This document shows positions 1-64,000 of a stretch of 64,000 nucleotides of DNA, piece after piece. The DNA lies in contig CP130629.1 in assembly GCA_030644725.1 (NCBI GenBank), forward strand, positions 3,983,501-4,047,500. The letters run 5' to 3'. Under the pieces are notes generated by a model. The model worked only from the letters and a program-made list of their open reading frames with translations, did no database searches and was not told the origin of the DNA. Made by a program: the position numbers and the translations under genes. Source of the stretch: Candidatus Electrothrix communis (lineage in GTDB: Bacteria > Desulfobacterota > Desulfobulbia > Desulfobulbales > Desulfobulbaceae). How positions within the stretch are numbered: position 1 is the stretch's first letter; every line of letters begins with the position of its first letter.

Positions 1-689
1 CTCTTTCGTGTTTAAGTAGTCAGCATTTTGATCTTATTTTTATGGATATGCAGATGCCGGTTATGGACGGGTTGACAGCCACCCGCTATATACGGCAGGT
101 TGAGCAGGGCGTAGCGATTGATTTGCCTGAGCTTGATGCTGTCTCGGACCAGCTTCACGATCGTCTCATAGACGGACATGTGTATATTGTTGCTGTTACG
201 GCCAACGCTATGTATGAAGATCGGAAACAATGCCTTGAGGCTGGGATGGATGAGTATCTCAGTAAACCCTATAAAAAATATTCTCTTGTGAAAATATTGC
301 ATAAATTTGATGATAAGGGTGCAACTCAAGTCTCTGCCCCACCACCGAAAGAGGAAGAAAGTATAACCCTAGTCTCATGGGATGAAGTGATGCAACATCT
401 TATGAAGCATTTTGAACTGGAACGGGAAGATGCCCAAACAGTACTTTCCACCTATGCCGAGTCGCTTGCTCAAGGGCTTGTTGATCTTCGCAAGCATATG
501 GAGAGCGAAGATGGCACGGAAGGGGGGCGCCAGGCCCATGCCATGAAAGGAGGACTGCTCAATCTCGGACTGAGTCAGCTTGCTGAAACCGCATTTGTTT
601 TGGAGAAGGAGTTGCCAAAGAAAATAGAGAAAAATCATTTTGTTCTGCTAGAAAAACTTACTGAGGCTCTCAGAGGGCTCACTGCCTGA
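1..689 (+). CDS. Hybrid sensor kinase C-terminus: receiver + HPt (5' truncated by window)
   Basis: The reading frame is open from base 3 with no start, so this is the 3' end of a longer gene, very likely a hybrid histidine kinase. What is present is the second half of a receiver domain, with the phospho-acceptor segment [11 protein letters not shown], the TAN motif and the conserved KP lysine, followed by an HPt domain with the phospho-histidine motif QAHAMKGG. The receiver carries an extra stretch of roughly 20 residues between MDG and the VAVTAN strand; the next kinase has the same insertion, so the two are probably tandem paralogues. The role would be a multistep phosphorelay: receiver Asp to HPt His to a separate response regulator. 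The stop lies 47 bases before the next kinase, in the same direction. Sensor and kinase domains are outside the window. Confidence 0.88.
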
Positions 690-736
690 TACCTTGTTAT
701 GGGCAAAACAAGCGGAATAGCTGCGGAGCTTGGCGG

Positions 737-3700
737 ATGAAGTACAGTAATATAATATTCTTGTACATCGTCATGGCGATAAGCTTGATCGTGCTTGTGC
801 TCTTCGGTGGAGCCTTTGTTTTTTATATGCATCAGCAGGAGCTTATCCGAGAAGATATTAAAACCTATCGCTACTCTCTGGCTCAAGAGGCTGAACGTAT
901 TCGGCAGACCTTTGGTCAAATCATTAGTTTTTCTGGGATATTGGCAAGTAATCCCGTGATTATTAATGCGATGGATAAACGTATGCATCGTATTGCACCG
1001 TCATCGGTGGCTCAGCAGATTATTGAGAAGAATTTGGGAGCAGTTGCAGATGTTGAAAATATTACTGCAGTTTTTCTGCTTGATCTTGAAGGGAAATGCG
1101 TTTATGCGACGACACTAGGCGCTGTAGGCAAGGACGATGGCTTTGCAGGCTATTTTCAGAAGACAATAATCGGTGAGTCTGATCTGTATGCTGCGATGAA
1201 CGTCGCAACCCAGCAGAATGAAATTTATTATGCCCGGGCTATTAAGAACGGCAATCTTCCCCTTGGGGTTATTGTTCTGAAGATTAGCTTGGATTTTTTT
1301 CATCTTCGTTCTTTCAGTACAGCCTTTACAGCAACCCCCCCTGAACCGGAAGAGATGCGTATTGGCTTGTCCACGGACAGTAATATCCTTTTTGATACAA
1401 CAGGTACCCTTGTCTCCCTCCAGTCGCTTAGTCAGGAGCAGCAGGAAACTTTACGGATCAGTCAACAATTTCCTCTGGAACGGGTCCAATCATTAGGCTT
1501 TACCCCCTATGGTCTGGATACGCTGGCAACGAGGGGGTTTTTGAATAAAAAAAACCCGGATGAGGACGGATATTATATTTTTTGTCAACCTTTAGTGGGA
1601 GATGACCTCGCGTTGATCCATGTTGTGAGAAAGGCATGGTTTGAGGAAAATTATCGACCAGCTTCGTTGGGCTCATCAAGTTTTGTCATGCTTCTTTTTC
1701 TGCTGCTGGCAGTTATGCTTGCTTTACTGTATATGGCGAATAGACGTCATCGACAGGCATTGTTGGCAGCTGCGACACTTAAACGTGAGGCTGAACAGCG
1801 AATTCAGGATAAAGAAAAATATGAGGCAATTATCAATCGAAATCCTCAAGGATTTTGGTTGAGTGATTTTGATTCAGGAATAATTCTTGAGGTGAACCAA
1901 AGCCTTTGTCAGCTTCTTCAGCTGTCTTCCGAAGAGATTATTGGGCATAATGTCAATGATTTTTTGGCAACAATAGATTTATATTCTGGGGAGAAAGAAA
2001 AGGGAGAGGTAGCTCGCAATAAGGATCTTTTTCCTGTTTCTCATGAGGGGCTATTACGCTCAGGAAAGGAGGGGAAGTTGCATGTCCTTGTTACGTCCTC
2101 TTGTATTACGCCGCCTTGCAGTGAAAAGAAAACTTGTTTTTCCTTTTTTACGGATATTTCTGAGCGAAAAAAAGAGCAGGAACAGCTCTTTCTCTTCTCT
2201 CAAGCGGTCGAGCAAAGTACCAGCGCCATTGTTATTACTGATAAGCATGCTGATATTGTCTATACAAATCCTTTTTTTAGCGAGTTGACCGGCTATAGTC
2301 GAGAGGAACTTTATGGTACCAATCCTGATGTTCTGACTGCTGGAGAAAAAGACACCGCTGTCAGTGAGAAGATATGGCAGACCGTCAGAAGCGGGGGAAC
2401 GTGGAAAGGGTTTCTCCGTAACACCAAGAAGGGCGGAACACAGTACTGGGAAGGACAGACGGTCTATCCGCTTTATGATCGCTATACGCAGGATATCAGC
2501 TATTATCTTGCTATAAAAAATGACATTACCGAGCGGCTTGACTTGGAGAAAGAGTTAAAAGCACAACTGGCGAAACTTGAACTTATCGTCAAGCATGCTG
2601 CTATCGGAATTGTTCGGGTTATCGATACGGACTTTGTTTGGGCAAGTGGAGTAGCCGTAAAGATGTTTGGCTATAGTGACAAAGACGCTTTTGTGTCAAT
2701 TTCCCCCTCTGTGCTTTTTGATAACCAGGAGGTGTTTGAGCAGACATACGAGCGGGCATTGCGCTCTTTTGAGGCGGATCGCGTTTTTCAGGAAGATCAT
2801 TTGATGCGCCGCAGGGACGGAAGTCATTTTTGGTGCTCATTAACGGCTAAGGTTATTGATCGTGCTGGCCCGGATCAGGGAGCGATTTGGATAACCAAAG
2901 ATATTAGCCGACAGAAAGAAGAAGAGCAGCAGCTGCAACTGGCAAGAGATCGGGCGGAACAGGCGAATCAGGCCAAAAGTGATTTTCTCGCCAATATGAG
3001 TCATGAGATTCGTACCCCTATGAATGCCATTATCGGCATGAGTAAGTTGGCATTAGAAACCCCTCTTGACGAGCAGCAGCAATACTATATCGGGACTGTT
3101 AATAAAGCAGCAGAGTCTCTGCTCGGCCTGCTTAATGATATTCTTGATTTTTCCAAAATTGAGTCCGGGAAATTCCAACTGGATCCGTCCGTGTTTCTTC
3201 TTGAAGAGAACATTCAGGATGCAGTTCGGACAGTGGAGTTTCAGGCAGAGGAAAAGGGGCTGCATTTACACTATAATATTGACCCGAAGGTTCCGCGTTT
3301 TGTCTATGGCGATGCAATGCGTTTGCGTCAGATTCTTGTGAATTTATTGAATAATAGTATAAAGTTTAGCGATAACGGTGTCGTTTCTGTTCAGGTTTTT
3401 ATGCGGGAAAGCAATAACGATGAAATTTTGCTGGAGTTCCAGGTTAAGGATAATGGCATCGGCATTGCTCTGGAAAAAATCGATGATATTTTTGAGAAAT
3501 TTGTTCAGGTGGACAGCAGTACCAGTAGAGATTTTGAAGGTACCGGCTTAGGGTTGACAATATGTTATAGGCTCTGCAAAATTATGGGAGGAAATATCGG
3601 TGTTGACAGTGTGCTCGGCCAGGGAAGCACTTTTACCTTTACTGCACGTTTTGAGAAAGTTGTCGGAGCGGAGCTCCCAGGGACGAATGTTGCGGCAGGG

Positions 3701-4585
3701 CAGGGAGCAGACCTGCAAGATCTACAAGGCTTACGTATTCTGGTGGTTGATGATAATGAGTCCAATCGTTTTCTTGCTAAGGCTATGTTCCAGAAGGATA
3801 ATCATCAGATTGTCGAGGCAGAGAACGGACTTGAAGCGCTTCGAGTCCTTGTTGATCACCATTTTGATGTTATTTTGATGGATGTGCAGATGCCTATCAT
3901 GGACGGGTTGACAGTCACGAAGATTATACGGGCCTGTGAACAGAAGAAATATCAACCGACAGCTGATCATACCTTGCCGAAAGAGTTTACTGAAGCATTG
4001 CAATATAGGCTGACAGGTGGCCATATGCCTGTTGTCGCTTTGACGGCGCATGCCATGAAGGAGGATAAACAGCGATGTCTTGAAGCCGGGATGGACGGCT
4101 ATGCGGTGAAGCCGTTTAAAACAAAAGAAATTTACCACGCTTTTCAACAAACAGGGTATGTTGACGGAGTTGTGAAGAATGCAACGGAAAAAAAACAACA
4201 GGATGGTACCTCTATGATGGAACAAAAAAGAGAAAACGATAATGCTCTTCTTACAAATGTTGCTGAACATCTGAAAAACATATACAGTCTTGAGCCTGAT
4301 CAGGTGGAACAGATGATACAGCTGTCCTCTCGGTCGATATCCGAGACCTTTGAGCAGGCCAGGCAGGCTGTGGAGGATAATGATTTGGAGGCCCTGTCTG
4401 CTGCTGGCCATAAGGCGAAAGGTATTCTTCTTGGTGTGGGGCTCAAAGATGAAGCAGAACAGGCCAGAAAAATTGAATCTGCCAGTAAAGAGGGACAGGA
4501 CGAAGATTATCATGATATGATGGCGCAATTGGAGGATGATCTTCAGCCCTTGCTAAAGCTGACTTCCGGGGACAGCAGGAGCTGA
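737..4585 (+). CDS. Membrane hybrid histidine kinase (sensor-PAS x3-HisKA-HATPase-REC-HPt)
   Basis: This 1282-residue protein has an N-terminal membrane helix (about 6-30), an extracytoplasmic sensor of Cache type (about 31-305), a second helix (about 314-333), then three PAS-like domains (about 360-480, 484-605, 614-730). The HisKA domain carries SHEIRTP with phospho-acceptor His756. An HATPase_c domain follows with the DNGIGI and GTGLGL boxes, then a receiver with Asp1049 and a C-terminal HPt domain with His1225 in GHKAKG. A GGAG ribosome site lies 8 bases before the ATG. It is the best-preserved member of the signalling cluster, and the regulators immediately downstream are plausible partners. 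The receiver carries the same long insertion as the truncated kinase upstream. The ligand cannot be read from the sequence. Confidence 0.93.
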
Positions 4586-4591
4586 TCGTAA

Positions 4592-5809
4592 ATGAAAGTA
4601 ATTTTTTGCGAAGAATGCGGAGGGAAGAATATAGTTGCGGATGAGCAACTGGAGCATATTGATAATAAACCGCTCGGATGCCAGATTTGCGGAAATATCA
4701 TATCACAGGAAACGATAATTCCCCATCTCCGCTCAACAGAGCCTATTAATACGCTTCATTATCATCTCTTGCTCATTGATGATGATTTTGCTCATCTTCA
4801 GCTGATGAAGACGACCTTGGAGAAGGAGTATACCGTATCCATCGCTTCGACAGGGGTACATGGGCTTGAGCTGGCAGCGGAGCGAAAACCTGATCTTATT
4901 CTTCTTGACCTGAATATGCCGGGAATGGACGGTTACGAAGTTTGCAAGCGTCTCAAAGAAAATTCGGTTACCAGAAAGATCACGGTTATTTTTGTCAGCG
5001 CTCGTGATGATAAGGATGACGAATATCGAGGTTTTACCCTCGGCGCTGTTGATTATATAAATAAACCTATAAATCTTCAGATCCTTAATGCAAGAATTAC
5101 AGCCCAGCTTCGTCTTAAGCAGCTTGTCGATCAGCAGAAAAAACAATCTGATAGTCTTATTCACTCGCTGCATCAGGATAATATTCAGATTGAGCAGGAA
5201 CTGGAACGTCTGCAGCAAGAGAAAACCAATCTTTTTGCGCTGCTTGATTTTGTCCAGGACAGGGTGATTATAGAGGATGCAGAGACCAGAATACTCTGGG
5301 CTAATAAGGCCACCCGAGATTTTTGCAATGTGCGCCTTTCCGACCTTGTCGGCTCCTTGCATCACGAGGTTCTCTTGGATTCCAGCTTCCGTTGTGAAGA
5401 ATGTGCTGCCCAGAAGCTTGCCGATGATAGGCCAGGGGCGAATTCTTCACCTGACGCTAAGCAGACCAACCCGCAGGTGCAAACCTTACATATACCCTTT
5501 TTTGATGAGAACCAAGAGGTGAAGGGGTTTGCGCATATAATTCAAGAGCAGAGCAGTGGCCAGATGAACGAAGGCGGTCAGATTTGTCAAGCTGCTGAAT
5601 CTGCGGTGAACAGTTTTGTTGATAAGAATCGAAAAGCGATACGGGATAATCTGGCAACAATACTTTTCGGGATTGATGCGGTAGGCAGTTTGCTCAGAGA
5701 CAATAAAGATCTCGAAACGGTGAGTCGTCCGGTGACCAAGGCGGCTGAAGAACTGGACCGTATGGTATGTACCCTGCTGGATTTTCAGCAAACTGATAAA
5801 AAATCGTGA
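4592..5809 (+). CDS. Response regulator with N-terminal zinc ribbon and PAS-like region
   Basis: 405 residues. Cys6, Cys9, Cys30 and Cys33 form a four-cysteine zinc ribbon at the N-terminus. A receiver domain follows (about 55-175) with the DD acidic pair, phospho-acceptor Asp106 in LLDLNMPGMDG, and KP near its end. A coiled-coil stretch (about 185-215) leads to a PAS-like segment with its own RCEEC cysteine pair, then a helical tail resembling the dimerisation helices of degenerate kinases. No HATPase or DNA-binding domain is present, so it is probably an adaptor or a phosphate sink. It starts 6 bases after the kinase stop, with AGGAG about 10 bases before the ATG, so the two genes are very likely co-transcribed. 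Confidence 0.85.
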   Translation: MKVIFCEECGGKNIVADEQLEHIDNKPLGCQICGNIISQETIIPHLRSTEPINTLHYHLLLIDDDFAHLQLMKTTLEKEYTVSIASTGVHGLELAAERKPDLILLDLNMPGMDGYEVCKRLKENSVTRKITVIFVSARDDKDDEYRGFTLGAVDYINKPINLQILNARITAQLRLKQLVDQQKKQSDSLIHSLHQDNIQIEQELERLQQEKTNLFALLDFVQDRVIIEDAETRILWANKATRDFCNVRLSDLVGSLHHEVLLDSSFRCEECAAQKLADDRPGANSSPDAKQTNPQVQTLHIPFFDENQEVKGFAHIIQEQSSGQMNEGGQICQAAESAVNSFVDKNRKAIRDNLATILFGIDAVGSLLRDNKDLETVSRPVTKAAEELDRMVCTLLDFQQTDKKS

Positions 5810-5845
5810 GCGGATTTTTTTTTAACCCTTTGGGCAGCATTGAAA

Positions 5846-6535
5846 ATGAAAAATGTCTTAATTGTTGACGACGATCTTGGGTTTCAGAGGTTACTGGGGA
5901 TCAGTCTTAAAAAATATAAAAAAGATTTTGAAGTTATTCTCTCCAATAACGGGGAGGAGGCAATAGGTATTCTTAACCGGAAGCCCATTGATCTCATTGT
6001 CACAGATTTACAGATGCCTAAAATTGATGGGCTCACGCTGTTGGCATATATCAATGACGCCTTCCCAAAAATGCCCTGTGTGATCATGACGGCACACTCG
6101 ACTCCAGAGATTGAGAAACAGTTTGCCCAGACTGGGCAGCGTTTGTTGAAGAAACCTTTTACTATCAATAAACTGGTTGAAGCTATTCAGGATGCGCTTG
6201 CCCCTCAGCCTCCGGGTGGAATGCTGAAAGGGATTTCTGTTGCTAACTTTTTACAGATGATCGCCTTGGAGCAGAAAACCTGCCTACTTGAAATTACCTC
6301 TACCAGCAATGAGAAGGGCTTCTTTTACATAGAAAATGGCGAGGTTTTTGATGCAGCGTTCAAAGGATTAAATGGAGAAGAAGCAGCTTATTCCTTGATT
6401 GCTCTTGAGGGAGCAAGTATAAGTTTTACAGACATCCCAAGTTCTCAGAAGGTGAAGAAGCGTATCAACTCAAGCCTGATGGGCCTTATTATGGAGGCCA
6501 TGACCCGTAAAGACGAAACCGTTGGCAATGCCTGA
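5846..6535 (+). CDS. Response regulator: receiver + DUF4388 (PATAN) domain
   Basis: About 229 residues. The receiver domain (about 2-120) has the DDD acidic cluster and phospho-acceptor Asp54 in VTDLQMPKIDG. The C-terminal half (about 130-215) matches the DUF4388/PATAN pattern: GISVANFLQM, a FFYIENGEV strand and ALEGASISF. PATAN domains occur in signalling proteins linked to gliding, pili and taxis; a specific partner here is not evident. A TTG codon six bases upstream could also serve as the start; neither has a convincing ribosome site, and the ATG is preferred. The gene overlaps the downstream cyclase start by 8 bases, which implies translational coupling. Confidence 0.85.
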   Translation: MKNVLIVDDDLGFQRLLGISLKKYKKDFEVILSNNGEEAIGILNRKPIDLIVTDLQMPKIDGLTLLAYINDAFPKMPCVIMTAHSTPEIEKQFAQTGQRLLKKPFTINKLVEAIQDALAPQPPGGMLKGISVANFLQMIALEQKTCLLEITSTSNEKGFFYIENGEVFDAAFKGLNGEEAAYSLIALEGASISFTDIPSSQKVKKRINSSLMGLIMEAMTRKDETVGNA

Positions 6536-8297
6536 ATCGGAAAAAAAACAGTATTTTTGTGATGACAGAACAGTCCCATATATTCTGATTGTTGATGATA
6601 GTCCAAGTGATATCTGTTTACTGGAGTCTATTCTCCGCTCTCATGGGTTTATTTCCCAATCCCTTACCGAGCCGACCGAGGTTCTTGAGCATTGTCAAAA
6701 GGCTCGGCCTGAAATTGTTCTGCTTGATATCAGCATGCCTGGAATGAACGGTTTTCAGGTCTGCTCGCAATTAAAAAACGATCCTACCCTTTTTGATATC
6801 CCTGTCCTCTTTTTGACCGCCATGGGCGATGTGGCGGATAAAATTCGCGGTTTTAAAGCCGGAGGTTCTGACTTCTTGGTGAAACCCTATGAACCCTCAG
6901 AGCTTATCGCCAGAGTTTCTACTCAAATCAGTCTGCGCAGAGCGCAACATGAACTTTCCTGTCGGAACCAAGAGCTTAAAGAAGAGATTCGTGATAAAGA
7001 AAAAGCACATGCTGCTTTACTGGACAGTGAGTCACGTAATGAAGCTGTTCTCAATAATGCAGCCGTCTGTATAGGTCTCCTCTCCTTGGACGGCACCTAT
7101 GAGATGGTGAACGGTCTTTATGCCGATGTCTTTGGTTATTCACGTGCCGAATTTCAAGATATGCAGCTTCAGGATATTATGCATCCTGATTATGTTGATG
7201 CAACTGAGGAGGTCATGGAGTTTCTTCGCTATGGCCAGTTGGAGCAGCATTATGCAGATAAGAAATTTATTCGTAAGGACGGCTCGGTTTTTCCCGGGGG
7301 GCATTGGCTCAGCCCTCGACGGACAGGGTATGGTTCCTGTAACGGTTTTGTCTGTATAATTAGCGATCTGACCGAGCAGAAAAAAGCCGAAAATGAGTTG
7401 CGGCTCGCGCATACGGTCTTTGAGACCAGCTCAGAAGGCATGTTGGTCACTGATGCTGAAAATCATATTATTATGGTCAACCCTGCTTTTACCGCGATTA
7501 CCGGTTATGAGCGTGAGCAGGCGATTGGAAAAGATCCATCTTTTCTCAAGTCAGATCGGCAGGATGAAAATTTTTACCGACAGATGTGGAAGGTCTTACT
7601 GCGGAATAACTCTTGGCAGGGAGAGATCTGGAATCGACGTCGTACCGGTGAAGAATATCCTCAATGGCTCTCAGTTGCGGTTATACGTAATCGGAATAGG
7701 AGTATTGCTCATTATGTTGCTTTATTTTCTGATATCAGTGATCGGAAGAAAGCCGAGGAGATTTTGCGTCATCAGGCAATGCATGATCCGCTGACCCGGC
7801 TTCCCAATCGTGTTATGTTTGATGAGCGTTTGCGCGGTTCATTATCCCGGGCAAAACGTTTAAACAGTCAAGTCGCTCTGCTCTATCTTGATTTGGATAA
7901 TTTTAAAAAAATTAATGATAGTTTGGGACATCTTGCCGGTGACCGGGTTTTGCAGATGGTTGCGGATCGTTTGCGGGACTGTCTGCGCCTGGAGGATGTG
8001 GTTGCCCGCATCGGGGGGGATGAGTTTTCAGCCATCCTTGATGATGTTGATTCGGTGGATGATGCTGTTGCGACTGCGGAGCGCATTATAGTTTCTCTGG
8101 GCGAAATTGATTGTTCTGTTGGAGGAGAACGCATTCGGACCAGTGTTGGTATTGCCCTGTATCCGGATCACGGTACTGAGACGGAAGAACTCTTGCATCA
8201 TGCGGACAATGCTATGTATACCGCAAAACGGATGGGTAAGGGGCGTAGTTTTCTCGCCGGAACGACCTCTGACGATGATGAGTCCACAGAAAAATAA
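6528..8297 (+). CDS. Diguanylate cyclase: REC-PAS-PAS-GGDEF
   Basis: 589 residues. An N-terminal receiver (about 15-135, LLDISMPGMNG) is followed by a short coiled coil, two PAS domains (about 165-285 and 290-405) and a C-terminal GGDEF domain. The active-site signature GGDEF is intact (residues 496-500). An RxxD inhibitory site (RLED) sits exactly five residues before it, so the enzyme should make c-di-GMP from GTP and be product-inhibited. There is no EAL or HD-GYP domain. Its start overlaps the stop of the REC-PATAN gene, making it the output end of a signalling operon that begins with the hybrid kinases. The receiver suggests control by phosphorylation. A TTG six bases upstream is an alternative start. 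Confidence 0.93.
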   Translation: MPESEKKQYFCDDRTVPYILIVDDSPSDICLLESILRSHGFISQSLTEPTEVLEHCQKARPEIVLLDISMPGMNGFQVCSQLKNDPTLFDIPVLFLTAMGDVADKIRGFKAGGSDFLVKPYEPSELIARVSTQISLRRAQHELSCRNQELKEEIRDKEKAHAALLDSESRNEAVLNNAAVCIGLLSLDGTYEMVNGLYADVFGYSRAEFQDMQLQDIMHPDYVDATEEVMEFLRYGQLEQHYADKKFIRKDGSVFPGGHWLSPRRTGYGSCNGFVCIISDLTEQKKAENELRLAHTVFETSSEGMLVTDAENHIIMVNPAFTAITGYEREQAIGKDPSFLKSDRQDENFYRQMWKVLLRNNSWQGEIWNRRRTGEEYPQWLSVAVIRNRNRSIAHYVALFSDISDRKKAEEILRHQAMHDPLTRLPNRVMFDERLRGSLSRAKRLNSQVALLYLDLDNFKKINDSLGHLAGDRVLQMVADRLRDCLRLEDVVARIGGDEFSAILDDVDSVDDAVATAERIIVSLGEIDCSVGGERIRTSVGIALYPDHGTETEELLHHADNAMYTAKRMGKGRSFLAGTTSDDDESTEK

Positions 8298-8519
8298 TTG
8301 TACTGAGTTCGGGTTATCGGGTTAGGGTGACCGGCTTGGTTGTACAGTTGTTTCACGGTTTGTTTGCAGGAAAGGAAGAGGCGGCTTAAGGATAAGGAAA
8401 GATGAAAGATTGGCTTCACCGTCATGCGTAGTGAGTGGTGATGTGTTGAAGCAGAATCTTGAGCAAGCCTCAATCCTATGCGATCTATGCGATATCTACA
8501 GAATGAGGAGGAGAAGAGC
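8298..8519 (+). other. Intergenic region before the transglutaminase locus
   Basis: 222 bases separate the signalling operon from the transglutaminase locus. No terminator hairpin with a T run is evident and no reading frame looks real. A strong GAGGAG ribosome site ends the region. Confidence 0.5.
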
Positions 8520-10238
8520 ATGGCTACACCGGAGGAAAAGCATAACTGCTTTCTACTGAATTTTTTTAAGGGATCTGCTGATCGGTCTTCAGCACCGGGA
8601 TCGGATACAGCAACCGAGCCGCCAATATCGTCTGAGACTGATCTAGGCCAGGGGCAGGGGCAGGCAGAGACGAGCACAGATACTGTTCCTGTTTCTACTC
8701 CTGATGCTGATGCTGTTCGCAATACAGCCGGTGAAGTTGATGAAGCTGATGAAGCCGGTGATCTGCAAACGGATGAAGACCAGATCAACGCAGGGCTAGA
8801 GGAATTGCAAGCAGATCCTGTCGCGTTTATGGACAAGCTACCTGTAAAGTATGATGAGCAGGGGGAGCAGGTCAGTTCGGAAGCCTCAGCCTCGCTTTTC
8901 GACGATGAGGCGGTCAAGGAGAAGGTCTTTGTTGATGCCCGTGACGGAAAGCGGCAGGAGATAACCGAGCTGGATGCCATTGCTGCCGGGCGGGCTGCGT
9001 TTGCGGAGAATGATCAGGCAGATGGCTTTGTTGATACCTTTCCGTACTCGGGATTGCGAGTAATGGAAGATAATGGGTTGATGAGCGCTCGGTTGGAAGA
9101 GCAGCCTTGGTCTGATGATTATTGGGCCATTTATCTGGGGATGCTGGGTCATCGCTATGCTGATTCTCGTTTTCCTGGGACCTGGGATTGGAAGGCCAAC
9201 TTTGATTATATCCAGAATAATCCAGCCTTGCAGATTGTGGAAAGCGGCAATAACGATGCCGTGAATCGACTCTCCCCCTCGGAGAAATATGATATTCTGG
9301 TCGGCGATAAAAATATGACCCTGACTGGGAAGATGTGGGAGGAGGGAAAAAAATATTACGCCCGCAATGGTAAGGTGGAGCCGTGGATGGGACTTTGTCA
9401 TGGCTGGGCACCTGCTGCCTATATGCTCCCCCGACCGACCGCCTCTGCAACAGTCCTGGCAGCGGATGGAAAAACATTTATTACCTTTTATCCCTCCGAT
9501 ATTAAAGCACTGGCGACCTTGCTCTGGGCAAAGGTCAAAACAGCATCGCGATTTATTGGCGGGCGTTGTAATGAAAAGAATCCGGCAGTCGACCCGCAGA
9601 CCGGGCGAATTTTGTCTGGAAAATGCTTTGATACTAATCCCGGTACCTGGCATCTTGCAGTGGTTAACCAGGTAGGGGCTTCACAGCGCAGTATGGTCCT
9701 TGATGCCACCTATGATTATGAAGTTTGGAACCAGCCTGTTGTTGCGTATAAGTACAGACACTTCAATCCGCAAAAGATGCGTTATGCCCGTTCTCTGGCC
9801 GAGGCCTCTGTTCTGAAAACAGGTTTTGATAACGATAGGTTTAGGAAATATCGAGACGGAGAGACCGATACCATTGTCGGGATTGCTATGGATATCTCCT
9901 ATATTGTGGAGACGCGTCCTGACCACCGCTTAACAGACAGTTCCAAGTACGATAGGGTGCAGACAGTTCGTTATTATTACGATCTGGAGCTTGATGCTGT
10001 GGGTAATATTATCGGCGGCGAATGGTATCAGAATGCGCACCCAGATTTTCTCTGGACTCCTGAGAAAGGGACCAGGGCTGTTTCCTATTGGGAAAATAAG
10101 TATGGTATATCAGGGGTATGGAAAAGTGAAGAGCCGCTTTCCAAGGAATGGTGTCAGGTTGCGGCTACGACATCAGGATATCAGAAGGCGCCCCTGGCTG
10201 TTATTGTGGAGCAGCTCATTCGATTTTCCAACACCTGA
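8520..10238 (+). CDS. Elicitor-type transglutaminase-like protein, paralogue 1
   Basis: 572 residues from the ATG at 8520, chosen because GAGGAGGAGAAG precedes it; an in-frame ATG at 8478 has no such site. The first ~110 residues are acidic and low-complexity (D/E/A/T-rich) with no signal peptide or membrane helix. The rest is a globular domain resembling the bacterial relatives of the Phytophthora GP42 transglutaminase elicitor (Pfam TGase_elicitor), recognised from the WMGLCHGWAPAA motif with candidate catalytic Cys293, and NPGTWHLAVVN with candidate His378 followed by an Asp-rich strand. The expected reaction is Gln-Lys crosslinking or deamidation. A second copy lies at 12645, with a caspase between them. 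The family assignment rests on remembered motifs; the lack of an export signal is unusual for the family. Confidence 0.7.
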   Translation: MATPEEKHNCFLLNFFKGSADRSSAPGSDTATEPPISSETDLGQGQGQAETSTDTVPVSTPDADAVRNTAGEVDEADEAGDLQTDEDQINAGLEELQADPVAFMDKLPVKYDEQGEQVSSEASASLFDDEAVKEKVFVDARDGKRQEITELDAIAAGRAAFAENDQADGFVDTFPYSGLRVMEDNGLMSARLEEQPWSDDYWAIYLGMLGHRYADSRFPGTWDWKANFDYIQNNPALQIVESGNNDAVNRLSPSEKYDILVGDKNMTLTGKMWEEGKKYYARNGKVEPWMGLCHGWAPAAYMLPRPTASATVLAADGKTFITFYPSDIKALATLLWAKVKTASRFIGGRCNEKNPAVDPQTGRILSGKCFDTNPGTWHLAVVNQVGASQRSMVLDATYDYEVWNQPVVAYKYRHFNPQKMRYARSLAEASVLKTGFDNDRFRKYRDGETDTIVGIAMDISYIVETRPDHRLTDSSKYDRVQTVRYYYDLELDAVGNIIGGEWYQNAHPDFLWTPEKGTRAVSYWENKYGISGVWKSEEPLSKEWCQVAATTSGYQKAPLAVIVEQLIRFSNT

Positions 10239-10366
10239 GTACTGAGTAACTGAACTCTGAGCGTTGAGACGCTGAACTGATCGCATGTCCAGTAGGAAAT
10301 TACAGGGACAGTTTTATTATGCTTTTTCATCATAGGTGCCTGCAAAGTCTGCAAAGAATAATAAGG

Positions 10367-11368
10367 ATGAAGAATGAACACCACGCCATAGTTATCGGGC
10401 TCAACAGCTACCCGGTGAGCGGTTTGCCCGCATTGAAAGGGCCGGTGAATGATGCTGAGGATTTTTCTGCCTGGCTGCGTGACCCGCAGGGCGGCAATGT
10501 CCCAGAAGAGCATATTCAGCGTATCTTATCCACGGATTTTGAGAAGGATGCCGCCTTACCTTTCCCGAATCAGATTGAAGCCTTATTTGAGCCCTTTGTT
10601 ACCAAGGGCGTGCAGGGAAGATGCGGTGAGCGGCTCTATATTTTTGTGGCTGGTCATGGCTTCGGTGCTCCCGGTAATATGGGAACAACAGCGCTCTATG
10701 CTGCCAATGCGCAGAAAATGTTTCCCTGGCATGTGGCCATCACCGATTATGTGGATTGGCTGCGGCGTCATGCGGTTTTTGATGAAATCGTTTTGTTAAT
10801 GGACTGCTGCCGCACCATAAATTCTTACCATGAGGTGAAAGAGCCTCAGTATCCCACGACAAAGGGAAGAACCGGGGCAGACCGGGTGCGCTATTTTTTT
10901 GCCTTTGCTGTGGGGAGAGGGCGAGTGGCCCGGGAAAGGCGCTTTGAAGACGGTAGAGATTCGGGCATTTTCACCAGGACATTTTTGTATGCCTTGCAAA
11001 CAGCTCGACCCAAGCGGGGCAGGGTGACCGGGCAGCAGGTCAAGGATCAGATCCATAACAGTATTGACACCTTTGCCGGTGATGCTCATATCGAACCGCC
11101 TGAGATCAGGTTGGACTCATCATTGGATATCACCTTTCTTTACCGCAAATCAGCGCAAGCTGTTCCGGTCAGGGTGGTGCTGGAATCCTATAAGGGTGCT
11201 GAAACCTTGGTGCTTTCCGATGGAAATTTTCAGAAAATTAGGGAAGAAAAGGCGGACTCATCAAGCCTGACCCTGGAGCTGGAGCCCGGACTTTATAAGA
11301 TTGCGGTGAAAAATACAGACCGTCAGCAAATATTCGAGGTGCCGAACCATGCAGGAATTATCGTCTGA
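10367..11368 (+). CDS. Caspase-like cysteine protease (peptidase C14 fold) with C-terminal beta domain
   Basis: About 333 residues. It opens directly with the caspase p20 pattern: HAIVIGLNSYP, then LKGPVNDAEDF. The catalytic His97 is in VAGHGFG and the catalytic Cys is the second Cys of LLMDCCRT (about residue 148, by alignment with the D-x-C-[HR] consensus). The last ~80 residues form a beta-rich domain that is also found at the N-terminus of the next protein. There is no signal peptide, so it should be cytoplasmic. An in-frame ATG at 10319 would add 16 residues; I chose 10367 because the fold begins immediately after it. The gene sits between the two transglutaminase paralogues and overlaps the next gene by 20 bases. 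Confidence 0.87.
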   Translation: MKNEHHAIVIGLNSYPVSGLPALKGPVNDAEDFSAWLRDPQGGNVPEEHIQRILSTDFEKDAALPFPNQIEALFEPFVTKGVQGRCGERLYIFVAGHGFGAPGNMGTTALYAANAQKMFPWHVAITDYVDWLRRHAVFDEIVLLMDCCRTINSYHEVKEPQYPTTKGRTGADRVRYFFAFAVGRGRVARERRFEDGRDSGIFTRTFLYALQTARPKRGRVTGQQVKDQIHNSIDTFAGDAHIEPPEIRLDSSLDITFLYRKSAQAVPVRVVLESYKGAETLVLSDGNFQKIREEKADSSSLTLELEPGLYKIAVKNTDRQQIFEVPNHAGIIV

Positions 11369-12518
11369 GAGGCAGATCAGGCTCACTGTTCGAGCGCATG
11401 ATAGTTTGAGTGAAATTTTTCTGGTCAACAGTCGTTTTCAGAAGATAGCTGCTGATGTCGGGAAACTTGAGGCCTTGGTTGCGCCGGGCATTTATAAAGC
11501 CCGGTTTCGTATCGGGCAAAAGCAGGTTGACCAGCTCATTGAGGTGTATCCTGGAGCAGGCCCTCTGGAGATTAATGGTATCCCAGTAGATTTTAGTTCG
11601 CCGGTTCCTTTGGTCGGGATAGGCACGGACCGGGATGTACATCGGAACGCTGCCGAGAAATTTTCCAGATCAGCTGCTGAGCAAAAAGGGGAAGGCTCAT
11701 GGCTTTTTCTTTTTATCCGGGAGAGCGTCGAGTCTGCATCGGGATCTGTAACAGTATCTGGCTCTGCCCCTTGGGCAGGAGTGACCCTGCACAATCTTGA
11801 CGGCACGCTCCTTGCTGAGCCGAGTCAGGGAATTTGTGACCAGGAAAACGGATTTTTTGCCCTCCATCTTGAGGTTGATCCGGGAACCTATCGCCTGCGG
11901 GTGGAGGAAGAGCCGGGAGAATCCTATGAGATGTTTATCAGGACCTTTACAGGCTGGCAGACGCAGATTTTTGCCTTGTCCGAAGAGGCCTGGCTCTCCG
12001 ATGTTGATGCATACCGGCCTGCCTTGCCCTCTGCTTCTGTGTTGATGGCGGAAGCGGGTCAAGGTTTTGATGCAGGAAATGAGATCGCTCGTCAGGTAGA
12101 GCTTCTCCGGCTCGGTCTGCTGCACGGACGCAAGGTCGTCACAGAGGCTGCTGTGGTCAGCCTGCTCAAGGAGGAGCGCTTGAACCCTATGCAGGTTATC
12201 TTGGCAGCGCATTCTTTGTCAGGACAGGGAGGCACTGGTGTCGTTGATGTCACCTCGCTGTCTGCCCTGCTAAAAAAGCTGTCTGCTGATTTTTTCGAGC
12301 ATCCAGATCTTCAGGCACTTATGCGGCATCAGGCGGCTGAAATGCGCCCGGTTTTTCCGGCCCCGCCAATGCTCCGTTCCAGTTGGGATCGGATCAATCA
12401 GGCGGTCGAGCAAAGAAAGGTGATTATCCCGCCGGGTTCCTTGACCGCTCAGATTGCTGGCGGTTTGCTGGCCACATCTCTGTGGCTTATCCATCGCCTG
12501 GACAGTATGGAAATTTAG
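11349..12518 (+). CDS. Unrecognised beta-domain protein coupled to the caspase
   Basis: 389 residues, no recognised family. Its first ~85 residues resemble the C-terminal domain of the upstream caspase: FQKI, then PGIYK, then a closing EV strand, at matching spacing. A weaker third copy seems to follow (about 125-215; GVTLHNLDG, DPGTYRLRV), so the protein is probably two or three Ig- or carboxypeptidase-regulatory-like beta-sandwiches. The C-terminal ~160 residues are mostly helical, with a hydrophobic stretch near the end (GGLLATSLWLI) that might touch a membrane. It starts inside the caspase gene, 20 bases before that gene's stop, with GAGGTG upstream, so translation is coupled. A partner, substrate or inhibitor of the caspase is possible; this is inference. 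Confidence 0.75.
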   Translation: MQELSSERQIRLTVRAHDSLSEIFLVNSRFQKIAADVGKLEALVAPGIYKARFRIGQKQVDQLIEVYPGAGPLEINGIPVDFSSPVPLVGIGTDRDVHRNAAEKFSRSAAEQKGEGSWLFLFIRESVESASGSVTVSGSAPWAGVTLHNLDGTLLAEPSQGICDQENGFFALHLEVDPGTYRLRVEEEPGESYEMFIRTFTGWQTQIFALSEEAWLSDVDAYRPALPSASVLMAEAGQGFDAGNEIARQVELLRLGLLHGRKVVTEAAVVSLLKEERLNPMQVILAAHSLSGQGGTGVVDVTSLSALLKKLSADFFEHPDLQALMRHQAAEMRPVFPAPPMLRSSWDRINQAVEQRKVIIPPGSLTAQIAGGLLATSLWLIHRLDSMEI

Positions 12519-12644
12519 ACAAGGGAAGGCCGTTACACCGGCTTACGTTTCGTTGCAAAGAAAGACAAACATCTCTCCCATCAGAAGTTTGGAATGATAG
12601 GGAGGAAAGAAATATTTTACTCGTAAAATCAGGAGGAGAGAATC

Positions 12645-14114
12645 ATGTCTGATGGACAGGGAAAAGAGCTAAATACGGGCGTGCAGGAATTTCATGAGAA
12701 TCCTGTGGAGTTCATGAATCGAATTCCCTCAAAATATGACGGGGAAGCGCTTGATTCCTCGGGTGTAAGTATGTTTGACCAGGAAGGTATTGAGCAGAAT
12801 ACCCATGTCGAGGCCCGTGATAGGTTGCGCAAGCAGGTCACTGAACGAGATGAGATCGCTGTGGGAAGGGCTGCCTTTGCTGATAATGACGAGGCGGATG
12901 GCTTTGTTGACGAACTTCGTTGTTCCGGCCTGCAGAGTATGGAAGATAATGGGCTTATGCGTGCCGGTCTGAAAGAATCTCCTTGGTCTGATGATTATTG
13001 GGCGCTGTATCTCGGTTCGCTGGGGCATCGCTATGCGGACCCCAGTTTTCCTGCTTCAGGGGATTGGAAAGAGAATTACGATTACATCAAACAATACCCG
13101 GCTGCCGAGATTGTGGCGCAGGGAAACACTGAGGCGATCAATCGTCTTTCCCCGGCAGAAAAGTATGATATCCTTATCGGTGATATCGATTATTCGCTGA
13201 CGCGAAAGATGTGGGAGCAGGGAAGGAAATATTATGTGCGGAGCGGGAAGGTCGAGACCTGGATGGGTCTTTGTCACGGCTGGGCTCCGGCTTCCTATAT
13301 GTTGCCCCGGCCCACAGGGAAAGCCACGGTTCTCGCTGCTGACGGAGAGACCTATCTTACCTTTTATCCCGCTGATGTTAAGGCGTTGGCCACGCTGCTT
13401 TGGGCAAAGGTGAAATGTCGTTCCCGGTTTATCGGGGGGCGTTGTAATGACAAAGACCCGGCCAAGGATCCGCAGACCGGTCGTATTCTCTCCCCTATTT
13501 GTTTTGACACCAACCCTGGTACCTGGCATCTGTCCATCGTCAATCAGATAGGAGCCTCCCGTCGTAGTATGGTGATGGATGCCACCTATGATTATCAGGT
13601 CTGGAATCAACCGATCCTGTCCTATAGTTACCGTTATTTTCATCCGAAAAGTATGTATTATGCGGATTCGGTGGCAGAGGCGAGAGTGGCAGCCGGTGAT
13701 TTTACCAATGATAAGTTTGCCCAATTTCGCAGTAATGATACGGATAGTATTGTCGGGATTGAGATGAAGGTTTCTTATATCGTCGAGAAAACTCCAAATC
13801 ATGCGGAGGCCGACAGCCCTGCGGATGATCAGGTGAAAACCGTTGTGTATCTCTATGATCTTGAGCTTGATTTTGCCGGAAATATCATCGGCGGAGAATG
13901 GTATCAGAATGCACACCCCGATTTTCTCTGGACCCCGGTCCAGGGTGAGCAGCTCATGACGGCAGCAGAACGGCATATTTCGTTGACAGAAAATTGGCAG
14001 AGCGGTCAGCCCTTGGCACAGCAGTGGCAGCAGAGTGCTTCAATGGCTGCGGAATATGAGCAGGCCCCGTTGGCTGCGATTGTGGAACAGTTGATCGGAT
14101 TTTCAAACAGCTGA
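12645..14114 (+). CDS. Elicitor-type transglutaminase-like protein, paralogue 2
   Basis: 489 residues, clearly paralogous to the 8520 gene along its whole length (shared WSDDYWA, GHRYAD, RLSP.EKYDIL, GLCHGWAP, RFIGGRCN, NPGTWHL and GGEWYQNAHPDFLW), but without the acidic N-terminal extension. Candidate catalytic residues are Cys210 in WMGLCHGWAP and His295 in GTWHLSIVN. There is no signal peptide. A strong AGGAGGAG ribosome site precedes the ATG. Both copies keep the putative active site, which argues that both are functional rather than one being a relic. The 126-base gap after the beta-domain gene could hold its own promoter. Confidence 0.7.
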   Translation: MSDGQGKELNTGVQEFHENPVEFMNRIPSKYDGEALDSSGVSMFDQEGIEQNTHVEARDRLRKQVTERDEIAVGRAAFADNDEADGFVDELRCSGLQSMEDNGLMRAGLKESPWSDDYWALYLGSLGHRYADPSFPASGDWKENYDYIKQYPAAEIVAQGNTEAINRLSPAEKYDILIGDIDYSLTRKMWEQGRKYYVRSGKVETWMGLCHGWAPASYMLPRPTGKATVLAADGETYLTFYPADVKALATLLWAKVKCRSRFIGGRCNDKDPAKDPQTGRILSPICFDTNPGTWHLSIVNQIGASRRSMVMDATYDYQVWNQPILSYSYRYFHPKSMYYADSVAEARVAAGDFTNDKFAQFRSNDTDSIVGIEMKVSYIVEKTPNHAEADSPADDQVKTVVYLYDLELDFAGNIIGGEWYQNAHPDFLWTPVQGEQLMTAAERHISLTENWQSGQPLAQQWQQSASMAAEYEQAPLAAIVEQLIGFSNS

Positions 14115-14185
14115 TAAGATTTGATAAAAGATGATAAGAGCTGGTGTCCCTTCCCGGCTTTGGTCGGGAATATGGAGCTGATTTT

Positions 14186-14857
14186 ATGAATAACCTTGTT
14201 TATAAAACCTCTCTTGCCGTTGTTCCCCGGCTTTATGTCGCCTTGACCAGTATCTGGTTCGGTACCTGTCCTGTACAGATTCGAGGGCAGGAGAACTTGG
14301 AGAAAGTAATGGGTCAAGGGAAGGCTGCGGTAGTGCCGATATGGCATTATTCAGTCTTTTATATGCTTTACTATCTGCGCCAATATCCCGGCGTGGTTAT
14401 GGTTAGTGCGAGCAAGGACGGTGAATACATTGCCCAGGTGGCCGGTCTTCTCGGCTTTGAGACGGTGCGCGGCTCAGCCAATCGTTTCGGGGTCAGGGCT
14501 TTGAAGGGGATGGTGGATCATGTCAAGCAGGGTAAGGCCGCCGGGATTGTTGCAGATGGCTCCCAGGGGCCGCCTTTGAAGGTGCAGCCCGGTGCCATCA
14601 TGCTGGCGGCAAAATCCGGCTCGCCGATCATGCCCGTTGTCTGGGCGACAAAGCGCTATAAGGCCTTTAATTCCTGGGATCATTCGGTCATCCCCATGCC
14701 TTTTAGTCCCATTATTCTGCAATGCGGTGAGCTAATTTATGTGGAGCCCAAGTTGACCTCTGCGCGGGTGGAGGAATACCGACAGCAGGTGGAAACGACC
14801 ATGAACAGCATGTATCAGGAGCTTTGGCAGGAGTTTGATCGGGACGGGCATGTGTAA
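14186..14857 (+). CDS. Lysophospholipid acyltransferase-like protein (DUF374 family)
   Basis: About 223 residues. An N-terminal hydrophobic region is followed by the DUF374 pattern: VVPIWHYSVFY in place of the acyltransferase His motif, ASKDGEY, VRGSANR and ADGSQGPPLKVQPGAI. DUF374 proteins are relatives of the acyltransferases that modify lipid A or phospholipids and act at the inner membrane. The ATG at 14186 is preferred because GGAG lies 8 bases upstream; a GTG at 14144 in the same frame has no ribosome site. It follows the second transglutaminase by 71 bases in the same direction, so co-transcription is possible, but a functional link is unproven. Confidence 0.85.
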   Translation: MNNLVYKTSLAVVPRLYVALTSIWFGTCPVQIRGQENLEKVMGQGKAAVVPIWHYSVFYMLYYLRQYPGVVMVSASKDGEYIAQVAGLLGFETVRGSANRFGVRALKGMVDHVKQGKAAGIVADGSQGPPLKVQPGAIMLAAKSGSPIMPVVWATKRYKAFNSWDHSVIPMPFSPIILQCGELIYVEPKLTSARVEEYRQQVETTMNSMYQELWQEFDRDGHV

Positions 14858-15067
14858 TTTTTTTATGGCGTTCGTGGTGCAACGCAGAAGTAACAATTTG
14901 TACGTATTGATGGGTTAAGGACTCGTGCCGGGCAGGGCGGCGTTTATTGTTTTCGTACTGTCTGTGTGGCCTATGAGTATTTTTCAGTATTTTTCCAAGC
15001 AAAATGTGTTTTGCCTTGCCGGTCAGTGATTACGCTGCAATAGGCAGAAACGCAGGCAGGAAAGAAC

Positions 15068-15388
15068 TCAATTACCGCTTGATGCGTCTGAAGATCCTGC
15101 GTTTGAAGATTCGTCAAGCCAGAGTTGAACATTATAACATTCTGGGATGTTAACTGACCTGACCAGGCAGATGACATCCACATCTTGGCCGTCCAGGCCG
15201 AGTGGGGAAGACGCGTTTATAGTAAAGGTGGAGGAATGGGAGTATTCGTCGACAGCCGGAACTGTCACGAAGGTGCGGAAAAATCCTTGGTTATCATCGT
15301 TCAGTTTGATGTGTTTGACGTCTATCACGCATCCTTTGATTCTGGTCTTCAAAAGAAAATCTGAAAGGACAGTCTGTGTTGCTGTCAT
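15068..15388 (-). CDS. Small hypothetical protein, possible phage-type ssDNA-binding (OB-like) protein
   Basis: 106 residues, not recognised with certainty. A good AGGAG site lies about 9 bases before the ATG, which supports expression. The protein is beta-rich (IKGCVIDVKHI, FFRTFVTVP, DVDVICLVRSVN) and ends in a Ser/Asn/Asp-rich acidic tail, an arrangement reminiscent of small phage single-strand DNA-binding proteins. It is divergent from a CI-type repressor, with two inverted repeats between them, which fits an early gene under repressor control. A 70-residue frame overlaps its 3' part (14971-15183, minus) and cannot be judged. Function is inference only. Confidence 0.5.
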   Translation of the reverse strand: MTATQTVLSDFLLKTRIKGCVIDVKHIKLNDDNQGFFRTFVTVPAVDEYSHSSTFTINASSPLGLDGQDVDVICLVRSVNIPECYNVQLWLDESSNAGSSDASSGN

Positions 15389-15415
15389 TATTTTTTTCTC
15401 CTATAATATTTTTTC

Positions 15416-15437
15416 CTGTATTTTTTTGGACATACAG
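15416..15437. promoter_or_regulatory. Inverted repeat, candidate operator for the small minus-strand gene
   Basis: CTGTAT and ATACAG are separated by 10 bases. The repeat lies just upstream of the ribosome site of the 15388 minus-strand gene, where a promoter would be expected. The spacing is too long for an E. coli-type LexA box. Confidence 0.35.
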
Positions 15438-15519
15438 AGCTATGTTTCATGTGGGTAGTTTGTGAAAAACATACCGGCACGCTTATTTTACCCGATGTGA
15501 AAAGTTCATTGATGATAAA

Positions 15520-15541
15520 TGATATTTGAAAAGTAATATCA
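15520..15541. promoter_or_regulatory. Inverted repeat, candidate operator of the CI-type repressor
   Basis: TGATATT and AATATCA form a perfect 7-base inverted repeat with an 8-base spacer, 27 bases before the repressor ATG in AT-rich DNA. Autoregulation would be typical of CI-type repressors. Confidence 0.45.
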
Positions 15542-15568
15542 TGTTTTCTATATTCTGAAAAGGTAGAC

Positions 15569-16063
15569 ATGTCAACAAGGAAAAATATAACAAAGTATAA
15601 AAATAATTTTGCAGCTGCATGGGGGCGCATAAAAAAAGAGACCAATATAGGTAACTTCAATGGGTTGGCTGAGGTGATCGGGAAAACACAGCCAAGTATA
15701 TCCGCTCGAAAAAAAGCAGGGGATTTTCCTATTGAATGGGCGTATTTGGTCGCAAAGGAATACAGCCTTTCCACAGAATGGATCCTCACGGGAGAGGGAA
15801 CGAAATTTCCATCTATACGGGAAGGCAAGGGTGATTATCCCGTTTCAATTATTGATGAAAAGCAAAAAGTCGAGCTTTCGGAGCCGACTGAGAAATATAA
15901 GGAAATACTGCCGAGTAAGGAAGAACGAGATAGGTTTTTGGATCTTTTGAGGGCGTGGTTGCTTTGCTTGGAAGAGGATGATCCTAAAAGGATATATTGG
16001 TTTGAGTGTGCCTTTGAAGATAGCTTTCCGGAATTTAAAGAGTGGAAAAAGAATATTGATTGA
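15569..16063 (+). CDS. CI-type phage repressor-like helix-turn-helix protein
   Basis: 164 residues. The N-terminal ~75 residues match the Bac_CI_repr type of helix-turn-helix: LAEVIGKTQPSISARKK as the DNA-binding unit, and LSTEWILTGEG, the characteristic end of that domain. The C-terminal half is charged and helical with no LexA-type Ser-Lys peptidase motif, so self-cleavage is unlikely. AAGG precedes the ATG by about 6 bases. It is divergent from the small gene at 15068-15388, a typical repressor/early-gene arrangement. The surrounding DNA is more AT-rich than neighbouring genes, which suggests acquisition. No integrase or structural phage gene is adjacent. Confidence 0.8.
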   Translation: MSTRKNITKYKNNFAAAWGRIKKETNIGNFNGLAEVIGKTQPSISARKKAGDFPIEWAYLVAKEYSLSTEWILTGEGTKFPSIREGKGDYPVSIIDEKQKVELSEPTEKYKEILPSKEERDRFLDLLRAWLLCLEEDDPKRIYWFECAFEDSFPEFKEWKKNID

Positions 16064-16172
16064 TAGGAAAAGTTATATTATGTATATACTATAGGAAAAA
16101 TTATGTAAGGTTGTGGCTTGGTTTCGGCACTGGGGTCATATATTTGGAAAAGAGATAGTCAGGGGCGATGTT

Positions 16173-17120
16173 GTGCGAACATTGATTTATGGCGGCGGTG
16201 CGGTCGGGCTCGGGCTTGCTGCGTGTCTCCTCAAGGTAGGGGAACAGGTTGATATCCTTGCCCGTGCAGAGACGCAGCGCAGTCTGCAAGAAAAGGGGTT
16301 GAGCCAAACCGGGATTTTTGGCGAGTATCATGCCGAACCCCAAAATTTCGGTTGTTTTTCCAACAGTAATGAGCTGTCCGGGCCTCCTTACGACTCCATC
16401 CTCGTTTGTACCAAATCCTTTGATTCACCGGCGGTGGCCCGAGATATCGCTGCCCATCCTTCGATTTTCCATGAGCAGAGCGTCATCATTCTGGTTCAGA
16501 ACGGCTGGGGCAATGCAGATATTTTTGCCAAGCATCTCCCAGCAGAGCGCATTTTCAATGCACGGGTGATCACCGGTTTTTGCAGGCCGCAGAGCAATCA
16601 GGTGGAAATTACTGTCCATGTACAGCCCATCCATATCGGCAGTTTGTTCGGGGCGGAGCTTGGTTCTATAGAAGTCCTCTGCCAAAAGATCAATCAAGGG
16701 GGAATTCCCTGCGAGGCTGCACCGGATATTGCCCGTGATCTCTGGGCCAAGATGCTGTTCAACTGCGCCCTGAATCCTTTGGGCGCGATTTTCAATGAAC
16801 CTTACGGGGCCTTGGCAGAGCAGGAGGATTCTCGTCGGATCATGGATAAGGTTATCCATGAGGTGTTCAGGGTGATGGAGGCTGCGGGCTACAGCACCCA
16901 TTGGGCCAGTGCTGCGGAGTATCTGGAAGCCTTTTACGGAACAATCGTTCCCCTTGCGGCCAAGCATTGCTCCTCCACCTTGCAGGATATTCAGGCCGGG
17001 AAGAAGACCGAGATTGATGCCCTGAGCGGGGCGGTTATTCGGTTGGGGAAAGAGCAGGGGATTGCGGTGCCGTGTAATGAGATGCTCTATAATGTGATCA
17101 GGTTTATGGAGCGGAGGTGA
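16173..17120 (+). CDS. panE: 2-dehydropantoate 2-reductase
   Basis: About 315 residues. The N-terminal Rossmann motif GGGAVG (residues 7-12) binds NADPH. Then come LVCTKSFD, VILVQNGWGN and the C-terminal helical ApbA_C domain with KMLFNCALNPLGAI (catalytic Lys region) and KTEIDALSG. The enzyme reduces ketopantoate to pantoate in pantothenate and CoA synthesis. The GTG at 16173 is preferred, since AGGGG lies 7 bases upstream and the Rossmann strand starts at once; a GTG at 16113 would add a nonconserved leader. Its stop lies inside the upstream extension of the kptA fragment frame. Distant paralogues in this family act on other ketoacids, so substrate specificity is not certain. Confidence 0.87.
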   Translation: MRTLIYGGGAVGLGLAACLLKVGEQVDILARAETQRSLQEKGLSQTGIFGEYHAEPQNFGCFSNSNELSGPPYDSILVCTKSFDSPAVARDIAAHPSIFHEQSVIILVQNGWGNADIFAKHLPAERIFNARVITGFCRPQSNQVEITVHVQPIHIGSLFGAELGSIEVLCQKINQGGIPCEAAPDIARDLWAKMLFNCALNPLGAIFNEPYGALAEQEDSRRIMDKVIHEVFRVMEAAGYSTHWASAAEYLEAFYGTIVPLAAKHCSSTLQDIQAGKKTEIDALSGAVIRLGKEQGIAVPCNEMLYNVIRFMERR

Positions 17121-17139
17121 GCACCTCCTTTTTATTCTT

Positions 17140-17445
17140 GTTAATCTTGAACTTACGTCGACAGAACCGCCTCCGGTGCTTTATCATGGAACGGCGACTC
17201 GTTTTCTCCCGTCAATTCGCTCTCAAGGTCTGCAAAGCATGAGTCGTCTGCATGTTCATCTTTCTGGAACAAGGGCGCAGGCGTACCGGGTTGGTGCTCG
17301 GCACGGGCGTCCTGTGGTGTTGGAAATTGACGCAAAGGGAATGGCTGATGCCGGGCATCTGTTTTTTCTGTCCGCTAACGGCGTTTGGTTGACGGAGGTT
17401 GTGCCTGTTGATTTTATCAGGAACGATCTTATAAAAATGGTCTGA
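17140..17445 (+). pseudogene. kptA: C-terminal half of RNA 2'-phosphotransferase (KptA/Tpt1)
   Basis: The frame encodes only the NAD-binding C-terminal lobe of KptA: homology begins near VNLELTSTEPPP, before any obvious start, and continues through LYHGTATRFL, RLHVHLSG and FLSANGVWLTE to a normal-looking end. The N-terminal RNA-binding lobe of about 90 residues is absent; upstream of 17140 is panE in another frame. The first possible start is GTG at 17176 (89 residues), with no clear ribosome site. The simplest reading is a 5'-deleted remnant. However, the ADP-ribosyltransferase-like lobe keeps its YHGT motif, and its stop is only 3 bases from the NACHT gene start, so a coupled, repurposed protein cannot be excluded. 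Confidence 0.7.
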
Positions 17446-17448
17446 AAT

Positions 17449-19560
17449 ATGCCTCTGGAAATCCTGAATTTTATCAAGCCCGCGTGGATTAAGCCGCTTT
17501 GGAAGAAGCTCGGGCGGATAAGCGATGAGCGCAAAAAAGAGCTGGCTCGTTTGCGGGACGAATTTGTTGATCCGGAAACCCTGAAGGGACTCTATATTGA
17601 GCCGTTTTTGCAGGATCGCAATCCGGCGGATGTGATGCAGGAGGATCTGCTGGCCGCAGCCCGCCAACCTGCTTTTGAGCGGATCAACGAGTTTTTTCAG
17701 GGGAGCCTGCCTTTAGAAAAGGACGGGCGGCACCAGATGTTCATCCTCTCTGATGCTGGAATGGGCAAGACCTCCCTGCTGCTCATGATCAAGCTCATGC
17801 ATCTGACCAGCTTCTGGCCGAAGGGACATCATTGTGCTCTGTTCAAGTTGGGAGATGATACTCTGAAGCGGGTACAGGCCCTCCCGAATAAGGGGGAGAC
17901 AGTACTTCTGCTGGACGCCTTAGATGAAGATCCGCAGGCTTGGAAACGAATTCGTGACCGCTTGCTCGATCTGTTGCAGGCCAGTGAGGATTTTCGTCGG
18001 GTGATCATCTCCAGCCGCACCCAGTTTTTTCCGGAAATGGAATCAGACCGACTTGGTCGCCCGGAGATCAAGGTGCTGTCCGGTTACCACTGTCCGGTGC
18101 TCTATCTTGCTCCCTTTACCGATGTTCAGGTACAGGAATTCATTCATCGAAAATTGCCCCTGAGCTGGCATCATCATCTTCGTTTGCAGGCCGGACGAAT
18201 CAAGAAAGATCGGGAAAAGGCTGTCCGGTTGTTGGAGCATATGCAGGATCTGCGGATGCGGCCTATGTTGCTCCAGCATATCGACAAGCTTCTTGTTGCA
18301 GACTGCCAACAGGAGTGGAATGCCTATACGGTGTACGAGGCCTTGGTGGCTGAATGGCTGGACCGGGAGGTGCGTAAGCTTCGGGAGCAACATAAAAACC
18401 GGCGAGTACCGGAGCGTAAAGAGTTGTTTCATGCTTGTTTGCGGATTGCTGAGCAGATGGAGCGGGGCGGAGGTGATCGGAGGATTATCTCGGAAGAGGA
18501 GCTGCGGCAGCTGATTGAGGCAGATGAGAATATTGCTTGGTTGGAAAAGTTTGAACTGGGCGGGCGTTCTCTGCTTAACCGGAATTCCGATCGTGCCTTT
18601 CGCTTCAGCCATTATACGATACAAGAATTTCTCTTGGCTTGGGGATTGGTTAATAAGCAGCTTGTCGGTAAGGAACCGTTGCGGGCTACGGACCAGTTGT
18701 TGCGGTTTGTTGATTTTGCTGATGGAATCGCTGAGTATTTTGATCAGATAACCCTCCCAGAGACATTTGATCCGGTTGCCTATGTCAGGCGATACAGGGC
18801 CTCTTGGCCTGTTCCTGTGCAAATACAGCATCGGCTCCGTAACGGTGCCATTGGCCCGGACATGGTGCTTTTGCCCGGAGGCCGTTTTCAGATGGGCGAT
18901 ATTCAAGGGGATGGACGTGGAAATGAACGACCGGTGCATGAGGTAGAGCTGGACAGCTTTGCTATTGGTCGTTATCCGGTCACCTTTGCTGAGTATGATA
19001 TCTTTTGTGAGGCCACTGGCCGTGAAAAGTCGAACGATCAGAGCTGGGGCAGGGGACAGCGACCAGTGATTAATGTCAGATGGGAGGATGCTGTCGCCTA
19101 TTGTGCGTGGCTGAGCCGGGAAACCGGCCATACCTATCGCCTGCCTACGGAGGCGGAGTGGGAGTATGCCTGCCGAGCGGGCAGTGCATCCAGTTGGTGT
19201 TTTGGTGATGATGAGGCCGGTCTTGGTGAATACGCTTGGTACGATAAAAATGGCGAGAAGCAAACCCATCCGGTGGGCGAAAAGAAGGCTAATGCTTGGG
19301 GGCTGCACGATATGCACGGCAATGTCTGGGAATGGTGTGGGGATTGGTACGGAGAAAAGTATTACGCTGACTGTCAGCGGCAGGGGACAGTGAAGAGTCC
19401 TCCGGGGCTTGCACAGGGGAAAAGGAGGGTTATTCGGGGCGGTTCCTGGGACGACTTTCCTAGCAACGCCCGTTGCTCCTTCCGCAACTGGGACTTTCCT
19501 TACCTTCGGTACTTCAGCGTAGGGTTTCGAGTGGTGTTCTCCCCGGCTGCTGGTTCCTGA
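17449..19560 (+). CDS. NACHT-type STAND NTPase fused to C-type-lectin/FGE-sulfatase domain
   Basis: 703 residues. The NACHT-like module carries Walker A SDAGMGKTS (Lys107) and Walker B VLLLDALDED (Asp156), an ISSRT sensor and a helical region. From about residue 465 a formylglycine-generating-enzyme-type domain runs to the end (LPGGRFQMGD, PVTFAEY, RLPTEAEWEYACRAG, GNVWEWCGDW, VIRGGSW..GFRV). The catalytic cysteine context of true FGE enzymes is missing after RGGSW, so this is likely a ligand-binding C-type lectin fold. The last 40 residues look like a DGR variable region. There is no recruited effector domain at the N-terminus, and no good ribosome site; translation may be coupled to the kptA fragment 3 bases upstream. 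The expected role is a conflict sensor in the cytoplasm. Confidence 0.88.
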   Translation: MPLEILNFIKPAWIKPLWKKLGRISDERKKELARLRDEFVDPETLKGLYIEPFLQDRNPADVMQEDLLAAARQPAFERINEFFQGSLPLEKDGRHQMFILSDAGMGKTSLLLMIKLMHLTSFWPKGHHCALFKLGDDTLKRVQALPNKGETVLLLDALDEDPQAWKRIRDRLLDLLQASEDFRRVIISSRTQFFPEMESDRLGRPEIKVLSGYHCPVLYLAPFTDVQVQEFIHRKLPLSWHHHLRLQAGRIKKDREKAVRLLEHMQDLRMRPMLLQHIDKLLVADCQQEWNAYTVYEALVAEWLDREVRKLREQHKNRRVPERKELFHACLRIAEQMERGGGDRRIISEEELRQLIEADENIAWLEKFELGGRSLLNRNSDRAFRFSHYTIQEFLLAWGLVNKQLVGKEPLRATDQLLRFVDFADGIAEYFDQITLPETFDPVAYVRRYRASWPVPVQIQHRLRNGAIGPDMVLLPGGRFQMGDIQGDGRGNERPVHEVELDSFAIGRYPVTFAEYDIFCEATGREKSNDQSWGRGQRPVINVRWEDAVAYCAWLSRETGHTYRLPTEAEWEYACRAGSASSWCFGDDEAGLGEYAWYDKNGEKQTHPVGEKKANAWGLHDMHGNVWEWCGDWYGEKYYADCQRQGTVKSPPGLAQGKRRVIRGGSWDDFPSNARCSFRNWDFPYLRYFSVGFRVVFSPAAGS
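19441..19545 (+). other. Candidate diversity-generating-retroelement variable region
   Basis: This segment encodes residues 665-699 of the NACHT-lectin protein. Within the RGGSW...GFRV frame, nearly every non-conserved position uses an NNY codon (GAC GAC TTT, AGC AAC, TGC TCC TTC, AAC, GAC TTT, TAC CTT, TAC TTC AGC), the pattern expected if AAY codons of a template were mutated at adenines. The invariant Pro, Arg, Gly and Phe positions are preserved. No template repeat, reverse transcriptase or Avd gene is in the window, so any template must lie elsewhere. Confidence 0.5.
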
Positions 19561-19912
19561 CTCCTGCTTTCTGCTTCCTGAAATGCTGTCTTCTGTTTTC
19601 TTCTGCGCGTAGCGCTGGCGATTTTTTTTATCCGGCAGGGAGCTTTCCTTACGAAAGATGTCGGTAGCACAATGCCCTGAAGGGGCTGTATTTATCAGCT
19701 CAGGGTAACACCCTGAGCACGGAACACCTCAAGGCCAGTCACTCGGGGTGTTACCCCGAGCTGGGTAAATATAACCCCTTTGGGGTACGGGTTCCGTTGC
19801 TCCGCTGTGGAGGTAACTCTCTGTACTTACCCTCAACACCTCACCGCAGGAGATTGTAAAAAAAGAGGAGATCAACATGAAATGTTCCTTAAAAAACTCA
19901 AGGAGTAACACC
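19561..19912. other. Intergenic region with repeat pair
   Basis: About 350 bases with no convincing gene. It starts with a C/T-rich stretch of CTGCTT-like units, then holds the inverted repeat at 19674-19788. At its end are two ribosome site/ATG pairs in frame (19865-19879 and 19901-19915), the second being the cytochrome start. Confidence 0.6.
19674..19788. repeat. Inverted pair of ~45-base repeat units
   Basis: Unit 1 (19674-19718) reads CCCTGAAGGGG, then TATTTA, then CAGCTCAGGGTAACACCCTG. Unit 2 (19741-19788) is a diverged copy in reverse orientation (CCCCAAAGGGG, TATATTTA, CAGCTCGGGGTAACACCCCG when read on the minus strand). Each unit also contains two small hairpins. It resembles a dispersed intergenic repeat element. 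Confidence 0.65.
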
Positions 19913-20290
19913 ATGAAGAAAATCATTCCGCTGTGCTTATTTTCTATCTTCCTCCTGAACAACGCCATGGCTAAAGAATTTCCGGGAAATGGCAAAAGAA
20001 TCGCCGAATCGCAGTGCGTTGTTTGTCATGACCTGACAGCTGCAAAGAAAAACAAGGTCGGGCCGTACCTGTTTGGTGTTGTCGGGCGAGTTGCTGGCAC
20101 AGCAAAAGAGTATATTCACTCCAATGCATTTCAGAAAAAAACCCGGCATGCTGCCTGGGACAAGGAAAAATTGGATATTTATCTCAAGGATCCAAAAGAC
20201 TTCATTCCTGGAACAAAAATGACGTTTATAGGCGTGAAAAACGATCAGGATCGGACAGATATCATCAGCTATTTGTCCACGCTGAAATGA
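19913..20290 (+). CDS. Class I c-type cytochrome, periplasmic
   Basis: 125 residues. A signal peptide (MKKIIPLCLFSIFLLNNAMA) is followed by a short mono-haem cytochrome c with haem site CVVCH and a distal Met in GTKMTF, giving likely His/Met coordination. The pattern KVGPYLFGVVGR is typical of cytochrome c552/c2-like small electron carriers. It would shuttle electrons in the periplasm; partners are not visible nearby. The start at 19913 is chosen because AGGAG lies 7 bases upstream and the signal peptide begins there. An in-frame ATG at 19877 also has a GAGGAG site and would add 12 residues before the signal peptide, an odd double start. Confidence 0.9.
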   Translation: MKKIIPLCLFSIFLLNNAMAKEFPGNGKRIAESQCVVCHDLTAAKKNKVGPYLFGVVGRVAGTAKEYIHSNAFQKKTRHAAWDKEKLDIYLKDPKDFIPGTKMTFIGVKNDQDRTDIISYLSTLK

Positions 20291-20347
20291 GAAGACAGGG
20301 AAGCCGTATGAGAGAAAAATCCCCAAAATACAACCTATACTAACGCC

Positions 20348-21850
20348 GTGAACGAACAACGCCCGATACCAGAATTTCTCGCCGCCGTCGACCTCGGCTC
20401 TAACAGCTTCCACATGGTTGTGGCCCGGATCGAAGACGGCCATATCCACATCCTGGATAAGCTGAAAGAGATGGTGCGCCTCGGTGCCGGACTTGATGAG
20501 CATAACCGGCTCTCCAAAGAGGCACGCCAACGCGCCCTTGACTGTCTTCATCGTTTCGGTGAACGGGTGCGCAATTTTCCGCCCGGAACCGTGGCGGCCG
20601 TGGGCACGAAAACCCTGCGTCAGGCCAAGAAATCCCGGAGCTTTATTGAAAAAGCCAGCGAGGCCCTGGGGCATCCCATAGCGGTTATCGGCGGAAAGGA
20701 AGAGGCGCGTCTCGTCTATCTGGGCGTGTCTCATTCCCTGGTTGCCGAAGAAGGAAAACGCTTTGTCATGGACATCGGCGGCGGCAGTACCGAGCTGATT
20801 ATAGGAGAAAATTTCGAGCCCCTGCATTTGCGCAGTCTCAATATGGGCTGTGTCAGTATGAGCCTCAAATTTTTCCGCAACGGCGACCTGAACAAGAACG
20901 CCTGGGCCCAGGCCAAAACAGCTGCCCATTTGGAGCTCCGTCCGGTGAGGAGGTATTTCCAAAAAGCGGATTGGGCCTCAGCTGCCGGGGCCTCGGGTAC
21001 CATTAAGACGGTGGGGAGCATTGTCCAGGCCCTGGAACTTAGCCCGTATCATATCACCTTGGACAGCCTCTACGACATACGGGAGCGGATGATTGCAGCG
21101 GGCCACTTGGATAAGCTGGATCTGCCCGGTCTGAAGGCTGAGCGGAAGCCGGTTATCGCCGGGGGGCTGGCAGTCCTTATTGCGACCTTTGAGGCCCTGC
21201 GGATTGAGAATATGCAGGTCTCTGACGGTGCCTTACGGGAGGGGCTGCTCTATGAGCGCCTGGGCAGGAGCCGATGCGAGGATACCCGTCTGAAAACCGT
21301 TGAGAGTGTACAGCAGCGCTTTCAGGTCAGCCGTAACCATGCTGATCGGGTGACCGGGACAGCCCGGCGTTTGTTCATCGCCTGTGAAGAGGCTTGGAAG
21401 CTCCAACCCGAGGATGCTGAACTCCTCCATTGGGCCGCCAGCCTCCATGAAATCGGTCTTGCTGTTTCGTTGAGCGGCTATCAAAAACACGGGGCCTATC
21501 TCCTTGACCATGCTGATCTACCAGGATTTTCTTTTGAAGAGCAGGATTGGATGAGTATACTGGTGCGCTGTCATCGCAAGAAGATATCAAAAAATATCTT
21601 GGGGGAATTACCTGCTGCAAAACGGGCAACTGTGTTGCGGCTTGCGATCCTGCTGCGCCTTGCAACCCTGCTGCACCGCTCCCGCAAGGACGAGACAGCG
21701 ATTGTTGAGGAGCTCATTGCTGAAGAAGAGGGATTGTCTATCCGGTTTGCCAAGGGTGAGCTGGACAGGCATCCCCTCCAGCTTGCCAGCCTGAAGCAGG
21801 AGGCAACCTATTTAAAAAATGTGGATTTTATCTTAAAATTTTCTTCATGA
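20348..21850 (+). CDS. ppx: Exopolyphosphatase / guanosine pentaphosphate phosphohydrolase (Ppx/GppA)
   Basis: 500 residues. The N-terminal actin-like ATPase fold shows AAVDLGSNSFHMVVA and DIGGGSTEL, both phosphate-binding loops of the Ppx/GppA family, plus VGTKTLRQAK. The C-terminal ~190 residues contain an HD-like helical region (LHWAASLHEIG, YQKHGAYL), as in full-length Ppx. The enzyme releases phosphate from the ends of polyphosphate and/or converts pppGpp to ppGpp; sequence alone does not separate the two. The start is a GTG with no strong ribosome site. The cobyrinate amidase gene follows 32 bases later in the same direction. Confidence 0.9.
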   Translation: MNEQRPIPEFLAAVDLGSNSFHMVVARIEDGHIHILDKLKEMVRLGAGLDEHNRLSKEARQRALDCLHRFGERVRNFPPGTVAAVGTKTLRQAKKSRSFIEKASEALGHPIAVIGGKEEARLVYLGVSHSLVAEEGKRFVMDIGGGSTELIIGENFEPLHLRSLNMGCVSMSLKFFRNGDLNKNAWAQAKTAAHLELRPVRRYFQKADWASAAGASGTIKTVGSIVQALELSPYHITLDSLYDIRERMIAAGHLDKLDLPGLKAERKPVIAGGLAVLIATFEALRIENMQVSDGALREGLLYERLGRSRCEDTRLKTVESVQQRFQVSRNHADRVTGTARRLFIACEEAWKLQPEDAELLHWAASLHEIGLAVSLSGYQKHGAYLLDHADLPGFSFEEQDWMSILVRCHRKKISKNILGELPAAKRATVLRLAILLRLATLLHRSRKDETAIVEELIAEEEGLSIRFAKGELDRHPLQLASLKQEATYLKNVDFILKFSS

Positions 21851-21882
21851 CAGCGTTAGATGAATAAGAAGGTGAACAGGTA

Positions 21883-23292
21883 GTGAAGGTGGAAATGCAA
21901 CAGGACAAAACAGCTACCGGATGCATCGTCATTGCCGGGTTAAGCGGCGGTTCCGGTAAATCCGTGGCCTCGGTGGCCCTAGCAGCGGCCCTGCGACGCA
22001 GCGGGCATCGAGTGGTGCCCTTTAAAAAAGGGCCGGATTATATTGATGCGGGTTGGATGACCACCGCAGCCGGGAATCCCTGTTATAATTTGGATCCCTA
22101 TCTCATGTCCGATACCGCTCTTGCTGATTCCTTTCAGCGGCAGGCTGCTGGTGCTGATTACGCCCTGATAGAGGGTAACCGAGGCCTGTATGACGGAGTG
22201 ACAGCAGAGGGCGGTTTTTCCACGGCAGAACTGGCTGTGCAGCTGGATCTCCCGGTCTTGCTGGTGGTGAATTGCAGTAAGACCACCCGGACCGTCGCGG
22301 CCCTGGTCCTCGGTTGCCGGGAGCTGGATAAACGGGTGCGCATTGCCGGGGTTATTCTCAATCAGATCGCCACACCGCGTCATGAGCGGATTGTCACTGA
22401 GTCGGTGGAAAAGTATACCGGTATTCCGGTGGTGGGGATTGTTCCGCGCATGAAGACGGATATTTTTCCCATGCGTCATCTCGGGGTCACCCCGCATCAG
22501 GAATACGGGCAAGCAGCAACCGATGCTGCTGTGGATCGCTTGGCAGCCATTGCGGAAGAGCATTTTGATCTGGAGCGAATCATCGGGCTGATGGAACAGC
22601 GACGCTTCAGCCCGATCCCGACAGACGCTGGATCAGCGAAATTGGCTGAAAGTATTGAGCCGGTGCGAATCGGCGTCCTCCGTGATGCGGCCTTTCAGTT
22701 TTATTATCAGGAGAATCTGGAGGCGTTGCAGGAAGGCGGGGCAGAGCTGGTTATGATTAATGCCCTGACTGCTGAGACCCTGCCGAATGACCTGGATGCC
22801 CTGTATATTGGGGGAGGGTTCCCGGAAACCAGTGCCCGGCAGCTGGCCGATAATGTCTCTTTTCGTGATTCTGTTCGTCAGGCAGCAGATGAAGGCCTAC
22901 CCATTTATGCGGAATGCGGCGGTCTGATCTTCCTTGGCCGATCAATTATCCTTGAAGGCAAGGAGTATCCCCTTGCCGGCGTTTTTCCGGTGACCTTTAG
23001 CATGTCGACCAAACCGCAGGGGCATGGCTATTCCGCGTTTATCGTTGATCAGGAAAACCCTTTTTATCCCCTGGGTACTCAAATAAAGGGACATGAGTTT
23101 CGTTATTCGGTTGTGGAAGGCTGGGATGGAGGCCTGGAAGACCTCGCCTTGCAGATGGAGCGGGGCACCGGTTTTCAGGGAAAGCGTGACGGTTTGCTGA
23201 AGAAGAATGTCCTGGCCCTGTACACCCATGTTCTTGCGCCGGGAAGCCCGGAATGGGCAGCTGGTCTGCTGCGGGCTGCGCGGGAGCGATAG
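21883..23292 (+). CDS. cbiA: Cobyrinic acid a,c-diamide synthase family (CbiA/CobB)
   Basis: 469 residues. The N-terminal P-loop amidoligase domain has GLSGGSGKS and FKKGPDYIDAGW. The C-terminal class I glutamine amidotransferase domain has the nucleophile in YAECGGL, then ALYTHVL with the catalytic His. The enzyme amidates the a and c side chains of cobyrinate (or hydrogenobyrinate) in B12 synthesis using Gln and ATP. Homologues include the dsr-linked DsrN and the F430 enzyme CfbE; no dsr or methanogenesis genes are near, so the B12 role is preferred. The start is GTG at 21883 with AAGGTG about 9 bases upstream; ATG 21895 is possible. Confidence 0.88.
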   Translation: MKVEMQQDKTATGCIVIAGLSGGSGKSVASVALAAALRRSGHRVVPFKKGPDYIDAGWMTTAAGNPCYNLDPYLMSDTALADSFQRQAAGADYALIEGNRGLYDGVTAEGGFSTAELAVQLDLPVLLVVNCSKTTRTVAALVLGCRELDKRVRIAGVILNQIATPRHERIVTESVEKYTGIPVVGIVPRMKTDIFPMRHLGVTPHQEYGQAATDAAVDRLAAIAEEHFDLERIIGLMEQRRFSPIPTDAGSAKLAESIEPVRIGVLRDAAFQFYYQENLEALQEGGAELVMINALTAETLPNDLDALYIGGGFPETSARQLADNVSFRDSVRQAADEGLPIYAECGGLIFLGRSIILEGKEYPLAGVFPVTFSMSTKPQGHGYSAFIVDQENPFYPLGTQIKGHEFRYSVVEGWDGGLEDLALQMERGTGFQGKRDGLLKKNVLALYTHVLAPGSPEWAAGLLRAARER

Positions 23293-23305
23293 CTCGTTTC
23301 ACAAT

Positions 23306-23359
23306 AAAAAAAGCTGTAAAAATTGCCTTGTTTCCTTGGCAGCTCCTACAGCTTTTTTT
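23306..23359. terminator. Bidirectional intrinsic terminator
   Basis: AAAAAAAGCTGTA at 23306 pairs with TACAGCTTTTTTT at 23347, with A and T runs at both ends. It lies between the convergent cbiA (+) and the small Met-rich gene (-) and can serve both. Confidence 0.75.
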
Positions 23360-23419
23360 TACTACTCTCTGCTTCTTTCCGCAACCAGTGCAGAAAAAAC
23401 AGAGATATGTGAGAGACGC

Positions 23420-23728
23420 TTAGCGGGTTGTCATAACCTGCATCTGCTGCGGCTTGATCTGAGCACGCATTTTCTCCATCATGACAGGCTGGATGCTCGC
23501 CTGCATGTAGTTCTGAGGGGTACGCTCTGCCATCATTTTAGCACGCATCTCATTTTTCAGCAGCATAGCTGAGTAGTTCTTGTTGATCATCTCCTGCTGC
23601 ATTTGGGTTAATGCCTGATCAACAGTGGTTGCAACGGTATTGGTGTCCACCTGCATTGCAGAAACAGAACCAGCCATAATTAAACCAGCAGCCAGTCCGA
23701 GTGCGATTTTGATTGTCATTTTTTTCAC
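23420..23728 (-). CDS. Small secreted Met-rich protein, unknown function
   Basis: 102 residues, no recognised family. A clear signal peptide with cleavage near AGSVSA precedes a ~77-residue mature part that is helical, rich in Met and Gln, and lacks Cys. The start is GTG: GGAG lies about 8 bases upstream, whereas the ATG three codons later would be too far from it. It ends just before a bidirectional terminator, so it is transcribed alone or as the last gene. Periplasmic location is likely; the Met content could suit metal binding or simple amphipathic helices, but nothing decides it. Confidence 0.7.
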   Translation of the reverse strand: MKKMTIKIALGLAAGLIMAGSVSAMQVDTNTVATTVDQALTQMQQEMINKNYSAMLLKNEMRAKMMAERTPQNYMQASIQPVMMEKMRAQIKPQQMQVMTTR

Positions 23729-23955
23729 TTTTCTTTCTCCTGTTCCATGTTAAAAAAATTGGATAGATTTGCTATCCCTTTGGTACCCCGCAACCTGTTC
23801 ACGCCCGACAATACTACTCCTTGCCTTGCTTTAATGCAAAGAGGCGCGAAAGAATGCACAGCTAACATGATACTGATTTGGGTAGAGAATGTAAACAGGT
23901 GAGCAGATTTTTTTTTTGGCTGTATTTTTTAATCCGCTATCTCCTCTTTTTTCTG

Positions 23956-26748
23956 CTAAAAACGAGGCCTTTGGTTGTCGGAGTTGCCTATTTCTCCAAA
24001 TGAGCTTGCTATTGCCTTAAACTGCTGAATGTTCTTCCCGTTATTTCCTTTTATCTCGTTATTATTCAGGAAGATGCCTGAGAGGCTCTCTTGCGGATAA
24101 CCGACCACGGCACCGCCGCTTCTGCTGCTGGATGTATCGGTCACATTGTTTTTTATTATATTTCCTTGTGTAACAAGGCCATTTTTATGGAGAGAGGAAA
24201 TGAAAATACCGCATTGTCGATTATTGAGTATTGAATTATTTCTGACCTTAATTTTGCTCTCTTCTTCCGCATATACAGCATCGGCTGTGCCGGGATTAAT
24301 GGCAATGCCGATAACGTTGTCGCGAATTTCGTTATCCTCAATCTGCGGATACGCTTCTTCTCTGATGCCTATACCCACGTAATTATCGTATATGGTGTTG
24401 TTTCTGAGGGTGGGTTTGGAGAGGCCTCGGACCCCAATACCTGTCACCTTATTATTGTATATGGTGTTCTCGTAGATCTGTCCATAGGTGCCCAGGCCGT
24501 GACTTACGCCGATGGCATTATCAAAGATAAAATTATTGTGGATTTTGGCTTTTTCCGTGAAACGTTTATGGCCGTGGATTCCGATCCCTACATGTTTGTT
24601 GCCGCTAATTTTATTATTGAAAATTTCTGGGCTGGAATTCAATATTTGCAGACCATGCCCGAAGATTCCTGCTCCGCCGCCGGTAACAACAAACCCTTGC
24701 ATTTTTCCGGAAGTCATATTGTCGAGATAACATATAAAAACAGTTGCGTCGTTATTGTCTTCTCCGCCGCCGTCAATAACTGGCCAACCCACGCCGATGA
24801 GGTCGACAACCTTGTCGACGATGATCTTTTCTTTATATACCCCGGCATTGACGATGATTTGATCATTGACCTCAGCAGTATCAAGGGCGCTTTGTATGGT
24901 TGGATATTCATCTGGTACGATTCGTTGCCCGATAAAGCGGCTTTGTCGAGAGCAGATATGGGCTGTGTTGGGTTCGCTGTACTTCTTGCCGTTTCCCACC
25001 ATAAGTTGCACGGTGTAACAGCCAGGAGCGTCTAGCACAAAAGTCGGTTTTGCCGTGTAGGCGTCGGCAAAGGTTGTCCTGCTAGCAGCAGGTTTACGGG
25101 TAAATTTCCATAAGAAATTGAGTTCGTTGCCGTTTTGTTTCCTTTTATCATAAGCGGACAGTTTGACCGTGTCGCCCACGTTCACCGGGCTCGTCTGTTT
25201 GCTTATTTTTGCTGTTGGTGGTTTGTCGCTATCAACGATCAAGGTGATTGTTTTTGGGTTGCTGTGTAATCCCCAGCGGTCGGTAACAGTGAGGCTCACC
25301 CTGTAGGTGCCGCCCTTATCGCTGGCAAGCTTGGTTTTTGCTTTTGCCAAAGCAGATAAGGTTGCTTTGCTTCCCGCAGGTTTGGCCAGCAAGCGCCATT
25401 CGTAGGAAAGTTCGTCTCCGTTGGGGTCTCTGCTCACTTTACCATCAAGGGGTATTTTCCCCCCGGCATAGAATTTTCGGTCTGGAAGGTCAATATCCGC
25501 TACAGGGCTGACGTTTGCAGGTCGTTCTTCCGGGAAAGCGAAGGGGCCACCATAGATGCCCATATCATTTTTGTCCGCGCCCAGAGAGGGGCCGAAGTTC
25601 GTATCGTTAAAGCTGACATCAGGATCTCCGCTATCGATTGCAGGCGAGCCGGGTTGGAGATGATAGTCGTGTTTTGCTGGGTTGACAAAAAGTGGATCAG
25701 CTAAGATGTTTTTGGTCTTTTCCAGGCTGACCATGTCTTCGTATCCACCGAACTGGAGTCGAGTGTACCAAAGAAAATCAGGATGGAATCCATTGACCTT
25801 ATTATTGGCAAAGAGGAGGTTATGTGAATAGCCAGAACCGTTGGCGTGAATACCTGCCTCTCCGTTAAGGGTAATGATGTTATTTTTTATTTTTGGGGTC
25901 TCTACTTCAGCCGTTGTTACGTCAACAGTAGGCTCGCCAATGGAAATCCCAGCAAGCAGATTGCTGGTAACCGTATTATTGGCTATGAGCATAGGTGTTG
26001 CACCAGCGCGTATACCGGCATGGCCGTTCTGGTAGACAAGGTTGTTGCGGATGGTGCCTGTTGCCCAGGCCGCATTGACGCCGGCTCTTTTGTTATTATG
26101 AAGGATGTTGTTGGACATATTTATAGTTGAAAGCTCTGTGCCCCCGACATTGATTCCAGCTGTAAGGTTGTAGCTGATCTTATTGCCTTGAATAATGACG
26201 GAGCTGTTTTTTTCCAGCATAATTCCTGCCCGCCCGTTGGCAGCAATCATGTTGTTGGTGATATTTGCATTACAGGTGCGGAGAAAAATTCCTGCGGCAT
26301 TATTTCCTGTAATAAAGTTATTTTTTATAGTTATGGTGATTGAGTCCGCGTAGATACCTGGGCCGATCAAGGCCTCTGGAGCGATTAGTGGTGCCTTTCC
26401 ACCGGTGATGATAAAGCCGTCTATTACCGCTCTATCCGCGCCGAAGACGGAAAAACCGCCTCGTGGATTGCCCCCTAGTGTAGTGGCATTCAATGCTATA
26501 TCGCGTTTCGTAAAGTTACTGTTCCAGCCCCCTTCCAGGATGATCCCAGGACGTAGGGTTATTCGTTCAAAATATTTGCCTGCTGCAACCCGGATGGTAT
26601 CGTTTTCCTGGGCAACCTGGATGGCCCCGTTAATGGACGGATAATCATTGGGCACGAAGATAATCTTTGCTGCCGCAGGCGAGGAGAGATAAACAGCAAG
26701 GCATGTTGCTGCAATGGTAAAAAAAAGATGCCGTATGGGGAAAGTCAT
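23956..26748 (-). CDS. Secreted right-handed beta-helix protein with central PKD-like domains
   Basis: About 930 residues. A signal peptide (to about SSPAAA) leads to a pectate-lyase-like beta-helix with many N-x-I/A-G repeats (about 30-400; NNFITGN, NNMIAANG, NNILHNN), two PKD/Ig-like domains (about 420-610; DPNGDELSYEWRL and a second copy) and a second beta-helix to the C-terminus (IVPDEYPTIQSALDTA opens it, mirroring VPNDYPSINGAIQVA at the N-terminus). The NosD/parallel-beta-helix repeats suggest binding or cleavage of polysaccharide, but no catalytic residues are identifiable. I use ATG 26748; a TTG nine codons upstream has no better ribosome site. It should be exported; an outer-surface or periplasmic role is inferred. 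Confidence 0.85.
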   Translation of the reverse strand: MTFPIRHLFFTIAATCLAVYLSSPAAAKIIFVPNDYPSINGAIQVAQENDTIRVAAGKYFERITLRPGIILEGGWNSNFTKRDIALNATTLGGNPRGGFSVFGADRAVIDGFIITGGKAPLIAPEALIGPGIYADSITITIKNNFITGNNAAGIFLRTCNANITNNMIAANGRAGIMLEKNSSVIIQGNKISYNLTAGINVGGTELSTINMSNNILHNNKRAGVNAAWATGTIRNNLVYQNGHAGIRAGATPMLIANNTVTSNLLAGISIGEPTVDVTTAEVETPKIKNNIITLNGEAGIHANGSGYSHNLLFANNKVNGFHPDFLWYTRLQFGGYEDMVSLEKTKNILADPLFVNPAKHDYHLQPGSPAIDSGDPDVSFNDTNFGPSLGADKNDMGIYGGPFAFPEERPANVSPVADIDLPDRKFYAGGKIPLDGKVSRDPNGDELSYEWRLLAKPAGSKATLSALAKAKTKLASDKGGTYRVSLTVTDRWGLHSNPKTITLIVDSDKPPTAKISKQTSPVNVGDTVKLSAYDKRKQNGNELNFLWKFTRKPAASRTTFADAYTAKPTFVLDAPGCYTVQLMVGNGKKYSEPNTAHICSRQSRFIGQRIVPDEYPTIQSALDTAEVNDQIIVNAGVYKEKIIVDKVVDLIGVGWPVIDGGGEDNNDATVFICYLDNMTSGKMQGFVVTGGGAGIFGHGLQILNSSPEIFNNKISGNKHVGIGIHGHKRFTEKAKIHNNFIFDNAIGVSHGLGTYGQIYENTIYNNKVTGIGVRGLSKPTLRNNTIYDNYVGIGIREEAYPQIEDNEIRDNVIGIAINPGTADAVYAEEESKIKVRNNSILNNRQCGIFISSLHKNGLVTQGNIIKNNVTDTSSSRSGGAVVGYPQESLSGIFLNNNEIKGNNGKNIQQFKAIASSFGEIGNSDNQRPRF

Positions 26749-26775
26749 CGGGAAGTCGGATAGCTGATAATTCAA

Positions 26776-27172
26776 TTAAACGTATTGAAGTGAAAAATCT
26801 TGTTAAGAAGCACAGAATTCAGAATCGATAAATATAGATAGGTGGTAATGAAATAAGGAAAGTACAAGATGTCGGATTGTTTTGATCCTTGTTGAGAGTG
26901 TACTTGGCGAACACAGGTTGTGTTCAAAGGATGTTTTTTTGTTTCGGTTTGATTCTGATGAGCTTGTGAGCAGGGCTGGGGAAAAATGAGGGCTGCGCTT
27001 AATTTCGACATCTTCAAACTCGAAGCAGAGCCTGACCCTACAAGGCTCTGCTTTATAATATGCCATACGCTCTGTCTCGCCAGCAGGAGAAAATCATACC
27101 CGGATACACGTCTTCTACTCAGGATTCTGTGCAGAAAAGGTCAACAGGTTCGAATCAGAACCGAACAACGAA
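26776..27172. other. Intergenic region, no supported gene
   Basis: About 400 bases between two minus-strand genes. Short overlapping frames here have no ribosome sites or recognisable content. It contains the hairpin at 27023-27053. Confidence 0.5.
27023..27053. terminator. Hairpin, possible weak terminator of the minus-strand gene at 27173
   Basis: AAGCAGAGCC and GGCTCTGCTT form a perfect 10-base stem with an 11-base loop. It lies downstream of the minus-strand gene, but no T run follows on that strand. Confidence 0.4.
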
Positions 27173-27610
27173 TTAGAAGGACGTGGTAAACAGATCAAAA
27201 CGCCATTTTGATTCTTCCAGGTCTTTGTCGAATTCCTGCCGGGGAATAACCTTACCAGCATTTATGGCCAGGATGTTGTCATTGGAGCTGAAGTGAAGCA
27301 GTCCTTTGGGTTGCCCGTTATTTAGGTACGCCTGTCCGTAGTATGGAGGGGAGTAGTAAAAGAGACCGTACAGTAAACCGCCCAATGCGCCCACTCCCAT
27401 ACCTTTCAGCATGTAGTCAGAAAAAATTTCATCGCCGTCATCTTCGCTCAGCAGGCCGATAGACAGTCCGGCAATCCCGCCGACAGCAGTTCCCCAAAGG
27501 CTGTCCATAAAAATAACCTCAAGCGGTTGGGTACGTCCCTGTGTTGTTCCACCCAAGACCAGAGCAGCGGATACCACGACAATGCTTACAGCTTTTGTTA
27601 ACCAGTTCAT
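27173..27610 (-). CDS. Glycine-rich envelope protein, unknown function
   Basis: 145 residues. A signal peptide (cleavage near VLGGTTQGRTQ) is followed by two hydrophobic glycine-rich stretches (WGTAVGGIAGLSIGLL and GMGVGALGGLLYGLF) like the glycine-zipper helices of small outer-membrane or membrane proteins, then a Tyr-rich loop and a polar tail. AGGAGG lies about 7 bases before the ATG, a strong start. Not recognised further. It has about 370 bases of AT-rich DNA upstream and stands alone. Confidence 0.72.
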   Translation of the reverse strand: MNWLTKAVSIVVVSAALVLGGTTQGRTQPLEVIFMDSLWGTAVGGIAGLSIGLLSEDDGDEIFSDYMLKGMGVGALGGLLYGLFYYSPPYYGQAYLNNGQPKGLLHFSSNDNILAINAGKVIPRQEFDKDLEESKWRFDLFTTSF

Positions 27611-27976
27611 TCAAACCTCCTCTTGTGCAGCATAATTAATTGAAGCTTTTCTTTTGCTTAGGGGAGAATTACCCATAGATATCAGGTCGGTTGGCTCTCT
27701 GTGAAAAGCCATTCTTTTTGTGTAGGGTCAATAACAAAAAGCTTGGTACCACAGAAGAGGCAAGCTGATAATAGGGTAAAATTTTATATCCCCTTATCCC
27801 TCACATTTAAAATAAAACAAATTATCATAAAATGATACTTTTTTATGCTGAAAAACACATCTTTCAGCTAAGGTAGCTGATCCTGAATACGGGGGGACTA
27901 TAGAAGAAAAATGACGGTAAGCGGACGGAAGTATATTTTTTTTTACTTCTGTTTTTCTCTATCGTCTCGTTGTGCT
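27611..27976. other. AT-rich intergenic region
   Basis: 366 bases with no supported gene. It separates two minus-strand genes and presumably contains the promoter of the 27610 gene. I see no repeat or clear terminator. Confidence 0.5.
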
Positions 27977-28528
27977 CTACGTTAATTTTTTCGATGCCTG
28001 TTTTTTAGGGCCTCCAGGCGGGAGTTCGGGAAAAGAGGGGGTGCTGCGTCGGAAGAGGGTTTCCTGCTTTGCACGAGCTAAGTATCCAAGCAGGCATCCA
28101 CCGCCAGCAGTTAACAACATGGAGCCGAAGGTGATAAACTGGCTGTAGAGCAGCACCCCGCCCAGAACAACAAGGCCAGTGACAACGGTACCCACTTTCA
28201 TATTCGCCATTGCATAGGCCCGTTTTGTTTCTTTGAGTATCTCCTTATGCTTTTTATTCGCAAGCCTGTTTTTTTGTCGCTCCGCATTAACCCGGAGTTT
28301 CTCCCGTTCTTTGGCATGGGCCTCCTTGATCGACTCCATGGCCGCAAAATTATTTTGTCGGGCAAGGGAGGAAAACCAGAGGGCCATGAGAAGAATAAAA
28401 GCCACATCCAGGGCGACCAGGGCAAAAAGGAGATTGTTCTCGGTAACAGGCCCCCCGGTAATGAGAAGGTACGAGAGTCCTGCCGTAGCTGCCTGGAGAA
28501 TAATGATTCCAGGGAGAAATCTGATCAT
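27977..28528 (-). CDS. Membrane protein with central coiled coil, unknown
   Basis: 183 residues. Two N-terminal hydrophobic helices (about 3-24 and 32-54), a strongly charged helical segment rich in Lys, Arg and Glu (about 65-110), then two more helices (about 112-133 and 135-152) and a basic Pro-rich tail. This is a four-helix inner-membrane protein with a cytoplasmic coiled coil. No family is recognised. It starts 28 bases after the end of the VWA gene in the same direction, so the two are probably one operon. Confidence 0.65.
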   Translation of the reverse strand: MIRFLPGIIILQAATAGLSYLLITGGPVTENNLLFALVALDVAFILLMALWFSSLARQNNFAAMESIKEAHAKEREKLRVNAERQKNRLANKKHKEILKETKRAYAMANMKVGTVVTGLVVLGGVLLYSQFITFGSMLLTAGGGCLLGYLARAKQETLFRRSTPSFPELPPGGPKKQASKKLT

Positions 28529-28556
28529 AGTAAAATGGTAAACAAAATATTACAGT

Positions 28557-30305
28557 TTATTTTTCAGCCAGTATCTCGGCTGTCTCGACAAGCCGTATGA
28601 ACTCGGCCCGGTAGCCTTCTTCGTCCGTGCCCTTTGCACCCTTGGCAAGGGTGAGGATTTGCGGCCAGCCGACTCCGTCGGCATGATCGGAATTGCTGAG
28701 CAGCATACCGAAACCGGCAACAGAGGCCGCAAAACGGAAATCATTGCCTGTGTCCTCCAGTGCAAGTTTGTTATCTTTAACCACGGTGCTGAGCAGAACA
28801 GATTCAGATGTTTGAAGGGGCTTATAGCGCAGCTTGACGGTCATCAACTCATCAGCATATTGCGTCTCCGAACTTTGCTCAGCTTTCTGATATTTGAGCG
28901 GGTCTACGGAAGGCTGGCCAGCAGCACCGGTCGGGATCAGCTCATACAGGGCCGTGACCCTGTGCCCAACCCCGATTTCACCGGCGTCTTTTTTATCGTC
29001 ATTAAAGTCTTCATCGGCAAGTGCCCGGTTTTCATAGCCGATGAGCCGGTACGCACCGACCTTTTTCGGATTAAATTCCACCTGAATTTTGACATCGCCT
29101 GCCAGAGCAAAGAGCGTGCCGCTCATCTCTTTGACCATAACCTTTTTCGCCTCCAGCAGGCTGTCAATATAGGCATAGTTGCCGTTCCCCTTATCCGCGA
29201 GGATTTCCATTGTGTCATCATGATAGTTGCCCATGCCGAAGCCGAGTACGGTTAGGTGAATACCTGATTTTCTCTTTTCCTCAACCAGCTTTTGCAGCTC
29301 CCCACGACTGGTGGTGCCCACATTGAAATCTCCGTCCGAAGCAAGGACGATCCGGTTATTGCCGTTTGGAAGAAAGGCCTGTTCGGCCAATTGGTAGGCC
29401 GTGGTAATACCGCTGGAGGCATGGGTTGAGCCTCCTGCCCCTAGTGCCTCAATGGCGGCGATGATTTTCTGTTGCTCAGAACCGGCTGTCGGAGGCAGTA
29501 TCACGTGATCATGCCCGGCATAGACCACTATGGAAATTCGATCGTTCCTGCCCATTTGCTTGACCAGCATCTTCATGGATTTTTGCAGGAGGGGGAGTTT
29601 ATTGGGCGCGGACATGGAGCCAGAAACATCGATGAGAAAGACCAGGTTCGACGGCGGGAGATCTTTTTTGTCAATATCTTTTGCCTTCAGGCCGATTCGA
29701 ACCAGCTTGCGGCTGTTATTCCAAGGGCAGGGGCCGACCTCGGTTGTCACGGAGAAAGGATGTTCGGCATCCGGTTGAGGGTAATCATAGGAGAAATAAT
29801 TGATCATCTCCTCAATGCGTACAGCTCCCTTGGGCGGCAGTTTTCCCTCATTGATAAAGCGGCGTACATTGCTGTAGGAGGCTGTATCCACGTCAATGGA
29901 AAAAGTTGACAGGGGATCGTTGACTGTGCTGATGAAGCCGTTTTCTTGCAGAGCATTATAGGATTCCGTGTTCCATTCGGGCTGTGGCTGAGGGGCTGCC
30001 ATGTTCACAATCGACATGGACCTGACAGGAGCTTTAGCTATCATAGCTATACTCTCTTCCGCATCCGCCATGCCTGCAAACTTTTCTTTTTTCTCCCTCA
30101 CTTGTTTTGATTCAACAAGAGGATGGTTTGCCGACGGTTCAGTCTTTGACGCGCCGATTATGTTGTTCTCGTCCAACGTCGTATCAAGAGCAACGGTCGT
30201 TTCTTGCCGCAGGACATCCTTTTTCGGAACATTTTCTTTTGGTGTATTAGAACAGGCGGTCAGGGCGATCAGGAGGATAAAAAGAATGATTTTCTTGATG
30301 TTCAT
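28557..30305 (-). CDS. YfbK-family von Willebrand factor A lipoprotein
   Basis: 582 residues. The N-terminus is a lipoprotein signal with lipobox LTACS, so the mature protein is anchored in a membrane by Cys18. After a low-complexity linker come the YfbK-type N-terminal region (TASYSNVRRFINEG.LPP, VRIEEMINYF), a VWA domain with an intact MIDAS (DVSGSMS, Thr in GGSTHASSG, Asp in LASDGDF) and a C-terminal DUF3520-like beta region. The MIDAS binds a divalent cation and mediates protein contacts; no enzyme activity is expected. An AGGAGC site precedes the ATG. A four-helix membrane protein is encoded directly downstream. Confidence 0.9.
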   Translation of the reverse strand: MNIKKIILFILLIALTACSNTPKENVPKKDVLRQETTVALDTTLDENNIIGASKTEPSANHPLVESKQVREKKEKFAGMADAEESIAMIAKAPVRSMSIVNMAAPQPQPEWNTESYNALQENGFISTVNDPLSTFSIDVDTASYSNVRRFINEGKLPPKGAVRIEEMINYFSYDYPQPDAEHPFSVTTEVGPCPWNNSRKLVRIGLKAKDIDKKDLPPSNLVFLIDVSGSMSAPNKLPLLQKSMKMLVKQMGRNDRISIVVYAGHDHVILPPTAGSEQQKIIAAIEALGAGGSTHASSGITTAYQLAEQAFLPNGNNRIVLASDGDFNVGTTSRGELQKLVEEKRKSGIHLTVLGFGMGNYHDDTMEILADKGNGNYAYIDSLLEAKKVMVKEMSGTLFALAGDVKIQVEFNPKKVGAYRLIGYENRALADEDFNDDKKDAGEIGVGHRVTALYELIPTGAAGQPSVDPLKYQKAEQSSETQYADELMTVKLRYKPLQTSESVLLSTVVKDNKLALEDTGNDFRFAASVAGFGMLLSNSDHADGVGWPQILTLAKGAKGTDEEGYRAEFIRLVETAEILAEK

Positions 30306-30630
30306 TGCGAGCTCCTGCCTGTTTATTCCTTATTATTGAACAGCTTCAAGGTCTTTTGGTCAGCCGAGAAAATGTGTGCCGGTTTCTTTGCTTTTCGATT
30401 TTCGAGGTGTACAATGATACATTATGCATTAAATTTCCTTATACTCATTACACGATGATAAAAAAAACGGCAATACATTTGGATATATTCTTGCGGCCTT
30501 ATCAGAACGGCCTGTAGAGAGTTATGTCCGTACCTGAGAGCAGTACCACGAAGGGGCATTGAAAGGGGGTTTGGAAATCTCAGAGAGAAGTGGACGCTGT
30601 GAAGATATGAGCTGCATGTTCAAGGCAGAC
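30306..30630. other. Intergenic region before the dCache kinase pair
   Basis: About 325 bases between the divergent VWA gene and the first kinase; the promoters of both should lie here. The kinase frame extends upstream to a TTG at 30559, so part of this may be coding. No repeat seen. Confidence 0.45.
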
Positions 30631-33600
30631 ATGAAGGAGAAGCACAGAAGCATGAGGAAAAAGAGAGAGAGTGATGTAATGGCGGGAGCTCTTCCCCGGG
30701 GTGTCTATGCTATTAAAAAAGATATATTTTGTTATATCCTGGCCGGAATGGTGTTGTTAGGATTGGTTTATCTCTTTTCGGTTTTCTGGATGTATCGGCA
30801 GCAGGATGCGGCTCGGTATGAGGAATGGAGGGAAACTGTTGATGAAATTTATTTAAACCGGCTCAGTGAAGCAGAAAAGAACCTGAGATCGCTTCTGTTG
30901 GTGCTGCGCGAAAATCCAGTCCTTCAGCAGCAATTTACGGCCGGAGACCGGAAAATGCTCCTGGAGACGAGTCGTTCTCTGGAGCAGAGCCTGCGTGAGG
31001 AGTATCATATCACCCATTTTTATTTTCACACGCCGGACAGGATTAATTTTCTCAGAGTGCATCAACCCAAACGTTATGGAGACAGGATTGATCGTTTGAC
31101 TATCCGGCAGTCGGCCGAAACAGGAAAAATCACTTCTGGGCTGGAGATAGGGCCGTTGGGAACCCTGACGTTGCGGGCGGTTATTCCCTGGTATGCCGGG
31201 GAACAACTGATCGGTTATCTGGAATTGGGCAGGGAACTGGCTTCGATAGCCTCTGTTTTTCATCAATCCGATACTGTTGACGGCTACCTGCTGACGGTGA
31301 ATAAACAATTTGTTGAACACCGGGGCTGGATTTTGGGTATGGCCATGTTGAACCGACCGGCTGATTGGTCTGCTTTTTCAGATAGAGTAATTATGGTCAA
31401 TACCTTGCCTGAGCGGTTTGCCTATCTCGGGAGTGAACAGAAGGAGCAGCATCGTCTCCAGACCTTTCTGCATCGCTTTGTTTTTCCGAAAAACATGTTC
31501 TACCTGATACATGATCGACCGTTGGTCGATGTTGCTGGCAGACATCTGGGCAGCCTGATCTTTGTTCATGACGAATTAAAAGAACTTCTGCTTGCCCGGC
31601 GGATGAATAATTTTTTTCTGCTTACTCTGCTGGGCTTGGCAGTCCTGCTGCTGATTGTTTATTACCATGTGCTGCGCAGAGCGGAACTCCAGCTGGTGGA
31701 GTCCGGAGCTATCCTGGAGGAAAGCCGTCAGCAGCTGGCACTTGCTCTGGAAGTGGCTGATTTGGGCATGTGGGATTGGCGACCGCAACAGGGTGATGTC
31801 GTCTATACCAACGATATTTTTTTCACCATGCTGGGATATCCGGCAGAAAATTTGCCGTTCAAGATGGAACGATGGCTAGAATTGATCCACCCTGATGATC
31901 TTGGCGGGGTCTTGACTGTGCGTCGGCTTTTTCTTGACAGCGATGATAGTTGCTATTGTAGGGAATATCGGGTGCGCACCGTTAACGGACAATGGAAATG
32001 GATCCGAGATGTGGGGCGCGTGGTCAGTCGTAATCGTCTAGGGGGGGCAGAGCGTTTCATGGGGGTACATATCGACATCACCCAGAGAAAGGAGGCTGAA
32101 GCCCAGATGCAGGGTAATTATGAACGACTGATTACCTTTATGGAGACCTTGCCTGATGCTGCTTTTCTCAAGGACGGGGAAGGGCGTTGGCAGTTGACCA
32201 ACTGGACAGCACGGGACCTGTTTAAAATTGAAGGATTTTCCTGGCAGGGCAGGACTGATGCTGAGCTTGCTGAAGCACGACCTGATTGGGCAACGGCTCA
32301 TCTTGCCTGTATTGTCAGTGACCGGGAAGCGTGGCAGGCAAAAAAAATGTTTATCGAGTATGAGGAGGTCCGAGGGGAAGATGAACAGGAGCGGGTTTTC
32401 GAGGTCAGAAAGATGCCGCTGTTTTTTCCTGACGGACGCCGCAGAGCTTTAGTCATCATCGGGCGTGATATTACCACCGAGAGATTGGCTGAGAAAAAAT
32501 TGAAAAAGAGTGAGCAATTCCTGGCCCAGACCCAGCAGATAGCGGGGCTCGGTAGTTGGCGTCAGTATTTTCCCGGTAACAGGCAGGAATGGTCGCCGGA
32601 GATGTATGCTCTTCTAGAGCTTGAATCAGTAGGCACCGAGGCATCCTTAGCCTCGTTTCTTGAAGTCGTGCATCCCGATGACCGGCAGCTGGTCAGCGAT
32701 ACTTATATACAAGCCATCCGAAGTAGGGCGTCCTTCAGTATAGAGCACAGGCTGTTGATGAAAGACGGACGGGTGAAATATGTGCTTGAACGAGGTGAGG
32801 TCGAGTATGACGATGAGGGCCATCCCTTGCAGTCCATCGGTTCGGTACTGGATATCACTGCGCGGAAGAGAATAGAGCAGGAGCTTATTGAGGCACAGCA
32901 GCATGCCGAAGCGGCCAGTCAGGCAAAATCAAAATTTCTTGCCAATATGAGTCATGAGCTTCGTACTCCGATGAACGCTATTATCGGAATGTCGAAACTC
33001 GCCCTTGAGACAGAGTTGACAGATGAGCAGAGGAATTATATCGATAAAGCGCATTGTTCTGCTGGATTACTGCTTGGTATTCTCAATGATATTTTAGATT
33101 TTTCCAAGATTGAGGCTGGCAAGATGAGTTTGGAGATTATTAACTATCAGCTCCATGCCGTGTTTGAAAATTTACATAACCTTATCGGATTAAAGGCAGC
33201 CGAAAAAGGTCTGTTTTTGCATATTGATATTGCTGATAATGTCCCTGATGCCTTGCAGGGGGATCCCCTGCGTCTTGGTCAGATCCTGGTTAATCTGGTC
33301 AATAATGCGATTAAATTCACGGAAAAGGGGAGTGTCGCTGTCTCCGTTGAATTGATAGAGCGGACAGAAAACCAGGTGGCCCTTCATTTCAGTGTAACAG
33401 ATACCGGCATCGGTATGACCCCGGATCAGCAGAACAGGCTGTTTCAGCTTTTCAGTCAGGCTGACAGCTCTATTACCCGTAAATATGGCGGTACCGGATT
33501 GGGGCTGTCCATTTGCAAACGCCTGGTCGAAATGATGGGCGGAAAGATCTGGGCCGAGAGTGCGCACGGTCAGGGATCGAGTTTTCATTTTATCCTGCCC

Positions 33601-34464
33601 CAGCAGATCGGCAATGTCCTTGCTTCTCTTGAGGAGAGATCTGGAGTGGCAGAGGATCTCAGCCGATTGCACGGGATTAAAATTTTACTGGTAGAAGATA
33701 ATGATATCAATCAGGAGCTTGCCGAGCTTATGCTGAGCCGCCAAGGCATGGAGGTGACTGTTGCTGGCAACGGTGAAGAGGCCTTGTCCGCCCTTGGCCA
33801 GCAGGAGTTCGACGGCGTGCTTATGGATATTCAGATGCCAGTTATGGACGGATACACAGCCTGCGTAGAGATACGCAAGGACCCCCGGTATAAGGATCTG
33901 CCCATTATCGCCCTGACAGCAAATGTCATGGCCGGTGATCGGGAGAAGAGCAGGAAGGCCGGGATGAACGGGCATATCGGTAAGCCATTTCGGGAAGAGG
34001 AGATGTTTGCCACCATGGTGCGCCTGATTCGACCGGAGACGCCTCCGCCTGTCAGGGAGCGGAAGCAGGATGAGAAAGAGACGGTGAAGACATTTACCGG
34101 AAAGGAGCCGATGAGTTTCTTTGGTCTTGCAGGTATTGAGGCTGGGAAAGGAATGAAAAATACCATGAACGATCCTGAGATTTATCGGCAGGTCTTGCTG
34201 CTCTTTCGTAAAGACCAGGGCGATTTTTCCCGGCAGTTTCAAGAGTCACTCACTGGGGATGATCCTCAGGCCCCGACCCGATTAGCACATACCTTGAAGG
34301 GGATAGCTGGAACTGTGGGCGCAACACAGCTTCAGGAAGAGGCTTTGCGATTAGAGATCCTTTGCAGTGAGGCTGGACCGGAGGAGGCAAGGGAAGAGCA
34401 GTTCCGCAGGGTCACCAAGGGATTAGATGCGGTTTTTGTGGAACTGGATCGTTTTTTTGGTTGA
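30631..34464 (+). CDS. Hybrid histidine kinase, dCache_3-type sensor with PAS x3, REC and HPt
   Basis: About 1277 residues from ATG 30631 (AAGG 6 bases upstream; longer TTG/ATG starts at 30559 and 30607 are possible). A membrane helix ([18 protein letters not shown]) opens a double-Cache sensor of the dCache_3 type, marked by [18 protein letters not shown]. After a second helix come three PAS-type domains, HisKA (SHELRTP, His775), HATPase_c, a receiver (Asp1066 in [11 protein letters not shown]) and a C-terminal HPt (His1220 in LAHTLKG). It should sense a small periplasmic ligand and feed a phosphorelay. The next gene is a shorter paralogue, probably from a tandem duplication. Confidence 0.92.
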
Positions 34465-34595
34465 GACAGACTTTTTCTTTGTTGTGATGTTAACGGTGCT
34501 TTTATGCGGAAAGGTGCTGGCGCCTCTCTCCCCGGATTAAGAACCTGTGTTTTTCTTATCCATTATTTTCGTCAACTTTTTTGATAAACGAAAAA

Positions 34596-37193
34596 ATGAA
34601 AAAAACAGAATCGGCCCGGCGTCGGGGAAGTGCTTCCCGAAAAGTTTACAGAATTAAAAATAATATTTTTACTGCGTTACTTGCAGGTATGGTGGTTCTC
34701 GGAATAGTTTATTTGTTTTCAATTGTTATGATGTATCGCCATCAAGATGTATTGCGTCATGAGGAGTGGCAGCAGCATATTGTTAATACATATAAACGTA
34801 TTTTGAAGGATGAAGAAACAGAACTTTATTGTCTGCTGTCTGTATTGAAGGAAAACCCGTTGCTGCAGCGGTATACTGTAGAAAGAAATCGAGAGGCTCT
34901 TCTGGATGCGACAGAAAAGATTGCGCATCATATGAGGAAACACTGTCAGGTAACGCATTTTTATTTTCATGATCCTGATAGGGTCAATTTGCTCAGAGTG
35001 CATCAGCCGGGGCGTTATGGTGATAAAATTAATCGGCTTACGTTGCTTCAGGCCGCAGCGACAGGGAGCAAGGTCAGTGGGGTAGAGCTGGGAACGATGG
35101 GTACCTTGACATTGCGTTCCGTCATGCCGTGGTATGTGGATAAAAAATTGATAGGTTATATTGAACTTGGCAAGGAGTTGGCCGCCACGCTACAGGTTTT
35201 CGAACAGGTTGAATCTCTTGATGGTTATCTGCTGACAGTCGATAAACGTTATGTTGACCTGGAGGGCTGGAAGGAAGGGATGACCATGTTGGGGAGGCAG
35301 GCGGACTGGACAACTTTTTCAGACAGAGTGGTCGTTAAAGATACTCTTCCGAGCTGGTTTGATTATGAGGGAATTCATAGAGAGCAGGGAGGGGGAATTA
35401 TGGCGTTGCTGCGAAAAATTGTCCCTGATACCGTGTATTCTCTCCGTTGTAATTTACCTATCAGGGATTTTACCGGAAAGCAGGTGGGGAATCTCATGTT
35501 TGTCCGTGACGAGCTGCATGAGCTCATAGCCGCGCGCGAGGTGAATAATCTGTTTCTGCTGCTGTTGCTGTCGTTGGGAGGGGCGTTGTTGACGGCGTAT
35601 TATTTTTTGCTCAGGAGGACGGGAAATCGGCTGGCTGACTCGTATGAGAGTCTCGTTACATTTATGGAGACTCTGCCTGACGCTGCTTTTCTCAAAGATG
35701 GCAGGGGAGGGTGGGTATTGACTAATCAGGTAGCAAGAAAACTTTTCCAGGTCGAGAATGTTTCTTGGCATGAAAAAGCAGAAACAGAGCTTGCCGGAGA
35801 ACGACCAGAATTTGCCGCTATGCATGAAAACTTTTGGGAAAGTGACGAAGTGGTGTGGTCGAGCAAGAAAATGGTGATTAATTATGAGGAGTTCGAAGAT
35901 GAGAAAGGGCTAGGATGCGTTTTTGAAGTCAGGAAAATGCCACTTTTCTCTTCGAGCGGAGAAAGGAAAGCTTTAGTCGTCATTTGTCGTGATATCACAG
36001 AGCGCAAGAGGATGGAACAGCAGTTGATTAGGGCCAGGCAGGAGGCTGAGGTCGCTAACGAGGCGAAATCGACATTTCTTGCCAATATGAGCCATGAAAT
36101 TCGTACTCCTATGAATGCAGTTATCGGTATGTCCAGGCTGGCTCTTGAAACAGATCTTACTCCAAAACAGCAGAGCTATGTTGAAAAAGTACATGGTGCT
36201 GCGGAGCTTTTGCTGGGTATTCTTAATGACATTCTCGATTTTTCTAAGATTGAGGCCGGAAAGATGTCATTTGAGCATATAGATTTCAGCCTGAAGGATG
36301 TTTTTGAAAATTTTCGCGATATTGTAGGGCTTAAGGTTGCAGAGCTGGAGTTGGAGTTGCGTATTGATGTTTCGAAAAATGTGCCTGATGTGCTGAAAGG
36401 AGATCCGTTGCGGCTTGGTCAGATTTTGATTAACCTCGGAAGCAATGCTGTCAAGTTTACCAAGAGAGGCAGTGTCGTTGTTAGTGTTGCGGTTGAAGGC
36501 AGGAAGGGCAGAGAGGTGACATTACATTTTTGTGTGTCGGATACCGGTATTGGTATGACCCCGGAACAGCAGGGGCGGCTGTTTCAGTTTTTTAGTCAAG
36601 TGGAAGATTCCACAACCAGGAAATACGGGGGAAGCGGACTGGGGTTGATGATCTGTAAAAGATTGGTTGAAATGATGGGAGGAACTATCTGGGTTGATAG
36701 TGTATTTGGCCAGGGATCCTGCTTTCACTTTATCCTGCCTATGGAAACAGGAGATGCTGTCGCGGTGAACCGGAAAGAGTTGGCGGAGATACCCCATATC
36801 GATCGGTTGAAAGGTGCGAAAATTTTATTGGTTGAAGATAGCGAGATAAACAAAGAAATCGCTTTGATCTTGCTGGAGAGAAGAGGTATGCAGGTGACAG
36901 CTGTATCCAACGGCAAAGAGGCGTTACAAGCGTTGTCCTCGGCTCATTTCGACGGAGTACTGATGGATATTCATATGCCGGTCATGGATGGTTATACGGC
37001 TTGTCGGGCCATTCGGAGCCAGCTGGCTTATAAGGATTTGCCGATCATCGCTCTGACCGCCGATGTTATGGCGGAAGATAAAGAAAAAACAAGGTCGGTC
37101 GGCATGAACGGCCATGTCGGCAAGCCCTTCCGGGAAGAGGAAATACTTGCCGTTATGGCAGAGTTGATTAAACCTGAACGCTCTTCTTGCTGA
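34596..37193 (+). CDS. Hybrid histidine kinase paralogue, dCache_3 sensor, one PAS, REC, no HPt
   Basis: About 865 residues. Same plan as the upstream kinase (membrane helix, [18 protein letters not shown] sensor, second helix, PAS with [12 protein letters not shown], HisKA with His500, HATPase_c, receiver with Asp791 in [11 protein letters not shown]) but with one PAS domain instead of three and no HPt domain: the protein ends about 70 residues after the receiver Asp. Its receiver may therefore use the HPt of the neighbour or an unlinked one. A TTG five codons upstream is an alternative start. It is followed by a small palindromic repeat. Confidence 0.9.
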
Positions 37194-37279
37194 CACGTTC
37201 AGATTTTGGATCTGTATTTTGGAGGAGGAATCCTGTTAGGAAGGTAACAAGAAATATTTTACCCCTTATGCCGGGTACC

Positions 37280-37340
37280 GTAGGGGCGAATCCCTGTGTT
37301 CGCCCTTGCATACCGGGCAGGCACAGGGACCTGCCCCTAC
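37280..37340. repeat. Palindromic dispersed repeat, copy 1
   Basis: A 61-base element with ends GTAGGGGC and GCCCCTAC and internal inverted halves (CCCTGTG and CACAGGG). A second copy is at 43160-43219. It looks like a small non-autonomous intergenic repeat; a hairpin RNA is expected when transcribed. Confidence 0.75.
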
Positions 37341-37390
37341 GACATGTACCGACAACGGGGAGCTTATTTTTTGGAAAATCCCTTATAGGC

Positions 37391-39226
37391 TTAGGTTATT
37401 ATCCGTACCGCGCCTTTATCTGCTGAGGCGGCAAAACGGGCATAGACCTGGAGGGCCTTGGAGATCGTTCTCTCACGGTTCGGGGTAAAGGCCTTGTCGC
37501 CTCGGGCCTCTTCTTCCTGGCGACGTTGCGCAAGTTCCTCTGGGCTGATATCTAAGCTGATACTCCGCTCCGGGATGTTAATATCAATGGGATCGCCGTC
37601 TCGAACCAGACCGATAGCCCCGCCGCCTGCTGCTTCTGGAGAGACATGGCCGATGGACAGTCCCGAGGTGCCCCCGGAAAAGCGTCCGTCCGTGACCAAG
37701 GCGCATTCTGCTCCCAGGTGGATAGATTTCAAGTAAGAGGTGGGATAGAGCATTTCCTGCATACCCGGCCCGCCCTTGGGGCCTTCGTAGAGAATAAAAA
37801 CGACATCACCTGCTGAGATCTCACCGGCCAGAATGCCTTCGCAGGAGGCTTCCTGAGAATGATAGACCTTGGCCTTGCCCTGGAAATGAAGGATGGACGG
37901 ATCAACCCCGGCTGTTTTGACGATGCAGCCGTTTTCGGCAATATTGCCGTACAGGACAGCTAAACCGCCGTCCTTGGAATAGGCATGGTCTGCATTACGG
38001 ATGCAGCCCTTTTCCCGATCTGTATCCAAGGCATCGTACATAGTATCCTGTGATCCCATGACCAAGTTCCGCCCTTTATTGCCCGGAGCACTGGCGTAGA
38101 GGGTGCGGGCTGCTTTGCTGGCAGTCTCTCTTGCAATATCAAACTGATCAAGAGCCTGAACCAAGCTCAAGCCGTCCGCCCTGCTCACTGCTGTGTCGAG
38201 CAATCCGGCCCTGTCCAGTTCTCCCAAGATTCCCAGAATACCGCCTGCCCGATTGACATCTTCTACATGATAGGAAGCAGAAGGAGCCACCTTGCAGAGG
38301 TTGGGTACCTTGCGGGACAGGGCGTCGATGTCCTGCATGGTAAAATCCACCCCGGCCTCATGGGCAACAGCCAAGATATGAAGCACGGTATTGGTGGATC
38401 CGCCCATAGCGATATCCAGGGCCATTGCATTATTAAAGGCGGCCTTGGTGGCAATGGAGCGGGGTAGAACCGAGGCGTCTTCCTTTTCGTACCAAGCCTC
38501 GCACATGGCCACGATGCGGTGGGCGGCCTGTTCAAACAGGCTCAAACGATTTTTATGGGTAGCCAGCACAGTGCCGTTGCCGGGCAGGGCCATTCCCAAG
38601 GCCTCGTTGAGACAATTCATGGAATTGGCTGTGAACATACCGGAGCAGGAACCGCAACCGGGGCAGGCGGCCCGTTCAATTTCCGCAATTTCCTCGTCCG
38701 AGACGGAGCTGTCCCCAGCCAAGACCATTGCGTCCACTAGGTCGTAGCCTCGCTCTTTTCCCTTGATCCGGCCTGCTTCCATGGGGCCGCCGGAAACAAA
38801 GATGGCCGGGATGTTGAGGCGCATGGCGGCCATCAGCATGCCAGGGGTGATTTTATCGCAGTTGCTGATGCAGATCATCGCATCCACCTTATGGGCGTTG
38901 CACATGTACTCCACCGAGTCGGCGATCAGCTCGCGGGAGGGCAGGGAGTAGAGCATGCCGTCGTGGCCCATAGCGATGCCGTCATCAATGGCGATGGTGT
39001 TGAACTCGGCAGCAAAGCAGCCTTGGGCCTCGATCTGCTTTTTCACCTGCTGGCCGATCTCGTGCAGATGGACATGACCTGGCACCATCTGGGTGAAGGA
39101 GTTGACCACCGCGATGATGGGTTTGCCGATCTGTTCTTCGGTCATGCCGTTGGCCCGCCAGAGGGCGCGGGCTCCGGCCATTCTTCGGCCCTGGGTTGTT
39201 TCGTTGCTGCGAAGGGGGATTGCCAT
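37391..39226 (-). CDS. ilvD: Dihydroxy-acid dehydratase
   Basis: 611 residues, normal length for IlvD. Iron-sulfur ligands are visible in SNCDKITPG and [16 protein letters not shown], with the C-terminal [20 protein letters not shown] signature. The enzyme dehydrates 2,3-dihydroxy-isovalerate and -methylvalerate in valine, leucine and isoleucine synthesis, in the cytoplasm. An AGGAGA ribosome site lies about 6 bases before the ATG. It is the only branched-chain gene in the window, so it is not in an ilv operon here. Confidence 0.97.
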
Positions 39227-39332
39227 GTTGTTCTCCTGTTAATATAACGTTGTATAGACGTGATCGACAGAACTCACTGGTGAGTTCCCGACAAACTAAG
39301 TAGTGAATTCTCTGCAAACTCACTGGTGAGTT

Positions 39333-41771
39333 TCACCCTCTCTGCTTCCGACCCCATTGTCTTCTTCTGATCCATTCATTGAAGTCAATGCCGATGCCAG
39401 AAATATTTGGCTTCAGTATAAACACCTCCTTCTCGTCCATCTGCGCTTGTATAATCCGCTCACTGTCCGGCTTCTCCACCAAACCCAGTAGCTCACTGAC
39501 GTTATACGCCCTCTTAGCTCCATCAGGCCGAATGCGTTTGATGCCATCCTGCATACAGCCAAGCAAGGTCTGGTAGTCAGCACTGCACACCGGGTCATCG
39601 GGCATGGGGATGCGTTCGCTGACGTTGAGTTTTTCAAAGCTGTCGTTGATATCCAACAGCGTGAACCAGAGGAAGCTGAGATACTCCTTGCGGCGTGGGC
39701 CATGCACCCAGAGTTGAATGCGCCGAGCCTCCATATCCGCTTTAACCGCAGCCAGTAAGCCACTGGCCTTATCCTCCAATACCACACCAGTACGCCAGCA
39801 TAGACCCGGCTTGATACTTTGATGTACCTTGACCATGAAGCGAGGAAAGACCGAGGGCGGCAGGAATTCTTGATAATGAAGAACGAAACCCAATGATCCG
39901 CTATAGTCAAAGGCGAATTCCGGTTCATCGACAGGAAGGAGTTGCGGGAGGAGCACTGTCTGCTCGTTGATGCCCCAGCATAGCTGAAACTTCTTCATTA
40001 ACTCCAGAATAAATACATGTGTATGCACCGGCCAAGAGTGCTTTTCCCCCTCTTCATGCCGCAGGATTTCCGTCAGGTTGGCCAAGTGCAGAAGACCGTA
40101 GCTGTCTGCCATCTTCTTGGCCGTGATGATCTTATACACCGCCTGCGTCACCCAGACCGGATCAAGTACATGCATGGCATTCAGAACGTAGTCATCGAAA
40201 TACACGACTGCGCCCAGATCATGAAGGAAGCTAACCAGCATTTTTCGATTTTCCTCCTCGGCAATGCCTGCCTTTTTGCAGATGCCTGCGTATTCCTCGC
40301 AGCTGATGCAGGGCTTGTCCGACTGCTTTATGGCCTGCTTGACCTGAAACCAGCTCTGCGGCCAGCGGATGTCGATCATCGGCACCTTGCCCAGCTCTTC
40401 GATGAGGGCTTTTTTAAAGTCGGCAACGCCCTCGCCGCTCTTGCAGGAGGTGGAATAGAAGCCTTTCACCGCTGGATACTTGCGTTGCAGATGTATCCGG
40501 TTAAGGTCAAAGGCGCTGTTCTCATCCTGCTTGTTGAGCACGATCAGTACAGGTGAGTCGCCGCCAAAGCTCTCGATATGCTGGAGCCAGTATTCGGGCC
40601 GTTCGTCCTTGCGGACATCAAGCACGAGGACATACAGGCTGCGCTTGGACAGGAAGAACTGGTGCGTGGCATGCTGGATAACTTGGCCACCAAAGTCCCA
40701 GATATTGATTCTGATCTTTCTGCTGCCGATATCCTGTTGCCAGTCTTTAATATTGATACCATGCGTAGTGTCCTCGTGATGGTCAAAGGGCAGATCGAGC
40801 AGCCGCTTGACCAAGGAAGTCTTGCCTGCCGCGCCGTCACCGACGAGGATGACTTTGACCTCGTTGAGGGGCTGATCTTTTGGTTGGAGGAGGACAGGGT
40901 TGGAAATCACTCCTATTGAGGTGTCAGGTTCAAGGGCAGCGAAATAATGACGGATGGCTTCGATGCCCTTCGTGGCTATTTCATACGGCGGGGAGATGAG
41001 GGGGTTGCGACCGAAGTAAAGCCCCGCTAGATTAGTGAGCTTGCAGATTTCTTGCGGCAGGCTGCTGAGATGGTTATTGCTGAGGTTAAGATTCATCAGG
41101 TTCGTGAGCCAGCAGATTTCTGGCGGCAGAGTGGTGAGTTTATTATCCAAGAGGATAAGTGTTTGTAGATTTGTAAGTTGGCAAATCTCCGATGGGAGGG
41201 TCTTGAATAAATTATTGCTGAGGTTAAGCTCCGTCAGCTTCGTAAGCTTGCCGATTTCTGGCGGCAGGCTGCTGAATTTGCTGTGGCGAAGGTCAAGTCT
41301 TGTCAGTTTCGTAAGATTGCCGATTGCTGGCGGCAGGCTACTGAGATGGTTGTGGCCCAGGTCAAGCCTCGTCAGGTTCGTGTGCTTGCAGATTTCTGGC
41401 GGCAGGCTGCTGATATAGTTACTGTAGAGGTCAAGCACCTTCAATTTCGTGAGTTTGCAAATTTCTGGCGGCAGACTGCTGAACTGGTTGTGGCGCAGGT
41501 CAAGCTTCGTCAGCTTCATAAGCTGGCAGATCGCTGGCGGCAGGCTATTGAGGCGATTGTTACCGAGGTTCAGTATAGTCAGGTTAGTGAGCTGACCGAT
41601 TACTGGTTGAAGGGTGCTCAACCGGTTGCCGCTGAGGTAAAGCTCAGTCAGGTTCGTGAGCTGGCCGATTTCCGGCGGCAGTTTCTTCAACCCTTGTCTG
41701 CTCAGGTCAAGCGTCGTCGCTCCGCTTGCCTTTGCCTCCTCTATCTTTTTCAGCACATCTTCATTGGTCAT
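39333..41771 (-). CDS. LRR-Roc-COR family GTPase (ROCO protein)
   Basis: 812 residues. Ten full 23-residue leucine-rich repeats plus a partial one (about 20-270; LTxLDLxxNxLSSLPPEI) lead to a Ras-of-complex GTPase domain: G1 GDGAAGKTSL, G3 WDFGGQ, G4 NKQD. A COR domain follows (about 480-700; LHDLGAVVYFDD, LDPVWVTQAVY) and a short charged tail. Bacterial ROCO proteins are cytoplasmic homodimers whose GTP cycle alters the dimer; their cellular role is mostly unknown, and some are found in conflict loci. The LRRs are encoded by a 69-base periodic DNA repeat, so copy number may vary. Accessory genes and repeats surround it. Confidence 0.95.
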   Translation of the reverse strand: MTNEDVLKKIEEAKASGATTLDLSRQGLKKLPPEIGQLTNLTELYLSGNRLSTLQPVIGQLTNLTILNLGNNRLNSLPPAICQLMKLTKLDLRHNQFSSLPPEICKLTKLKVLDLYSNYISSLPPEICKHTNLTRLDLGHNHLSSLPPAIGNLTKLTRLDLRHSKFSSLPPEIGKLTKLTELNLSNNLFKTLPSEICQLTNLQTLILLDNKLTTLPPEICWLTNLMNLNLSNNHLSSLPQEICKLTNLAGLYFGRNPLISPPYEIATKGIEAIRHYFAALEPDTSIGVISNPVLLQPKDQPLNEVKVILVGDGAAGKTSLVKRLLDLPFDHHEDTTHGINIKDWQQDIGSRKIRINIWDFGGQVIQHATHQFFLSKRSLYVLVLDVRKDERPEYWLQHIESFGGDSPVLIVLNKQDENSAFDLNRIHLQRKYPAVKGFYSTSCKSGEGVADFKKALIEELGKVPMIDIRWPQSWFQVKQAIKQSDKPCISCEEYAGICKKAGIAEEENRKMLVSFLHDLGAVVYFDDYVLNAMHVLDPVWVTQAVYKIITAKKMADSYGLLHLANLTEILRHEEGEKHSWPVHTHVFILELMKKFQLCWGINEQTVLLPQLLPVDEPEFAFDYSGSLGFVLHYQEFLPPSVFPRFMVKVHQSIKPGLCWRTGVVLEDKASGLLAAVKADMEARRIQLWVHGPRRKEYLSFLWFTLLDINDSFEKLNVSERIPMPDDPVCSADYQTLLGCMQDGIKRIRPDGAKRAYNVSELLGLVEKPDSERIIQAQMDEKEVFILKPNISGIGIDFNEWIRRRQWGRKQRG
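41030..41715 (-). repeat. 69-base periodic coding repeat (LRR array)
   Basis: The leucine-rich repeats of the ROCO gene recur every 69 bases with strong DNA similarity (on the plus strand the unit GATTTCTGGCGGCAG recurs). It is coding, not CRISPR; unequal recombination could change repeat number. Confidence 0.7.
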
Positions 41772-41824
41772 AACCTGTACACCTCATTCATTGGTAAAGA
41801 AGACAGGATTTACCCCGCACCCCA

Positions 41825-41897
41825 GCCCGGCGATAAATCACCAAGCTATTTTCGGCTGTCCCTTCGGGACAAGGATTACGTCCCGGAGGAGCGCAAC
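41825..41897. repeat. Dispersed repeat, copy A (direct repeat flanking the CcbP-like gene)
   Basis: 73 bases sharing GATAAATCACC, GCTATTTTCGGCTGTCCCTT and GGACAA with copy B at 42702, same orientation. It lies between the CcbP-like gene stop and the ROCO start. Small hairpins (GTCCCTTCGGGAC) are inside. Confidence 0.75.
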
Positions 41898-41900
41898 ACC

Positions 41901-42623
41901 TCACCGATTTGCAAACCAAATCGCATAATCTTTTACTGGCTGATAGTTGGACGAGGATTTATCCAGCACCTCCAAATCACATAGCGGAAATTCATACTTC
42001 TCGCGCCCATGTCGCAACAACACAAGTATTCCATAGATATCCTCAACATCATCATCAAAAACATCATATTCTTCATCATCATCTTCATAAATACCCACTA
42101 CCGTTACCTGATCTCCTTCTTGTAACGGCCCCTCCTCTTGACACTCAAAGATCTCTGCCTCAAAGGGAAATTCCAACTCATCCTCAAGATACTCCTGCCA
42201 TACCTCAAAGGCCGCCTCTTCACTCTCATCTTCAGCGTTGTCTAAGACGGCCTGTATTCTCCTGTCTATTTCCTCTGATTCTTCAGGATCTTCATCTGTC
42301 CAAGTAAAATCATGCTTGCTTTCAATATCTTCAATTGCTTTTACGACATCGTCCACACTATCTCTGGCCGTTGTCTGTTCAACATCTTCTGGTGCAAGAT
42401 ACACTCTGGCCCAGTCCAACCCTTCTACTTCACAGTAGACAATCGTCTTATCAGATAGCTGCTTGAGACTCAGGCTATCCCAATCTATGCCAATCAAACC
42501 GTCTTCTTCCTCAATTTCAGCGACCCGTCCCTGCCATCCGCCAATGTTGATATTTAAATCAAGTTCTTCAACATTCGGTTTTACAATGACAGAATCACCT
42601 AGCTGGAGCTTGCTTTGCGCCAT
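41901..42623 (-). CDS. Acidic calcium-binding protein, CcbP-like
   Basis: 240 residues, extremely acidic. The N-terminal ~75 residues look like a KOW/SH3-type beta barrel (LQLGDSVIVKPN, GGWQGRVAEIEEED). An acidic linker leads to a C-terminal domain resembling the cyanobacterial calcium-binding protein CcbP (WQEYLEDELEFPFEAEI, LLRHGREKYEFPLCDLEVLD, YAIWFANR). CcbP buffers Ca2+ in the cytoplasm in Anabaena; that role here is by similarity. There is no signal peptide. The gene is bracketed by two direct copies of a dispersed repeat, suggesting it travelled or was duplicated as a cassette. The family assignment comes from memory of the C-terminal motif. Confidence 0.7.
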   Translation of the reverse strand: MAQSKLQLGDSVIVKPNVEELDLNINIGGWQGRVAEIEEEDGLIGIDWDSLSLKQLSDKTIVYCEVEGLDWARVYLAPEDVEQTTARDSVDDVVKAIEDIESKHDFTWTDEDPEESEEIDRRIQAVLDNAEDESEEAAFEVWQEYLEDELEFPFEAEIFECQEEGPLQEGDQVTVVGIYEDDDEEYDVFDDDVEDIYGILVLLRHGREKYEFPLCDLEVLDKSSSNYQPVKDYAIWFANR

Positions 42624-42701
42624 AACAACCCTTAATGAATAATGTTTTTAACGTTTGTGCAGTTTTCGATTAATGTCAAGAAAGAGGGAATGGAATCCCC
42701 T

Positions 42702-42775
42702 GCCCGGTGATAAATCACCGGGCTATTTTCGGCTGTCCCTTCAGGACAATGGAGGACGTCCCAGAGGGATGCAAC
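42702..42775. repeat. Dispersed repeat, copy B
   Basis: 74 bases, near-identical to copy A at 41825 and in the same orientation, starting GCCCGGTGATAAATCACC (itself a perfect hairpin) and ending GCAAC. It lies between the CcbP-like gene and the antitoxin-like gene, immediately after the latter's stop. Confidence 0.75.
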
Positions 42776-42792
42776 GAACTTAGCCTACCGTT

Positions 42793-43014
42793 TCAACGGT
42801 GGACGGGAGCTGCCTTCCTGCCAAAGATTGAGAAAATTTCATCTTCCGTAACAAAATCATCGCTTCTGCCTTCAGTAATAGCATTGGCCAGCCCGACCTC
42901 TTCCAGTGCCTCCAGCAAGACATCATAAATAAGGTCCCGTTTGCTTTTCAGCAGCTCAATCACCACTTCGGTAAGCAGCTCTTTGGTTTTTTCGTCACTG
43001 ATAGAAAGTTCCAT
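42793..43014 (-). CDS. Antitoxin-like small protein without a visible toxin
   Basis: 73 residues from the ATG at 43014, which has AGGAG 7 bases upstream; a longer frame would start without support. The sequence (TEVVIELLKSKRDLIYDVLLEALEEVGLANAI.EG, then EDEIFSIF) matches a common family of short helical proteins that act as antitoxins to RelE/PIN-type toxins in cyanobacteria and proteobacteria. A toxin gene would be expected just downstream, but that place is occupied by a dispersed repeat, so the toxin appears lost. A 33-codon frame precedes it. Confidence 0.65.
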   Translation of the reverse strand: MELSISDEKTKELLTEVVIELLKSKRDLIYDVLLEALEEVGLANAITEGRSDDFVTEDEIFSIFGRKAAPVHR

Positions 43015-43027
43015 AATGAATCTCCTG

Positions 43028-43129
43028 TTACATTGCATATGTCTTCATTGAGCGGAACAAAACAACACTTCTTCCGCCGAGATAATTGACAGGCACCCGG
43101 CGTAACTCAATCGGGTCTTTACTCATCAT
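43028..43129 (-). CDS. Candidate 33-residue small protein upstream of the antitoxin gene
   Basis: GGAGG precedes two adjacent ATG codons at 43129 and 43126, and the frame (MSKDPIELRRVPVNYLGG..., ending KTYAM) stops two bases before the antitoxin's ribosome site. The spacing looks like a real two-gene operon. No family is recognised; it may be a truncated toxin or a leader peptide. Confidence 0.4.
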   Translation of the reverse strand: MMSKDPIELRRVPVNYLGGRSVVLFRSMKTYAM

Positions 43130-43159
43130 AACCTCCCCGCCTCAATTAGAGCAATCATA

Positions 43160-43219
43160 GTAGGGGCGAACCTATGTGTTCGCCCTTTCAGCCGGGCAGA
43201 CACACAGGTCTGCCCCTAC
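43160..43219. repeat. Palindromic dispersed repeat, copy 2
   Basis: 60 bases, same family as 37280-37340: GTAGGGGCGAA ... TGTGTTCGCCC ... GGGCAG ... CTGCCCCTAC, with complementary ends. It lies in the divergent region between the small minus-strand operon and pilT. Confidence 0.75.
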
Positions 43220-43423
43220 AGAATATCGCACGGTATTCTACGGAACAGCCCCGAATCAACCCACCCGCAAAAAATACTTGCAGTTTACCCGAATCAGTTT
43301 CATACTAATCCTACATTCATATCCAGCGATACTATTCAATAATGATCGTTTTTGTCAATTCGGAAACACCGTTTCCACCCCTGCCCCTACCGGGCAGGTC
43401 AACCTGATACAGCGAGGTTATTT

Positions 43424-44593
43424 ATGAAACAGCCGGAAGCCGCCTACTGGGTCGCTGCCATGTTAGGCACAAAGAAAGGGGTGTCGGACCTGAACGTCAC
43501 CGTGGGCAAGGGCCTCCAGGTGGAGATCAACGGTGAGTTGACATCTGTTGAAGTGGATCCGCCGGTGGAGAAGCTCACTCCCTTCCAGACCGAAGTCTTC
43601 GCCCTCAATCTGATTAACGGCAACCAACGCCTCCTCAATGATTTGGTGCGCACAGGCTCCTGTGATCTTTCCTATGTGCTGGGAAAAGGAGCGCGTTTCA
43701 GGGTTAATATTTTCACCCAGAAGAGCTGTTATTCTACCGTTATGAGGAAATTGGAGACCACGATTCCCTCTATCGAGGATTTTGGCTTTCCACCATGCTT
43801 CTATGATATGGCGGAAGAGCGGAACGGGCTTATCCTCTTTACCGGCGGAACCGGAACCGGCAAGACCACCTCATTGGCCTCTATTTTAAACCAGATCAAC
43901 AAAACACGATCAGTGCATCTTGTTACCCTGGAAGACCCTATTGAGTATGTTCATCCCCATAAAAAAGCCACCTTTAATCAGCGGGAGCAGGGCGATGACT
44001 TTGATAGCTTTGCCAGCGGCCTGCGTTCGGCCCTGCGTCAGGCACCCAAGGTAATCCTGGTCGGTGAAATTCGTGACCGGGAGACCCTGGAGATTGCTCT
44101 CACTGCGGCGGAGACCGGTCATGTGGTTTTTTCTTCTCTCCATACCATTGATGCAGGCCAGACCCTGAACCGTATTATTGGTATGTTTGAGCACGATGAG
44201 CAGGAACAGATCCGAGTTCGTTTGTCCGATACCATCCGCTGGGTGGTCAGTCAGCGCCTCCTGCCCAAGGTCGGGGGAGGGCGAGTTGCTTCCCAGGAGA
44301 TTCTCCGCAGCAGCCTGCGGGTCACTGATATCTTGTTGAACGGTGAGGATGTCGAGGCAGATAAAACATTTTATAATGTGATTGAGGAAGGTTCTACCCT
44401 GAGCATGAAGACCTTTGACCAGGATATGCTGGATTTGTTTACCAGAGGGTTGATTGATGAAAAAGCGGCCCTGACCTATTGTACCAACCGCAGTGTGATT
44501 AAGCGGGGTATGGATAATATTAAGGCGGCCCGAGGTGAGAGCACAACCGACATTTCCGGGCTGTCTATGCAGGAAGAGGAAGAGGACGCATAA
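43424..44593 (+). CDS. pilT: Type IV pilus retraction ATPase PilT/PilU-type
   Basis: 389 residues from ATG 43424 (GAGG about 8 bases upstream; the frame is open further back but without support). The N-terminal PAS-like GSPII_E region is followed by Walker A GGTGTGKTTS, the Asp-box EDPIEYVH, Walker B PKVILVGEIRD and a His box with GHVVFSSLHT. This is a cytoplasmic hexameric motor that depolymerises type IV pili, driving twitching. The C-terminus has an acidic tail (MQEEEEDA) as in PilU-like paralogues, so PilU is an alternative name. The next gene is a zinc-ribbon pseudo-receiver protein, likely co-transcribed. No pilus structural genes are in the window. Confidence 0.92.
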   Translation: MKQPEAAYWVAAMLGTKKGVSDLNVTVGKGLQVEINGELTSVEVDPPVEKLTPFQTEVFALNLINGNQRLLNDLVRTGSCDLSYVLGKGARFRVNIFTQKSCYSTVMRKLETTIPSIEDFGFPPCFYDMAEERNGLILFTGGTGTGKTTSLASILNQINKTRSVHLVTLEDPIEYVHPHKKATFNQREQGDDFDSFASGLRSALRQAPKVILVGEIRDRETLEIALTAAETGHVVFSSLHTIDAGQTLNRIIGMFEHDEQEQIRVRLSDTIRWVVSQRLLPKVGGGRVASQEILRSSLRVTDILLNGEDVEADKTFYNVIEEGSTLSMKTFDQDMLDLFTRGLIDEKAALTYCTNRSVIKRGMDNIKAARGESTTDISGLSMQEEEEDA

Positions 44594-44674
44594 GGGGTTT
44601 CCACTGAACACGCTGAAATGAGATGTGATGCTGCGTGATGATATTGCATATGTTGTATAAGCAAGGAGAAAAGA

Positions 44675-45445
44675 ATGATCAGTAACTGTCCCCACTGCCA
44701 GGGTGCGCTGAAATTTAATGCCGCCCAGGTGGCAAAGATTGAACAGGCCTTGAAGGCATTAAAGCCGGGTAAGCGTCTGCCTTTGAAATGCCCGCATTGC
44801 AAGAAACCCATGCAGCTTGATGCTGCCGGAGAGGTGGGGGGCGCTGCCGGAGCAGCGCCGAAAAAGACTCCAGGAAAGGCCCCTGAGAAGGCCGAGGAAA
44901 AGAAAGCTACAGCACCAGCAGCTGCCGAGGATGATACTATTAAGCCCCCTCCCCCTCCCCCTCTTGATTTTTTGGATGAAAAGCAGGGCGGTATCATGGA
45001 CGATCATGTGCGGGATGTCCCTATGGCCTTGGTGCTGCATGCTGATGATGGTATCAGGCATCAACTGGGGGCGGCCATGGAGGCTCTCGGCTATCAGGTG
45101 GTGGCTTTGACCTCCCCCCAGGAGGCTATTGATCAGGTTTCCTCTATCAGTTTTGCCAGTATTGTTTTTCATGCCGACTTTGAGGGAGTACCCTTGAAGG
45201 AGTCAATCTTCCATGATTATATGCGTGAAATGCCCATGTCGAGACGGCGGATGATCTTTTATATCCTTATGGGTGACCAGTTCACCACCCTTTATGATAT
45301 CCAGGCCCTTGCCAATAGTGCCAATCTTGTGATCTCGGATGATGATTTTAAAAATTTTCAGTTGGTGCTTCATAAAGCGATACCGTATTATGAACAGCTT
45401 TTTGGTCCTCTCCTTGAAGAGTTAAGTTCTTACGGGAAAAAATAA
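44675..45445 (+). CDS. Zinc-ribbon protein with degenerate receiver domain
   Basis: 256 residues. Cys5-x2-Cys8 and Cys39-x2-Cys42 (CPHC both times) form an N-terminal zinc ribbon like the MJ0042 type. A Pro/Ala/Lys linker follows, then a receiver-like domain (about 113-250; MALVLHADDGIRHQLGAAME opens it). At the position of the phospho-acceptor Asp it has His (SIVFHADFEG), so it cannot be phosphorylated in the usual way; it is a pseudo-receiver. AAGGAG precedes the ATG. It follows pilT by 81 bases and may link pilus motors to signalling. It resembles the zinc-ribbon regulator at 4592 in plan. Confidence 0.8.
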   Translation: MISNCPHCQGALKFNAAQVAKIEQALKALKPGKRLPLKCPHCKKPMQLDAAGEVGGAAGAAPKKTPGKAPEKAEEKKATAPAAAEDDTIKPPPPPPLDFLDEKQGGIMDDHVRDVPMALVLHADDGIRHQLGAAMEALGYQVVALTSPQEAIDQVSSISFASIVFHADFEGVPLKESIFHDYMREMPMSRRRMIFYILMGDQFTTLYDIQALANSANLVISDDDFKNFQLVLHKAIPYYEQLFGPLLEELSSYGKK

Positions 45446-45687
45446 GAGCTGCATTTTAGGGGGGAGATATAGCCGGATTTTCCTCAGCTGAGGAGCCCGA
45501 TCGAGAAAGGAGAGGTTGGGCCAATAAAAAAAAAGGCAGTCTTTCAGTATGAAACAGTTGTTTTTCAGGAATATCTTTGGTAAAAGTTTTGGGTTTATAT
45601 TCTCGCCCATGGGGGGCGCTGGAAAAAATAAATAATGAGCTTATACTGATGACCGGTACGGACCGGTGAACAGGGGAAAAAACACCC
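45446..45687. other. Intergenic region before rpsA
   Basis: 242 bases with no supported gene; the rpsA promoter is expected here. No obvious riboswitch or hairpin. Confidence 0.4.
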
Positions 45688-47478
45688 ATGACTGACAGTG
45701 GAATTCAGCCCGCAGTTGCGGCAGAAGAAGATGGCATGGAAGATATCAGCTTTGCTGAACTCTTCGAGCAAGAAGACAACAATACAGTGATCAATGTTCA
45801 GGAAGTTGCGATGGGAACAGTCGTTGACCTGAACAGCGATGCGGTACTCATTGACGTTGGTGATAAGGCGGAAAGCTATATCGCTATTGGCGAGTTCCGT
45901 AGGGAAGATCCTGATCGCGAGATTAAAATTGGTGATCAGTTTGAAGTCTTCATTGAAAAGAGGAAAGAAGAGGGCGGTCTGCTGCTTTCCCGCGAGAAGG
46001 CCATTGCCATTAAAGTCTGGGAACGGATCGCCACTATCCAGGAAGAAGACGGCACCATTGAAGGCCGTATCGATAACCGGGTTAAGGGCGGTATGTCTGT
46101 TGATATCGGTGTCCCCGCGTTCCTGCCGTATTCTCAGATAGACCTGCGTCCGGTCAAAGATCTGGATGCTCTTATCGGCGAAAGCTTTGAATTTAAGATC
46201 CTTAAGTTCAACCGTAAGCGGAATAACGTGGTTATTTCCCGTCGAGCTATCCTGGAAGACCAGCGTTCGCAATTGCGCGAGCAGATGCGGGCGACCTTGG
46301 AAGAGGGCCAGACCATTTGCGGTGCTATTACCAATATTACCGATTACGGTCTGTTCATCGATCTGGGCGGCATGGACGGACTCTGTCATATCACCGATCT
46401 GTCCTGGGGCCGGGTTTCCCATCCCTCCAAGCTGTACACTGTGGGTGAGGAGATCGAGGTCAAAGTGCTCAAGTACGACCAAGATTCCGATCGCGTTTCC
46501 CTTGGTGTTAAGCAGCTCAAGTCTGATCCGTGGGAGATGGTGCCGGACACCTATCCGATGGGCGCAAGAGTCAGCGGCAAGGTCGTTTCCATCACTGACT
46601 ACGGTGCCTTTGTCGAGCTGGAGGAAGGCGTAGAGGGGCTTGTTCATATCTCTGAGATGAGCTGGTCCAAAAAACCGCGTCATCCATCCAAGATTGTCAG
46701 CGTCGGTTCTGAAATTGATGTACAGGTGCTGAAGGTGGAAGCCGAGACCAAGCGTATCTCTCTCGGTATGAAACAGCTACAGCCCAATCCTTGGGATGTG
46801 GTGGAAGAGAGCTATCCTATCGGAGCTGTTATCGAAGGAAAGATCAAAAACATCACTGACTTTGGTGTGTTTATCGGTATCGAAGAGGGTATCGACGGTC
46901 TGATCCATGTTTCTGATCTTTCTTGGACTGAGCGGATTAAGCATCCTTCGGAGAAGTACGCAAAAGGGGAGTCCATTCAGGCTGTTGTCCTGAAGATCGA
47001 TAAGGAGAACGAGCGCTTTTCTCTCGGTGTAAAACAGCTGGAGCCGGATCCTTGGCAGGCAGCGGTGAATAATTATCCCACCGGTAGCCTGGTTGAAGGA
47101 AAGATCACTAATATCACTGACTTCGGTGTTTTTGTGCAGCTTGAAGAGGGTATTGAGGGATTGGTGCATGTTTCTGAAATCAGCCGTGAAAAAATCAAAA
47201 CCCCGGTTGGAATGTTCAATGTAGGGGATATGTTGAAGACCACTGTCATTAATGTATCTGCTGCTGACCGCAAAATCGGTCTTTCCCTTAAGGCCTTGGA
47301 AGAGGACGGGGGAGAAAAAGGTGCGGACAGTAATGCACAGGAGACTCCCCAGAAGCAGCAGGCAGCTACTAAAGCCAGCTCTGGGCCTTCTACCTTCGGC
47401 GATTTGTTGAAGGCTGCTGCTGGTGCAGAGGAAGGAAAAGAGGAAGAAAAAGAGGAAGAGGAATCTTCTGACGACTAA
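45688..47478 (+). CDS. rpsA: 30S ribosomal protein S1
   Basis: 596 residues with six S1/OB repeats, as in proteobacterial S1: GTVVDLNSDAVLIDVG, GRIDNRVKGGMSVDIG, GAITNITDYGLFIDLGG, GKVVSITDYGAFVELEEG, GKIKNITDFGVFIGIEEG and GKITNITDFGVFVQLEEG. The Glu/Lys-rich tail is low complexity. S1 binds mRNA at the small subunit and helps translation start. The ATG is followed directly by the acidic leader; a GGGG stretch lies about 12 bases upstream. The pair rpsA-ihfB is conserved in proteobacteria and supports both calls. Confidence 0.98.
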   Translation: MTDSGIQPAVAAEEDGMEDISFAELFEQEDNNTVINVQEVAMGTVVDLNSDAVLIDVGDKAESYIAIGEFRREDPDREIKIGDQFEVFIEKRKEEGGLLLSREKAIAIKVWERIATIQEEDGTIEGRIDNRVKGGMSVDIGVPAFLPYSQIDLRPVKDLDALIGESFEFKILKFNRKRNNVVISRRAILEDQRSQLREQMRATLEEGQTICGAITNITDYGLFIDLGGMDGLCHITDLSWGRVSHPSKLYTVGEEIEVKVLKYDQDSDRVSLGVKQLKSDPWEMVPDTYPMGARVSGKVVSITDYGAFVELEEGVEGLVHISEMSWSKKPRHPSKIVSVGSEIDVQVLKVEAETKRISLGMKQLQPNPWDVVEESYPIGAVIEGKIKNITDFGVFIGIEEGIDGLIHVSDLSWTERIKHPSEKYAKGESIQAVVLKIDKENERFSLGVKQLEPDPWQAAVNNYPTGSLVEGKITNITDFGVFVQLEEGIEGLVHVSEISREKIKTPVGMFNVGDMLKTTVINVSAADRKIGLSLKALEEDGGEKGADSNAQETPQKQQAATKASSGPSTFGDLLKAAAGAEEGKEEEKEEEESSDD

Positions 47479-47504
47479 CTCTTTTTTTGTTAGCGGTCCA
47501 GTCT

Positions 47505-47552
47505 AAAGGGTATGACTTCTTGTCGTTGTATTAACAGGAAGTCGTACCCTTT
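47505..47552 (+). other. Long hairpin downstream of rpsA
   Basis: AAAGGGTATGACTTC and GAAGTCGTACCCTTT pair over 15 bases with one mismatch around an 18-base loop. There is no T run, so it may be a processing or attenuating element between rpsA and ihfB. Confidence 0.5.
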
Positions 47553-47650
47553 CCTGTTGGTAGATAACAGGGACACTTACAGGAGCACCGTTTGTAGCGG
47601 TGATATGATGAATTATGATTAATTACAGATTTATTTAAAAGGGACACAAG

Positions 47651-47932
47651 ATGCTCAAGCGTGAATTAGTAAGTGAGGTTACTGAGCAGTTAGGCGGCTA
47701 TTATAAACAGGATGTAGCTCAGGCTGTCGATATTATATTGGAAAATATAACTCAAGCTCTGACGGAAGGGCGACGGGTTGAAATTCGGGGCTTTGGTAGT
47801 TTTTCAGTGAGAACGCGTAAGCCGCGCACGACCAAGAATCCGAAAACCGGCAAAATGATGGATATTCCGGCAAGAAAAACGCTGCATTTCACGATGAGCA
47901 AGTCACTCAAGGAAGTTCTTATTGAGGAGTAG
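47651..47932 (+). CDS. ihfB: Integration host factor beta-type subunit (HU/IHF family)
   Basis: 93 residues, normal length for the HU/IHF family. The motif VEIRGFGSFSVR, then PRTTKNPKTGKMMDIPARKTLHF, is the beta-arm DNA-binding signature; GFGSF in this context fits IHF better than HU. Such proteins bend DNA and act in recombination, transcription and chromosome packing. Its position just after rpsA matches the conserved rpsA-ihfB order. A strong intrinsic terminator follows. A homodimeric HU-like role cannot be excluded, because no alpha subunit is in the window. Confidence 0.9.
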   Translation: MLKRELVSEVTEQLGGYYKQDVAQAVDIILENITQALTEGRRVEIRGFGSFSVRTRKPRTTKNPKTGKMMDIPARKTLHFTMSKSLKEVLIEE

Positions 47933-47991
47933 TAACTCCGGCGTAACAGTAAGGCGCCCTTGCAATATTCTGTGATCGCGTTTGCTGTTTC

Positions 47992-48045
47992 AAGCCGATC
48001 AATCTTGGTATGTTTGAAATATGCCAAGATTGATCGGCTTTTTTT
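47992..48045 (+). terminator. Intrinsic terminator after ihfB
   Basis: AAGCCGATCAATCTTGGTAT pairs almost perfectly with the complementary strand at 48021-48040 and is followed by a run of seven T. It ends the rpsA-ihfB unit and faces the convergent protease gene. Confidence 0.9.
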
Positions 48046-48105
48046 ATGCCTTATTATGCCTGGCCATCATCTGCCGGAAGGGTTAAGGGGTCTTTCCTGT
48101 TCGCA

Positions 48106-48627
48106 TTATTTCAGCAGAAGATTTCTACCGCCGAGAAAAATAACCCAGACCACTACGGTCAACCAGTGGATGATGATCGGCACCCAAAGGGATCGGGAAA
48201 GGATATATGTCAGGCTGCAGACGATACCCAGACAAAAGACAATGACAAGAAAATATGGATCGCAAAATAATGCCTGAGCGCCTGGGTTCACCGTCAGTGC
48301 GTTGAGTGGGTGCCAGAGGGTGAACAGGATCGCGCTGAGCAGGGTGGAAAACAGGATCGCTTTTGCCCCCCGTTGCTTGGTGTTGTTGGGGATCAGGATG
48401 CCGCGAAAAAAGGATTCTTCCAAGAGGGCAGGGAAGAGAAACAGGGCAAAGAAGGCCATGCAGGCAGTTCGTCCAGCCAGCATCTGGAAGGAATACAGAG
48501 AGCCTAGGTATCCAAGGGGGAGGGCTACGAGGGCAAAGAGCAGTGTTAATGCCAAAGATAATAGTAGTTTACGGAGCGGGGGTGTCCGGTACCCCTTGAG
48601 TAGGTTGTTTTTGAGGTGTTCGGGCAT
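48106..48627 (-). CDS. CPBP-family intramembrane glutamic protease
   Basis: 173 residues with about four to five membrane helices. The three CPBP (CAAX protease/Abi) motifs are present: EESFFRG (EExxxR), LFTLWHPLNAL (FxxxH type) and IIIHWLTVVVW (His motif). The family cleaves within membranes; members process prenylated proteins or protect against bacteriocins. No partner gene is adjacent. It is short for the family and probably comprises only the catalytic core. Confidence 0.88.
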   Translation of the reverse strand: MPEHLKNNLLKGYRTPPLRKLLLSLALTLLFALVALPLGYLGSLYSFQMLAGRTACMAFFALFLFPALLEESFFRGILIPNNTKQRGAKAILFSTLLSAILFTLWHPLNALTVNPGAQALFCDPYFLVIVFCLGIVCSLTYILSRSLWVPIIIHWLTVVVWVIFLGGRNLLLK

Positions 48628-48711
48628 AATTCTCTGGGTCTCTCAGGATAATGAGGATTAAAAATGAACGAACCAGCGCAGATAGATTCGATTTTCTTCT
48701 TTCGGAAATGT

Positions 48712-48741
48712 CTCTCTCAAACATTTCAATGTTTGAGAGAG
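48712..48741. other. Perfect hairpin at the tgpA stop codon
   Basis: CTCTCTCAAACATT and AATGTTTGAGAGAG form a 14-base stem with a two-base loop spanning the tgpA stop. No T run follows, so it is not a standard terminator. Confidence 0.45.
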
Positions 48742-50756
48742 GGAGCGGAAGAAGGTTGAGATGAAGAGGAGGTGTCTTCCAGCCAAATTTCTCCCTGAAG
48801 TTCTTTCAGCACCGCATCGACCTCTTTTGCTAACTGAGCCTGCTGTGGAGCTGTCAGCCCTTTTTTGCCGAATCGCCCTTGATAGTACAGACGAAGACAG
48901 GAGTGAAGGCTATCAGAAAGTATCTTCAGGGAGTCTGTTGGTCTCATGCGTTGAATCCAACTGAGAGGGGGCTCCCAGGGATTTCGTTCAAAGCCCAACT
49001 CGTTCAAGCGCTGTTCTATTCGGTAAAACGGGGATTCTTCCAGCTGACTCTGCTCAGTTTTTTTCTCGATATCTGTTCGTACCCGTCGAATTTTCCTCCC
49101 TGCCCGGAGTCTTTTGGCAAGAATAATCATAAGTGGAAGAAGAAGGATCCACCACCATTTTTTCAATACCCCTTCCTCGGTTCCCCAGCGCCACTGAGAA
49201 AATTTAAACATTATGAATGACCAGAGATCCAGAAAAATGTGTAGGTTTGAGGATGCGGCTGCATCTTCAGTCTCAATCCAGGAAGAAGAAGTGGTGTCCA
49301 GATTGCTCCATATCCCGTTCATGTATACCATAGTCCAGGCATGGGCATGCCGAGCACGTACCACGATTTGCTCTTCTAACGTGCTCTCTTCATGGGCGGA
49401 CCAGCCTGTGGCGTAGCGGGCCGGAATGCCACAGGCGCGGAGGAGCAGAACTGTCGCTGTGGCAAAGTATTCGCAATGGCCAGCACGGGACGTGAGGAGA
49501 AAGGTCGCTAATGAGGTACTGCCCTGCTCAGCAGCACGCAGTTTGAGGGAGTAGTTGAACTGATTCTGAAAAAAATCAGTGAGCACCGAGGGTATTTCTT
49601 CGGGCTTTCTGGATTGAAGATCCAGCTCTTCCATGATCTGTTGGATTGCAGGCAACTCTTCCTGCGGAACAATCAGGTCTCTTTCAGATGGAGGCAAGTC
49701 TTCGCTTATATCCAAATTATAGCGCACCTGATAACCGATCAAGCCAGGACCATCGTCGACTTTAACGGCCCCCAAAGGCGTCTTTTTTAAGATCGTTACC
49801 GGAAGATTTTGTAATTGATAGGTTCCCAGAGGTAAGGTGAGCATCCCTTTCTCATTGGCCAGTGGACTCCAGATCGTGAATGACTTACCGTTCCCCGGAT
49901 CAGCTTGCAGGTTCCAGGTCGTGAGATCTTCTTCTGCTGTGACATCGGAAAACTGTGCCGGAGATGCGTGCCAGGTTGTGCCGCGATAGAGGTTATAGCT
50001 TGATTCCCGCAACAGGACCGGTTGAAACGGTTTATTTCCAGGCGTGACCCGGAAAACGATCCGGTCAGAGAGTTTCAGTTCTCCGATATCACCCATGGAG
50101 GTACTTCGTTTAAACGGATCGCTGTTTTTAGCAAGCCACCAATTGCCGACCATCCTCATAGCTACTTTTTGGAGATGGTACACCCCGAGCTGGCCAGCAA
50201 ATCCTGCCCCTCCAATGAGCACCAAGAGCAAAAACCACAGGGTTGGGGAAAAACGTTTGGACCGCTGCGGCCAAAGTGCCCATGCGGTAAAGAGGAGCAT
50301 TCCTACGAAGAAACTCCCGTCTTTGACGTTACCCGTTCCGGCTGCCAGTAGGCAAAGAGCGGCATAGTGAGGAGCTATATCTATCGTTCTGGGTTTATTA
50401 TCTGCTGCAACGGCTTTGTTGCGGGCAAGCAGCATCAAGGAGCGCAGGTCAATTCTTCCTGCCACACTGTATTGCTGGGCAGCAAAGAGCGGGAAACAGA
50501 TTGCAGGTAACCACCTGAGGGTTTTCATCGCAACTCTGGCGGCATCAGTTGTGAGAAGGAAAACAGCAAGTCCAGCCAGTATGATTGAACAGATATCAGT
50601 GATTCGATTGAAATCAGTCTGAGAGAGATCCCATTTTGTTGTGACATACCTTGATCCTTCAATAAGTAGCGCCATGGGCAGCGCTAAGAGGAGCAGATCG
50701 GTCTGCCAACCCCAGAAGAGGAGGATTGCGCCGGAGAAGAAAGGGGGAAAGGTCAT
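48726..50756 (-). CDS. tgpA: TgpA-like membrane transglutaminase (DUF3488/transglut core)
   Basis: 676 residues. An N-terminal block of several membrane helices (DUF3488) is followed by a large periplasmic domain with a transglutaminase-core fold: catalytic Cys in SRAGHCEYFATA, His in RARHAHAWTMVY and Asp in SNLDTTSS, then a further membrane helix (WWWILLLPLMIILAKRL) and a cytoplasmic tail. TgpA is essential in Pseudomonas and is usually encoded right after moxR and a DUF58 gene. Here the two partners lie at 56824 and 58185, with about 6 kb of other genes between. A perfect hairpin overlaps its stop codon. Confidence 0.93.
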   Translation of the reverse strand: MTFPPFFSGAILLFWGWQTDLLLLALPMALLIEGSRYVTTKWDLSQTDFNRITDICSIILAGLAVFLLTTDAARVAMKTLRWLPAICFPLFAAQQYSVAGRIDLRSLMLLARNKAVAADNKPRTIDIAPHYAALCLLAAGTGNVKDGSFFVGMLLFTAWALWPQRSKRFSPTLWFLLLVLIGGAGFAGQLGVYHLQKVAMRMVGNWWLAKNSDPFKRSTSMGDIGELKLSDRIVFRVTPGNKPFQPVLLRESSYNLYRGTTWHASPAQFSDVTAEEDLTTWNLQADPGNGKSFTIWSPLANEKGMLTLPLGTYQLQNLPVTILKKTPLGAVKVDDGPGLIGYQVRYNLDISEDLPPSERDLIVPQEELPAIQQIMEELDLQSRKPEEIPSVLTDFFQNQFNYSLKLRAAEQGSTSLATFLLTSRAGHCEYFATATVLLLRACGIPARYATGWSAHEESTLEEQIVVRARHAHAWTMVYMNGIWSNLDTTSSSWIETEDAAASSNLHIFLDLWSFIMFKFSQWRWGTEEGVLKKWWWILLLPLMIILAKRLRAGRKIRRVRTDIEKKTEQSQLEESPFYRIEQRLNELGFERNPWEPPLSWIQRMRPTDSLKILSDSLHSCLRLYYQGRFGKKGLTAPQQAQLAKEVDAVLKELQGEIWLEDTSSSSQPSSAPSLKH

Positions 50757-50811
50757 AAATTCGCTGTTGAGAGAGTATTCTCTTTTGGTATTCGATTAAT
50801 ATTATTGAATA

Positions 50812-52583
50812 TTATTCAGTATTCGTTTGCAGCCACATTTCAAGTAAAGCCAGATGCCAGAGTTTGCTTCCCTGTAAAGGCGTCATGTATTGATCCGGTG
50901 CGGATAAGAGTTTCTTCACATAGGAAGGCCGGAAGAGGCCTCGTTGTCTGCATTGCTTTGACAGCAAGGTATCGCGCATGAAATCCAAAAAATCTCCTTG
51001 AATATACTTTAAGGCCGGTACGGGGAAATAGCCCTTTGGCCGGTCGATCACGGCGGCAGGCAAGAGATCACGAGCAATCCTTTTGAGGGGATATTTCCCG
51101 TTTTCTTTGAGCTTCAAGGCAGGCGGCATCTGGAGTGCGGTCTCCACAACCGTATGATCAAGATAAGGCACCCGCGCTTCGAGGCCCCATGCCATCGTCA
51201 TGTTGTCCACTCGTTTGACGGGATCATCGACAACTAAGGTCGTCACATCCATCCGCCATATCTTATCCATATCTGTTGTCGCGCCTTTTTGAGAAAGGAG
51301 CTCGTGGATAAGCTCGGAGGTGCAATCACCTCTATGGTAATCAGGGTGGACGGTCTCCAGGAATTCCGTATGACTTCGATCAAAATAGTATTTCTTGAAT
51401 CGTTCCACCAGATCCCCCTGCTCGGCTGCCATAAAGGGATACCAGAAATAGCCAGCAAAGACTTCATCAGCTCCTTGACCACTTTGGACAACCGGCACAG
51501 TCTGGGACACGCGTTCACTGAGCAGATAAAAGGCCACCGCATCCTGGGCCACCATGGGTTCAGACATGGCTCGGACGGCATCGGGCAGGTATTTCAGTAC
51601 CTCATTATTGGATATGATATACCGATGATGGTCTGTATGGAAGTATTCTGCTATCAGATCTGAAAATTCAAATTCATTGCCCTTTTCCGATGGCCCATCT
51701 TCAAATCCTATGGAAAAGGTCGGGATCTTCTCAACCCCTGCCTGAGCCAGCAGGCCAACCAAGAGGCTGGAATCCAGGCCCCCGGAAAGGAGGACGCCCA
51801 CCGGAACATCGGCAATGGAAAAATATTGCTGAACAGCCTTGTTCAGAGAAGAGTGAACTTTTTCGATCCATTCCGCTTCACTGACTTTTCGGTCTGGTCG
51901 TTGCGCTTCAAGATGCCAGTACCGTCTGATATGATGCCTTCCCTGCTGATCGATAGTCATGCTGGTCCCAGGTTCCAGTTTTTTTACCCCCTGTAAAAGG
52001 GTGCGAGGGGCAGGGACAACAGCGTGCAGGGTCAGGTGATGATGGAGCGCTATCGGATCAATACCTGTATCAATCTCTCCGGTTGCAAGTAAGGCCTGCA
52101 TATTTGATGCGAAACGAATTTTATCGGAGGATAGGCTGAAATAGAGCGGTTTGATGCCTACTCGGTCGCGACATACAAACATGCTTTTTTTTCGCTCGTC
52201 CCATATCGCAAAGGCAAACATCCCGTGTAGGTGTTTGGGGCATTCTTCTCCCCATGCATCATATGCCTTGAGAATAACTTCAGTGTCACCCTGGGAAAAG
52301 AACGAGTAGCCTCGGTTTTTAACTCTTCCCGCAGTGCTGGGTGATTGTAAATTGTTCCGTTAAAGACGATCGTTATCCCCAGGTTATGATCCGTCATGGG
52401 TTGGTGCGAGCGGAAGGATGGATCAATGATGGTCAAGCGTCTATGGCCGAAGGCCAAGGGGCCGTTGGAATAGATACCGGATTGGTTGGGGCCGCGTGAG
52501 ATGAGTTTATCTCTCATACGATCAAGGGTGGCGAGATCGGGTTTTTTTCCGGTAAAATTGAGTTCGCCGCAGATGCCGCACAT
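50812..52583 (-). pseudogene. N-acetylglutaminylglutamine amidotransferase (asparagine-synthase family), frameshifted
   Basis: About 590 residues if read through. The N-terminal glutaminase begins with the nucleophile Cys2 (MCGICGEL), with RGPNQSGIYS and GHRRLTIID. The C-terminal synthase domain has the PP-loop LLSGGLDSS and DEVFAGY. Together they match the AsnO-type enzyme that makes the osmolyte N-acetylglutaminylglutamine amide. One base is missing in an A run at 52316-52320 (read on the minus strand as TTAAAAACC), which breaks the frame between EELK and GYSFFSQGDTEV; adding one A restores the full sequence. It may be a sequencing error or a real loss. The usual partner synthetase gene is not in the window. 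The start is the ATG at 52583. Confidence 0.8.
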
Positions 52584-52650
52584 AGAATTTCTCTTGAGCT
52601 TTTGTTGGGTTAGAGATCGTGCATGAGGGGAGGGCGGCAATGGATTGGCT

Positions 52651-52716
52651 CATAGCCTTGCTGCTCCCTCTTTCATCTTACCCGCAGGCAGCGTATTTGA
52701 AAAATCTTCTTATTGA
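52651..52716 (-). pseudogene. Decayed third copy of the DUF58 gene 3' end
   Basis: Read on the minus strand, this encodes EDFSNTLPAGKMKEGAARL then stop, with a stop codon between DQ and EDF. The intact DUF58 gene ends EDFHVLTAGEMEEGVAGL and the 56201 copy ends LPAGEMEEGVAGL. The match includes the stop position. It is short and diverged, so chance similarity is not excluded, but it lies at the opposite edge of the ABC-3C cassette from the other copies. Confidence 0.5.
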
Positions 52717-52980
52717 TCGTTACGGATTTTTTGAAGTGGTGGGGGGAGGAAAGGGAGATGGGGATATGGAATGTTTGGCGGGGAAATACATGAATTGGTC
52801 AAGCATGAAGGGTAAATATGGAAGATCAGGTCATGCACTCCGCACGCACCCGGTAGTTAAAAATGTCCTCTGAAAAAATGCTGGTTCCCCGAAGGGCTCT
52901 TCTTGTATTATTATGTTATTGTTTAACTCAAGATTGGCCTAAGCGTTCAAGTGGAAATATTCGTACAGCGTCTCCAAGAG
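52717..52980. other. Cassette edge, no supported gene
   Basis: About 260 bases between the decayed DUF58 tail and the end of the ABC ATPase gene; an 84-codon plus-strand frame here has no ribosome site or recognisable content. Confidence 0.45.
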
Positions 52981-54699
52981 TTATGACAGTTCCTGATAAT
53001 CAATACTTAAAAATCTTTTTTGCTTTGTGAATGCGGCGCATGTGAAATCGTCAAAGTCAAGATTAATGTTCTCCAGGTCTTCTTGAGAAATCATATCTCT
53101 GTTAAGGGTAAGTATATATTGCCTATTTGATAATTTTCTTAGAGTTTTATGAATATAGTTTAAATTTCTTACCAGAGTATCTCTGTCTACCTCGAAGATG
53201 TTGTCATGAATAAGCAATCCGGGATGCTTTTCGTTGGTTTCTGATAAGGTAAGTAAAGCATAGTCATAGAAGAAGACTTTTTCTCGGTCAATACTATGAC
53301 TTCCATCGTCGTGAATCCGCAAGTCAAATTTGACTATTTCTTTGTTATTTTTCACGTTAACTTCAAAAGAGCACTGTTGATTTCCGTAAACATATTCATG
53401 AATTTCTAAGATTATATTTTCTATATCTTTTACGGAATCTTTAGCTTCAATGATATATGAATCTAGTAAGTGAATTTGATTTTTTCTTTTAATATCCTTG
53501 TCTTTACGTTCTTGTTCGTAATGGCTATATGCCTCAAGAAAGGAATTCAGAGAAGAGTATTCTTCTATTTTTTGTTGATGAATCGCTATAGTCCTTTTCA
53601 AGCTTTTAAAAATTCCCTCTTGATCAAGCAATGATGTTTTTTCTTTATATCGCTTGTCTAAAGCTTTCAATTCTTCAGAAATTACGTTAAGTTCGCTAAC
53701 TACATATTCTTTACGTTCATTAATTAATGAGCGTTGGAAATCATCAATCTTCTTTTTGAAAGCCGATACTTCAGAAAGTTCTTTTTTGATAAGGTCGCCT
53801 AGCCCATCTTTGAATTGATTATAAAGATCTGCAACTTCATCTTCATCAATGTAATTATCACCTTTAAATAGCTGAATTTTTGAAAGTTCAGACTTCAAAA
53901 CTTCTTGCCGAGTATGTTTTTCTTCTATTATATCTTCTAGTTCGATAATTTCAGATTTAACAATATCGAATCCCTCGATGTTTTCAAGCTGATCGATGTC
54001 TTTCTGTGTTTTTTCAACTTGATTCTTTAGGTCATTGAGATCAGCTTTAGCTTCAGAAACATTTTTACCTGTTAAAATTTCAATATTTTCTTTTACTTTT
54101 GATTTTGCAGCTCTAATTTTGTCCAAGTCCCGAAAGAGTTGTCCCGCTTGATTGTACGGAGCTGGATTCACCCCGAGTAAATACAGGTGAGGCTCGTAAT
54201 TCGGGGGTATTCTTTTGTCGGTATCAAAGCATTTAATAATCGACTTAAATTCAGATTTTTCATCACGAATTAGTGGCCCTAGCATAGACCTAAAAGAAGG
54301 TGATTCATTTGTGCTTGTTGTGCCGAAAGTTAAGGAAGTCAAATATTCTAATACCTCACTTTTGGATGCTAAAGGTTTTTCTTTTCCGTTTACTAAAAGT
54401 CGTGGGTATTCGTCTTTAAATACATTTCGTCGTATTGTGATTGACTTGTCGTCAATTTCAAAATCCAAACAGATTTCAAAGTTTTCAGGAAGGTCATTTT
54501 TGGGAATTTTTGAGACCCTACTTCTGGCATGATCTTTCAATAATGCATAGTTAATAAATTCTACACACAAAGACTTACCAACGCCGTTGGTTTTAACGGT
54601 TTTGTCGGTTGTTTCGCCAAATATAATATTGAACCCATTATTGAATTTTATTGGTTCAAATAAGGTTGGTTCGCTGTATAGTCTTTTAATCGTTAACAT
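52981..54699 (-). CDS. ABC-3C system ATPase (DUF2326 domain)
   Basis: 572 residues. The N-terminal ATP-binding segment has the long Walker A region GETTDKTVKTNGVGKS with a conserved LCVEFINYALL strand, a long coiled coil (about 190-430) and a C-terminal half with LLIHDNIFEVDRD, an SMC/Rad50-like layout and the DUF2326 signature. In ABC three-component systems this ATPase pairs with a middle component and an effector. Its start overlaps the middle component's stop by 14 bases. The codon use is distinctly AT-rich relative to neighbours, which suggests transfer. A cytoplasmic role in sensing invasive nucleic acid is proposed for the family, not shown here. Confidence 0.85.
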   Translation of the reverse strand: MLTIKRLYSEPTLFEPIKFNNGFNIIFGETTDKTVKTNGVGKSLCVEFINYALLKDHARSRVSKIPKNDLPENFEICLDFEIDDKSITIRRNVFKDEYPRLLVNGKEKPLASKSEVLEYLTSLTFGTTSTNESPSFRSMLGPLIRDEKSEFKSIIKCFDTDKRIPPNYEPHLYLLGVNPAPYNQAGQLFRDLDKIRAAKSKVKENIEILTGKNVSEAKADLNDLKNQVEKTQKDIDQLENIEGFDIVKSEIIELEDIIEEKHTRQEVLKSELSKIQLFKGDNYIDEDEVADLYNQFKDGLGDLIKKELSEVSAFKKKIDDFQRSLINERKEYVVSELNVISEELKALDKRYKEKTSLLDQEGIFKSLKRTIAIHQQKIEEYSSLNSFLEAYSHYEQERKDKDIKRKNQIHLLDSYIIEAKDSVKDIENIILEIHEYVYGNQQCSFEVNVKNNKEIVKFDLRIHDDGSHSIDREKVFFYDYALLTLSETNEKHPGLLIHDNIFEVDRDTLVRNLNYIHKTLRKLSNRQYILTLNRDMISQEDLENINLDFDDFTCAAFTKQKRFLSIDYQELS

Positions 54700-54928
54700 T
54701 TAAAATTATATAAGGTTCGTCAAATTCAATTATTTCCAGAGAATAAAGGAATAATATTCCATAATAAAGGCTTTTGGCTCCGATTTTGTTGCTTTTCCTA
54801 AGTGAACGAGCAGCATCAAAGATGCTAATCATACGACTGTTAGAAGTATTCAATAGCTTCAAAATCTCAGACCCTATTACGGGAGCTGATTTTTTAAGAT
54901 TCTCATTTTTTGAAACTAAATTAGCCAT
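54686..54928 (-). CDS. ABC-3C middle component (MC6-like)
   Basis: 80 residues. A helical winged-helix-like protein (MISIFDAARSLRKSNKIGAKSLYYGILFLYSLEIIEFDEPYI) that matches the short middle components of ABC three-component systems. It overlaps both neighbours (8 bases with the SMEK gene, 14 with the ATPase gene), the tight spacing expected of a single operon. No enzymatic residues are apparent; it probably bridges the ATPase and effector. AT-rich like the rest of the cassette. Confidence 0.75.
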   Translation of the reverse strand: MANLVSKNENLKKSAPVIGSEILKLLNTSNSRMISIFDAARSLRKSNKIGAKSLYYGILFLYSLEIIEFDEPYIILNVND

Positions 54929-55886
54929 TTTTCACCATCCTATTAGGAAAGACATTGCACTTGATTAATTGGTCTACTATGTAGAACTCGGCAGCACATG
55001 AGTCAAAGGAAAATCCGAGGTTAGAAAGGTGACTTTTAAAGGCATCTACTAGTCGTTGTAAGGCTTCTCTGGGATTACCACCGCATTTGGTTAGCACATC
55101 ATCGCTGTAACCTTTTAAGTACGTTCCCGCTCTACGTAATGCCTGTGATCCTATATCACTTTCTTCGTTTATTGTGGTTAATACTTTTCCGTATTCGATA
55201 TAAAGGTCATAGTATCTATTTGTCAAGTGTTCCGCATGATCGGAAAAACGTTTATGTATCTTGTTGTTTGGATCTGGATCTTCAATAAAGCCATAACCTG
55301 CATCCGGGTGTTGTTCATTGCTGAGCAATTCAATCATTGCCAAAATAGTATTAACTTCATTTGGCAGAGTAGATGTAGGCTGATCGTGCAATTCTTTGAC
55401 CAGAAAGTCCTGAATGGATTTAATTTGCTCTATGTTGTTTATGTATTTAATTTTTTTTAAAACATTGTCAATGTCCCAAATATCTTTTTGAGTGTTAATT
55501 TTGAAATTTTCATCACCAATTTTTTCTTCTTTGTGTTTGCTTTTTTTAACGATGTTTAGAATTATTAATCTGTCGTAGCTGTTGAACAACTTGTATTCAA
55601 TAAATTTATCTACAGTACGTTTAGTTTTTGTTAGACTGGATGTAGAAGTTACCTGAATTGCGATTTTATTTTTTAAATCTTGTAGGTCTATCGCAGCGGC
55701 GTTTGGAGCAAATTGGTTCGCGTTCTTTAAGTTGTAACCGTAAACCAGGTTCAACAACTGCTCGTAGAAGTCTTCAGAGAAATTGTTTGCGTCAGTCAGG
55801 TTGAGCTTATTGCTCGATTCCACCAGCTTCGGCAGGCGCGTAAGTAGATTGATTATTTTTGTTATATATTCCTGTTTTTTAGTCAT
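54921..55886 (-). CDS. ABC-3C effector-side protein with SMEK domain
   Basis: 321 residues, first gene of the operon. The N-terminal ~150 residues match the SMEK domain (AIDLQDLKNKIAIQVTS, then YDRLIILNIV), whose ID...QVTS strand pair recalls nuclease-like folds. The C-terminal half is helical with a Cys-containing closing segment. SMEK proteins are found with ABC-3C ATPases and are predicted effectors or sensors; catalytic activity is unproven. There is no ribosome site of note. The upstream region is AT-rich and presumably holds the operon promoter. Confidence 0.8.
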   Translation of the reverse strand: MTKKQEYITKIINLLTRLPKLVESSNKLNLTDANNFSEDFYEQLLNLVYGYNLKNANQFAPNAAAIDLQDLKNKIAIQVTSTSSLTKTKRTVDKFIEYKLFNSYDRLIILNIVKKSKHKEEKIGDENFKINTQKDIWDIDNVLKKIKYINNIEQIKSIQDFLVKELHDQPTSTLPNEVNTILAMIELLSNEQHPDAGYGFIEDPDPNNKIHKRFSDHAEHLTNRYYDLYIEYGKVLTTINEESDIGSQALRRAGTYLKGYSDDVLTKCGGNPREALQRLVDAFKSHLSNLGFSFDSCAAEFYIVDQLIKCNVFPNRMVKNG

Positions 55887-56130
55887 TTTTTAGTTCGAGT
55901 TTGCTCAGCAGACTTCTTTTTTAATAATAAATGGAATGTTAGCAAAATTCATATTTTATATCAGCAATGTGCTTTTGGATTCAAAGTTAATCTATCGTCA
56001 GTGCGGGCGATTGCTAATCGTTAAATTAAACAGATAAACATAAAAAATGGAATCCAGGGAGGTATTATATCGAGATTGAGCTAAAAAAGAAAGTGCCTCA
56101 TAATCAGATTGCTAAAGCAATGGAGCGCTC
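55887..56130. promoter_or_regulatory. AT-rich upstream region of the ABC-3C operon
   Basis: About 245 bases with no gene, very AT-rich next to the SMEK start and less so towards the DUF58 tail copy. The operon promoter should lie here, but I cannot fix -35/-10 boxes confidently. Confidence 0.4.
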
Positions 56131-56145
56131 TCTTTCACGACGCAG

Positions 56146-56456
56146 CTCCCCAAGCCCACGTTTGCATTCATCCCAAACCTCGCTACAAAACAGGCCAAAC
56201 TCACAGCCCCGCAACTCCCTCCTCCATCTCACCAGCAGGCAGCACATGAAAATCCTCCTGGTCACCCCGCATCGGCCCGGCATTCTCCACCGCATCCACC
56301 TGTTCCGTAACTACAATAATTTTCAGAGGAATTCCGAGTCCCCGCAGGGTTTTGATCATCTCCTGCCGTTGTTCATCCCAAGAAAGCAGGATACAGATGC
56401 AGCCACTGAGCCGGGAGGCATGGTTGGATCAGGAGGAAGGAGAGTTCGGAAAGCAG
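56146..56456. repeat. Direct duplication of the DUF58 gene 3' region
   Basis: About 300 bases strongly similar to 56785-57070, including the coding end, the stop and some sequence beyond it (GCAGCTCCCCAA). The match is long, with scattered substitutions and small indels. Confidence 0.85.
56201..56456 (-). pseudogene. Second copy of the DUF58 gene 3' end (fragment)
   Basis: On the minus strand it encodes SGCICILLSWDEQ...IVVTEQVDAVENAGPM..EDFHVLPAGEMEEGVAGL and ends at a stop in the same place as the intact gene (56824). There is no N-terminal part or start. It is not decayed by stops within the aligned stretch, so it is a recent duplicate. It sits upstream of the ABC-3C operon and separates it from the RHH gene. 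Confidence 0.85.
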
Positions 56457-56531
56457 ACATAGGCATGCACCCGGAAGGAGGGGGAGGGTTTCCGTTACAT
56501 GTATACGACACTTCTAGCCAACTTAATTTTG

Positions 56532-56753
56532 CTAGTCGTCGTAGTGGGTTTGAAGTTTTTTTAGCAATTCAAGACCCCGTTTTTTACTCCCATTACCTGC
56601 CATAGCTTTAAAATGGTTTTCAGCGTCAAATGCGGTTAAAGCCATTACGGTGAATTCTTCATAGAGTTTATTTATATTTGTTTTTTTCGATGCTGCCAGC
56701 TCTTTGATTCTTTTGTGAATATCATCCGGCAGTCTTACTGTGACTGTTCCCAT
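56532..56753 (-). CDS. Ribbon-helix-helix (CopG/HicB-type) antitoxin-like protein
   Basis: 73 residues. The RHH signature is clear: TVTVRLPDDIHKRIKELAASKKTNINKLYEE, followed by a helical tail with KRGLELLKKL. RHH proteins bind operator DNA as dimers and are usually antitoxins. AGAGG lies about 5 bases before the ATG. No toxin frame follows or precedes it, so it is orphaned. It lies between the intact DUF58 gene and the first extra copy of that gene's 3' end, i.e. as the cargo of its own small segment. Confidence 0.75.
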   Translation of the reverse strand: MGTVTVRLPDDIHKRIKELAASKKTNINKLYEEFTVMALTAFDAENHFKAMAGNGSKKRGLELLKKLQTHYDD

Positions 56754-56823
56754 AGTGCCTCTTTAATGAATTTCTCTCCTTCATGGCGCAGCTCCCCAAA
56801 CTCCGCTACAAAACAGAGCAAAT

Positions 56824-58170
56824 TTATAACCCAGCCACCCCCTCTTCCATCTCGCCCGCAGTCAGCACATGAAAATCCTCCTGATCACTCAGCATCGGCC
56901 CGGCATCCCCTACCGCATCCACCTGTTCCATAACCACAATAATTTTCAGAGGAATTCCAAGCCCCCGCAGGGTTTTGATCATCTCCTGCCGTTGTTCATC
57001 CCAAGAAAGCAGGATACAGATGCAGCCACTGAGCCGGGAGGCATGGTTGATCAGCAGGGCAGAGAGTTCGGAAAAGGGTCGGTCATGGCAGGGCTGGACG
57101 CAAGCCAGGATTTCCATCATGCTGTCCGTATGGGACACCCCTCGACCCGAGGAAAAACAATAGGCCTTATTGCCGACAAACATCAGGTCCAGCAGCGATT
57201 CCTGGCTCTCCACCGTGCTGACAAAGGATGCCGCCAGCGAGACCGCTTCTTCAAAGGCCCTGCTATGCGGTCGTTCCTGGAAGGTATCCATCACCAAGCC
57301 GTGCCGAACAAAGAATTCATCCTGATAATTCTTCACGATCAGCTTGCCTGTCCTGGCCCAGCTTTTCCAATGGATTCGACGCAGGGGATCACCGGATCGG
57401 TACTCCCGCAGGGAAACAAATTCATCAGAGTTACCCACGGACGAGGCCAAGGAAACCCCGCCGGGTTGATGGCGGCGCGAGCCGGGAAGATCCACCTGCG
57501 GTAAGCGATACCGTTTGGGCAGTACCAATACCCGTTGATAGCAGGGAAAGAAACGACAGGCCTTGAAGAGGCCAAAGGGATCCGGGCGGGACACCGTGAT
57601 GCCGGTCAGTTCCAGATAGCCCCGATGCAAGGGCAGGGTCTCAACCCGAACCTTCTCTTTGCCATGCGGGGCAAGAGTCGGCAGGAGCTGCTCCTTCCCT
57701 TTTGCCTGCCGGTTTTTGGCAACCAGCCACATCCAGCGGTAGACCATCGTTCGCCTGTCCCAGGCATTGCGGGTGTCTTCTTCCGGTTCTCGTGCCCGGA
57801 TGAATTCATCAAACGAGGGCCGGGGATCGCCGAATTGTTCGTTGAGAAGGAGCCCTTTTTGCTGCTTTGCAGAATGATTATGAACCCAGAGAGAATAGGT
57901 CAGGGGTTCGCCTGCCAGAGCAAATTTGGGGAGCCTTCGCTTGACGCTGATGCGAACTCGGAAAAAGAGGCTGAAGAGGAGGGCAACAGTGAGCAGGGGG
58001 ACTGCAAGGGCGAAGACCTGATAGACCGTGCTTCTCCAGGGGTTCATCCCGAGCCCGGCAGAAATAACAAGAATTGCTAGGACCAGCAGGCCAGCCGGAG
58101 TAAAGCGTTGTTTTCGCCAACTGCTTACCCCGTCAAACAATCTGTAAGATGTATAGAAAAAATATCGCAT
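56824..58170 (-). CDS. DUF58 protein of the MoxR-DUF58-TgpA operon
   Basis: 448 residues. Two N-terminal membrane helices (about 20-65) are followed by a beta-rich region and the DUF58 signature (SLREYRSGDPLRRIHWKSWARTG) and a VWA-like C-terminal half. DUF58 proteins are encoded with MoxR ATPases and are thought to work with them in membrane-protein or envelope assembly. The start is the ATG at 58170, 14 bases after the moxR stop, so the two are co-transcribed. Two extra partial copies of its 3' end occur at 56201 and 52651. Confidence 0.92.
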   Translation of the reverse strand: MRYFFYTSYRLFDGVSSWRKQRFTPAGLLVLAILVISAGLGMNPWRSTVYQVFALAVPLLTVALLFSLFFRVRISVKRRLPKFALAGEPLTYSLWVHNHSAKQQKGLLLNEQFGDPRPSFDEFIRAREPEEDTRNAWDRRTMVYRWMWLVAKNRQAKGKEQLLPTLAPHGKEKVRVETLPLHRGYLELTGITVSRPDPFGLFKACRFFPCYQRVLVLPKRYRLPQVDLPGSRRHQPGGVSLASSVGNSDEFVSLREYRSGDPLRRIHWKSWARTGKLIVKNYQDEFFVRHGLVMDTFQERPHSRAFEEAVSLAASFVSTVESQESLLDLMFVGNKAYCFSSGRGVSHTDSMMEILACVQPCHDRPFSELSALLINHASRLSGCICILLSWDEQRQEMIKTLRGLGIPLKIIVVMEQVDAVGDAGPMLSDQEDFHVLTAGEMEEGVAGL

Positions 58171-58184
58171 GGTGTCGTAACGAA

Positions 58185-59135
58185 TTACGCAGGGACCGGA
58201 ATCGTTTCCACCAGTTCTTCAACAATGCCCTGGGCGGTCTGGCCGGAGAATCGAGCCTGGGGATCAAGCACGAGCCGGTGGGCAATCACCGGGACAGCGA
58301 TTTCCTGAATATGATCCGGGGTGACAAAATCCTGCCCATCAAACAGGGCCAGAGCACGAGCGGTCTGCATCAAGGCAAGAGAGGCCCTGGGACTTGCTCC
58401 TAAAACAAGGCCGGGGAAAGAACGGGTGGTATGAACGAGTTGGACAATGTACTGTTTGAGCTCCTCGCTGATATGGACAGCATGTACCTGCTTTTTGACC
58501 AGCAGGATATCTTCTATGGTGGCACAGGCAGAGATGTCCTCAATGGGATGTCGCTCTGCCTGATTGGAGAGCATAGCCACTTCTTCCTCTATACTGACAT
58601 AGCCGAGGCTGAACTGAAGGGCAAAACGGTCCATCTGGGCTTCAGGCAGGGGATAGGTGCCTCGTGATTCCACCGGGTTTTGGGTGGCGATAACAAAGAA
58701 GAGATCATCAAGTGGGCAATTGCCGCCGTCGATGCTCACCTGCTTTTCCGCCATTGCCTCCAGCAGGGCTGACTGGGTGCGGGGTGAGGCCCTATTGATC
58801 TCGTCCGCCAGCAGGATATTGGTGAAAATTGGCCCCTTGTGGAGGCGAAATTCCTTTTCTTTAGGATCAAAGATGGAGACACCGAGGATATCCGAGGGCA
58901 GAAGATCCGGAGTGAATTGGATGCGGGTGAAGCGGGTCTCGATGGAAAGAGCCAGGGTTTTGGCTAAGGTCGTCTTGCCAGTACCTGGATAATCTTCCAG
59001 TAGAATATGGCCTCCTCCGGCAAAACCGGCCAGCAGGAGGCGGATGGAATTTTTCTGTCCTTTCATGACTTTCCGGATATTGGCGGCAACCTTATGCAGG
59101 GTTGCTGCTGCGGTTGTGGTTTTGTTGTCCGTCAT
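58185..59135 (-). CDS. MoxR-family AAA+ ATPase
   Basis: 316 residues. AAA+ features are complete: Walker A YPGTGKTTLAKT (residues 49-60), Walker B ILLADEIN, sensor-1 FVIATQNP, and the RASPRTQSALLEAM arginine-finger region. MoxR proteins are chaperone-like ATPases that act with VWA/DUF58 proteins. It heads the operon with the DUF58 gene; tgpA, the usual third gene, lies 6 kb away. The ribosome site is weak. Confidence 0.95.
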   Translation of the reverse strand: MTDNKTTTAAATLHKVAANIRKVMKGQKNSIRLLLAGFAGGGHILLEDYPGTGKTTLAKTLALSIETRFTRIQFTPDLLPSDILGVSIFDPKEKEFRLHKGPIFTNILLADEINRASPRTQSALLEAMAEKQVSIDGGNCPLDDLFFVIATQNPVESRGTYPLPEAQMDRFALQFSLGYVSIEEEVAMLSNQAERHPIEDISACATIEDILLVKKQVHAVHISEELKQYIVQLVHTTRSFPGLVLGASPRASLALMQTARALALFDGQDFVTPDHIQEIAVPVIAHRLVLDPQARFSGQTAQGIVEELVETIPVPA

Positions 59136-59638
59136 TATGCTCTGTCGTTTGTTTGTGGTGGATGTTTCAGGCTGTAGGCACCGCTTTTTGAAATCTTTTT
59201 TCCCTTGCCGGGTAATAAAAAAGTGTCCTGATTTTCGCGTCGCAGCAAAGAATAAAGTGTGTTGGGTTCAAAATGTTGAATAATTCTTCCCTCAGGGAGC
59301 ATGTCGTGTTATCTTCTCTCAGGAAAGTATATATTATACACCCATCTGTTGCGATTGCCAGGCCTTAGAGGCCGATAAATACCGTATTGCTTGGAAAAGA
59401 GCATCGGGCTTTCTTTTTTCAAGAGCCACGTGCGGTGTCATCTTATCGTTAACGACTTGCAAGAACAAGAGCACCTCTCGTGAATTTTAGAGCTCAAGTG
59501 CCACGAGGTGTCTCTTCTCGCTAAAACAAAAAAATAGCAAAAGAACTCTGGACAAAAAATATCGACATGATAAAAATAAGATATTTAACATGTGTTGATG
59601 TTATTGCTTATGGCTTTCGAGAGTTGACAGGAGAAAGG
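59136..59638. other. Intergenic region between divergent moxR and aapJ
   Basis: About 500 bases with no supported gene. Promoters for both directions must lie here. It contains an imperfect hairpin, CACCTCTCGTG (59472) against CACGAGGTG (59502), of unknown purpose. Confidence 0.55.
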
Positions 59639-60658
59639 ATGAATAAATGTGCGATCAGCAGCATGGTGGCTCTTCTGCTCATGATGTCTGCGATCCCAAT
59701 AATAGCAGGAACTTTGGATGAAGTGAAAAAGCGTGGTACATTGGCTTGCGGAGTATCTACAGGTCTGCCCGGTTTTTCTGCAACCGATGAGAAGGGTCAT
59801 TGGAAAGGATTGGATGTTGATGGCTGTCGTGCCATCGCTGCTGCTATTTTTGGTGATGCAAGTAAGGTCAAATATGCCCCTCTGAATGCCAAAGAACGTT
59901 TTACCGCCTTACAGTCCGGTGAAATCGACGTTCTTGTGCGCGGAACTACCTGGACCAAGCATCGCGATACAGCACTTGGTTTGAATTTTGCCGGAGTCAA
60001 TTATTACGACGGGCAAGGTTTTATGGTGTCCAAGAAGCTTGGAATCAAATCAGCAAAAGAGCTTGACGGAGCGATTTTCTGTATTCATGCCGGAACGACC
60101 AGTGAGCTGAATTTAGCAGATTATTTTGCCAAAAATAGTATGAAATACCAGGCAATAGTCTTCGATACCCATGATCAGGCTGCCAAAGGATTTGAAGCAG
60201 GGCGCTGTGATTGCCTGACCGCTGATCAGTCGCAATTATATGCCCTGCGTACCCATCTGAGTAAACCGTATGATTCTGTTATTCTGAAGGATATTATCTC
60301 CAAGGAACCGCTGGGGCCGGTTGTCCGTCAAGGAGATGATGCCTGGTTCAATGTGGTGCGCTGGTCCTTTTTCGCTATGCTCAATGCTGATGAGCTGGGG
60401 GTCACATCTGCCAATGTCGATGCGATGAGAAAGAGGTCTGTTAATCCTGCTATTCGACGTCTGGTGGGGCTGGACGGTGATAAGGGGCAGAGCTTGGGAC
60501 TGCCCGACGACTGGAGCTACCAGATTATTAAACAGGTAGGTAATTATGCCGAGAGCTTTAGGCGTAATGTGGGCAGAGGGTCCTCCTTGAAAATTGAACG
60601 CGGACTGAATGCCTTATGGAAAGACGGGGGGCTTCAGTATGCTCCGCCTATGCGTTGA
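59639..60658 (+). CDS. aapJ: Amino-acid ABC transporter substrate-binding protein (AapJ-type)
   Basis: 339 residues from ATG 59639, where AGGAG lies about 6 bases upstream and a signal peptide (ALLLMMSAIPIIAG) begins; the frame is open further back but without support. The mature protein matches the AapJ/BztA family (TLDEVKKRGTLACGVSTGLPGFS, WKGLDVDGCRAIAAAIFGD, GKPYDSVILKDIISKEPLGPVVRQGDDAW). It binds L-amino acids in the periplasm and hands them to the AapQM permease. First gene of an aapJQMP operon. Confidence 0.93.
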   Translation: MNKCAISSMVALLLMMSAIPIIAGTLDEVKKRGTLACGVSTGLPGFSATDEKGHWKGLDVDGCRAIAAAIFGDASKVKYAPLNAKERFTALQSGEIDVLVRGTTWTKHRDTALGLNFAGVNYYDGQGFMVSKKLGIKSAKELDGAIFCIHAGTTSELNLADYFAKNSMKYQAIVFDTHDQAAKGFEAGRCDCLTADQSQLYALRTHLSKPYDSVILKDIISKEPLGPVVRQGDDAWFNVVRWSFFAMLNADELGVTSANVDAMRKRSVNPAIRRLVGLDGDKGQSLGLPDDWSYQIIKQVGNYAESFRRNVGRGSSLKIERGLNALWKDGGLQYAPPMR

Positions 60659-60663
60659 CGGTG

Positions 60664-61836
60664 ATGAGTAGATCGGAAGCCATAACCAAATGGTGGAATC
60701 AGGGCCGGAATAGGGTCTTGCTTTTTCAGGTTCTCCTGATACTGGGTACGGTTCTGTTTTTTTTTCTGATAGGTGCAAATGCTCTGAGCAACCTGGAGAA
60801 GCAAGGAATAACCAGCGGTTTTTCTTTCCTCTCCCAGAAAGCTGGGTTCGGGATCATCCAGACCCTGATTTCTTATGACGAATCAAGTACCTATGGTCGA
60901 ACCTTTCTGGTCGGCTTGCTCAACACCATCCTGATTTCTGTCTTAGGGATTATCTGTGCGACCGTCCTTGGTTTTCTCGTCGGCATTGCAAGGTTGTCCA
61001 CTAACTGGCTGATTGCCAAATTAGCTGCGATCTATATTGAAATTTTTCGAAACCTTCCTCTGCTCCTGCAGGTTTTTTTCTGGTATTTTGCTGTCCTTCG
61101 TTCGTTACCCCTCCCCCGTAACAGCTTACAGATGGGCGATTGGTTTTTTCTCAATATTCGAGGGATATATATTCCACGCCCCGTTCCTGAGCAGGGATTT
61201 GTTCTCTTGGGTATAATCTTTTTATTGAGTATCGCTGGGGTTTGTGCGCTGAAAATATGGGCTCGAAAACATCAGGAGAAAACAGGAATAGAGTTACCTA
61301 CTCTGCGAACCTCCTTGGCAATTGTCATCATTCCATCGACCATTACATGGTTTGCGACTGGCGGCCCTCTGCATTGGGAGCTTTCATCGCTACAAGGGTT
61401 TAATTTTAAAGGAGGACTGACTGTTATCCCAGAGCTTGCCGCCCTCCTCCTTGCCCTGACCGTGTATACGTCCAGCCTTATTGCTGAGATTGTCCGTTCC
61501 GGTATCTTGTCAGTCAACCATGCCCAGACTGAAGCGGCCCGAGCCTTGGGCTTACCGCAAAGGAAGATTCTTCGGCTGGTTATTATTCCACAGGCTCTGC
61601 GAGTTATGATCCCGCAAATGACCAGTCAGTATCTTAATCTGGTCAAAAATTCCTCCCTAGCCACAGCCATCGGGTATCCAGATTTGGTCTCGGTTTTTGC
61701 CGGGACGAGCCTGAACCAGACCGGGCAGGCTATTGAGATCATTGCCATGACCATGGCTGTCTATCTGACTATTAATTTGACTATCTCTTGGTTAATGAAT
61801 CGGTATAATGCGCGAACCTTATTACAGGAGCAGTAA
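60664..61836 (+). CDS. aapQ: Amino-acid ABC transporter permease AapQ
   Basis: 390 residues, starting 5 bases after the aapJ stop. It has an N-terminal extension with a membrane helix, then the His/Glu/Gln/Arg permease domain: a EIFRNLPLLLQVFFW strand, and the EAA coupling helix ending in AARALGLPQRKI and VIIPQALRVMIPQ. Long N-terminal extensions are normal for AapQ/BztB. About eight membrane helices. It forms a heterodimer with AapM. ATG 60664 is used; a longer frame from 60616 would overlap aapJ. Confidence 0.92.
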   Translation: MSRSEAITKWWNQGRNRVLLFQVLLILGTVLFFFLIGANALSNLEKQGITSGFSFLSQKAGFGIIQTLISYDESSTYGRTFLVGLLNTILISVLGIICATVLGFLVGIARLSTNWLIAKLAAIYIEIFRNLPLLLQVFFWYFAVLRSLPLPRNSLQMGDWFFLNIRGIYIPRPVPEQGFVLLGIIFLLSIAGVCALKIWARKHQEKTGIELPTLRTSLAIVIIPSTITWFATGGPLHWELSSLQGFNFKGGLTVIPELAALLLALTVYTSSLIAEIVRSGILSVNHAQTEAARALGLPQRKILRLVIIPQALRVMIPQMTSQYLNLVKNSSLATAIGYPDLVSVFAGTSLNQTGQAIEIIAMTMAVYLTINLTISWLMNRYNARTLLQEQ

Positions 61837-61848
61837 CTGGATAATGTT

Positions 61849-62943
61849 ATGACAAGAGCGCACACTCCACATTCTGATTTACCGCCACCGTTGACCAGCG
61901 TTGGTGTTGTGGGCTGGTTGCGGCGGAACCTGTTTTCAACACCGCTGAACACACTGTTCACCTTGGGGGCCTTTTACCTGCTCTACCGCTTGATGCCGCC
62001 CATGGTCAACTGGGCTCTGCTTGATGCTGATTGGACTGGAACCGGTCGAGAGGCTTGCTCCGGTGACGGGGCTTGCTGGGTCTTTGTTCGGCTGCGTTTT
62101 ATTCATTTCATGGTCGGGTTTTATCCAGAGGACCAACTGTGGCGACCTGTTGCGGCTTTCGGGATGGCGGGGTTGCTTCTTCTGTATCTCCTGCTGAACG
62201 GTCTGCCGTATAAGGGCTGGGTTGCTGGATTCACCCTTCTTGGTTCTCCCTTTATAGCCTTTTTTCTCTTTTACGGCGGGCTGTTCGGGCTACCTGTAGT
62301 GGAGACCCATCAATGGGGCGGGTTGATGCTCACCCTGATTCTCTCAACAGTGGGGATGTTGCTTGCCCTACCGTTTGGTACGTTACTGGCGTTAGGGCGA
62401 CGCTCCTCAATGCCCGTGGCCAGGACACTCAGTGTGGTGTTTATCGAACTTTGGCGCGGTGTCCCATTAATCACCGTCCTCTTTATGTCCTCGGTGCTGC
62501 TCCCCTTATTTATGCCGGATGGGATCCGGCTGGATAAGCTGTTACGCGCTTTGATAGGTATATCCCTGTTTCAGTCAGCCTATATGGCGGAGGTTATCCG
62601 CAGTGGGCTTCAGGCTGTTCCCAAGGGGCAATATGAGGCCGCAGATGCCTTGGGCCTGTCCTATTGGAAGGCCATGCTGCTGATTGTTCTGCCTCAGGCT
62701 TTCAAAACCGTCATTCCTGGCATAGTGAATACCTTTATTGAGCTTTTTAAAGACACCACCCTCGTACTTATCATCGGCCTCTTTGATCTCTTAGCCACGG
62801 TCCAAGGCTCCTTTACGGACAGCAAATGGCTGGGATTCACCGCAGAAGGCTATATCTTTGCCGGGCTGATCTATTGGCTGTTTTGTTTTTCTATGTCCAG
62901 ATACAGTCATCATCTGGAAAAGAAACTACATACCGGGTACTGA
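61849..62943 (+). CDS. aapM: Amino-acid ABC transporter permease AapM
   Basis: 364 residues, partner of AapQ. The permease core has VFIELWRGVPLITVLFM, EAADALGLSYWKAM and VLPQAFKTVIPGIVN (coupling helix) and FKDTTLVLIIG. The N-terminal part holds extra helices, as in BztC. It starts 12 bases after aapQ. The heterodimeric channel takes several L-amino acids in the Rhizobium homologue; the substrate range here is inferred. Confidence 0.93.
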   Translation: MTRAHTPHSDLPPPLTSVGVVGWLRRNLFSTPLNTLFTLGAFYLLYRLMPPMVNWALLDADWTGTGREACSGDGACWVFVRLRFIHFMVGFYPEDQLWRPVAAFGMAGLLLLYLLLNGLPYKGWVAGFTLLGSPFIAFFLFYGGLFGLPVVETHQWGGLMLTLILSTVGMLLALPFGTLLALGRRSSMPVARTLSVVFIELWRGVPLITVLFMSSVLLPLFMPDGIRLDKLLRALIGISLFQSAYMAEVIRSGLQAVPKGQYEAADALGLSYWKAMLLIVLPQAFKTVIPGIVNTFIELFKDTTLVLIIGLFDLLATVQGSFTDSKWLGFTAEGYIFAGLIYWLFCFSMSRYSHHLEKKLHTGY

Positions 62944-62996
62944 AAAACGACAAGATAGAGATCGGATAGAAAACGGTATTCTAACAAAGAAAATTT

Positions 62997-63764
62997 ATGG
63001 GAAATACATCCGTACTACAAGCAGATCAAGGAAGCCCCATTGCTATTGCACTCGAAGGAGTGCATAAATGGTATGACGCCTTTCATGTCCTTAAGAATAT
63101 TAACCTGACGGTTCAGCGGGGTGAGCGGATTATTATTTGCGGTCCCTCCGGTTGTGGAAAATCAACCCTTATCCGCTGTGTAAACAGGCTGGAAAAACAT
63201 CAACGAGGGGTGATACGAGTAAACGGGACAGAGCTTGATGATGATCTTAAGCATATTGAGCAAGTACGTCGCAATATAGGTATGGTCTTTCAGCAGTTTA
63301 ATCTGTTTCCACATCTGACGGTGCTGGAAAATTGCTGCCTGGCCCTGATTTGGGTTCTCAAAAAGCCCCGCGAAGAGGCTGAGGCCATTGCTCTGAATTA
63401 TCTGGAACGGGTCAGGGTGGTTGATCAGGCCTTTAAACACCCAGGACATTTATCCGGCGGTCAGCAGCAGCGGGTGGCTATTGCCCGTTCTCTGTGTATG
63501 AATCCCAGTATTATGCTCTTTGATGAGCCAACCTCGGCTCTTGATCCGGAGATGATCAAAGAGGTGTTGGATGTTATGGTGGATTTGGCGCAGGAAGGCA
63601 TGACCATGATCTGTGTCACCCATGAGATGGGATTTGCGCGAACCGTTGCTGATCGGGTTCTTTTTATGGATTCTGGTGAGATTATCGAGGAAAATGATCC
63701 TGAAAATTTCTTCTCCAATCCGCAGTCTGAGCGAACAAAGCTGTTTTTAGGGCAGATTTTATAA
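62997..63764 (+). CDS. aapP: Amino-acid ABC transporter ATP-binding protein AapP
   Basis: 255 residues. Walker [10 protein letters not shown] (residues 49-57), Q-loop [12 protein letters not shown], signature [14 protein letters not shown], Walker [15 protein letters not shown] and H-loop VTHEMGFA are all intact. It energises AapQM at the inner membrane. Last gene of the aap operon, 53 bases after aapM. Confidence 0.97.
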
Positions 63765-63797
63765 GAGGTACTATAGAGGTATTGTCCGGGAGAGGTT

Positions 63798-64000
63798 ATG
63801 AAAGAATTTATGTTGATGGAGCCGACAAACCTCACCTTTCAAGAGTTGTTCAGTAACGGGATGCGGTACGCTGTCCCTCGATTTCAACGTGATTATGCCT
63901 GGGGTTTGGAGCAATGGGAGGATTTATGGTCCGATCTCAGTACCTTGCCTGATGAACGTTACCATTATATGGGCTATATCGTTCTTCAGAGGAAAGAGCA
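63798..64000 (+). CDS. DUF262 (GmrSD N-terminal-like) protein, 3' truncated by window
   Basis: 67 residues are visible and the frame is open to the window end. The start (MKEFMLMEPTNLTFQELFS) leads to the DUF262 hallmark VPRFQRDYAWGLEQWEDLWSDL and a GYIVLQ strand. GAGAGG precedes the ATG by about 4-5 bases. DUF262 is the ParB/Srx-like NTPase domain of the GmrSD modification-dependent restriction enzymes and related defence proteins; a DUF1524 nuclease part would be expected beyond the window. The gene begins 33 bases after aapP, so an accessory region may start here. Confidence 0.8.
   Translation, partial: MKEFMLMEPTNLTFQELFSNGMRYAVPRFQRDYAWGLEQWEDLWSDLSTLPDERYHYMGYIVLQRKE

Follow-up and report, generated by a model that had tools for sequence, protein, structure and literature searches.

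Several described bacterial systems pair a caspase-like protease with a neighbouring enzyme. In Canu (KaeCanABC), which defends against T4, a MALT1-like caspase that ends in a beta domain (CanA) and a partner encoded by a neighbouring gene (CanB) turn a co-encoded pro-nuclease of the MBL fold (CanC) into its active form (PMC12799240). VMAP (MoxR-vWA) ternary conflict systems pair a caspase with an alpha/beta hydrolase, while the EACC1-caspase two-gene system (NF047832) carries an upstream EACC1 transmembrane protein and a caspase with a variable C-terminal effector fusion; trypsin, PLD and NucA domains are also recognised conflict-system parts, as in the NucA-trypsin system (PMC7159879). Transglutaminase-like thiol peptidases have likewise been found in conflict systems (PMC7159879, PMC8195603).

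The locus described here lies in a window of 64,000 nucleotides, the whole stretch of DNA analysed, from Candidatus Electrothrix communis. Cable bacteria are centimetre-long, multicellular, electrically conducting filaments and rank among the best examples of bacterial multicellularity. In Candidatus Electrothrix, four genes (TGase 1, CASP, ORF3 and TGase 2) form a single operon. The first-pass annotation had treated positions 8520-14857 as one system; the four-gene operon stands, but this span also includes an unrelated gene at its downstream end. The features are:

8520..10238, + strand: TGase 1, a cytoplasmic TGase_elicitor-type transglutaminase (putative activity) with a papain-like fold and a CH motif (PF16683, 3TW5, alignment)
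10319..11368, + strand: CASP, a caspase-like protease with a C-terminal CnaB-like beta domain (PF00656, PADLOC caspase, alignment)
11349..12518, + strand: ORF3, the CASP partner protein, whose N-terminal beta domain is a homologue of that at the C-terminus of CASP; no known family
12645..14114, + strand: TGase 2, a TGase 1 paralogue consisting of the core only, CH motif intact (PF16683, tree)
14144..14857, + strand: DUF374 acyltransferase-like gene (PF04028, 7e-24)

The DUF374 gene begins 29 bp downstream of TGase 2. It probably lies outside the system: its synteny with the operon holds only within Electrothrix, and a synteny comparison found no copy of it next to the sister-genus operon.

The operon shares with Canu a three-part logic of caspase with C-terminal beta domain, neighbour-gene partner and co-encoded enzyme effector, but the effector is a putative transglutaminase instead of an MBL-fold pro-nuclease, and none of the four operon genes gave a nuclease match in Pfam. 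Compared with VMAP systems, a transglutaminase takes the place of the hydrolase and ORF3 matches no family model; no MoxR, vWA or VMAP genes were found by Pfam among the ten genes around the operon (4.6-19.6 kb). As for the EACC1-caspase system, CASP matches its caspase model NF047832 only weakly (44 bits, where the cut-off is 140), is preceded by TGase 1 instead of an EACC1 protein and carries no effector fusion.

Both transglutaminases exceed the PF16683 gathering cut-off of 25 bits in a Pfam search (TGase 1, 2e-41 and 142 bits; TGase 2, 6e-39 and 134 bits), and TGase 1 also matches a solved relative, the Phytophthora transglutaminase 3TW5, at 7e-28. The active site of GP42-type transglutaminases is a 'CH' motif, Cys then His (PMC10318531), which is present in both paralogues as LCHGW; among 91 aligned PF16683 homologues the Cys is retained in 91 and the neighbouring His in 88. 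These results uphold the annotation of two paralogous elicitor-type transglutaminases and of the cysteine motif as their active site, although the putative transglutaminases of this clade could instead be peptidases or amidases. The probable start of TGase 1 is 8520 (MATP..., kept in relatives) and not 8478, where the open reading frame begins. Its N-terminus comprises the motif KHNCFLLNFFK (M[AS]...KHxCxxxNxxK in its short conserved form), followed by a variable linker and then the core. The linker, acidic in Electrothrix, had been put forward as the site of caspase cleavage. It is Cys/His-rich in the aligned sister-genus sequences and missing from TGase 2, and we rejected it as a conserved caspase site since conservation fails across genera.

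CASP matches PF00656 at 4e-7 (30.4 bits; gathering cut-off 21.4) and the PADLOC caspase model at 5e-17, with a catalytic dyad of H113 (GHG) and C164 (DCC), confirming the caspase-like protease reported between the transglutaminases. The GHG and D-x-C motifs are intact in all 18 caspases aligned from the module defined below. The true start may be at 10367 instead of 10319. In a low-confidence model (pLDDT 46), MALT1 scores highest among the caspase matches (Z 8.4), and the C-terminal CnaB-like domain, at about residues 277-345, best fits SpyCatcher/CnaB (Z 8.2), whereas that of CanA is Ig-like.

The CASP and ORF3 reading frames overlap by 20 bp. ORF3, for which no family match was found in Pfam, NCBIfam or PADLOC, has a CnaB/transthyretin-like beta domain at its N-terminus and another beta region behind it, and its C-terminal part is helical. 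The beta domain common to the two proteins, already noticed in the first-pass annotation, is real: hhalign joins CASP 277-345 to ORF3 3-70 with an E-value of 8e-5 and a probability of 61%. Both domains fit CnaB/SpyCatcher-type beta-sandwiches with Z of about 8, in AlphaFold models that are of low confidence (pLDDT 46 and 50) and too poor to use at the core of the caspase and the C-terminus of ORF3. CASP and ORF3 are fused in Cupriavidus and Sinorhizobium terangae (two loci), which implies a physical partnership. Some ORF3 proteins carry fused trypsin-PLD or trypsin-NucA domains, and in rhizobia NucA and trypsin domains adjoin or are fused to ORF3 relatives, an arrangement recalling the NucA-trypsin conflict system but absent from the window operon.

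Of 13 cable-bacterial genomes, from both cable genera, 12 carry ORF3, each as a single copy. The order TGase 1-CASP-ORF3 is intact in all 12 although the flanking genes differ between genera; a cable genome of 95% completeness (G075) lacks the module, and TGase 2 occupies a separate locus in part of the sister genus. Across the four operon genes dN/dS is 0.07-0.24, indicating purifying selection, and together with the conserved gene order this places the arrangement beyond chance. Such near-universal vertical retention, unlike the patchy occurrence of typical defence systems, counts against a conflict reading.

GP42, the Phytophthora transglutaminase elicitor (PDB 3TW5), and its Vibrio and Bdellovibrionota homologues share PF16683 and the CH site with the window proteins but are secreted. 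A hydrophobicity scan found no signal peptide in TGase 1 or TGase 2, as first annotated, but this does not extend to the family: most other PF16683 relatives sampled have a hydrophobic N-terminus and appear secreted. None was found in one clade of the tree, which among the relatives sampled unites only cable bacteria, filamentous gammaproteobacteria and one cyanobacterium. A secretion signal is not defining for PF16683, but its absence sets this clade apart. Nor is linkage to a caspase a family rule. The expectation that transglutaminases and caspases co-occur across genomes failed, with CASP or ORF3 nearby at only 1 of 71 non-cable transglutaminase loci, and was ruled out beyond cable bacteria and one cyanobacterium, whose contig also links the transglutaminase to the module (CASP 54% and ORF3 46% identical). 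Neither CASP nor ORF3 was found near the intracellular transglutaminases of filamentous gammaproteobacteria, which must therefore serve a caspase-independent role there; no consistent partner emerged from a comparison of the genes that recur beside them in Thiothrix-type bacteria.

This scarcity of linkage makes CASP+ORF3, and not transglutaminase plus caspase, the meaningful unit. We define the module as CASP directly before, overlapping or fused to ORF3, together with an adjacent enzyme gene, an arrangement found in the window. It recurs without a transglutaminase at 11 further loci. At seven of these it lies behind a single alpha/beta-hydrolase family, a pairing of the VMAP type (Hahella, a desulfobacterote, an IMG/VR contig, three Rhizobium plasmids and M. 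onobrychidis), at two behind a matrixin/astacin-type (metzincin) metallopeptidase, at one behind a subtilisin, and at one before a NucA-trypsin protein. Rhizobial and Cupriavidus plasmids are among the carriers, and several loci are on conjugative plasmids, beside an integrase (the IMG/VR contig) or beside transposases. The CASP and ORF3 trees recover identical effector-specific clades, so the pair is co-inherited and specialised to its own enzyme. ORF3 is otherwise sparse. In surveys it turned up in a single gammaproteobacterium out of 369 (Hahella, on which the draw was centred), in two of 345 Desulfobacterota, the genome that holds the window among them, and in one of 175 cyanobacteria, again the organism at the centre of the draw; it was found in none of 189 Myxococcota, a group surveyed without a positive control. 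Phage records yielded no match and IMG/VR a single one.

Beside lipase-like enzymes, proteases or nucleases elsewhere, CASP+ORF3 resembles a self-defence or cell-death device with swappable effectors, and its recurrence as a mobile module supports the cell-fate or conflict role first suggested. We are evenly poised on the proposal that the operon is a domesticated, effector-swapped representative of a modular family of bacterial caspase conflict/cell-death systems, with crosslinking as its output. The best reading of its mode of action would be like that of Canu, in which a caspase complex activates a pro-enzyme. CASP and ORF3, as the natural fusions suggest, would form a protease-partner complex sensing an internal trigger; the active caspase would switch on the cytoplasmic transglutaminases by cleavage, itself an inferred step, or by release from inhibition; these would introduce glutamine-lysine isopeptide crosslinks between cell proteins, and the result may be killing, arrest or sealing of that cell in the filament. 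More tentatively, and with rather less than even confidence, caspase-gated intracellular crosslinking may be a death or sealing programme of the multicellular filament in which a doomed cell is crosslinked from within. In function such a programme would parallel the transglutaminase step of skin cornification, with an independent origin.

The retention of a single-copy, vertically inherited module under strong purifying selection in nearly all members of both cable genera would also suit a developmental or structural device, housekeeping or cell-fate, with no role against invaders. Here caspase-controlled transglutaminases would crosslink intracellular or envelope proteins in normal filament life (at septa, in the anchoring of ridges or fibres, or to seal dying cells), and the concentration of the clade without signal peptides in filamentous bacteria, there without a caspase, points the same way. 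We consider this somewhat unlikely given the conflict-type effectors and mobile elements that accompany CASP+ORF3 elsewhere, the cable genome that is 95% complete and has no module, and the missing export signal of the transglutaminases.

Alternatively, the PF16683 proteins might be peptidases or amidases, which would make the system a purely proteolytic cascade resembling the module's subtilisin and metalloprotease versions. Their papain-like fold, the peptidases at the same gene position in those versions and the thiol peptidases known from conflict systems (PMC7159879, PMC8195603) would fit; the near-invariant CH site specific to GP42 transglutaminases (88/91, with Cys in 91/91) makes it improbable. 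That caspase-ORF3 and the transglutaminases are separate systems, adjacent by accident, could explain why they are unlinked beyond cable bacteria and one cyanobacterium and why TGase 2 lies elsewhere in part of the sister genus. This is very improbable in view of a gene order that persists in 12/12 ORF3-bearing cable genomes despite genus-specific flanks, the same linkage on the cyanobacterial contig, and the analogous enzyme-CASP-ORF3 order in unrelated bacteria.

The earlier interpretation is thus partly supported, and the clade without signal peptides and the separable two-gene module are new beyond it. As that annotation supposed, the operon is unreported in the literature searched, where no paper mentions either a caspase or a transglutaminase in connection with cable bacteria. 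If the proposed caspase-gated crosslinking is correct, protein crosslinking would join the caspase-triggered effectors of bacteria; the literature searched describes no such effector class in prokaryotic conflict systems. An unnamed CASP-ORF3 module would be defined, whose swappable enzymes predict more defence loci, and the operon would open cell death in cable filaments to genetic study.

The operon lies on the single 4.85 Mb contig that makes up the genome (window G000:C1:3983501–4047500). Its four genes encode two transglutaminases (TGases), a caspase-like protease (CASP) and the partner protein of the latter (ORF3):

Genes of the operon (window coordinates)
8520–10238, plus strand, TGase 1, PF16683
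10319–11368, plus strand, CASP, caspase His and Cys at H113 and C164
11349–12518, plus strand, ORF3, no match among Pfam, NCBIfam or PADLOC family models
12645–14114, plus strand, TGase 2, PF16683

The first two genes are separated by 80 bp, CASP and ORF3 overlap by 20 bp, and 126 bp precede TGase 2. Both TGases are related to the solved Phytophthora enzyme 3TW5 and include the unusual "CH" catalytic motif of PF16683 (PMC10318531). The first-pass annotation had assigned Cys and His motifs to both, and these hold: the active-site Cys occurs in 91/91 homologues and the neighbouring His in 88/91. CASP H113 and C164 are unchanged throughout the relatives compared. The beta domain thought to be common to CASP and ORF3 was also recovered, since ORF3 residues 1-70 are homologous to the CASP C-terminal domain (hhalign E 8e-5, probability 61%) and structure models of the two domains match a CnaB/SpyCatcher/transthyretin-like beta sandwich at Z about 8. 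MALT1 is the best caspase match of the CASP fold model (Z 8.4). As the whole-chain models are of low confidence (pLDDT 46 and 50), they were used for the beta domains and general caspase fold only.

Other genes of the window include a sub-threshold NACHT/STAND-like NTPase region fused to an FGE-sulfatase (C-type-lectin-fold) domain (17449-19560), adjoined by a KptA/Tpt1-like fragment (17176-17445). Conflict systems include FGS proteins of this kind as putative antigen sensors. A Roco protein with leucine-rich repeats, Roc and COR domains (39333-41771), a TgpA-type transglutaminase-core protein unrelated to TGase 1 and TGase 2 (48726-50756) and a low-GC island (52981-55886; about 35-40%) that encodes DUF2326 and SMEK-domain proteins and resembles an ABC-three-component defence island are also present.

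The nearest relatives of the window are Candidatus Electrothrix species (up to 89% protein identity at the locus), which places it in a cable bacterium. PF16683 is present in 8/8 genomes of this genus and in 5/5 of a sister genus, taken to be Candidatus Electronema; elsewhere in the 258-genome order it gives partial, weak matches in two genomes only. In Electrothrix the four genes are syntenic, flanks included, although one incomplete genome divides them between two short contigs. The sister genus retains TGase 1–CASP–ORF3 with different flanks, TGase 2 adjoining in one genome and lying on other contigs in others. ORF3 is single-copy in 12 of the 13 cable-bacterial genomes and missing from G075 (95% complete), and dN/dS is 0.07–0.24 across all four genes. 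In the Ca. Electrothrix aarhusensis draft CASP is broken into two frames (L034/L114; L034 11756-12840), reflecting either a pseudogene or an assembly error, and in the G074 draft the searched ORF3 frame includes one TGA.

TGase N-termini were surveyed at 78 loci from public genomes, judged by hydrophobicity rather than by a trained signal-peptide predictor. On this basis the cable-bacterial TGases have no signal-like N-terminus, as had been noted from the sequence. Among relatives, hydrophobic signal-like N-termini occur in Bdellovibrionota, most Myxococcota, Vibrio, Hahella, Zooshikella, Shewanella and Chitinimonas, and are not seen in one cyanobacterial MAG contig, in filamentous gammaproteobacteria (Thiothrix, Thiolinea, Thiofilum, Leucothrix, Cocleimonas) or in one Polyangia TGase. 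All 35 cable-bacterial, cyanobacterial and filamentous gammaproteobacterial TGases group together in the tree (SH-aLRT 97), in a clade that excludes the Polyangia protein. Most simply, this tree would reflect a single loss of secretion, after which the gene was transferred among bacteria most of which are filamentous. Immediately upstream of the intracellular TGase, Leucothrix pacifica and a relative (L046, L049) encode a giant protein of about 2050 aa.

Co-occurrence of TGase and caspase, on which the system idea depended, is rare outside cable bacteria: CASP and ORF3 accompany 1 of 71 other TGase loci, some on short contigs, and none was found near the TGase within the contigs, some short, of filamentous gammaproteobacteria. 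The exception is a Crocosphaera MAG contig (L038; CASP 54% and ORF3 46% identical) that carries CASP–ORF3–TGase, with cyanobacterial-looking flanking genes. A PF16683 search of 386 cyanobacterial genomes gave this case alone, which suggests transfer.

Querying with CASP and ORF3 instead of TGase identified the pair at 11 further loci:

Loci with CASP and ORF3 without a TGase
Hahella, L131
Desulfobacterote, L139
IMG/VR contig, L146, tyrosine integrase nearby
Mesorhizobium plasmids, L135 and L137
Sinorhizobium plasmids, L138 and L140
Rhizobium plasmids, L141–L143
Cupriavidus plasmid, L136

One alpha/beta-hydrolase family lies directly upstream of the pair in seven of these, a pairing with caspases already known from VMAP systems (PMC7159879). 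In two loci the gene directly upstream encodes a matrixin/astacin-type metallopeptidase, the two enzymes sharing 56% identity; in another it encodes a subtilisin, and the remaining locus has a NucA–trypsin protein downstream. CASP and ORF3 form a single protein in two loci; in two others ORF3 is followed within the same protein by trypsin and either PLD or NucA domains (NucA in L140 and L142 assigned from record annotation and sequence motifs). Separately built CASP and ORF3 trees give matching effector-specific clades, the TGase clade among them. Together with the variety of enzymes, this indicates that the pair is a coherent unit specialised to different enzymes, and these loci apparently constitute an unnamed defence-like family.

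The closest tested precedent is Canu, in which a caspase with a C-terminal beta domain, complexed with CanB, activates a pro-nuclease and protects against T4 (PMC12799240). The operon is not itself Canu since it has no nuclease; nor is it a VMAP ternary system (MoxR/vWA were not found in the neighbourhood scanned) or an EACC1–caspase system (CASP scores 44 versus a cut-off of 140). Its anatomy supports a Canu-like logic with a transglutaminase as output. What was observed is the set of genes, the intact active sites of CASP and the TGases, the conservation of the operon, the modularity of the CASP–ORF3 pair and the lack of an export signal. CASP and ORF3 would form a complex, as the fusions suggest; a trigger would set it off, CASP would activate the TGase, and crosslinking would be the lethal or sealing output.

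Caspase cleavage of the acidic N-terminal linker of TGase 1, put forward initially, is not upheld: this linker is not conserved, being Cys/His-rich in the sister genus (L119, L121, L122, L124; example CGCGSPSESTPSCCDHSHDHAHDQPHGHSH) and absent from TGase 2. A short conserved N-terminal motif of TGase 1, KHxCxxxNxxK, could be a docking or localisation element rather than a cleavage site, and the Cys/His-rich linker looks like a metal-binding segment. The conductive fibres of cable bacteria use nickel.

The open-access literature searched includes no joint mention of cable bacteria with transglutaminase or caspase. We rate the caspase–partner module as undescribed and the effector as new, within a system of an already known type. 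The operon is unusual in being near-core in a multicellular lineage, and this retention makes a developmental or cell-fate role possible.
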